Shown here: piece after piece, positions 1 through 21,313 of the stretch
Layout of the letters: each line of letters opens with the position of its first letter
Numbering within the stretch: position 1 is the stretch's first letter
DNA from: a virus
Direction: 5' to 3' (one strand)
Length of the DNA: 21,313 nucleotides
IMG/VR virus record: IMGVR_UViG_3300039191_000075
Location: 1 to 21,313 of that record
Program-made: the position numbers and the translations under genes
The notes under the pieces: generated by a model
Database searches by the model: none
What the model was told of the DNA's origin: nothing
What the model saw: only the letters and a program-made list of their open reading frames with translations

Positions 1-788
1 CGCTAGGCGTAGAAACTGGTGAAGACAAAATGCTTAAACTGAGCATGAGCATGATCGATGACGTTGCTAAAACAATGTACACCTTCATGCAGGACTACAA
101 GGAAATGGCAGAAGAAGACCGTCCTAAAGTATTGTTTGTAGTCGACAGTCTTGGTATGATGATGACGCCAACTGACGTCGACCAGTTCCAGAAAGGCGAT
201 ATGAAAGGTGACATGGGTCGTAAGCCCAAAGCACTTGCAAGTCTTGTTCGCAATACTGTAAACATGATCGGTGCCTACAACGTAGGTCTTGTGTGTACAA
301 ACCACACATACGCAAGCCAGGATATGTTTGACCCAGATGACAAAATCTCGGGTGGCCAAGGCTTTATCTACGCCAGCTCAATTGTAGTTGCTATGAGAAA
401 ACTCAAACTCAAAGAGGATGAGGATGGCAACAAGATTGCAGACGTAAGGGGCATCAGAGCAGCATGTAAGGTAATGAAAACACGCTACGCAAAACCATTT
501 GAAAGTGTGCAAGTAAAAATCCCTTATGACGGCGGAATGAACCCATACTCAGGACTAGTTGATTTGTTTGAGAAGAAAGGACTTCTTGTTAAGCAGGGCA
601 ACCGTCTCAGGTATATTGACAGCAGTGGTGAAGAACACCTAGAGTTCCGCAAAAAGTGGACTGGTGAGAAACTCGATATGCTAATGAAGGACTTCTATAA
701 TCTAAGAGCCAAATCTGAAGAAGAGGTAAATAGCGCTGACGAAGAAGACACCCAAGATCATATTGAGGAGCCAACTGGGAATGAATGA
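1..788 (+). CDS. uvsX: UvsX, RecA-like recombinase (C-terminal part, cut by window edge)
   Basis: The frame is open from base 3, so the N-terminus, including the Walker A loop, lies outside the window. The visible part has a RecA-type Walker B strand (KVLFVVDSLGMMMT), an L2-like stretch (QGFIYASSIVVAMRKLKL) and an acidic C-terminal tail, as in T4 UvsX. UvsX is known to coat ssDNA and catalyse strand exchange for recombination-dependent replication. Its mediator UvsY lies just downstream, which supports the call. The stop codon overlaps the start of the next small gene by 8 bases, implying translational coupling. No internal methionine should be taken as the start because the upstream codons continue the family pattern. 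Confidence 0.93.
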   Translation, partial: LGVETGEDKMLKLSMSMIDDVAKTMYTFMQDYKEMAEEDRPKVLFVVDSLGMMMTPTDVDQFQKGDMKGDMGRKPKALASLVRNTVNMIGAYNVGLVCTNHTYASQDMFDPDDKISGGQGFIYASSIVVAMRKLKLKEDEDGNKIADVRGIRAACKVMKTRYAKPFESVQVKIPYDGGMNPYSGLVDLFEKKGLLVKQGNRLRYIDSSGEEHLEFRKKWTGEKLDMLMKDFYNLRAKSEEEVNSADEEDTQDHIEEPTGNE

Positions 789-993
789 CGAAAACGCAAG
801 CGAAGTATGGATGTTGTTTAAGCAGTACATGGACAAGAAGCAGCTAGAAATAGCTGCTGAAAAGTACATTGACCTGCTTGCAGATCAAGGAATTGATGAC
901 ATGACACTAATGGATTCACTGGGCATGGATGCTCATCTAGATGAAGCAATAAACTATTATCTAGATATTGATTCACCTGACACCGAGGATTAA
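781..993 (+). CDS. small acidic conserved phage protein between uvsX and uvsY
   Basis: A 70-residue protein starting MNDENASEVWML, acidic and predicted largely helical, with a short C-terminal tail of Asp/Glu. I recognise it only as the sort of small ORF found next to uvsX in marine T4-like phages and know no function. The ATG at 781 is preferred over an upstream in-frame codon because it sits just after purine-rich GGGA and overlaps the uvsX stop, which is typical of coupled phage genes. It ends directly before the uvsY ATG. A gp33-like or recombination accessory role is possible by position only. Confidence 0.75.
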   Translation: MNDENASEVWMLFKQYMDKKQLEIAAEKYIDLLADQGIDDMTLMDSLGMDAHLDEAINYYLDIDSPDTED

Positions 994-1449
994 ATGGGCT
1001 GGTACCACACTGTTTCAAACGACACATCTAAGATTCCAGATGCTATACAGCATTTTGAAACTGAATTAGAAGATGCTCGTACTGAGGTAAAGATCAAAGG
1101 AAGCATTGAAAAAGCTGCGGCGTTAATGCCTGGTATTATTGAGCAGAGATTTAATCAACTGCAAGAAATCGAAGCTATCCTCAACTACTTGAATATCGAA
1201 CTGCGTAAAGTGCGCAGTTCGTATTTTAAGAAATACCTTGAAAATTACCAACGAGCACTGAGTAGCCGTGATGCCGAAAAGTACGTAGACGGCGAAAAAG
1301 CAGTAGTAGACTACGACCTGCTAATCAACGAATTTGCACTGTTACGCAACAAATGGTTGGGCATACTAAAAGCCCTAGACTCCAAAGGATTTTCTATCAA
1401 CAATATTATAAAACTTAGAGTAGCAGGCATGGAAGACGCAAGTCTATAA
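994..1449 (+). CDS. uvsY: UvsY, recombination mediator protein
   Basis: A 151-residue, helix-rich, charged protein close in length to T4 UvsY (137 aa). The C-terminal half resembles T4 UvsY in the pattern WLGILKALDSKGFSINNI (T4: WGILLDFCSGALDAIKSRGFAIKHI region), and its position right after uvsX fits. UvsY is known to load UvsX onto gp32-coated ssDNA as a ring-shaped oligomer. The start follows GAGGATTAA, so the ribosome site and the previous stop lie together. The last 13 residues, IKLRVAGMEDASL, reappear in a diverged copy at 2115-2156, after the next gene. Confidence 0.88.
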   Translation: MGWYHTVSNDTSKIPDAIQHFETELEDARTEVKIKGSIEKAAALMPGIIEQRFNQLQEIEAILNYLNIELRKVRSSYFKKYLENYQRALSSRDAEKYVDGEKAVVDYDLLINEFALLRNKWLGILKALDSKGFSINNIIKLRVAGMEDASL

Positions 1450-1458
1450 GGCAAGTAT

Positions 1459-2064
1459 ATGACCGAGATCACTGCAAAGTTCATCGGTGCAGAAAAGACT
1501 ATTGTTTCTTTCACAGGGTTGATTACAGAACCTAGAGGAATTAACACAGAGTTCTTTAACGTATACAAGCTGGGCTACAATGTAATCTTTGTATCCGATC
1601 TGTCAAGGTCGTGGTTCAACAACATTGACATTGACAAGATCAAATCGCATATCCAAACGGACGAGGTGATGTGTATAGGAAACAGCATGGGCGCATTCAA
1701 CGCCACTATGTTTTCTAACTATCACCCAGTCTCAAAAGTCATTGGCTTTGCCCCGCAATATTCTGTTCATCCTGACATAGTTCCTTGGGAGCCACGCTGG
1801 ACAGGACTTCGAAAAAGAATCAACTATTCAAGATGCAAAGAGATGCAGTTTGCAGATTCGACTGACTATCTGTTTATCGCAGGCTCGCACTCACACGAAG
1901 TAAACCATATAAATATGATACCCGATCAACAAAACATATCAAAGTTTGTGATAGACGGGGATCACGGGATAGCAGCACAATTGAAGACAAAAGAAAAGCT
2001 GTATCCGATTATTGAAAATTATCTAATCGATAAGGATGTTTCGCACGTAGAAGAGTTACTATGA
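1459..2064 (+). CDS. alpha/beta-hydrolase-like protein
   Basis: A 201-residue protein. The stretch MCIGNSMGAF (residues 71-80) is a nucleophile elbow of G-x-S-x-G type with Ser76 as the likely nucleophile. GDHG near residues 167-170 gives a candidate catalytic His169, and an acidic residue between them is possible. This is the arrangement of small serine hydrolases or esterases, some of which act on capsule or O-antigen precursors. It is the first gene of the island, 9 bases after uvsY, and its stop overlaps the ATG of the uvsY-tail ORF (ATGA). Substrate unknown; a deacylase for a modified sugar would fit the neighbours but is inference. Confidence 0.6.
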   Translation: MTEITAKFIGAEKTIVSFTGLITEPRGINTEFFNVYKLGYNVIFVSDLSRSWFNNIDIDKIKSHIQTDEVMCIGNSMGAFNATMFSNYHPVSKVIGFAPQYSVHPDIVPWEPRWTGLRKRINYSRCKEMQFADSTDYLFIAGSHSHEVNHINMIPDQQNISKFVIDGDHGIAAQLKTKEKLYPIIENYLIDKDVSHVEELL

Positions 2065-2156
2065 GAAAAAGATGTCTTAATGATAAAGAAAGGTGGCAGC
2101 AATGGAGCTACGTAATAAAACTTGGAGTAGCAGGAATGGACGATGCTAGTTTATGA
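2061..2156 (+). pseudogene. 31-codon ORF carrying a duplicated uvsY C-terminus
   Basis: The ORF starts at the ATGA overlap with the hydrolase stop and ends at an ATGA overlap with the next gene. Residues 19-31 are VIKLGVAGMDDASL-like, matching the last residues of UvsY (IKLRVAGMEDASL) at 11 of 13 positions. At DNA level 35 of 42 bases match 1408-1449, with most differences in third positions, so the copy comes from a diverged uvsY allele rather than a recent duplication. The first 17 residues (MRKRCLNDKERWQQWSY) are not recognisably UvsY. It is probably a remnant left by gene insertion. It may still be translated as a coupling peptide. Confidence 0.75.
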
Positions 2157-2854
2157 AGACATTTATTATTCGACTTAAAGATAACGAGCACTCTTGTGAA
2201 GTAGCAAAGGATTGCTACGATCAGGCTAAGATGTTTGACCTTGATGTCGAATACTTTGACGCAATAAACGGCCACGATGCTGAAAAGCACTACGCAGCAA
2301 CGGGCATCAAGAAAGCAAAGAAACTTAAGAAGAATCGTGCCGGAGTAATGGGCTGCTTCTTTAGTCATTATTACCTTTGGCAACACTGTATTGAAATAGA
2401 CGAGCCCATTGTTATATTAGAACACGACGGCTACTTTTTAGATTACCTTCCTGATAATATCTTAGACACCTTTACTGACGTACTAAAGCTAGACAACTGT
2501 GATCCGTATAAAGGAACGTATAATCAAGACGTTGCAGACAGCAGGTTAGAAGAATTTAACGTAGTTAAGTATCACAACTCAGCAGCAAAGAACACTTCGA
2601 GTAAAACCTTTAGCGGCACGGGCAATTATTTCAAAGGGACATACTCATATATATTAACGCCACTAGGAGCCAATAAATTAGTCGATTTTATTCAAGAGCA
2701 CGGTCACTTGCCGTCAGACCAACAGATTGGCGATGCGGTATTAGACACCAGAGTAACTGTTCGTACGCTAGCTAGATTACATCCTATGTTTAGTGTAAAC
2801 GGTAATATAAAAAAGCTAAGTTTGACCAGGGATTTAGACAGCAAATGCGAGTAG
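2153..2854 (+). CDS. glycosyltransferase family 25 (LPS biosynthesis type)
   Basis: A 233-residue protein with the GT25 signature: GVMGCFFSHYYLWQHCIE (residues 64-81) followed by PIVILEHDGYF (85-95). The E-H-D there replaces the usual E-D-D metal site. The start MKTFIIRL is typical of the family, which transfers galactose or related sugars from nucleotide sugars onto LPS cores or collagen-type acceptors. The ATG overlaps the previous stop and the end overlaps the next gene by 10 bases, so it belongs to the plus-strand run. Acceptor unknown; host surface glycan or virion glycoprotein are both possible. Confidence 0.8.
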   Translation: MKTFIIRLKDNEHSCEVAKDCYDQAKMFDLDVEYFDAINGHDAEKHYAATGIKKAKKLKKNRAGVMGCFFSHYYLWQHCIEIDEPIVILEHDGYFLDYLPDNILDTFTDVLKLDNCDPYKGTYNQDVADSRLEEFNVVKYHNSAAKNTSSKTFSGTGNYFKGTYSYILTPLGANKLVDFIQEHGHLPSDQQIGDAVLDTRVTVRTLARLHPMFSVNGNIKKLSLTRDLDSKCE

Positions 2855-3795
2855 TAGGGTTTAAACCGATAATTAAGAAAAAACTCGGACACTTTGGCAA
2901 TGGTGTTAGTGCCATTGGCGATAGCTACGTGTCTACAAACTTCTCAGATAACCGAGAAAAACCAGAGGCGGACTGTTATGTCCAGTTTAACATATATAAT
3001 CCGTACTACAATTACAATAGAGCGGTACAGCCGCAAGCGTTTCAGTACATACTCGATCAGCATAAGCCATTCCTTGTGTGCGAAGAAGGTGCATTTCGTC
3101 AGTTTCCTGAATATAAAAGATTTGGATGGTATAGCTATAAGAACGGCATTGGTATTTTTGATAACGGCGACATAGACAGCAACCGTTGGCAACAGTTTAA
3201 GAAAGACACTGGAATAAGTATTCCTGACTGGAATAGCCCAGGAGAGAACATTTTAATAATGGCCCAGGTTGAAAAAGATAGCGCATTAATAGAAATGTAC
3301 GAAGCAGGATATAACAGCTTTGTAGAATTCGTTATTGAGCAAATCTACACTCTAAGAAAATATACCGACCGACCGATAGTAATACGGCCTCACCCTAGGA
3401 CAGTTTATAGTCTTGGTACTGCTATTGAGACCTTGCATAATATAAAAAACGTATCTGTTAGTAAGAACTTTTCTTGTGATTCAGAGAACTCGCTCAACGG
3501 TGGTTCAGGGCTACAAACTGACTTAGACTCCGCTTACTGTGTAGTTACCTACAGTAGCAATAGTGGAGTAGAAGCTGTTTGTCAAGGCATACCAACATTT
3601 GCACTAAGTTCTACTTCGTCTATATATGACATTGCACATACTGACCTCTCTTTAATAGAGAATCTTAATTATAACATCGACATAGAGAACTGGTGTAATC
3701 AGATAGCGTATTCTGTATGGAGCCCGAGTGAGCTCGATTCAGGCGAGACGTGGGCTCACCTTAAGGAAGTCTACTATGCCAAAATTAAAAAGTAA
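2845..3795 (+). CDS. KpsC/Kdo-transferase-like glycosyltransferase, paralog 1
   Basis: A 316-residue protein. The C-terminal half has RPIVIRPHPR (176-185), then VVTYSSNSGVEAVCQGIPTF, then an ENW...WSPSEL...GETW tail. This block is typical of the nucleotide-binding half of capsule polysaccharide KpsC/LipA-like transferases with GT-B fold. Three other genes here share the same block (5682, 6485 and 10799), so this is an expanded family. The N-terminal half is unlike the paralogs and may set the acceptor. The start overlaps the GT25 gene. Donor and acceptor are not readable. Confidence 0.65.
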   Translation: MRVVGFKPIIKKKLGHFGNGVSAIGDSYVSTNFSDNREKPEADCYVQFNIYNPYYNYNRAVQPQAFQYILDQHKPFLVCEEGAFRQFPEYKRFGWYSYKNGIGIFDNGDIDSNRWQQFKKDTGISIPDWNSPGENILIMAQVEKDSALIEMYEAGYNSFVEFVIEQIYTLRKYTDRPIVIRPHPRTVYSLGTAIETLHNIKNVSVSKNFSCDSENSLNGGSGLQTDLDSAYCVVTYSSNSGVEAVCQGIPTFALSSTSSIYDIAHTDLSLIENLNYNIDIENWCNQIAYSVWSPSELDSGETWAHLKEVYYAKIKK

Positions 3796-4375
3796 AGAAG
3801 CATTAGATAGGATACTAAAGATTATAGACACAAATTCAATAGTGTTAGATATAGGAGCCGGTGCTGAGCAAATACACGCAAAGGTTTTTAGAAAAAACAG
3901 ACACACTGTAGACACTGTTGATTTTTTTCCAGAATCGACTTATGTAGGAGATTTTAATTTAATAGAGATCAATAAGCAGTACGACGTAGTATGGGCAAGC
4001 CACTGTTTAGAGCATCAGTTGAATGTCAACTTATTTTTAAAGAAGGTGCACTCAGTAGTTAAAAATAACGGATACGCTGTAATTACAGTGCCGCCTCTCA
4101 AACATAAGATTGTGGGAGGCCACGTAAGCCTTTGGAATGCAGGATTATTAATTTATAACCTAGTGTTAGCAGGATTTGATTGTAGTAATATTCAGATAAA
4201 ACAGTACGGATACAACATCAGTGCTATTGTCCAAAAGACAGATAGAAAAATTCCCTTTGAGTTGTTAGAATACGATACTAAAGACCTAGAAACTTTAAAC
4301 CGATTCTTTCCTAAAGATGTTACTTACGAGAAGAACTGTATATTTAATGGCGATATAGAAATCCTAAACTGGTAG
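3776..4375 (+). CDS. class I SAM-dependent methyltransferase
   Basis: A 199-residue protein with motif I VLDIGAGA (23-30), an acidic loop end at VDTVDFF, and the methyltransferase-11/12 signature WASHCLEH (73-80) followed by NNGYAVITVPP. The ATG at 3776 is chosen because AAGGAAG lies a few bases upstream. An earlier in-frame start lies inside the preceding gene and adds an unrelated, low-complexity N-terminus. It overlaps the preceding transferase by 20 bases and is followed 3 bases later by a sulfotransferase. Within a glycan operon the likely target is a sugar hydroxyl or carboxyl (inference), though a nucleic acid or protein target is not excluded. Confidence 0.75.
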   Translation: MPKLKSKEALDRILKIIDTNSIVLDIGAGAEQIHAKVFRKNRHTVDTVDFFPESTYVGDFNLIEINKQYDVVWASHCLEHQLNVNLFLKKVHSVVKNNGYAVITVPPLKHKIVGGHVSLWNAGLLIYNLVLAGFDCSNIQIKQYGYNISAIVQKTDRKIPFELLEYDTKDLETLNRFFPKDVTYEKNCIFNGDIEILNW

Positions 4376-4378
4376 ATT

Positions 4379-4981
4379 ATGAGTCAAGAACACATTAAAT
4401 TAAAATACGGAATCAGTGAGTGGAAAGAATTCTCTCTGAATTTTTGGAATATTCCGAAGTGCGGGTCAACTGCGGTAAAAGCTGCATTGTTAAAGAAACA
4501 CAGCCTATCACCAACAGATGTCAGCCAGCAACTTCATAGTACAGACTTAGCAACTTATATTACTTCTGATCAAGCTCGAATAAATGGGAATTTGAATTTT
4601 GCAGTAATAAGACACCCGCACGACCGTGTTATTTCGATGTATAAAGACTTTGGATTAAGAAGGCCTGTAAAAGGGCATAAAAAGAAACTATTATCTAGCT
4701 TCGATTACTTTCTAGACAAGGTAGTTGTGCCAAGTAAAGACAAAACGTGCAACGTGCATTTTAGAAGCGCAAGCTCTTACATATCACCCGACGGCGTTGT
4801 GTTAGTAGACAGAGTACTAACCTTAGTTACAGTAAAAGAGTTTCTTTACAATCGCGGCATAGATTTTATTAAAGTTAACGCATCTCCGGAACTAGAGATG
4901 CAGCTATCCGATGAGCACAAAGAAAAAATAAAAAGTAGGTACGCGCCTGATTTTATTCTTTGGGCTAATTGCGCTGTATAA
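4379..4981 (+). CDS. sulfotransferase (PAPS-dependent type)
   Basis: A 200-residue protein with both PAPS-binding motifs: the 5'-phosphosulfate loop NIPKCGSTAVKAALL (PKCGST at 26-31) and the 3'-phosphate motif FAVIRHPHDRVISMY (74-88). The family moves sulfate from PAPS to carbohydrate or protein acceptors. It is distinct in sequence from the four minus-strand sulfotransferases at 7418-10731 but has the more canonical P-K-x-G-S-T loop. Its stop codon lies inside a late promoter octamer at 4977-4984 that reads into the next gene. Confidence 0.8.
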   Translation: MSQEHIKLKYGISEWKEFSLNFWNIPKCGSTAVKAALLKKHSLSPTDVSQQLHSTDLATYITSDQARINGNLNFAVIRHPHDRVISMYKDFGLRRPVKGHKKKLLSSFDYFLDKVVVPSKDKTCNVHFRSASSYISPDGVVLVDRVLTLVTVKEFLYNRGIDFIKVNASPELEMQLSDEHKEKIKSRYAPDFILWANCAV

Positions 4982-4984
4982 ATA
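4977..4984 (+). promoter_or_regulatory. T4-type late promoter, TATAAATA
   Basis: Perfect TATAAATA, 20 bases before the ATG at 5004 and overlapping the stop of the sulfotransferase. In T4-like phages this octamer is the late promoter recognised by gp55 sigma. It would let the second half of the plus-strand run (5004-7417) be transcribed late. Confidence 0.6.
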
Positions 4985-5003
4985 AAGAAAATGCGAGGCA
5001 AGA

Positions 5004-5681
5004 ATGATACCAATATTTTTAGGGTACGACCCAAGAGAAGCAATAGTATACCATGTATGCTCAAACAGCATTATTCGCAAAGCAAGCGAACCTGTTAGTC
5101 TTAATCCGCTAGCATTGTCTACTCTAAACAACTACGAAGAAGCACACACAGACGGCAGTAATCATTTTATCTATAGTCGCTTTTTAGTGCCAAGTCTTAT
5201 GGAGTACAACGGCTGGGCAATCTTTATGGACGGCGATATGATCTTACGTGACGACATTGCTAAGCTATGGAAGATGCGTGATGATTCAAAGGCTGTAATG
5301 GTTGTTAAACACGACTACAAAACTAAGATGAAGAAGAAGTATCTTGGTGCTCCAAACGAAGATTACCCTCGCAAGAATTGGTCAAGTGTGATCATGTGGA
5401 ACTGTGCACACCCGGCAAACAAAGTAGTAACGCCAGAGTTTGTACAAAATTCTTCAGGAGCGTATCTCCATAGGTTCTCTTGGCTAGACGAAGACGAAAT
5501 AGGCAACCTGCCTATAGAATGGAATTGGTTGCCGGACGAATTCGGCGAAAACAAAGATGCTAAGCTAGTACACTACACTCTAGGAGCTCCTAGCTTTCAC
5601 GAGTTTGCCACAACGCCAATGGGCGACGAATGGCACCAAGAACGTATTATTACAGAATACTGTCAACAACACGGGTTATAA
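5004..5681 (+). CDS. GT-A fold glycosyltransferase (nucleotide-sugar type)
   Basis: A 225-residue protein. It begins IPIFLGYDPREAIVYHVCSNSI and carries FMDGDMIL (75-81), whose D-G-D is the expected metal and nucleotide-sugar site of GT-A enzymes. This type, loosely related to GT8, is common in marine T4-like phages. GAGG at 4995-4998, 5 bases before the ATG, supports the start. It has its own upstream late promoter and is followed without a gap by a KpsC-like gene. Donor sugar not readable. Confidence 0.7.
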   Translation: MIPIFLGYDPREAIVYHVCSNSIIRKASEPVSLNPLALSTLNNYEEAHTDGSNHFIYSRFLVPSLMEYNGWAIFMDGDMILRDDIAKLWKMRDDSKAVMVVKHDYKTKMKKKYLGAPNEDYPRKNWSSVIMWNCAHPANKVVTPEFVQNSSGAYLHRFSWLDEDEIGNLPIEWNWLPDEFGENKDAKLVHYTLGAPSFHEFATTPMGDEWHQERIITEYCQQHGL

Positions 5682-6488
5682 ATGCTAGCAATAGATCCTA
5701 CCGATAAAATAGTTCAGGCTCTTGCAGTTGGTGCAGATGCAGAGTTTATCAACACATGGCGCGGCCTTAAGTCTCGCACAAGAAACGTTCCGGTAATTTT
5801 CCGCAGTATGACACAACGGAAGACAGTACAGGTGTGTGAAAAACAACAACGAGACTACTTCTATATCGATACCGGCTACATTGGAAATCTCGGAAAGACA
5901 AAGAGATGGCACAGAGTTGTAAAGAACGGAATGCAGCATTCGCAACCGAGGTTTGACCTGCCCAGTGATCGATTTGATGAGATATGTGAGAGAGCTGACT
6001 CTCCTCATATTAAATTTGATGGATGGCAAGAGGAAGGGTCTGCTATTTTATTAGTTACTCCTAGTGAGAAGCCCTGCAAGTTTTATGGTGTAGACAGGGG
6101 CCAGTGGGTTGAGAACACAATAGCAACACTTAGAGAACACACTGACAGAGAAATAATTGTACGAGATAAAGCAGAAAGGCGCGGCGATCGAGTAAGAGAC
6201 AACAGCATCTTTAAACAGTTTGTAGAAGATGATATCTATGCTGTTGTTACCTACAACAGCATAGCAGCAATTGAAGCAATAAGTTTCGGGATTCCTGCGT
6301 TTACAATGGCTCCAACAGCCGCTGATTTGCTGTGCTTAAAAGACGTACAGATGATCGAATCACCATTGCGAGATGATCTAGAAAAAGTAGCATCTTGGCA
6401 AAACTGGTTAGGATACTGTCAGTATTCTACAGCCGAACTTACTAATGGCACTGCACTAAAATTGCAGCAGGAGCTAAATCTATTATGA
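5682..6488 (+). CDS. KpsC-like glycosyltransferase, paralog 2, variant active-site block
   Basis: A 268-residue protein related to the genes at 2845, 6485 and 10799 by AVVTYNSIAAIEAISFGIPAF and a tail with WQNWLGYCQYSTAELTNGTA. The R-P-H-P block of the paralogs is replaced by VRDKAERRGDR (about residues 160-170), so the histidine is lost. This may mark a different subfamily or altered catalysis. The ATG directly follows the previous stop, and its own stop overlaps the next ATG (ATGA). Confidence 0.6.
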   Translation: MLAIDPTDKIVQALAVGADAEFINTWRGLKSRTRNVPVIFRSMTQRKTVQVCEKQQRDYFYIDTGYIGNLGKTKRWHRVVKNGMQHSQPRFDLPSDRFDEICERADSPHIKFDGWQEEGSAILLVTPSEKPCKFYGVDRGQWVENTIATLREHTDREIIVRDKAERRGDRVRDNSIFKQFVEDDIYAVVTYNSIAAIEAISFGIPAFTMAPTAADLLCLKDVQMIESPLRDDLEKVASWQNWLGYCQYSTAELTNGTALKLQQELNLL

Positions 6489-7417
6489 CAATAACAGTAG
6501 CATCTTATCTTAGAGGAATCCCAATAAAAAACACTAGTTCAGAAAAACCTGCAATTATCACAGGATTTGTTGAAGGAGTGTTACGCGCAGGCGACAGCGG
6601 CCGTGTTGTTACTGGATGGCACCCGGTCGACGTTGATGTTGCTGTCGTACAAGGGTTTGTTCATACGAATGGTAAGTGCAGTCCTCACCTTGAACTAAGA
6701 AAGCAGGTGTTCGAACATCAGCAAGCAAGAGGAAAGCGTTCAATAATAGTTGACAGCAATCTCTTCTTGTATGCAGATCCAGGCAATTCAAAAGGGTACC
6801 TGCGTTATAGTTACGACGGTATCTTTCCTAACACAGGTGAATACTGTAATGACAAGTTAATACCTGGTAGATGGGAGAAGATCAGTAGAGATCTAGGAGT
6901 ATCGCTGAAGCCTTGGCAAACAAACGGCAAGCACGTTTTGATATTTTGTCAACGTGACGGTGGCTGGAGTATGGACGGCCTGGCTCTAATGCCTTGGTTA
7001 GTAAAGATAATTAAAAAAGTAAAATCAAGATGCAGTTATCCGATAGTAGTGCGTTTCCATCCTGGCGATAAGGCATCAACTACTCATGCCAGAACGCTTT
7101 TAGCTAGGCGTACTCCAGGAGTAAGGGTTTCAACTAATAGCAATGTACGTGATGATCTTAAACATGCTCACGTAGCAATTAGCTACAATTCAAGTCCTGG
7201 AGTAGTGTCTGCTATTGAAGGTGTGCCTGTTATTGTGTTAGACCCAGCTCGCAGTCAAGCCGCAGAGGTAGCAGCACATAACCTTAATAGTCTAGAAGAG
7301 CCTCTAACGTTTGAGAGAGATGTATGGGTTCGACGAATGGCACAGATGCATTGGACTATAGAAGAGATAAGAGATGGCACCGCCTGGAAGCACCTAAGAA
7401 AATACGCTTACAAATAA
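6485..7417 (+). CDS. KpsC-like glycosyltransferase, paralog 3
   Basis: A 310-residue protein. The C-terminal half has YPIVVRFHPGD (RFHP in place of RPHP), AHVAISYNSSPGVVSAIEGVPVIV, and a tail WTIEEIRDGTAWKHL matching the tails of paralogs 1, 2 and 4. It is coupled to the previous gene by ATGA and is the last gene of the plus-strand run. Its stop abuts the stop of the opposing minus-strand gene with no gap and no visible terminator hairpin. Presumed sugar transfer during glycan assembly. Confidence 0.62.
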   Translation: MTITVASYLRGIPIKNTSSEKPAIITGFVEGVLRAGDSGRVVTGWHPVDVDVAVVQGFVHTNGKCSPHLELRKQVFEHQQARGKRSIIVDSNLFLYADPGNSKGYLRYSYDGIFPNTGEYCNDKLIPGRWEKISRDLGVSLKPWQTNGKHVLIFCQRDGGWSMDGLALMPWLVKIIKKVKSRCSYPIVVRFHPGDKASTTHARTLLARRTPGVRVSTNSNVRDDLKHAHVAISYNSSPGVVSAIEGVPVIVLDPARSQAAEVAAHNLNSLEEPLTFERDVWVRRMAQMHWTIEEIRDGTAWKHLRKYAYK

Positions 7418-7831
7418 TCAGTAACCTAAGAAGTCAAAATCGTGTTTGAAAACATGCTCTATGATTTTCCTAGAACTAAGCGTCATCTCAACATTTACAT
7501 TTTGATACTTTGTATTTTCATGTGGCAGCGGGTTGAAATAACCTAGCTGTTCTTGAATTGTAGCAAAATCCTTTTGTACGTTCTCAACTTTAATTATCGA
7601 ATCTACCTTAACATTTCCCGGATAACCGTTATCAGTGAGCCAGTATATCTGATTGGTTTTAAACTTGTATTCTGGGCTGAAATCAAGGTCTTTAATAGGA
7701 GTGTGCATCCTATGATAATCAACTGAGTCGCCGTAGATGTCTTCGTACCACCGCCGTACACTTGTACCTGCCGACTTAGGTACATGTACAAACACGCTGC
7801 TCTGATTGGCGTCAGTAACCGAATACGTCAT
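7418..7831 (-). CDS. shortened sulfotransferase paralog (internal deletion)
   Basis: A 137-residue protein with the PAPS loop VFVHVPKSAGTSVRRWY (PKSAGTS at 18-24) and a C-terminal part FKTNQIYWLTDN...IIEHVFKHDFDFLGY that closely follows the gene at 10018-10731. The middle of the family, including the 3'-phosphate motif (VVRNPYSRAVSWY in the paralog), is missing at about residue 50. About 100 residues are gone without breaking the frame. It is therefore probably inactive or altered, although it stays in frame and coupled: its ATG directly follows the stop of the upstream transferase. Confidence 0.7.
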   Translation of the reverse strand: MTYSVTDANQSSVFVHVPKSAGTSVRRWYEDIYGDSVDYHRMHTPIKDLDFSPEYKFKTNQIYWLTDNGYPGNVKVDSIIKVENVQKDFATIQEQLGYFNPLPHENTKYQNVNVEMTLSSRKIIEHVFKHDFDFLGY

Positions 7832-8680
7832 TTAGATCTTCTGTTGCCAGTAATCCAATCCGTGGTCTACAATAACATCGCTGGCTTTTGAACGGCCTTG
7901 ATGCTTACGATCTCCTTTTAAATGGTCAATCCATTGACCTAGTACACAATTGATTAACGGATGTCCGCCACCGCCTGTCTTGGCTGTTCGTATGTACATG
8001 TCTGCAGAATAGTCAAGAACGTTAGAGTGCTTAACGTTCTTGCGTTTTAGTATGTCGCCGAACACGTAACTGTCGTGCCATTCGTCAAGAGTGAAGATAC
8101 CATTTTCTGCATCTTCGTAAAACTGTTCAAGCTCTTGTAGGAATTCTTGACAGGCCACGTTCTTTACATTCAACCCGTAAAATCCACACTCGGGCCAAGT
8201 CTGTGCAGCCTTGCCTCGTCCAACGTATGTGAGCCATTTATTGTTCGGCAGCAGGGCGTTAAACTCTTCGTAGCTCCACGGAGAGTGCACAAAGGTATCA
8301 GCGTCAATCCATACACACCAATCACTTGAGCGGTTACAGGCATCTAGTACAGCGTAGATCTTATTTGCAAATCTGACTGCATCCCACTTGAAAGCCTTGT
8401 TACTGTCCCTGCGCCTACTTCTTACAGGATCTTGAGATATGTCGCCATTGGCTTTGGGGACATTGCCCCACCTGTTCTTAAACTGACTGAGCTTGCGTAA
8501 CACCTTTGCATCGAATATTGTGATGTTCTCTGGGCTGGGATTAACAGGTGAACAGTCCTCAGCATAAACCAATAACTTGATACGCTTGTCAACGTTTTCA
8601 GCAAAACTGTCTAGAAAACGCTGACCGTATAGATCTAATCCAGGCTTATGAAAAGTAGTGACTAGTGTGATGTCTTTCAT
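7832..8680 (-). CDS. putative GT-A-like glycosyltransferase
   Basis: A 282-residue protein starting MKDITLVTTFHKPGLDLYG, with CVWIDADTFV (122-131) whose D-A-D is a typical GT-A metal site, and a later HDSYVF/GGGGHPLINCVLG region. Proteins of this type occur in marine T4-like phages as unnamed sugar transferases. It sits in the middle of the sulfotransferase array, with the shortened paralog after it and the two loop-variant paralogs before it, 2 bases from its neighbour. Role in the same glycan pathway is inferred from position. Confidence 0.6.
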   Translation of the reverse strand: MKDITLVTTFHKPGLDLYGQRFLDSFAENVDKRIKLLVYAEDCSPVNPSPENITIFDAKVLRKLSQFKNRWGNVPKANGDISQDPVRSRRRDSNKAFKWDAVRFANKIYAVLDACNRSSDWCVWIDADTFVHSPWSYEEFNALLPNNKWLTYVGRGKAAQTWPECGFYGLNVKNVACQEFLQELEQFYEDAENGIFTLDEWHDSYVFGDILKRKNVKHSNVLDYSADMYIRTAKTGGGGHPLINCVLGQWIDHLKGDRKHQGRSKASDVIVDHGLDYWQQKI

Positions 8681-8682
8681 AA

Positions 8683-9348
8683 TTAGTAGTTAAACTTCTC
8701 AAAGTCGTTGGCAAATACTTCTTCGATAATCGCACGTGACTTTTTTGACATTCTAAAGTTGTTAGTCCTAAGCTCTTTTTCTGCGCCTGTGTACAACTGA
8801 ATGCCGTCATCAATACCGGTTGCTTGCTGGACTTGAGCAAACTCTTCATCAAAGTTTTCAAACCTGATGATGTAGTCGATTTTATCACCTGGTACTGTGT
8901 CGGTTGAGTCGTTGCTTAACCATTGACATTGTGTAAAAGTGAACTTATGACGTGCACCCGACCAGCCGCCTTTGTCAACGTCTTTGCCCATAAGAAAAGA
9001 TGCTTCTTGATAGAACTGACTAAGCCATGCGTCAAACCCCTTTTCCCAAACCGAAAGTTCAAACGCAGCCTTTGGGTTTTTCTTTTCTAGACCACGCAGT
9101 ACTCCGCCGTGGAAGTTATACCAACCAATTGCACGATCATATGGATTTCTTACTATAGACCATGTAACGTAATTCGACATATCGAAGCCGGTGTTCATGT
9201 ACTCGTAGTTTGCTGAAAACGGCGCATCCATCTCCTCGTAGTTGTTCTTGTACCAATAAAATATGTTTGGTGATTCAGCACCGACAACAGTGATATACGC
9301 ACTGTCTTTGATGCCGTCTTTGTCGTTGTTTGTACCGAGGTAACTCAT
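8683..9348 (-). CDS. sulfotransferase paralog with degenerate PAPS loop (copy 1)
   Basis: A 221-residue protein. It keeps the 3'-phosphate motif SIVRNPYDRAIGWY (64-77), the WEKGFDAWL and QCQWLSND regions and the family tail EVFANDFEKFNY. Where the paralog at 10018 has HITKCAGSSV, this one has VVGAESPNIFYWY (21-33), without the P-K-x-G-S/T loop lysine. Its nearest relative is the adjacent gene at 9361. GGAGAAGAG lies just upstream of the ATG. It may be a non-catalytic or neofunctionalised sulfotransferase-fold protein. Confidence 0.68.
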   Translation of the reverse strand: MSYLGTNNDKDGIKDSAYITVVGAESPNIFYWYKNNYEEMDAPFSANYEYMNTGFDMSNYVTWSIVRNPYDRAIGWYNFHGGVLRGLEKKNPKAAFELSVWEKGFDAWLSQFYQEASFLMGKDVDKGGWSGARHKFTFTQCQWLSNDSTDTVPGDKIDYIIRFENFDEEFAQVQQATGIDDGIQLYTGAEKELRTNNFRMSKKSRAIIEEVFANDFEKFNY

Positions 9349-9360
9349 TTCTCTTCTCCG

Positions 9361-10014
9361 TTAATAATTGAAATATTCAAAATCGCTTGCAAATATTTCT
9401 TCAATGATTTTCTTAGAGCCCGACGTCATTCCGAAGTCGTCTCCCCTTAATGAAAAGTCTGTAGAGTCGTAGATGTTAACATCTTCAGTTATTCCTAAGA
9501 TTTCTTTTATCTCAGGAAGCTCTTTATCAAACTCTTCAAATTTTACAATCTTGTCAATACAAGGTTTAGAACGACTCAAATCGTTAGTAAACCACTGACA
9601 CTGATTAAAAACAAATGCAAATCGTTCAGTAGTGTGCCCTGTGTCGTCTATTAAGCTATCAATGATATAGTTTGCTGAATATGCAAAGTGTCTAAGCCAA
9701 ACATCAAACCCTTTCCTCCACATTGAAAACTCAAACTCGACTATAGGGTTAATAACACTGTGATACCTCAAGAACACCCCATATAGGTAATACCATCCAA
9801 CTGCTCTATCATACGGGTTCCTTACAAGTCCCCAAGTAAAACAGTCGTTTGATATAGCTGGCTTTAGAAAATCATACGGTGCAAATGTGTATGAATCGCA
9901 GTTAGGATAATTTTCTAAGTACCAATGAAACAAGTTAATAGGACCGGCACCCGGCGCGACTATGAGTGCACTTTCGCGTAGATTGCTGTTTGTTGCCCAG
10001 CCTATACATGCCAT
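9361..10014 (-). CDS. sulfotransferase paralog with degenerate PAPS loop (copy 2)
   Basis: A 217-residue protein. The 3'-phosphate motif GLVRNPYDRAVGWY (62-75) and the FVFNQCQWFTND block are present, with tail EIFASDFEYFNY. The 5' loop reads APGAGPINLFHWY (20-32), glycine-rich but again without the conserved lysine. It shares the altered pattern (…NLFHWY / …NIFYWY) with the gene at 8683, so the change predates their duplication. It is part of the minus-strand run, 3 bases after the canonical paralog. Activity uncertain. Confidence 0.68.
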   Translation of the reverse strand: MACIGWATNSNLRESALIVAPGAGPINLFHWYLENYPNCDSYTFAPYDFLKPAISNDCFTWGLVRNPYDRAVGWYYLYGVFLRYHSVINPIVEFEFSMWRKGFDVWLRHFAYSANYIIDSLIDDTGHTTERFAFVFNQCQWFTNDLSRSKPCIDKIVKFEEFDKELPEIKEILGITEDVNIYDSTDFSLRGDDFGMTSGSKKIIEEIFASDFEYFNY

Positions 10015-10017
10015 GTG

Positions 10018-10731
10018 TTAATATCCCAAACGCTCGAAGTCGTCCTTAAAGATATGTTCGATAGCTCTTTTAGACTTCTTGTTTAGCGTTACCTTCTTTG
10101 ATATCAAAGTTTTATTTACAAATTCTAAATCTCGTGTTGTATTTAACAAATTTTTAATCGTTTGAAAGCCACTGTCGAGGTTTTCTACGCGCACAATGTG
10201 ATCTATACACAGCTTGTTATTGCTGTCAGTTAGCCAGTACGTTTGGTTAGTTTTAAAGTGATACCACATAGGGTCTACAGTTGACCTGGCACTTTGCCTA
10301 GGATCCAGCGATGCAGTGTCTGCGTATCGCTGAATCCAATAGTCAAAGCCTTTCTCCCACGCTTTTATTTCTACAGGATCGATCTCAAAGTCTCTCTGAT
10401 CAACAGTCCTGTCCAGCTGTGGAAACTGATACAGTACATAGTCTCGACCGTATTGTTTTTCTTGTTCCTTGAACGTTTGGGCCAGCTTCATCATATGTCC
10501 GTGATACCGGTACCAGCTCACTGCCCTACTGTAGGGATTTCTTACAACTGTCCACGTCATGTAGTTACTGCAATCGTAATTTTCTAAAAAGTACGACACC
10601 GGACGATGTGGAAGAAAGTCTGCATGTTTGGGTGAGTATCGCTGGTGATAGAAATTTGTCACACTAGATCCAGCGCATTTAGTGATGTGAATAAAGATGT
10701 GTTTCGGATCCTTGTGGACTATTATCGACAT
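10018..10731 (-). CDS. sulfotransferase, canonical member of the minus-strand paralog set
   Basis: A 237-residue protein with PAPS loop IFIHITKCAGSSVTNFY (TKCAGSS at 17-23) and 3'-phosphate motif TVVRNPYSRAVSWY (61-74), followed by FKTNQTYWLTD and tail HIFKDDFERLGY. This is the only member of the four-gene array with both motifs intact. It is first in the minus-strand run, after a divergent promoter region, with AAAGGA before the ATG. Probable substrate: a sugar hydroxyl in the glycan made by the neighbouring transferases (inference). Confidence 0.78.
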   Translation of the reverse strand: MSIIVHKDPKHIFIHITKCAGSSVTNFYHQRYSPKHADFLPHRPVSYFLENYDCSNYMTWTVVRNPYSRAVSWYRYHGHMMKLAQTFKEQEKQYGRDYVLYQFPQLDRTVDQRDFEIDPVEIKAWEKGFDYWIQRYADTASLDPRQSARSTVDPMWYHFKTNQTYWLTDSNNKLCIDHIVRVENLDSGFQTIKNLLNTTRDLEFVNKTLISKKVTLNKKSKRAIEHIFKDDFERLGY

Positions 10732-10751
10732 TGTGTATCCTTTCGTTTGAT

Positions 10752-10759
10752 GTATTTAA
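10752..10759 (-). promoter_or_regulatory. possible late promoter for the minus-strand run (CTTAAATA)
   Basis: On the minus strand the octamer is CTTAAATA, matching 6 of 8 bases of TATAAATA. It ends about 20 bases before the ATG of the 10018-10731 gene, the same spacing as the better octamers in this window. Confidence 0.35.
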
Positions 10760-10773
10760 GAGAGATCACAAAC

Positions 10774-10781
10774 CATAAATA
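10774..10781 (+). promoter_or_regulatory. T4-type late promoter, CATAAATA
   Basis: CATAAATA 18 bases before the ATG at 10799. It lies in the 67-base divergent gap and faces the plus-strand transferase. A four-codon ORF (MEPL) starts at 10788 and its TGA overlaps the gene start. Confidence 0.5.
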
Positions 10782-10798
10782 CTCGATATGGAACCACT

Positions 10799-11644
10799 AT
10801 GAAATTCAGCCTATGGACTGAGTATGGCGCTCGCAATAGCCATCCTGTATTCAAAGCAATGACAGAAGCTATTATCCGTCTAGGTCACACTTACGAAGAA
10901 AATGACAGAGACTGTGACGTTGACGTAATATGGAGCGTTCTATGGGCAGGTCGAATGGCTCCTAATAAAGCAATCTACAACAACGGTAAACCTACAATAG
11001 TCTTAGAAGTCGGTGGCATTCAGCGCAATCAAACTTGGAAAGTTGGCCTCAATGGTATTGACCGTGCGCACTTAATGACTTCGCACGGTAATGATGGTGC
11101 AAGGGCTCATATGCTAGGGCTGGAGTTAACGTCATGGTCAACTGTTGATGATTACATATTGGTATGCTGTCAGAACCCAAAAAGTGATAACTGGCTAGGC
11201 ATGCCAACTGCAGAGTGGGCTAGAAACACTGTAGAGACTATTCGTATGCACTCAGACAGGCCCATCGTAATACGCCCGCATCCTAGAGCTCCGTTTAGAG
11301 CAGTACTACCACCTAGTTACAATGCAACTATTCAACACCCTGCCAAAGTGTTAGGCACTTACGATGACTTTGACTTGACATTTAAACATGCTCATGCTGT
11401 GGTGAGTTGGAGTTCGAATCCTGGGCCTCAAGCAATTGTCGCAGGAGTGCCTGCATTTGTGGGACCTAAAAGTCTTGCATGGGACGTTGCTAACCACAAT
11501 TTGAACACAATAGAAACACCTACCAAACCTGACAGAACTCAATGGCTTAACGACTACGCACACACAGAATACACCACAGACGAAGTAGCCCAAGGCAAGC
11601 CTTTGAAATATTTGATAAATCACTTGACACACACCAAAAGTTAA
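10799..11644 (+). CDS. KpsC-like glycosyltransferase, paralog 4
   Basis: A 281-residue protein with ILVCCQNPKSDNW, RPIVIRPHPR (intact block), AHAVVSWSSNPGPQAIVAGVPAF and a tail YTTDEVAQGKPLKYL, the same order as paralogs 1-3. The N-terminus (MKFSLWTEYGARNSHPVFKA) differs from the others. It is transcribed alone from the divergent promoter region. Its end carries the -35 box of a sigma-70-like promoter for the next operon. Likely the right edge of the glycan island. Confidence 0.62.
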   Translation: MKFSLWTEYGARNSHPVFKAMTEAIIRLGHTYEENDRDCDVDVIWSVLWAGRMAPNKAIYNNGKPTIVLEVGGIQRNQTWKVGLNGIDRAHLMTSHGNDGARAHMLGLELTSWSTVDDYILVCCQNPKSDNWLGMPTAEWARNTVETIRMHSDRPIVIRPHPRAPFRAVLPPSYNATIQHPAKVLGTYDDFDLTFKHAHAVVSWSSNPGPQAIVAGVPAFVGPKSLAWDVANHNLNTIETPTKPDRTQWLNDYAHTEYTTDEVAQGKPLKYLINHLTHTKS

Positions 11645-11652
11645 TGTAACAT
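11624..11652 (+). promoter_or_regulatory. sigma-70-like early promoter for the 435-aa gene and uvsW
   Basis: TTGACA (11624-11629), a 17-base spacer, then TAACAT (11647-11652; 4 of 6 matches). It sits at the end of the transferase gene and in the 40-base gap before 11685. Good -35 and spacing; no test of activity is possible here. Confidence 0.5.
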
Positions 11653-11684
11653 AGTTAGACAATGTTAAAATTAGGTATCAAAAA

Positions 11685-12992
11685 ATGAGTGTATATTCTG
11701 TTGAACACATCTTAAGAATGCTGGTAGGCCTTGACAATTCCAAGGGCCATTTTACTATTCCTGCTGGCGACAGGCCTGTAATCAGCAGCATCGCAAAACA
11801 GGTAACCCGTGGCACCGGCCTTACAGAACGTCAGCACGATCTTGTCAAGAGCAAACTGCTAGGCGTGCATTATGTCACGCAGTTTTACCGTCAAGGTGTT
11901 ACTCCCCACGAGTATGAAAAAGCTCTAGCAACAACTGATCTGCCTCTAAGAGAGATTGATCGAACTATGTCTATTGAACTTATAAACTCAATTGCTGACG
12001 AAGACATTAGCCAGTTCCTGGCGCAGCGATACGAAGATCGACTTAACTCGCCGTGGGTCAAAGTAACGTTTCCATTTAGTAAACGCATCATAACACTACT
12101 TGACAGTGTCAAAGAACACACCCAAGAAGTTATTCATTCGTCTGGTTCAAATAGCCAGTACTTCAAGTTCAACGAACGTATTGTATTCATGCTTCTAAAA
12201 ATATTTGAAGGCGAAGGCTTTGAGGTCGACAACGAGCTAACCGAGTATCTCAAAAAACTTGAGACCATAACCAAAAACAAGACTGCATATCTTCCCTACG
12301 CAAAAGAAGGTGTAGTGGAAAATCTGCATCCCGAAGCTCAATCAATTCTTGAGAGCAAGTTAGGCAAGCCTTCTGTCGAGAACTTCTTTCAGTACAAAGA
12401 CCGTTCTGTTCTATTTGATATTAGGTATTTCGACGAAGAACTGTTAGAGCAGTCAACAGAGAGATGTTCATCGCTTACAAAGAGGTTAATCAAACGTGAG
12501 TCAGTGCAGGTGCTAACAAGCCCAGCAGACTACACTATTGAAGAGATTGTAGAGTCGCTGATTGAGCTCAAGAGGTTCCCAGTGATGTGCATAGTGACTA
12601 ATCCTGACTCAGTAAGGGCTGTGTACAAAATACTTAAACACTGCACCTCTAATAACGAAGTAAGTGTGCTGTTTAGAATGGACAACGTCGTTGACCCAGA
12701 CTTCAACAAGTTTGTGAAAGACAACGAACTGAACTCGCCTGTGACTGATCACACAAAGGTTGTGTTTGTGTCAAAAGACAAACTTCCTAAGCCGTTGGTC
12801 AAGAGTGGCTGGTACCCAGAAGCTATTCTTCGAGTAGGCAGCACCCGCGTTCAGACTAAGATCGATCAGTGGACAACAGACTGCGATCTAGTAGTTCACT
12901 ATGACACTGTGGCATCGCCTTGGGTAAACCCGCACAGTAACAACGTTAGAAAAAGCAAGAAAAGGATTGTTGAAAAACTATATGGCGTGTAG
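11685..12992 (+). CDS. conserved phage protein of unknown function upstream of uvsW
   Basis: A 435-residue protein beginning MSVYSVEHILRML, with a Gly-Thr-Gly-Leu-Thr-Glu-Arg-Gln stretch near residues 48-55 that recalls large uncharacterised proteins of marine T4-like phages. I see no Walker, zinc or nuclease motif, no signal peptide and no membrane segment. The second half alternates beta-strand-like hydrophobic runs (FPVMCIVTNPDS, VSVLFRMDN, HTKVVFVSK), suggesting alpha/beta domains perhaps related to a helicase or nucleotide-binding fold without its catalytic motifs. Its end overlaps the uvsW start by 11 bases, so a function with UvsW is plausible but inferred. Confidence 0.7.
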   Translation: MSVYSVEHILRMLVGLDNSKGHFTIPAGDRPVISSIAKQVTRGTGLTERQHDLVKSKLLGVHYVTQFYRQGVTPHEYEKALATTDLPLREIDRTMSIELINSIADEDISQFLAQRYEDRLNSPWVKVTFPFSKRIITLLDSVKEHTQEVIHSSGSNSQYFKFNERIVFMLLKIFEGEGFEVDNELTEYLKKLETITKNKTAYLPYAKEGVVENLHPEAQSILESKLGKPSVENFFQYKDRSVLFDIRYFDEELLEQSTERCSSLTKRLIKRESVQVLTSPADYTIEEIVESLIELKRFPVMCIVTNPDSVRAVYKILKHCTSNNEVSVLFRMDNVVDPDFNKFVKDNELNSPVTDHTKVVFVSKDKLPKPLVKSGWYPEAILRVGSTRVQTKIDQWTTDCDLVVHYDTVASPWVNPHSNNVRKSKKRIVEKLYGV

Positions 12993-14004
12993 ACTAATAA
13001 TACAAGACGAAGTAAACATAAAACTAGAAGGGCTGCCTGTTGACATTCGACGCAAATGTGCAAGCGCCTTAAAGTACGAAGTTCCTTATGCTAGACACAT
13101 GCCTCAATACAAACTGGGCAGGTGGGACGGCAAAGTCGGGTTTTTTGGAATCGGCGGCAGCGGTTACTTAAATCACCTCGACAGGGTTATCGAAGTTCTC
13201 CAAAAGAACGGAATTGAAATAGATGACATAGTTGACAACCGTGAAGTTTACAGTTTCAACTTTCCTAAGGTTACAGAAGAATTTTGGGGAGATACCTGTT
13301 GGTCAAAGGGACACCCAGCAGAAGGGGAGCCCATTCGACTTCGCGACTATCAAGTAGAAGTCATCCAAAACTTTGTTAACAATCCTCAAGCATTACAAGA
13401 AGTTGCAACAGGCGCTGGTAAGACAATTATCACAGCTACATTATCGAAGCTAACCGAGCCGTATGGTCGCAGTCTTGTTGTAGTGCCTAACAAGAGCCTA
13501 GTTAGTCAAACAGAAGAAGACTATGTAAACTGTGGTCTTGATGTAGGCGTGTACTTTGGCGATAGAAAAGAACTTGGTGCGACACATACTATCTGCACAT
13601 GGCAGTCACTAAATGTCCTCGACAAGAAACACAAAGACGGATCGGGTGTACTGAGCCTTGCTGAGTTCCTAGAAGGCGTATCTACTATCATTATAGATGA
13701 GTGTCTTGACGGCGACACATTAGTTACAACTCCAACAGGGAAAGTTGCTATAAAGCACTTAGAGGTCAATGACGTAATAATTAACTTATGCGAAGAAACA
13801 AACACATATAAAGAAGACGTTATAGTTAAAGTACATAAAAATCTGTCAAACAGTGACTCTGAGAATATGCTAGAGTTAGAGTTTGACAACGGTAGTGCTA
13901 TTAAAGTAACAGCCAACCATAAGTTTTTAACTAACAAAGGCTGGGTAAGAGCAGACCAGCTAACTGATGATCTAGATATTATTGACATAAATACATACGG
14001 CTAA
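12982..14004 (+). CDS. uvsW: UvsW helicase N-half fused to N-intein
   Basis: UvsW is an SF2 helicase that unwinds R-loops and branched DNA in T4 and helps move replication from origins to recombination. Residues 1-240 are the N-extein: an N-terminal domain (LGRWDGKVGFFG), motif Q/I with Walker A ATGAGKT (Lys147), and the start of motif II, IIIDE. Residues 241-340 are a 100-aa N-intein that starts with Cys241 (CLDGDTLVTTP, block A) and holds block B (VTANHKF), then stops. The protein therefore lacks motifs III-VI and must be joined to the product of 14913-15755. ATG 12982 is chosen over upstream TTG codons because it aligns with UvsW starts. Confidence 0.85.
   Translation: MACRLIIQDEVNIKLEGLPVDIRRKCASALKYEVPYARHMPQYKLGRWDGKVGFFGIGGSGYLNHLDRVIEVLQKNGIEIDDIVDNREVYSFNFPKVTEEFWGDTCWSKGHPAEGEPIRLRDYQVEVIQNFVNNPQALQEVATGAGKTIITATLSKLTEPYGRSLVVVPNKSLVSQTEEDYVNCGLDVGVYFGDRKELGATHTICTWQSLNVLDKKHKDGSGVLSLAEFLEGVSTIIIDECLDGDTLVTTPTGKVAIKHLEVNDVIINLCEETNTYKEDVIVKVHKNLSNSDSENMLELEFDNGSAIKVTANHKFLTNKGWVRADQLTDDLDIIDINTYG
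13702..14001 (+). other. N-intein (IntN), 100 residues
   Basis: It begins with Cys1 and CLDGDTLVTTP (block A), and has LELEFDNGSAIKVTANHKF (block B with the T-x-x-H pattern). The end, DIIDINTYG, is where natural split inteins such as cyanobacterial DnaE IntN (about 102 aa) also stop. Length and motif order match functional trans-splicing inteins. Confidence 0.88.
13986..13993 (+). promoter_or_regulatory. T4-type late promoter inside IntN, CATAAATA
   Basis: CATAAATA within the last N-intein codons, 25 bases before the endonuclease ATG. The spacing is similar to other late octamers here. It would transcribe the endonuclease and the C-half of uvsW late, apart from the N-half. Confidence 0.5.
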
Positions 14005-14017
14005 AGGAGAAGTGTTT

Positions 14018-14926
14018 ATGGCAAAGAGTTTTGATATTGACAAGTTTAATAGAATTCTAAAGAGTTTTGCCCAAACGGTATGCGCAGAGAGTATATCGGT
14101 AAACGAAATAAGATTATCTAACGGAGTAACTATGACCACCAAGCGAGACATTCGCTTGTGTAAAAAAAGAGTAATGTCCGGCCATGCTGTATGGAAGGAA
14201 GAGTTTGACAGTTTGTATAGCACCGATATTACTGTTAGATTGCTTGCTGAAAAAACAGCAAGAGCAGTTACTTCAAAGAACGGTGGCATATCTTGTCAAG
14301 CAAAACACAGCAATAAGATAAAGGAAAACCTAAATAACGGAACACCTTGGAATAAAGGAATGAAAGGCAACTACCCTTATTCGTTGCCGGTGTCAGACGG
14401 AACTAAGAAAAAAATTAGTCTAGCAAATCAGGGCATCAAAAACGGAATGTACGGAAGTACAATGTCGTTAGCTGATCGGCAGCATCGTAGTAAAATAATG
14501 AAAGAAAAGATCTTAGCTGGAACATTTACTCCGAACTCTAATAACAGAAACACTCATTGGGATTCTTGGTACAGCGGCAAAATGTACAGGAGCTCGTGGG
14601 AAGCATTGTACCAATATTTCGACCAAGACGCAGAATACGAAACCGTACGCATCCCGTATACATTTAACGACATTGACTGCGTGTACATAGTTGACTTCGT
14701 TAATCATAGCAAACGACAGTTAATTGAAGTAAAACCTGCGGAATTGTTACATGACAAAAAGACCAAAGCAAAGCTAGCGGCAGCAGCCTCGTGGAGCAAA
14801 CAAAACAATTATGTATTCATAATCGCAGATAAGGATTTTCTCATCGCAAAAGGAGTTCCTGAGAGTTTAGAAAATTTCGACGCTAGTACACAAAACAAAA
14901 TTAGGAAGTTATATGAAATTAGTTAA
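14018..14926 (+). CDS. free-standing homing endonuclease, NUMOD3 plus PD-(D/E)xK/EDxHD-type domain
   Basis: A 302-residue protein. The middle has two NUMOD3-like DNA-binding repeats: NGTPWNKGMKG (107-117) and NGMYGSTMSLADRQHRSKI (142-160). The C-terminal nuclease-like domain has YRSSWE (Glu195), VYIVDF (Asp226) and LIEVKP (Glu237, Lys239), a pattern of Vsr-like EDxHD or PD-(D/E)xK homing nucleases. The start is ATG 14018, 8 bases after AAAGGAG, which overlaps the IntN stop. The end overlaps the C-intein start by 14 bases. It would be expected to cut intein-free uvsW alleles near the DECH codons (inference). Confidence 0.78.
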   Translation: MAKSFDIDKFNRILKSFAQTVCAESISVNEIRLSNGVTMTTKRDIRLCKKRVMSGHAVWKEEFDSLYSTDITVRLLAEKTARAVTSKNGGISCQAKHSNKIKENLNNGTPWNKGMKGNYPYSLPVSDGTKKKISLANQGIKNGMYGSTMSLADRQHRSKIMKEKILAGTFTPNSNNRNTHWDSWYSGKMYRSSWEALYQYFDQDAEYETVRIPYTFNDIDCVYIVDFVNHSKRQLIEVKPAELLHDKKTKAKLAAAASWSKQNNYVFIIADKDFLIAKGVPESLENFDASTQNKIRKLYEIS

Positions 14927-15017
14927 GAAGACAGTTATTAACAAGCCAGAAACTGTGTACAACTTACACGTTAAGAATGATCACAATTACATTGCTAATG
15001 ATACAGTTGTAGCAAAT
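14913..15017 (+). other. C-intein (IntC), 35 residues
   Basis: Starts at its own ATG, has block F (VYNLHVKNDHNYIA) and block G (TVVAN followed by Cys). Length equals that of DnaE-type IntC (about 35-36 aa). Confidence 0.88.
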
Positions 15018-15755
15018 TGCCACCAAGCAAAGGCAGAAGTGCTCAAACGAATTCTAACACAGAATCTTAAGAATGCACCTATCCGTTGGGGCCTAACTGG
15101 TACTGTACCTAAGGAAGCATTTGAGTTTGAAAGCATTCATGCTAGTCTTGGTCCTGTGATTGGCAAAATAAGTGCAAAAGAGTTACAAGACAAAGGCGTT
15201 CTGTCAAAGTGTCATGTAAATGTATTGCAGCTAATGGACGTTCAGGTGTTCCGCGATTACCAGTCAGAACTAAAGTACCTTGTGTCTGATCCCGACAGGA
15301 TTGCCTATATTGCATCAGTAATGAATCAAGTCAAGCAGTCAGGTAACACGCTTATCCTAGTTGACAGGATATCAGCAGGCGAGATGTTGCAAGAACTAAT
15401 TCCAGGCAGCACATTCATCTCTGGGTCGGTAAAAGCCAATGACCGAAAAGAAACTTATGATACAATTCGAGAAGGAACAAACGAAGTAATCATTGCCACA
15501 TACGGTGTAGCAGCCGTTGGTCTTAATATTCCTCGTATATTCAACCTTGTGCTACTAGAGCCAGGCAAGAGTTTTGTGCGAGTAATACAGTCTATTGGAC
15601 GTGGCGTTCGTAAAGCAAAAGACAAGGACTTTGTGCAGATATGGGATCTCACATCAACTTGTAAGTTTGCTAAGCGACACCTTAGAGAACGAAAGAAGTT
15701 TTATAAAAACGCAGAATACCCCTTCACTATAGAAAAAGTGGACTGGACAAAATAG
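14913..15755 (+). CDS. uvsW: C-intein fused to UvsW helicase C-half
   Basis: Residues 1-35 are the C-intein: ETVYNLHVKNDHNYIANDTVVAN covers blocks F and G and ends in the essential Asn35. The penultimate residue is Ala, not His, as also in cyanobacterial DnaE inteins. Cys36 is the +1 nucleophile and begins the extein CHQAKAEVLKR. The helicase part then has LTGT (61-64, motif III-like), EVIIATYGVAAVGLNIP (motif V region) and QSIGRGVRK (226-234, motif VI), as in T4 UvsW. The spliced product would be about 485 residues, near the T4 length. AGGAAG 5 bases upstream supports ATG 14913. Confidence 0.87.
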   Translation: MKLVKKTVINKPETVYNLHVKNDHNYIANDTVVANCHQAKAEVLKRILTQNLKNAPIRWGLTGTVPKEAFEFESIHASLGPVIGKISAKELQDKGVLSKCHVNVLQLMDVQVFRDYQSELKYLVSDPDRIAYIASVMNQVKQSGNTLILVDRISAGEMLQELIPGSTFISGSVKANDRKETYDTIREGTNEVIIATYGVAAVGLNIPRIFNLVLLEPGKSFVRVIQSIGRGVRKAKDKDFVQIWDLTSTCKFAKRHLRERKKFYKNAEYPFTIEKVDWTK

Positions 15756-15775
15756 GATACATAAGGAGAACTAAA

Positions 15776-16282
15776 ATTCGTATTTTAACCCTAGATAACG
15801 AATGTTTCAAGCTAGACAAGTTGCCAGATGAACTGGAAGACGATGTACGTTTTGCAGTGTTAGACAATTCGGACCCCAAGAACCCAGACTTCTTTTGGAT
15901 CCCATTGATCTTTCTAGAATCTTTTAGCTCACCGGCAGTTGTGCTAAAAATAGGCAATCGAGAAATCACAATGCCAGTTGACTGGAGCATGGCTATTGGT
16001 TGCTCAGAAACAGGCAACGACATCGAAGTGTTACCACTTACAAGTTTAAATGACAGAGGCTTTGAAGCATTCTTAATGAATCCGCTAAACGGATTCAGAG
16101 CAGAGTTTGTTGAAGTCGAACTGGTAAACTTTTATTCAGACGTCAAATGGTACTTCCCTAAGATGAAGAACGGACATTTGTTAGCAGTTCCGATAAGCGA
16201 CAGTCCGGAACCTCTGTGTGCATACTTTGTAAAAGATATCAGCAGACAGTGTGAAATTATCAAATACTCAGGATTGATGTAG
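15776..16282 (+). CDS. conserved phage protein with a probable ATT start
   Basis: The frame is open upstream of the first usual start codon (TTG 15821) back to an ATT at 15776 that lies 7 bases after a strong AAGGAG (15763-15768). Initiation there would give a 168-residue protein starting (M)RILTLDNECFKLDKLP, which reads like a natural N-terminus. Starting at TTG 15821 (153 aa) would leave that ribosome site unused. The protein is acidic, with SFSSPAVVLKIGNREITMPVDWSMAIG in the middle, and ends shortly before the next gene. Function unknown; of the type of conserved uncharacterised proteins in marine T4-like phages. Confidence 0.7.
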   Translation: MRILTLDNECFKLDKLPDELEDDVRFAVLDNSDPKNPDFFWIPLIFLESFSSPAVVLKIGNREITMPVDWSMAIGCSETGNDIEVLPLTSLNDRGFEAFLMNPLNGFRAEFVEVELVNFYSDVKWYFPKMKNGHLLAVPISDSPEPLCAYFVKDISRQCEIIKYSGLM

Positions 16283-16290
16283 GAGTACAC

Positions 16291-16551
16291 ATGGGCTGCC
16301 TAATACCCAACGAAGCGTTAGTTTACGAAAGAGTTGACGGAACAGTTTATGCAAAGTACCGTGATGCTCCCTTCAATCGAATACCTCGTTGGGAAATAGG
16401 CGGAACTCCTAGGATGGATCCAACGTTTGAAGAATGGATGTACCTCAATCGGCTAGCTAAAGAAAACGAAGTAATACGTAACCAGCTTGACAGATTAATG
16501 ACACTGTATTATACTGTAAAGGATGACAAATCCGAGGAAACAAATGAGTGA
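16291..16551 (+). CDS. small conserved phage protein, unknown function
   Basis: An 86-residue protein MGCLIPNEALVYERVDGTVYA..., with a Trp-rich centre (RIPRWEIGGTP) and a charged helical tail with a possible short coiled coil (LAKENEVIRNQLDRLMTLYY). TAGGAG lies 6 bases before the ATG. Its end overlaps the next start by 8 bases. Not recognised beyond that. Confidence 0.72.
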   Translation: MGCLIPNEALVYERVDGTVYAKYRDAPFNRIPRWEIGGTPRMDPTFEEWMYLNRLAKENEVIRNQLDRLMTLYYTVKDDKSEETNE

Positions 16552-16843
16552 CAAATACGAAGATATAGACTTTGACAGTGTAGAAAACATTGTCGAACTT
16601 GCTGAAGTGTTCACCAAAGGCCCGTACGATACACAGGCTAATACCACAGAATACGAATCCTACAATGGCATAATTGAGCAGTACAATAACTCAACTCGCA
16701 ACAACTACGAAAACGCTGCAATGGTACTTTACGTAGATCGCAGAAGGATGCTAACTGAAAAAATTGTTGACTTGAAATCAATGTGGTTTGACGAAGACGG
16801 CAATCGTTGTGAGCGTCCTGTGAGGAAACTAGATGGCGAATAA
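16544..16843 (+). CDS. small acidic phage protein, unknown function
   Basis: A 99-residue protein MSDKYEDIDFDSVENIVELAEVF..., acidic at the N-terminus and basic near the C-terminus (DRRRMLTEK). The ATG at 16544 follows GAGGAA by 6 bases and is preferred to an upstream in-frame codon inside the previous gene. It overlaps both neighbours, so it is part of one coupled run. A transcription accessory role (gp33-like) was considered but no supporting motif is visible. Confidence 0.7.
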   Translation: MSDKYEDIDFDSVENIVELAEVFTKGPYDTQANTTEYESYNGIIEQYNNSTRNNYENAAMVLYVDRRRMLTEKIVDLKSMWFDEDGNRCERPVRKLDGE

Positions 16844-17297
16844 GTTACCACTTAAAGATATACTTGCTGCTGTTGACATGAACGCGAAAAATGTCTGGGC
16901 AGAACTAGATGATGACGAAAAGAAACAGGTCAGCTTCTGGTTGCTCAATAGATATGTAAGCAGTGTCAAAGGCAACAGAGATGCACAAGAGCTTGCTATT
17001 CTGAAGACTAACGAGTACTACAACAAGAACTTTAATGACATCGGTGTTGGTAGTACTAACGGGCATCCTCAACTGATGTGGCACTTGCTATGTGCTAGCG
17101 GAGGAACTGGCAAAATTGAATTCCATCAATGGTTAGGGTTTAAGAAGAAGAAAGGTAACGATAAAGCTATCAGACTTCTTGAACGCATCTACCCGAATAT
17201 GAAACTAGACGAGGTTGAACTACTTGCTAGACTATCTACAACAAAAGAACTCAAACAACTGGCTGAAGAACATGGCATCGAAGGCGTCAAGCTCTGA
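16833..17297 (+). CDS. conserved phage protein, possibly replisome-associated
   Basis: A 154-residue protein with VSFWLLNRYVSSV, EYYNKNFNDIG, HPQLMWHLLCASGGTGKIEFHQWLGFKKKK and a tail KLDEVELLARLSTTKELKQL. The order of an N-terminal helical part, a W-x-x-KKKK segment and a final helical bundle vaguely recalls gp62-type clamp loader small subunits, but the similarity is too weak to name it. GAGG precedes the ATG by 7 bases. It overlaps the previous and next genes. Confidence 0.65.
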   Translation: MANKLPLKDILAAVDMNAKNVWAELDDDEKKQVSFWLLNRYVSSVKGNRDAQELAILKTNEYYNKNFNDIGVGSTNGHPQLMWHLLCASGGTGKIEFHQWLGFKKKKGNDKAIRLLERIYPNMKLDEVELLARLSTTKELKQLAEEHGIEGVKL

Positions 17298-17973
17298 GAA
17301 ACCCTACAAATGTGAATACTGTAAAAAAGGCTTTGTCAAAGAAAAGACACTGTTCTCTCACGTGTGCGAAAAGAAGCGCAGGGCTCTACAGAAGGACGAA
17401 AAACGTGTACGCCTAGGCTTTTATGCATTCAACCAGTTCTACAAGCTGAGTGCAGGTGCAAAGAAAGACAAGACTTATGAAGAATTCTGTAACAGTCAGT
17501 ATTACAACGCATTTGTAAAGTTTGGCAGCTTTATCAACAACGTCAAGCCATTGTATCCAGAAAAGTATATCGACCATGTTGTAACCAGTGGAGTTAAGCT
17601 AGACCAGTGGTGTAGAGAAGAAATGTACGAAGCCTACGCCACTGAGCTTATACGCAAGGAAGGTGTTGAAACTGCATTAGAGCGTTCAATCAATACAATG
17701 GTTGAGTGGGCAGAAGAGAACAACTCTGTCTGGAATCACTATTTCATGTACGCCGCTCCTAATAGAGTTATCTGGCACATACGCGATGGCAAGGTAAGTC
17801 CTTGGCTCTTACTCAACTGCAAGACGGGTAAAGAAATGTTAAATAAGTTCAGCGACGAGCAGCTGAATATGATCTATCACGTACTCGATCCAAAGCATTG
17901 GGCTCTTCGCTTCAAGCGTCAACCAGATGACGTTAAACTAGTTAAAGAGGTGGTCAAGAAAAGTCGCCTCTAG
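17272..17973 (+). CDS. CCHC zinc-finger protein conserved in T4-like marine phages
   Basis: A 233-residue protein. Near the N-terminus YKCEYCKKGFVKEKTLFSHVC gives Cys14, Cys17, His30 and Cys32, a single finger of the type that binds DNA or protein. The rest is helical with many aromatics (YYNAFVKFGSFINNV, KLDQWCREEMYE, WNHYFMYAAPNRVIW). ATG 17272 (MASKASSSEK) is chosen over 17215 because the longer form would lie deep in the previous gene. The stop is followed by AGGAG for the next gene. Function unknown; a nucleic acid role is suggested by the finger. Confidence 0.72.
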   Translation: MASKASSSEKPYKCEYCKKGFVKEKTLFSHVCEKKRRALQKDEKRVRLGFYAFNQFYKLSAGAKKDKTYEEFCNSQYYNAFVKFGSFINNVKPLYPEKYIDHVVTSGVKLDQWCREEMYEAYATELIRKEGVETALERSINTMVEWAEENNSVWNHYFMYAAPNRVIWHIRDGKVSPWLLLNCKTGKEMLNKFSDEQLNMIYHVLDPKHWALRFKRQPDDVKLVKEVVKKSRL

Positions 17974-17981
17974 GAGCGGCG

Positions 17982-18401
17982 ATGAAAATACTAATTATGG
18001 GTCTACCTGGAAGCGGCAAGACGTGGTTAGCAGAAAGATTACAGAAGCATTTGAACTGTGCCTGGTTTAATGCAGACGATGTACGTAAAATGTCTAATGA
18101 TTGGAACTTTGACAAGACATCAAGAACACGACAAGCATATCGTATGCGCAACATGGCAGACTATGAAGTAGGTTGCGGTAGCACAGTTATATGCGACTTT
18201 GTGTGCCCAACAAACGAAACAAGACTATCGTTTCGACCAGACATAACAATATGGATCGACACTATCACTGAAGGTAGGTTTGACGACACAAACAAAGTAT
18301 TCTGCCAACCAGAATACTACGACATACACATTGACACGTATCTCACAGAGCAAGAAGTTGAAAGACTAGCTGAGAGACTAAAACAAAGAATAGGTAAGTA
18401 G
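17982..18401 (+). CDS. P-loop kinase resembling adenylylsulfate (APS) kinase
   Basis: A 139-residue protein with Walker A MGLPGSGKTW (6-15), WFNADDVRKMSNDWNF (like the D-G-D-N-V-R…L-x-F block of CysC), a conserved R-x-R-x-x-Y-R-M-R-N-M-A helix, and ICDFVCPTNETRLSF (like the I-x-x-x-F-I-S-P block). APS kinase makes PAPS, the donor used by sulfotransferases, and five sulfotransferase-like genes lie in this window. At 139 aa it is shorter than CysC (about 200 aa), so another small-molecule kinase remains possible. AGGAG 5 bases before the ATG. Confidence 0.62.
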   Translation: MKILIMGLPGSGKTWLAERLQKHLNCAWFNADDVRKMSNDWNFDKTSRTRQAYRMRNMADYEVGCGSTVICDFVCPTNETRLSFRPDITIWIDTITEGRFDDTNKVFCQPEYYDIHIDTYLTEQEVERLAERLKQRIGK

Positions 18402-18453
18402 TCCACGAGTAAGCATTGACATCGACTTTGGTGACAAGTGCAAAGAGGCATAA
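18394..18453 (+). pseudogene. remnant duplicate of the DnaE-like gene start
   Basis: In the frame of the next gene, 18394-18453 reads VSSPRVSIDIDFGDKCKEA then TAA. SIDIDFGDK mirrors DIDIDFADR at the start of the downstream gene, offset by 45 bases. There is no start codon for this piece. Divergence between the copies suggests a scar from allele exchange rather than replication slippage. Confidence 0.5.
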
Positions 18454-19032
18454 ATGGATATTGACATAGATTTTGCTGACAGGTCCGAAGTAATAGACAG
18501 ATTAATACTTCGTGTTGCTGCACTAGAGCCGGGCAAGAAACACAATACAGGTGTGTATGCAACAGAAATTCCTCATGATCCTATCACCAACATTTCTACA
18601 ATAAACTACAAGGAAGCCGATGCTAGAGGTTACTTCAAGCTAGACTTTCTTAACGTAGGTGTTTATGATCACGTTAAGGACAACGAACACCTCGACAAAC
18701 TGGTTAGTCAAGAGCCTATGTGGGAGCTGCTCGAGCATCAAGAGTTTAGTGACCAGCTGTTCCATCTGAACGGACACAGCGAAATCCTACAGACAATGAA
18801 GCCAAAGTCGCTTGAACAGCTAGCGGCTGTGCTTGCTATTATACGCCCTGCTAAGCGGCATTTGATTGGAAAAGATTGGGACACAGTGATGTCTGATGTG
18901 TGGATAAAGCCAGAAGGCAACGAATACTTCTTTAAGAAGAGTCACAGTTTTTCATATGCTATGCTAGTTATTGTTCACATGAATGTCTTGTGTGAACAGC
19001 TTAGCTCTTCGGCTTCCGAACCAACTGAATAG
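18454..19032 (+). CDS. miniature DNA polymerase III alpha (DnaE)-like palm protein
   Basis: A 192-residue protein that keeps, in order, landmark segments of bacterial DnaE: DIDIDFADR (2-10; D-x-D catalytic site), KKHNTGVYATEI (28-39; like the H-A-x-G-V block), GYFKLDFLNV (59-68; third catalytic-type Asp64, like KFDFLGL), a FHLNGH…MKPKSLEQLAAVLAIIRPA block (103-133; like E-x-x-x-M-x-x-L…ALYRPGP), and FFKKSHSFSYAM (159-170; like FNKSHAAAYAL). PHP, most of the fingers and beta-binding domains are absent. Polymerase activity cannot be assumed. Its end overlaps the opposing gene by 32 bases. Confidence 0.68.
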   Translation: MDIDIDFADRSEVIDRLILRVAALEPGKKHNTGVYATEIPHDPITNISTINYKEADARGYFKLDFLNVGVYDHVKDNEHLDKLVSQEPMWELLEHQEFSDQLFHLNGHSEILQTMKPKSLEQLAAVLAIIRPAKRHLIGKDWDTVMSDVWIKPEGNEYFFKKSHSFSYAMLVIVHMNVLCEQLSSSASEPTE

Positions 19033-19372
19033 ATTTGCGTTTGACTCGTTTGATTGAAAGGTTGTTTAGATTAACACAGGGCCCTGTTGTCACACGAACA
19101 TCTTTTGAATTCATCGTAATTATTGAATAGCGAAATGGTTCCATTTCTTTTCTTAGGAATATATTAATCGGAATAGATCTATTTGACTCCCACCACCATA
19201 TCTCTCCTAGTTCAATAAAATCACACTTTTCAGCATCTGTCTTGAGCGAAGTGAATACGTACATACTAGTTACGGTAGCATCTTGGTTGATGATAATGCC
19301 AACGTACTCTTGGCCGCCATAGCAAACTATACTTATAAATGGAAAATTTTCTTCTATATCTTTTGTTAACAT
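19001..19372 (-). CDS. conserved minus-strand phage protein, unknown function
   Basis: A 123-residue, beta-rich protein with YVGIIINQDATVTSMYVF, GEIWWWESNRSIPINIFL and a basic end IKRVKRKSIQLVRKP. Proteins with this W-W-W-E-S-N-R pattern occur widely in marine T4-like phages without known function. The strand-rich N-terminus could be a small barrel. It runs against the flow of its neighbours, its 3' end overlapping the DnaE-like gene, and starts in the 30-base gap before the virion gene. No clear ribosome site is seen. Confidence 0.72.
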   Translation of the reverse strand: MLTKDIEENFPFISIVCYGGQEYVGIIINQDATVTSMYVFTSLKTDAEKCDFIELGEIWWWESNRSIPINIFLRKEMEPFRYSIITMNSKDVRVTTGPCVNLNNLSIKRVKRKSIQLVRKPKS

Positions 19373-19390
19373 GTATTGATTTAAGGTCTC

Positions 19391-19398
19391 GATAAATA
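19391..19398 (+). promoter_or_regulatory. T4-type late promoter octamer GATAAATA
   Basis: GATAAATA ends only 4 bases before the ATG at 19403. Late initiation about 6 bases downstream would give an mRNA with almost no leader. Confidence 0.45.
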
Positions 19399-19402
19399 CT
19401 AT

Positions 19403-20182
19403 ATGCAGCTTACGCCTAGATATTTAGTCAGCAACAGAACTATAGTTATTTCAAATGAAGTAGGCTTTGTCACGGAGTACAGACCAGTGTATCAAAGAGA
19501 ATTACAAGTATACAGAGGAATAGACAACGTCCTTGATTTCCAAATACTGAACGCGGATCAAAAGCCTGTTCACTTAGGAGAAAGAGTTGTTAAATTTGTT
19601 GCGTTCGATGAGAGCTCACATCTTATTATCGAACACGATGCAGAAACTGTTATCGCAAACAAAGGTCTTGTCAAAGTTACTGTTACAGACAACGACTTGA
19701 TCAATATACAGCAACAGTATTTGCGATACAACCTTTACATCTGCAACGTAGACGATTCTAGAACACTAACATACGCTGATGAACATTTCGACGCAAACGG
19801 CATCATCTATCTCAGCTCTCGTGCATACCCAGGACCTAAGAAAGCACTTGAACTTAAAACGTTCAACAGCTTAAACTTTGACGACGACATCTTTATCTCA
19901 GAAGCAATATCTGCAGAGCCAGGTATTAACGGCAACGAAGCTGTACACACAGCAGCAATCTACACAAACGGCTACGTCGGCGATGTTATCCTAGAAGCTA
20001 CTCTAGAAAATCAGATACCAGGGCAAGACATTGTAGAGTGGACAGTAGTCGACACAATCACCTTTGACGGCACAGAAGTTGATCCGGTTCCAGTAAACTT
20101 CGTAGGCATATACACCTACATTAGATTTAAAGCTGAGAACAATCCTGCTGATACTATTGAAAAAATCTTAATTAGAAATTGA
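19403..20182 (+). CDS. virion structural protein, BppU-like N-terminal domain
   Basis: A 259-residue protein. The stretch VYQRELQVYRGIDNVLDFQILNADQKPV (about residues 29-56) resembles the N-terminal immunoglobulin-like domain of phage upper-baseplate (BppU) proteins and of unnamed structural proteins of marine T4-like phages. The rest is beta-rich and acidic, with no signal or membrane segment. A late octamer directly upstream fits a structural gene. The next gene has its own strong early promoter. Exact place in the virion is unknown; baseplate or neck attachment are possible. Confidence 0.65.
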   Translation: MQLTPRYLVSNRTIVISNEVGFVTEYRPVYQRELQVYRGIDNVLDFQILNADQKPVHLGERVVKFVAFDESSHLIIEHDAETVIANKGLVKVTVTDNDLINIQQQYLRYNLYICNVDDSRTLTYADEHFDANGIIYLSSRAYPGPKKALELKTFNSLNFDDDIFISEAISAEPGINGNEAVHTAAIYTNGYVGDVILEATLENQIPGQDIVEWTVVDTITFDGTEVDPVPVNFVGIYTYIRFKAENNPADTIEKILIRN

Positions 20183-20207
20183 CAAGTCATTGATATTGCG
20201 CTATAAT
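20179..20207 (+). promoter_or_regulatory. perfect sigma-70 promoter (TTGACA-N17-TATAAT)
   Basis: TTGACA at 20179-20184, a 17-base spacer and TATAAT at 20202-20207, all consensus. It overlaps the stop codon of the virion gene. The start point would fall near 20213-20214, at the ATG of the primase remnant. This looks like the original early promoter of the primase gene, now cut off from it by the endonuclease insertion. Confidence 0.75.
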
Positions 20208-20213
20208 TTTTAA

Positions 20214-20279
20214 ATGAGCGCAGTTGCCGATACAACCTTAACATACCTACCAGCGAAACGCAAGACCACTCCTAGTGGT
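20214..20279 (+). pseudogene. 5' remnant of a diverged primase (gp61) gene
   Basis: The first 22 codons, MSAVADTTLTYLPAKRKTTPSG, align with the start of the intact primase at 21072 (MSIVSDVSIAYYTQGSKVKTTPSG), with 11 identities and a 2-residue gap. After SG the similarity stops and the frame runs into the endonuclease. The copy is too diverged for a fresh duplication, so it probably came from another phage allele. Confidence 0.72.
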
Positions 20280-20297
20280 GTATTTTCTTACTTTATG

Positions 20298-20305
20298 TAT
20301 AAATA
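20298..20305 (+). promoter_or_regulatory. T4-type late promoter for the GIY-YIG gene, TATAAATA
   Basis: Perfect TATAAATA, 23 bases before the endonuclease ATG at 20328, with AAGGAG (20312-20317) between them. Confidence 0.6.
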
Positions 20306-20327
20306 CACAACAAGGAGCATTAAAGGT

Positions 20328-21071
20328 ATGTTTTATTTATATGTAAAAACTCATAAAAAAACTGGATTAAAATATTTAGGGCAAACATCTAGAGATCCGT
20401 ATGTTTATAAAGGATCTGGATTAAGGTGGACCAATCATATTAAAAAGCACGGTTACGATGTTGATACTTTAATATTATTAGAAACAACAGATAAAGTTGC
20501 ATTATCAGAAGCAGGACTGTATTATAGTAATTTGTATAATGTTGTAAATGATTATAATTGGGCAAATATAGTTGCAGAATCAGGAACAGGCGGCGATACT
20601 TCTAAAAGTCCTAATTTTATTGAATCCATGAAGCACCGAGATTTTTCGTACAGACAAGATCTAAAGTATAAAGAAAAAGTATCTATAGCAGTAAAAAAAT
20701 ATTGGAACACTAGATTTGAAGATCCCTCTTTTAATAAAGAAGAATATAAAAAGATGTGTTCTGAAAGAAGTAAATCTATGTGGGAATCTCGAGGTATTAC
20801 AGACGAAGATAGGATATTACGTTCAAAAAGACAAACAGAATATTTAAATACTCCGGGAGTTAAGGAATCATTATCACAAAAAGCTAAAGCAGCCTGGCTT
20901 AAAAAGTCAAAAACGTATGAAGTAACATTTCCAAACGGCCATACAGAAGTTGTAAAATCATTTAGAGGATGGTGCAAGGATAATAATTATCCTTATTATA
21001 AACTGTATAATACTATTAGAAATAACAAGCCGTCAAAAGATGGATGGCAAGTGCGGATAATTGAGGATTAA
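20328..21071 (+). CDS. GIY-YIG homing endonuclease (Seg-like)
   Basis: A 247-residue protein. The N-terminus FYLYVKTHKKTGLKYLGQT (2-20) is a GIY-YIG variant (YLY…KYLGQT), followed by YKGSGLRWTNHIKKHG and a candidate catalytic Glu61 (SEAGLYYSNLYNV). The middle is lysine- and arginine-rich. The end, TEVVKSFRGWCKDNNYPYYKLYNTIR, looks like a modular DNA-binding helix-turn-helix. The true start is ATG 20328 after AAGGAG; the longer frame from 20214 only reads through the primase remnant. Base composition is visibly more AT-rich than the neighbours, as in imported endonuclease genes. It lies directly before the primase gene, its probable homing site. Confidence 0.82.
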   Translation: MFYLYVKTHKKTGLKYLGQTSRDPYVYKGSGLRWTNHIKKHGYDVDTLILLETTDKVALSEAGLYYSNLYNVVNDYNWANIVAESGTGGDTSKSPNFIESMKHRDFSYRQDLKYKEKVSIAVKKYWNTRFEDPSFNKEEYKKMCSERSKSMWESRGITDEDRILRSKRQTEYLNTPGVKESLSQKAKAAWLKKSKTYEVTFPNGHTEVVKSFRGWCKDNNYPYYKLYNTIRNNKPSKDGWQVRIIED

Positions 21072-21313
21072 ATGTCAATAGTTTCGGATGTATCAATTGC
21101 ATATTATACACAAGGTAGTAAAGTAAAAACTACACCAAGCGGCTGGATGTCAAGAAACGCACCCTGCTGTCATCATAATGGTCATTCACCAGACGATAGA
21201 GGCAGAGGTGGGTTCAAAACCAGTCCAGACGGCGGAGCAAGTTATCACTGTTTCAACTGTGGCTTCAAAGCATCTTGGCGTCCTGGACGCAACCTATCTG
21301 TCAAGTATAAGAA
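21072..21313 (+). CDS. gp61-type DNA primase (N-terminal part, cut by window edge)
   Basis: The first 80 residues are visible. A zinc-ribbon pattern is present: APCCHHNGH (Cys32, Cys33, His34-35, His38), then GGASYHCFNCGFKASWRPG (Cys60, Cys63). This is the primase zinc-binding domain as in T4 gp61 and DnaG relatives, which reads the priming site on ssDNA. GAGGATTAA sits immediately upstream of the ATG. The catalytic TOPRIM part is beyond the window. It works with the gp41 helicase in the phage replisome. Confidence 0.78.
   Translation, partial: MSIVSDVSIAYYTQGSKVKTTPSGWMSRNAPCCHHNGHSPDDRGRGGFKTSPDGGASYHCFNCGFKASWRPGRNLSVKYK

Follow-up and report, generated by a model that had tools for sequence, protein, structure and literature searches.

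It is an open question by what route lytic phages, with no integrase, swap accessory genes such as those for surface sugars, and this question is raised in concrete form by a 21,313-nucleotide stretch of viral DNA (IMG/VR record IMGVR_UViG_3300039191_000075; hereafter the window) in which the end of the recombination gene uvsY occurs twice, once in its own place and once behind a hydrolase-like gene. One possibility, put forward in an earlier sequence-only reading, is that the hydrolase gene was inserted by recombination at the uvsY tail with an allele from another phage. Alternatively, the second tail may be the scar of a mobile homing endonuclease gene (HEG) that lay there before the hydrolase.

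The window opens with a partial uvsX, a small ORF, uvsY, the hydrolase-like gene, a 31-codon ORF and a glycosyltransferase family 25 (GT25) gene, followed by further genes that look sugar-related; the features from uvsY to GT25 are on the + strand. The uvsY gene (994-1449), which encodes a recombination mediator, is intact, ends in the first tail (1408-1449), and matches PHROG 231 (UvsY-like, 6.5e-18), with a Pfam UvsY score below threshold (16.5 of 22.8 bits). It is closest to the UvsY of jumbo phages (52-53% to Agrobacterium phage Atu_ph07 and Salicola phage SCTP-2), and our UvsY protein search in phages returned 58 records, with one place per record. The next gene (1459-2064) resembles alpha/beta-hydrolases (Pfam Hydrolase_4, 3.9e-4, under the cut-off); its relatives were found in L081 only among viral contigs, and in phage records the two matches, to an Acinetobacter phage, were weak (34% identity, with 47% of the query covered). 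The GT25 gene (2153-2854) is assigned by Pfam Glyco_transf_25 at 8.7e-21. A Pfam scan of the window genes between 994 and 7417 returned no integrase or transposase, and the locus does not class as an integrase-type element with att sites.

We compared the two uvsY ends and found that the last 13 codons and stop recur at 2115-2156, with 35 of 42 bases identical to 1408-1449. Seven codons differ, five of them silently (including the stop, TAA to TGA) and two with residue changes (R142 to G and E147 to D). When the window was shuffled 200 times with dinucleotides preserved, the top ungapped match for this 42-mer was 28 of 42; in the real window the best sites after 2115 reached 23 (+ strand) and 22 (- strand), and a repeat search returned the tail repeat as the longest direct repeat in the window (40 nt, 85%). 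The 31-codon ORF (2061-2156) shares an ATGA with both neighbours, at the hydrolase stop (2061-2064) and at the GT25 start (2153-2156), and the second tail contains the GT25 start codon. Its uvsY-like part is limited to 2115-2156; the leading 54 bases (2061-2114) are not uvsY. The second tail agrees with the uvsY tail of L082 at 40 of 42 bases, more closely than with the window's own uvsY. The sequence-only reading was therefore right that the tail recurs with mostly silent changes, that the ORF overlaps both neighbours, and that the allele in the second tail has a history separate from that of the first. All 80 relatives have R at residue 142, where the second tail has G, which points to relaxed constraint; because of this substitution, the copy is probably no longer maintained as UvsY protein. 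The L081 contig has the same arrangement as the window, at 100% identity across 3606 bases.

At least 80 relatives encode UvsY, and the 80 loci sampled all carried one uvsY tail only: no second tail was found among them, the single further match above the limit, in L047, being weak and unrelated, and tblastn found no second uvsY in those loci. The hydrolase is missing from all 80 of these single-tail relatives, which agrees with the sequence-only reading. Codons 130-137 of the window's uvsY (1381-1404, + strand) encode a rare allele, SKGFSINN, where most relatives have QKQWQITN; among the 80, QKQW occurs in 77 and xKGF in 3. The SKGF allele is also present in L106, which has an intact endonuclease gene, and in L161 and L162, in which that gene is broken, all three contigs combining an endonuclease gene with a uvsY tail. 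The 80 single-tail relatives gave no mechanism, and the informative loci were those from the GT25 and epimerase scans.

Between uvsY and an epimerase gene, L106 contains a 282-codon ORF (243-1091), which is fused to a uvsY tail and ends RKRCLNDKERWKQWNYVVKLRVAGMDDASL, comparable to the window's 31-codon ORF, which reads MRKRCLNDKERWQQWSYVIKLGVAGMDDASL. The first 18 codons of the latter (MRKRCLNDKERWQQWSYV; 2061-2114, + strand) match the C-terminus of the L106 endonuclease at 46 of 54 bases and 15 of 18 residues, and the whole ORF matches L106 at 84% (E 6.7e-15, against the collected loci). The L106 protein exceeds the Pfam cut-offs for both LEM-3_GIY-YIG (31.7 bits, cut-off 27) and NUMOD3 (21.8, cut-off 20.4), falls under that for NUMOD1 (17.6, cut-off 22.8), and matches a PHROG annotated 'homing endonuclease' at 1.1e-10. 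It would be free-standing, with uvsY reading through to its own stop ahead of it. The window's 31-codon ORF, which has no Pfam or PHROG match and is missing the nuclease domain, is a remnant and not itself a homing endonuclease. At the junction between hydrolase and stub (2058-2074, + strand), ACTAT(G/T)AGAAAAAGATG is common to the window and the endonuclease gene save for a single base.

Scanning with the L106 endonuclease gave 12 loci (L160-L171), of which L160 is the L106 contig again and L167 a weak match. Near-identical genes in L161 and L162 are broken by an in-frame stop and a 1-nt deletion, respectively, and L163-L166 carry relatives at 60-61% that follow an intact uvsY and have no uvsY tail. 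In a single lineage (L168-L171; 0-1 differences in 2000 nt), approximately the last 24 endonuclease codons are left behind uvsY. In all, related endonuclease genes lie after uvsY in seven contigs and remnants in four more; the stop, the deletion and the remnants show HEG decay. As a separate observation, the remnant at L168:4989-5127 (also in L169, L170 and L171) is an independent endonuclease scar, 98% identical to the end of the intact L166 gene. The right-hand junction between endonuclease and tail lies a few codons apart in L106 and the window as against L161 and L162. Relatives in isolate phages reached at most 42% identity among the best 20 of 51 matches. We conclude that the 31-codon ORF is very probably the scar of a mobile HEG, composed of an HEG stub, a displaced uvsY tail and the start of GT25.

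The L106 contig suggests how such an arrangement could arise. Across the 215 nt of uvsY present in L106, all 34 differences from L102 fall at position 146 or beyond, and all 31 differences from L161 fall at position 142 or before. The L106 endonuclease ends in a 47-nt uvsY tail identical to L102 at 47 of 47 bases, and downstream of this displaced tail there are zero differences from L102 and L105 over more than 690 nt. Given that the differences split at 142/146, and that the 47-nt tail and its flank equal L102, L106 reads as an L102-type phage to which an L161-type phage has given uvsY codons 130 onward, a new stop, a spacer and the endonuclease, and which has kept its own tail: it is L102-type to uvsY codon 129, L161-type through the endonuclease, and L102-type again from the 47-nt tail. 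What read as the empty site (L102), the donor (L161) and the product (L106) are all present among natural contigs. These contigs are of environmental origin and show some redundancy, and many break off inside uvsY (L082, L083, L106). The window and L106 have one and the same insertion point with respect to uvsY. Site-specific cleavage and homing by the L106 endonuclease are putative, read from this footprint.

A related change is visible between L102 and L103, which differ at 40 of 2492 aligned columns, mostly within ~70 nt at the uvsY end, a pattern that reads as a switch of uvsY allele. The uvsY end of L103 (4975) joins an SKGF-type upstream part to an L102-type end. A predicted joint of the two L106 tails at GACGATG matches L103 save for five mismatches just upstream and one in the epimerase, and L103 could have arisen by excision between two tails of an L106-like locus. 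We dropped the idea that L103 is a clean excision product, as gene conversion over a short tract, with an SKGF phage as the source, would account for it equally well.

For the window itself we propose a history in which the order of events is our inference. A free-standing GIY-YIG HEG of the kind in L106, L161 and L162 would once have lain between uvsY and GT25, having entered near uvsY codon 138, and its cutting would have driven the exchange. The incoming DNA would have given uvsY a complete new 3' end along with the HEG, and the resident tail and everything downstream would have been pushed back, the tail becoming the C-terminal end of the HEG, in frame with it. Loss of the HEG body would have followed, and the hydrolase gene would have come to stand in its place, joined at the short common sequence. 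What would have remained is the end of the HEG, 18 codons long, and the displaced tail (2115-2156, + strand), most likely since the tail holds the translation start of GT25. Because the 18 endonuclease codons lie between hydrolase and tail, the endonuclease would have been present first, with the hydrolase replacing its body. GT25 was probably once the direct neighbour of uvsY. It directly follows a full-length uvsY by a 4-base overlap in L084 and L089, probably the older layout, and it likewise follows a contig-truncated uvsY in L082, where the contig ends 148 nt upstream of GT25 and a full uvsY is not proven.

Several observations count against the scar. The window has no intact HEG, and the former presence of one there rests on the 18-codon stub. 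As in L082, the displaced tail of the window belongs to the SKGF type, not to the QKQW type that was entered in L106. The offset of the right-hand junction in L161 and L162, the truncated uvsY of L082, an epimerase tail with no recognised stub (described below) and the redundancy of the environmental contigs weigh on the same side. SKGF is the allele of the endonuclease-bearing phages themselves. Either the HEG also enters or tolerates the SKGF allele, or a later crossover in the tail exchanged the downstream DNA.

Turning to the genes that follow uvsY, we located uvsY in 104 non-duplicate loci, 101 of them with a next ORF. Start positions were counted in 82 of the 104, leaving aside the window, 16 loci from the epimerase and endonuclease scans, and five in which the next gene was not clear. 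Counted from the uvsY stop, the following gene begins at -4 (21 loci), -14 (31) or -1 (6), making 58 of 82 starts inside or overlapping the uvsY end and 24 behind it, with some of these loci near duplicates. Once two short ORFs were dropped, 99 next genes fell into 21 clusters, including methyltransferases, GT25, GT8, cytidylyltransferases, an epimerase, GSCFA and the endonuclease. The uvsY 3' junction is a hotspot. Because the uvsY end carries the start codon of many different neighbours, a kept tail copy would keep the next gene translatable.

The epimerase gene provides a second example of cargo. In L083, uvsY is followed by the epimerase gene and then by a second uvsY end (residues 91-151) that overlaps GT25. 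The epimerase scan gave 59 loci, and a near-identical epimerase (0-4 differences in 1026 bases) is present in six contigs, L083 and L102-L106. In each of the six, uvsY precedes the epimerase and a second uvsY end follows it; in L106 the endonuclease gene intervenes upstream. This second end is one sequence, or nearly so, and then gives way to three downstream sequences that split at GATG near its end (L083/L103, L104/L105 and L106, the five contigs reaching GATG; L102 ends before it). L104 and L105 have the downstream gene in common and differ in sequence inside the tail. Recombination inside the tail would be the simplest reading of both patterns. No endonuclease stub was recognised in the 61-codon epimerase tail, and an endonuclease origin of that ORF was set aside. 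Because this tail is without an endonuclease remnant, not all insertions bear the mark of a homing endonuclease, and a second route may exist.

These data could also mean that the endonuclease is a mere passenger, with the uvsY tail serving as a docking site at which ordinary recombination, via the next gene's start signal, can fit any gene. The variety of next genes, the 58 starts that overlap the uvsY end, and the constant epimerase tail that splits three ways at GATG are all as this explanation would have them. However, the L106 mosaic, in which a new tail and endonuclease came in between unchanged flanks, is the expected outcome of homing, and the recurrence of related endonuclease genes behind uvsY in seven contigs, with remnants in four others, also speaks against a passenger. 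We regard the docking explanation as unlikely.

Direct insertion of cargo, as first suggested for this locus, would have the hydrolase arrive as part of another phage's uvsY-hydrolase pair and be joined illegitimately to the resident tail, with no endonuclease involved. The epimerase, with its uvsY tail in six of six contigs and no recognised endonuclease stub, indicates that tail scars may form in this way, but of the 54 bases that separate the window's hydrolase from the tail, 46 agree with the endonuclease gene, which makes direct insertion quite improbable here. The sequence-only reading thus holds for the foreign allele and for the junction behind uvsY as a cargo hotspot, and gives way where it places the hydrolase against the tail itself, since 18 endonuclease codons separate them.

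It is very improbable that the 31-codon ORF represents a small gene in its own right or a leader for translation coupling. It does stay open and overlap both neighbours by ATGA, as does the 70-codon tail ORF behind the epimerase in L083, which overlaps its two neighbours, and translation coupling may be the reason that the ORF was kept. Yet it matches nothing in Pfam or PHROG, its copy of the otherwise invariant residue 142 is changed, and it has no relatives away from uvsY: in IMG/VR, a back-translated pattern of its non-uvsY part occurs in two contigs, each time adjoining uvsY, namely L081 and L172 (the L106 contig). The observation that would have refuted the sequence-only reading, conservation of this ORF at a distance from uvsY, was accordingly not made. 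An assembly artefact or an intron is hardly credible, even for a metagenomic virus record, given that the same junction occurs in L081 (weak independent evidence, as L081 may share the window's habitat), that Rfam has zero matches in the window, by which a group I intron was ruled out, and that the uvsY and endonuclease genes of the relatives each have their own start and stop codons.

With the HEG scar as the preferred reading of the window, a broader account can be offered tentatively, as one that we would put a little short of an even chance. The uvsY 3' tail may be an integrase-free cassette port of jumbo phages, at which every arrival of a gene supplies a new uvsY end and moves the previous tail, with the start signal for the following gene, downstream, so that the accumulated tails record successive insertions. 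Recombination between tails would swap or remove cargo and could leave an intact, endonuclease-resistant uvsY, as in L103, and a homing endonuclease that cuts the port would drive the turnover of sugar-modifying genes. Read in this manner, L106 has three tails: that of uvsY, that of the endonuclease, and that of the epimerase.

Other parts of the window and its relatives carry further elements. Within 20214-21071, a GIY-YIG-like homing endonuclease ORF (PHROG 314, 3e-6) is followed by a primase relative (21072-21311), and a diverged copy of the start of that next gene seemingly precedes the endonuclease ORF (MSAVADTTLTYLPAKRKTTPSG versus MSIVSDVSIAYYTQGSKVKTTPSG). This duplicated start, at 20214, may be a mirror image of the uvsY case, at a 5' end; it is weak at the DNA level and had no DNA match in phages. 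An intein splits a UvsW-type helicase (12967-15755) at its DEAH box. The two parts of the intein are on different ORFs, which flank an endonuclease-like ORF (14012-14926; TnsA-like/NUMOD3); in L001 the intein is continuous without that ORF. The uvsX gene of L001 (4218-5784) apparently has an intein at the P-loop, across two ORFs, and the stretch of uvsX present in the window, its start cut off, has no insertion of this type. On the - strand at 7418-10731, several neighbouring ORFs show sulfotransferase-like motifs by eye (e.g., VRNPYDRA) and have the look of tandem paralogues.

At the uvsY locus, natural contigs show a single site in its donor, recipient, recombinant, decayed and scarred forms, with breakpoints placed within a few bases. 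This yields concrete predictions of which uvsY allele is cut and where new genes are joined. A short ORF that follows a core gene can be the scar of homing, and such ORFs can help to place cargo insertions in temporal order.

Several known systems resemble parts of this arrangement. The free-standing endonucleases of T4 carry out intronless homing with co-conversion of flanks, for example, segA at uvsX and segE at uvsW (PMC2988022), and here too a GIY-YIG gene lies beside a recombination gene, with flank co-conversion and UvsX/UvsY recombination. In contrast, none of the 12 free-standing insertion sites given in that review is behind uvsY; its available text describes split genes (nrdA, gene 60), and neither displaced duplicate tails nor the string 'duplicat' was found in that text. 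SegB-driven segmental amplification (PMC13096335) is similar in that a phage HEG and UvsX/UvsY reshape cargo genes, although the outcome described in the portion available is tandem amplification and not tail displacement. In HEG-islands of phages (PMC10448857, in its available parts), HEGs at gene-exchange boundaries move cargo, as we propose here. Such islands are defined by HEGs around essential genes, at least two of them flanking conserved cargo; our case concerns one site beside surface-sugar genes at which displaced tails are left. A second HEG-like ORF lies in the window at 20328-21071.

The anatomy as a whole is known from fungal mitochondria; our limited literature searches, mostly outside subscription journals, found no phage case of a displaced duplicate gene tail. 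According to the accessible parts of these reports, mobile endonuclease ORFs displace gene C-termini in Glomus sp. (atp6, atp9, cox2 and nad3) and Allomyces (atp6) (PMC3630166), and C-terminal duplications of cob and atp6 accompany HEG ORFs (PMC6279837). As in those elements, an intact hybrid gene has a new C-terminus, an endonuclease ORF lies behind it, and the native C-terminus is displaced and closer to a relative's allele; the atp9 case likewise involves a GIY-YIG endonuclease (PMC3630166). The foreign C-terminus is complete in L106, which equals L161 after position 142 of 215, and the displaced tails resemble the empty relatives both in L106 (47 of 47 to L102) and in the window (40 of 42 to L082). 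The endonuclease ORF is present in L106, broken in L161 and L162, and reduced to a stub in the window. Unlike the fungal elements as described there, those studied here belong to phages and not to organelles, the displaced tail serves as the C-terminus of the endonuclease itself and contains the next gene's start, and the endonuclease body in the window appears to have been replaced by a cargo gene.

What the first reader, a model, noticed from the sequence alone, without database searches (positions are those of the whole stretch)
12982..15755. uvsW is a fractured gene: split intein in the DECH box flanking a free-standing endonuclease
The helicase is coded by two separate ORFs. The first ends in a 100-aa N-intein beginning CLDGDTLV right after IIIDE; the second begins with a 35-aa C-intein ending VVAN, followed by CHQAKAEV. 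Joining them rebuilds IIIDECHQA, motif II of this SF2 helicase, without a scar. Both halves keep the splicing blocks A, B, F and G, and no helicase motif is missing. Fractured genes of this kind are known for other phage proteins in marine metagenomes; I do not know of one in UvsW at motif II, so the insertion site may be new. Neither half alone can be an active ATPase.
Basis: partly seen in the sequence, partly recalled or inferred. Interest (0 to 1): 0.92.

Follow-up and report, generated by a model that had tools for sequence, protein, structure and literature searches.

The report
Mobile split intein breaking phage helicase
A phage DNA-repair helicase gene is cut in two by a self-joining protein element with its own DNA-cutting enzyme; the same element sits in many related phages, appears to have moved between phages recently, and seems to bring with it the cysteine it needs to join the two halves.

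Summary
Confirmed: UvsW is coded by two ORFs with a split intein (IntN 100 aa, IntC 35 aa) at motif II (IIIDE|CHQA) around a separate endonuclease gene: a fractured gene, a known kind. The site is not new in databases: S16-type Salmonella phages and Proteus phage PM2 carry the same array, unannotated as an intein, and 82 fetched loci hold it. I found no open paper describing it; the founding paper could not be read.

The parts
12982..13701 (+). UvsW N-extein, 240 aa, with Walker A GAGKT at 13411-13425 and ending at IIIDE
13702..14004 (+). IntN, 100 aa and stop; block A CLDGDTLV, block B VTANHKF
   Evidence: TIGR01445 1.3e-10; C1 and TxxH in 51/51 unique homologues
13986..13993 (+). Late-promoter-like element CATAAATA in front of the endonuclease gene
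   Evidence: 39/41 endonuclease-bearing cassettes against 1/13 without; occurs in all three frames
14005..14009 (+). Ribosome-binding site AGGAG for the endonuclease, directly after the IntN stop
14018..14926 (+). Free-standing endonuclease, 302 aa: NUMOD3-like region and TnsA-like PD-(D/E)XK domain (E195, D226, E237-x-K239 invariant in 37 homologues)
   Evidence: Pfam TnsA-like_N 6.5e-7; A7; model pLDDT 87; TnsA 1t0f Z 8.6
14903..14908 (+). Ribosome-binding site AGGAAG for IntC-UvsW-C, inside the endonuclease 3' end; genes overlap by 14 nt
14913..15017 (+). IntC, 35 aa, blocks F and G, ending VVAN
   Evidence: TIGR01443 9e-5; terminal Asn in 51/51
15018..15020 (+). Cys+1 codon TGC; Val (GTN) in intein-free relatives
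15018..15755 (+). UvsW C-extein, 245 aa and stop, with motif III LTGT and motif VI QSIGRGVRK
13675..15019 (.). Tract identical to L020: the 1316-nt cassette plus 27 nt upstream and 2 nt downstream; flanks 74-83% identical

Best explanation
This is a fractured uvsW: a mobile cassette (IntN, TnsA-like homing endonuclease, IntC) in helicase motif II. How it most likely works: the two uvsW ORFs are translated apart, IntN and IntC associate and splice in trans by the ordinary Cys1/Asn/Cys+1 route, giving a 485-aa UvsW. The endonuclease is made from its own late promoter, cuts intein-free uvsW of a co-infecting phage near motif II, and repair from the cassette-bearing copy transfers the whole unit. 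Because intein-free alleles mostly encode DEVH, at least the first two bases after the cassette (TG of the Cys codon) must be co-converted for splicing to work, so the element in effect carries its own nucleophile. Shown by sequence: anatomy, conserved splicing residues, purifying selection, recent transfer of the whole unit, Val/Cys association, promoter-like element, repeated endonuclease loss. Inferred: splicing, cleavage, the order of events, and function of the promoter.
For: Intein models and conserved residues; gapless junction and match to T4 UvsW. Cassette 1316/1316 nt identical to L020 with 74-83% flanks, and other pairs with 96-100% identical intein parts in about 68-78% identical exteins; intein 55-57% against extein 27-31.5% identity to S16/PM2. 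On a UvsW tree of 222 rows the filled/empty state changes 24 times (16 forced by starred branches) and Cys goes with the intein in about 15.4 of 16 independent pairs, never the other way (p about 6e-5); 55/55 filled are Cys against 162 Val, 2 Ala, 2 Cys, 1 Thr empty. Downstream identity tract is exactly 2 nt. Late-promoter-like element 39/41 against 1/13 (non-redundant 34/37 against 1/11, Fisher 4.5e-7). Endonuclease fold and active site.
Against: Nothing was tested at the bench. The penultimate residue is Ala; most homologues have Ser or Ala, so it may be tolerated, but efficiency is unknown. The window is a 21-kb fragment, so an intact second uvsW elsewhere cannot be excluded. The UvsW tree of 222 rows is a FastTree tree of one 239-column piece. 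Contigs are metagenomic; chimeric joins at a shared 1.3-kb repeat are possible, although both flanks of L020 differ from the window and two contigs (window and L009) hold the window's version.
Confidence: 0.9

Rival explanations
1. A group I or II intron interrupts uvsW and the apparent intein halves are chance reading frames.
For: Homing endonucleases of similar make-up also sit in introns; the endonuclease has a weak group I intron endonuclease hit, E 0.0073.
Against: No Rfam match up to E 1 in 12600-16100; intein models hit both halves; C1, TxxH, Asn and Cys+1 in 51/51 unique homologues; dN/dS 0.03-0.16 in both halves.
Confidence: 0.02
2. Gene in pieces without splicing: the two polypeptides act together as a two-chain helicase, as reported for a phage ribonucleotide reductase split by an endonuclease gene.
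For: Free-standing endonucleases can split genes that still work as two chains (cited in PMC10448857).
Against: Both splicing halves are strongly conserved with every needed residue, which a two-chain enzyme would not require; contiguous intein forms exist at the same site.
Confidence: 0.03
3. The Cys existed first: alleles mutated from DEVH to DECH and only those were then invaded; the cassette does not bring the Cys.
For: T4 UvsW is natively DECH; two intein-free DECH alleles are known here, Atu_ph07 and L235; at another helicase site a +1 residue unfit for splicing makes invasion rare (PMC10643990).
Against: Intein-free DECH is 2 of 167 non-redundant, yet at least 16 changes of state are forced on the tree and Cys goes with nearly all of them; window and L020 share exactly TG after the cassette, then differ.
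Confidence: 0.15
4. Assembly artefact: the shared cassette joined unrelated flanks.
For: All close relatives are metagenomic contigs.
Against: The same array is in isolate genomes S16 and PM2; L009 repeats the window over about 6 kb with two differences; frames stay intact on both sides.
Confidence: 0.02

Closest known systems
Fractured genes (Dassa et al. 2009, NAR 37:2560; content recalled, text not held)
   Same: Conserved DNA-metabolism enzyme broken by a split intein with a free-standing endonuclease gene between the halves, mainly in phages
   Different: Here the endonuclease is TnsA-like rather than of the Vsr-related family named there; host gene UvsW at motif II; own late-promoter-like element quantified; whether that paper lists UvsW could not be checked
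Salmonella phage S16 / STP4-a and Proteus phage PM2 uvsW locus (NC_020416, NC_026607, NC_055727)
   Same: Same gene order, same insertion residue, intein parts 55-57% identical, homologous endonuclease
   Different: Exteins only 27-31.5% identical; penultimate His; endonuclease has E-x-R where the others have E-x-K; not annotated as intein
Split terL of Pseudomonas phage PspYZU05 and phoH of Campylobacter phage CPt10
   Same: Homologous TnsA-like endonuclease; break also at a Walker B DE|C
   Different: Other host proteins; the terL intein has a short IntN and long IntC
Split intein with HNH endonuclease in DNA polymerase B of phage MIJ3 (PMC6892783)
   Same: Fractured phage gene with an endonuclease ORF between intein halves
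   Different: HNH endonuclease, other gene, other intein (block A begins with Ser)
Haloarchaeal MCM-d intein (PMC10643990)
   Same: Invasion of alleles with a +1 residue that cannot splice needs co-conversion of that residue
   Different: Contiguous intein; co-conversion rare there, whereas here nearly all intein-free relatives carry the unfit Val

Membership tests
Fractured gene (split intein with free-standing endonuclease) | Conserved enzyme coded by two ORFs ending and beginning at one extein junction | tested here: met
Fractured gene (split intein with free-standing endonuclease) | IntN and IntC with splicing blocks A, B, F, G | tested here: met
   penultimate His absent (Ala)
Fractured gene (split intein with free-standing endonuclease) | Separate endonuclease gene between the halves | tested here: met
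Fractured gene (split intein with free-standing endonuclease) | Halves ligate in trans | not testable with these tools
   needs co-expression
UvsW helicase | Sequence match to T4 UvsW over both parts with SF2 motifs I, II, III, VI | tested here: met
   2oca/1rif matches; phrog_16 DNA helicase
TnsA-like PD-(D/E)XK nuclease | Catalytic E, D, E-x-K in a TnsA fold | tested here: met
   Pfam PF08722 6.5e-7, over cut-off; E195, D226, E237, K239 invariant; TnsA Z 8.6 over 121 residues
Homing endonuclease | Cuts the intein-free allele near the insertion site | not testable with these tools
   only the transfer footprint is seen
Vsr-related EDxHD homing endonuclease | Vsr-type fold and EDxHD active site | tested here: inconclusive
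   Vsr Z 5.8 and I-Bth0305I Z 5.3, below TnsA Z 8.6; active site reads as E, D, E-x-K

The most novel reading that the evidence does not exclude
A self-contained mobile split-intein cassette, with its own late promoter and TnsA-like endonuclease, repeatedly invades helicases that lack the residue needed for splicing and brings that cysteine along; in some phages a second, differently split intein at Walker A leaves UvsW as three polypeptides that must be joined by two separate trans-splicing reactions; and split inteins without endonuclease, and even contiguous mini-inteins, arise from it by endonuclease loss and re-fusion.
Probability: 0.7. Interest if true: 0.75.

Novelty: new member of a known kind. 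Interest (0 to 1): 0.6.

Why it matters
One site now offers dozens of natural split inteins in every stage: with endonuclease, without, and re-fused. This makes the origin and fate of split inteins, a debated matter, testable by comparison and at the bench. It also shows that an intein can spread widely through hosts whose resident residue cannot splice, provided two bases of flank travel with it. The inteins are candidate tools for protein ligation, and the loci in three pieces offer natural pairs that should not cross-react.

Tried and rejected
Group I/II intron: no Rfam match up to E 1. Sequence search of the endonuclease against solved structures gave only chance matches; fold search was needed. 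Cellular genomes: the IntN profile found only three distant cyanobacterial matches at 28-31% identity, so no cellular reservoir was found. A literature search for an intein in UvsW at this site, for a TnsA-like endonuclease in inteins, and for genes with two natural split inteins found nothing in the open library; the founding paper is not held, so absence there is not shown. The idea that penultimate Ala marks a dead intein was dropped because nearly all homologues have Ser or Ala there.

Full report
Observation. Three overlapping or adjacent + strand ORFs lie at 12982-14004, 14018-14926 and 14913-15755. The first is UvsW-N plus a 100-aa IntN, the third a 35-aa IntC plus UvsW-C. NCBIfam intein models hit both (TIGR01445 1.3e-10, TIGR01443 9e-5, both over cut-off). 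Both parts match T4 UvsW, and the joined 485-aa chain aligns to intact UvsW of phage Phosso (56%) and Atu_ph07 (54%) with no gap at IIIDE|CHQA. No RNA family matches the region.

The site is already in the databases. tblastn finds the endonuclease and the IntN in Salmonella phages of the S16 type and in Proteus phage PM2, where the annotation reads helicase, hypothetical protein, helicase. Translation shows the same break, NDE|CFDGDT...AHN|CHLA. PHROG families 16259 and 9690 cover extein plus intein half. These records do not annotate an intein there, and no paper in the open library describes it.

Survey. A profile of IntN found 109 relatives in IMG/VR, of which 80 were fetched. They sit in UvsW at the same residue. 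Of 51 unique inteins (82 loci, isolates included), 40 are split around the endonuclease, 8 are split without it and 3 are contiguous. C1, the block B TxxH, the last Asn and Cys+1 are present in 51 of 51; the penultimate residue is mostly Ser or Ala. Purifying selection acts on IntN, endonuclease and IntC.

Mobility. IntN and IntC are 55-57% identical to those of S16/PM2 while the exteins are only 27-31.5% identical. The clearest case is L020: all 1316 nt of the cassette are identical to the window while the uvsW flanks are 73.6, 83.0 and 77.2% identical; the identical tract is 13675-15019, that is 27 nt upstream and 2 nt downstream. Several other pairs show near-identical inteins in about 68-78% identical exteins. 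The window's closest UvsW relatives apart from its own copies are intein-free.

The +1 residue. Intein-free relatives read DEVH. After removal of near-copies there are 162 Val, 2 Ala, 2 Cys and 1 Thr among empty alleles, and 55 Cys of 55 among filled ones. On a UvsW C-extein tree built without that column the filled/empty state changes 24 times, 16 forced by starred branches, and Cys follows the intein in about 15.4 of 16 independent pairs, p about 6e-5. The two shared bases after the cassette in window and L020 are TG, the minimum to turn GTN into a Cys codon. I infer that the cassette brings its nucleophile by co-conversion. A precedent exists for one haloarchaeal intein, where it is rare (PMC10643990). 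So the splice junction keeps length but changes one residue in this clade; in T4 DECH is native.

The endonuclease. Pfam gives a TnsA-like N-terminal domain (6.5e-7) and a weak NUMOD3 motif. In 37 homologues E195, D226, E237 and K239 are invariant. The model (pLDDT 87, pTM 0.55) matches TnsA best (Foldseek 6.3e-3; Z 8.6 over 121 residues); Vsr and I-Bth0305I follow at Z 5.8 and 5.3. Relatives of this enzyme lie in split terL and phoH inteins, also at Walker B DE|C.

Expression. ATAAATA, the core of a T4-type late promoter (recalled), lies just before the endonuclease start in 39 of 41 cassettes with endonuclease and 1 of 13 without; background is 0.01 per 91 nt and 3 of 334 windows in the gene body. 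Non-redundant (including the phoH locus): 34/37 against 1/11, p 4.5e-7, and the motif falls in all three frames of IntN, so protein constraint does not explain it. IntC starts inside the endonuclease 3' end, which carries its ribosome-binding site.

Loss and re-fusion. Split inteins without endonuclease need at least 6 changes on the intein tree and 8 on the extein tree; contiguous forms need 2. Most of those without endonuclease still hold its 3' tail in front of IntC. In contiguous L064 the linker matches the endonuclease 3' end at 28 of 36 bases, against 19 at the 99.9% point of random places, so this mini-intein was once split. This is direct evidence for split to contiguous change; the direction for L040/L043 is less certain.

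Three pieces. L020, L036 with L011 (same contig), L074/L078, L077, L090 and L098 have a further break at Walker A (GAGK|C) by an intein with a 27-39-aa IntN and, where the locus was parsed, a 133-135-aa IntC ending HHN|T; in L020, L074/L078, L077 and L090 an endonuclease ORF lies between, with Vsr/DUF559-like signal clear only in L090. UvsW there is coded in three parts that need two trans-splicing reactions. L044 has the Walker A break together with a contiguous intein at DECH. L058 and L096 carry a contiguous intein at Walker A that I read as LAGLIDADG type from sequence alone. The window lacks this second break (Walker A intact).

Limits. Splicing, cleavage and promoter use are inferred. 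The fetched loci are capped and chosen by similarity, so counts are not frequencies. The window is a fragment of a virus.

Noticed in passing
window 20214-21071 (+): Second homing-endonuclease candidate, GIY-YIG-like by eye, phrog_314 E 2.4e-6, with ATAAATA at 20299.
   Followed up: no
window 11685-12992 (+): 435-aa ORF directly upstream of uvsW without Pfam or PHROG match; similar ORFs lie next to uvsW in L009, L010 and L020.
   Followed up: partly
L020 1538-5945; L036, L074, L077, L078, L090, L098: UvsW in three pieces: a second, differently split intein at Walker A in addition to the motif II intein.
   Followed up: yes
L058 and L096: Contiguous large intein at Walker A, LAGLIDADG type by eye, in the same gene that bears the motif II split intein.
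   Followed up: partly
L003 4475-5350, L004 2785-3660: S16 and PM2 endonucleases have E-x-R where all 37 IMG/VR relatives and the window have E-x-K; possibly impaired.
   Followed up: no
L005 2288-2887, L006 2398-3519: The same endonuclease family sits in split inteins at the Walker B DE|C of TerL and PhoH.
   Followed up: partly
L222 and L235: Rare intein-free alleles with DETH and DECH among DEVH relatives; possible traces of intein loss or point mutation.
   Followed up: partly
window 2153-11644: Long run of glycosyltransferase- and sulfotransferase-like ORFs by eye, some on the minus strand (7418-10731), between uvsX/uvsY and uvsW.
   Followed up: no

Follow-up and report, generated by a model that had tools for sequence, protein, structure and literature searches.

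How does an endonuclease gene come to lie between two beginnings of the same primase gene, and which of these beginnings belongs to the resident phage? The window under study, i.e., the whole 21,313-base stretch of an IMG/VR virus record, carries this locus at its right end, and the architecture of the region can be read directly from the sequence, with all elements on the plus strand. A primase promoter of the early type (20179–20207; TTGACA, a 17-nt spacer and TATAAT, matching the consensus at 12 of 12 positions) ends 6 nt before the ATG of a stranded primase head of 22 codons (MSAVADTTLTYLPAKRKTTPSG, 20214–20279), hereafter called the remnant. This remnant opens an ORF of 285 codons (20214–21071) that continues in frame into the endonuclease gene (20328–21071, 247 amino acids), the stop codon of which directly precedes the ATG (21072) of an intact primase gene. 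The latter gene opens with MSIVSDVSIAYYTQGSKVKTTPSGW, and the head fused there (AYYTQGSKVKTTPSGWMSRNAPCC)—about 35 codons up to the CCHH zinc-finger codons, 21072–21175—leads into a primase body (21176–21313) that is cut by the window end. The body is complete in L001, a contig nearly the same as the window (3 differences over 3242 nt), which encodes a 333-residue primase assigned to the PHROG 47 DNA primases (E = 6.6e-35). The first-pass annotation had described a primase start occurring twice, and both the ORFs and a comparison of the heads with the uninterrupted relative L002 confirm this. The arrangement of remnant, endonuclease and intact primase recurs in many other contigs; its presence in contigs of many metagenomes rules out an assembly chimera.

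The 247-residue protein matched the homing endonucleases of PHROG 314 (E = 3e-6). In an alignment of family A, the endonuclease family of the window, it displays a GIY-YIG motif (YLY...YLG) with Glu and Asn downstream in the order typical of these enzymes; no column of this alignment has a conserved Arg as a candidate for the catalytic one. A predicted structural model (mean pLDDT 74, with block values of 88–95 within the first 80 residues) resembled the catalytic domain of I-TevI (1ln0) with a probability of 1.00, a TM-score of 0.67 by target length and an E-value of 0.076; part of the HNH homing endonuclease I-HmuI was matched as well (probability 0.98), neither structural E-value being below 0.04. 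The Pfam GIY-YIG profile was reached only by family C (E = 1.5e-7), and a Pfam scan of the 285-residue ORF gave no hit. Motif and model together point to a GIY-YIG-type homing endonuclease with putative cleavage and homing activities, and a sequence footprint of transfer is present at the L002/L194 pair described below. A mobile group I intron was rejected, as no Rfam match appeared in 19900–21313 up to an E-value of 1 and none window-wide at gathering scores; likewise, an intein was discarded because a stop codon precedes the primase start and the 285-residue ORF has no intein domain. Among phage records, a nucleotide search with 19403–21313 returned nothing, the primases found were less than 60% identical to that of the window, and the family A endonuclease had only partial Vibrio phage matches.

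Elsewhere in the window, a UvsW-like helicase is distributed over two ORFs (12967–14004 and 14913–15755) with facing ends that match intein splicing domains, and an endonuclease-like gene (14012–14926, with a TnsA-like domain and a hint of NUMOD3) lies between the two halves; the region 12967–15755 has the appearance of a fractured gene with a split intein. Four genes with the Pfam domain Sulfotransfer_2 were also observed, one on the plus strand (4379–4981) and three on the minus strand (7418–7831, 8683–9348 and 10018–10731); together with a methyltransferase gene beside them (3728–4375), they form unusual cargo next to replication genes.

The origin of the two primase heads emerged from comparisons with other loci. 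The remnant matches the head of L002, the closest uninterrupted relative, at 50 of 66 nt, a level of similarity that marks it as a real primase head and not a chance motif, whereas its agreement with the second head of the window is limited to 39 of 66 aligned nt; all six codons of the shared KTTPSG stretch differ between these two copies. The L002 promoter is homologous to the one before the window remnant, and the two primase bodies are 88.6% identical. The second head has a different affinity: positions 20895–21175, spanning the 3′ end of the endonuclease gene and the head, are 97.5% identical to L003 over 281 nt, although the primase bodies share only 59% identity. This identity breaks off abruptly at 21175, in the CCHH codons, and the flanks and bodies are diverged. 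Judged from these alignments, the upstream head at 20214 is native and the downstream head at 21072 is imported. The earlier proposal that the element brought along part of another phage's primase allele thus holds—with the L002/L194 pair, the cassettes shared by L059 and L110 and by the window and L003, and the conflict between head and body all in its favor—but its polarity has to be reversed. By the same token, the suggested hunt for the 20214 head in another lineage was aimed at the wrong head, and the match found in L002 is the native allele. Among the best 80 of more than 600 matching loci, none represented an uninterrupted source lineage with precisely the imported head of the window, and that head was carried only by deletion derivatives.

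A comparison of primase loci with and without the endonuclease, as advised in the first-pass annotation, uncovered a natural pair of empty and occupied alleles. L002 (empty) and L194 (occupied) differ by 4 mismatches over 2915 nt upstream and 10 over 2831 nt downstream (>99.6% identity on both sides); between these flanks, 121 bp of the L002 primase gene (codons ~14–54) are replaced in L194 by 911 bp that comprise part of an older remnant with stop codons, a GIY-YIG-type endonuclease and another divergent head. The cassette belongs to family B and not to family A of the window. Head and endonuclease appear together relative to L002; L194 represents the insertion product predicted by a homing model, and the pair bears out the notion of an invading endonuclease that leaves the primase gene whole. 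Moreover, L059 and L110 have diverged flanks around a cassette whose two edges align without differences, apart from a single mismatch near the right-hand one. On the left, the cassette starts at the SG–W codons in the remnant, and on the right, it extends almost to the CFNCGF codons in the primase. Both contigs have a remnant of their own (MSVVAETVLTYLPTKRKTTQGG in L059 and MSIVSDTVTAHLPSKRKTTPSG in L110). Remnants next to an endonuclease gene were found in the window (20214–20279), L059, L110, L194, L374, L385 and L398.

The decay of the endonuclease has left its marks too. In L003-type contigs, the family A endonuclease is reduced to its 3′ part; L126 retains less of it and L217 just the last 24 nt, and all three keep the imported head; L109, in turn, is a deletion derivative of family B. 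It had been held that an extra head existing as an independent small gene in phages lacking the endonuclease would speak against an invasion. Such cases were restricted to L003, L126 and L217, each of which carries scrap of the endonuclease 3′ end; they are therefore deletion derivatives, which supports the homing model. Divergent heads accompanied by no endonuclease at all occur in L218, L219, L220, L225, L232 and L244. In L218 and L219, the divergent head stands behind an apparently native start with neither endonuclease nor remnant, and these two loci may be cured but still protected alleles. Viewed at the level of sequence, this collection of loci thus contains empty and occupied alleles, joint transfer of head and endonuclease, a series of decay stages and conflicting head and body relationships.

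We consider it very probable that the locus harbors a homing element in which the endonuclease gene and a substitute 5′ end for the gene it targets, the primase, together form the mobile unit. According to this model, the endonuclease would cut the primase gene of a co-infecting phage inside the zinc-finger head, and repair would copy the donor. The right end of the copied tract would join at the conserved zinc-finger codons and the left end via the recipient's own head, which is homologous to the donor's remnant upstream of the endonuclease. As a product, the old head of the recipient would be stranded upstream, followed by the endonuclease gene and then by a primase gene that combines the divergent head of the donor with the recipient's body. 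The gene would stay whole, and its new head would probably no longer match the cutter; the six differing KTTPSG codons are compatible with such resistance. At a later stage, the endonuclease could be lost by deletion while the imported head stays. We infer cleavage, the position of the cut, the resistance of the imported head and the route of repair from the arrangement of the alleles.

Other explanations have to be weighed against this model. Homologous recombination might swap primase heads for other reasons, e.g., because a zinc-finger variant is selected, with the endonuclease as a possibly inactive passenger. The endonuclease-free heads of L218, L219, L220, L225, L232 and L244 fit this scenario in that they indicate that heads can exist, and perhaps move, alone. 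However, both the left and the right junction are found near one fixed position of the head, and all full-length family B/C relatives retrieved were located at primase. The replaced tract can measure as little as 121 bp, and many lineages have kept an intact endonuclease frame—observations that render a head swap in the absence of homing unlikely. The two heads are also homologous and adjacent, as would be expected if a free-standing endonuclease gene had arrived by illegitimate recombination and the heads had arisen by tandem duplication and divergence within one lineage, with no exchange between phages. Against this, only the remnant, and not the second head, is similar to the uninterrupted allele, the second head is common to L003 (97.5%) despite bodies that are only 59% identical, and head and endonuclease arise together in the L002/L194 comparison; we regard a tandem duplication as the least credible of the alternatives.

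A further alternative concerns the product of the locus and not its origin, as the in-frame fusion of remnant and endonuclease (285 amino acids) could itself be functional, with the head as a leader for targeting or expression. Both the native promoter and the start codon have been preserved, and the remnant is in frame with the endonuclease in the window and with its leftovers in L109, L126 and L217. Nevertheless, the remnant stops before the endonuclease in L059 and L110, is broken by stop codons in L194 and lies out of frame in L003, and the endonuclease gene has a promoter-like box and an ATG of its own. A functional fusion is thus very unlikely—only marginally more plausible than the tandem duplication—and an endonuclease that travels with a replacement primase head remains our preferred reading.

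The signals around the locus illustrate how expression might be arranged under this homing model. The 6-nt distance between promoter and ATG recurs in 107 of the 114 uninterrupted loci with the promoter pattern (165 loci scanned; e.g., L002 and L006–L017), a spacing suggesting that the primase mRNA is probably leaderless. In the occupied state, the native start would drive the remnant, and expression of the intact primase would depend on two features where the endonuclease gene ends, a GAGG-like site and the TAAATG junction. A box resembling T4-type late promoters, TATAAATA, lies at 20298–20305, 22 nt ahead of the endonuclease ATG at 20328, and similar boxes stand before the endonuclease in L059 and L110. 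Since the motif occurs four times in the window versus 1.4 times expected, a late promoter at this position is suggestive only; of the first-pass description of an endonuclease gene with its own late promoter between the heads, the location is correct and the promoter keeps this weaker status. A terminator-like hairpin with a T-rich tail (ACCACT-CCT-AGTGGT, 20265–20289) was noticed at the remnant junction, but 1.3 such hairpins are expected by chance in the region and we claim no role for it. As a separate observation on the primase neighborhood, L007, L020, L023, L138 and L178 contain an ORF of ~580 residues between a structural gene and the primase that resembles outer-membrane receptors and, by eye, TonB-dependent ones.

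To gain a broader view of the distribution of these elements, a profile of family B/C endonucleases was applied, which retrieved 32 further contigs with full-length relatives of these enzymes (L372–L403, some of the contigs being near-copies of one another) in addition to known loci and weaker, more distant ones. The endonuclease gene lies directly upstream of primase in 32 of these 32 contigs, and a replacement head of the SGN type is present in 30. In L400 (2992–4657) and L402 (2899–4555), the primase head is neither canonical nor SGN-type but of the YSFNCPACIHNG type, possibly an ancestral or separate state. We also examined the upstream stretches of 32 cassette contigs, i.e., 29 of L372–L403 together with L059, L110 and L194. 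A scrap of CFNC or CFSC codons was present in all of them, 31–44 nt before the position taken as the match start; these upstream stretches comprise 21 distinct sequences, each of which has the scrap, compared with 11 of 42,000 shuffles. Among L372–L403, the most complete remnant is that of L374 (MLTAVQDAVLQLLPSRRRTSSSGWISFNAPCCHHRGHKPDTRSRG, then CFNC); the remnants of L385 and L398 extend to GW, and others are shorter. The scrap suggests that family B/C elements insert at the codons of the second zinc knuckle. No CFNC scrap was seen by eye in family A, so the insertion point in the window is less well fixed. In a tree of 43 primase bodies, L110 pairs with the uninterrupted L181, and L003 groups with the uninterrupted L035 and with L217. 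This tree requires 12 changes of head type (at least 10 of them forced by supported branches), a number indistinguishable from that obtained with shuffled labels (mean 14). On balance, we lean towards a widespread class of elements, composed of an endonuclease and a cleavage-resistant 5′ primase head and represented by at least two distantly related families (A and B/C), that would drive continual replacement of zinc-finger heads in aquatic T4-like phages and leave endonuclease-free immune alleles behind.

Such a class of elements would have implications for the use of primase as a phylogenetic marker, as it suggests why the zinc-finger heads of these enzymes conflict with the rest of the gene. 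The natural pair of empty and occupied alleles, together with the decay series, opens to experiment the questions of where the enzyme would cut, how far the repair tracts reach (121 bp were replaced in one instance) and what becomes of the element. No earlier description of such a phage element was encountered in the available parts of PMC10448857 and PMC2988022, or in the titles and abstracts searched, which cover few subscription journals, and we consider its novelty for phages provisional. Under this model, a mechanism known in yeast and fungal mitochondria would operate in phages as well, and at a gene's 5′ end. The closest parallel is offered by the WHO elements of yeast, which home at FBA1 in Torulaspora and Lachancea with replacement of the 3′ end and for which allele-specific cleavage has been demonstrated (PMC7282813). 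In both systems, the endonuclease and a replacement end of the target are mobile together, the old end is left as a fragment—which supplies homology for repair in WHO elements, as proposed here—and the target becomes chimeric, with conflicting trees for the parts of the gene (3′ versus 5′ in WHO elements, head versus body here). Unlike the phage element, WHO proteins are HO-related enzymes of the intein/zinc-finger kind, and the nuclear gene of yeast that they target is replaced at its 3′ end; the GIY-YIG-type enzyme and the 5′ replacement in a phage primase, with cleavage inferred, mean that the phage element would work like a WHO element yet is none. Similarly, mobile ORFs of fungal mitochondria (atp6 in Allomyces; atp6, atp9, cox2 and nad3 in Glomus) carry a foreign gene end on an endonuclease ORF and displace the native one, and one of the Glomus enzymes is of the GIY-YIG type (PMC3630166). 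Those replacements are C-terminal, mitochondrial and mostly associated with LAGLIDADG enzymes, whereas the one described here is N-terminal and found in phages. Among phage systems, the free-standing seg genes of T4-like phages also place a GIY-YIG enzyme beside its target gene and home by repair with co-conversion, and some T4 endonucleases have late promoters (PMC2988022). The T4 seg genes occupy positions between genes according to this source, and none is reported there to strand the head of its target and supply a new one, in contrast to the insertion inside the primase head that stranded the first codons here; the insertion of mobE in nrdA of phage Aeh1 is named in the same paper. A selfish gene devoid of any splicing device could, under our model, occupy an essential replication gene by bringing the missing piece with it. 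In phage Aeh1, the endonuclease resides inside an essential phage gene and the NrdA protein works in two pieces; in the present locus, by contrast, the primase gene is rebuilt whole.
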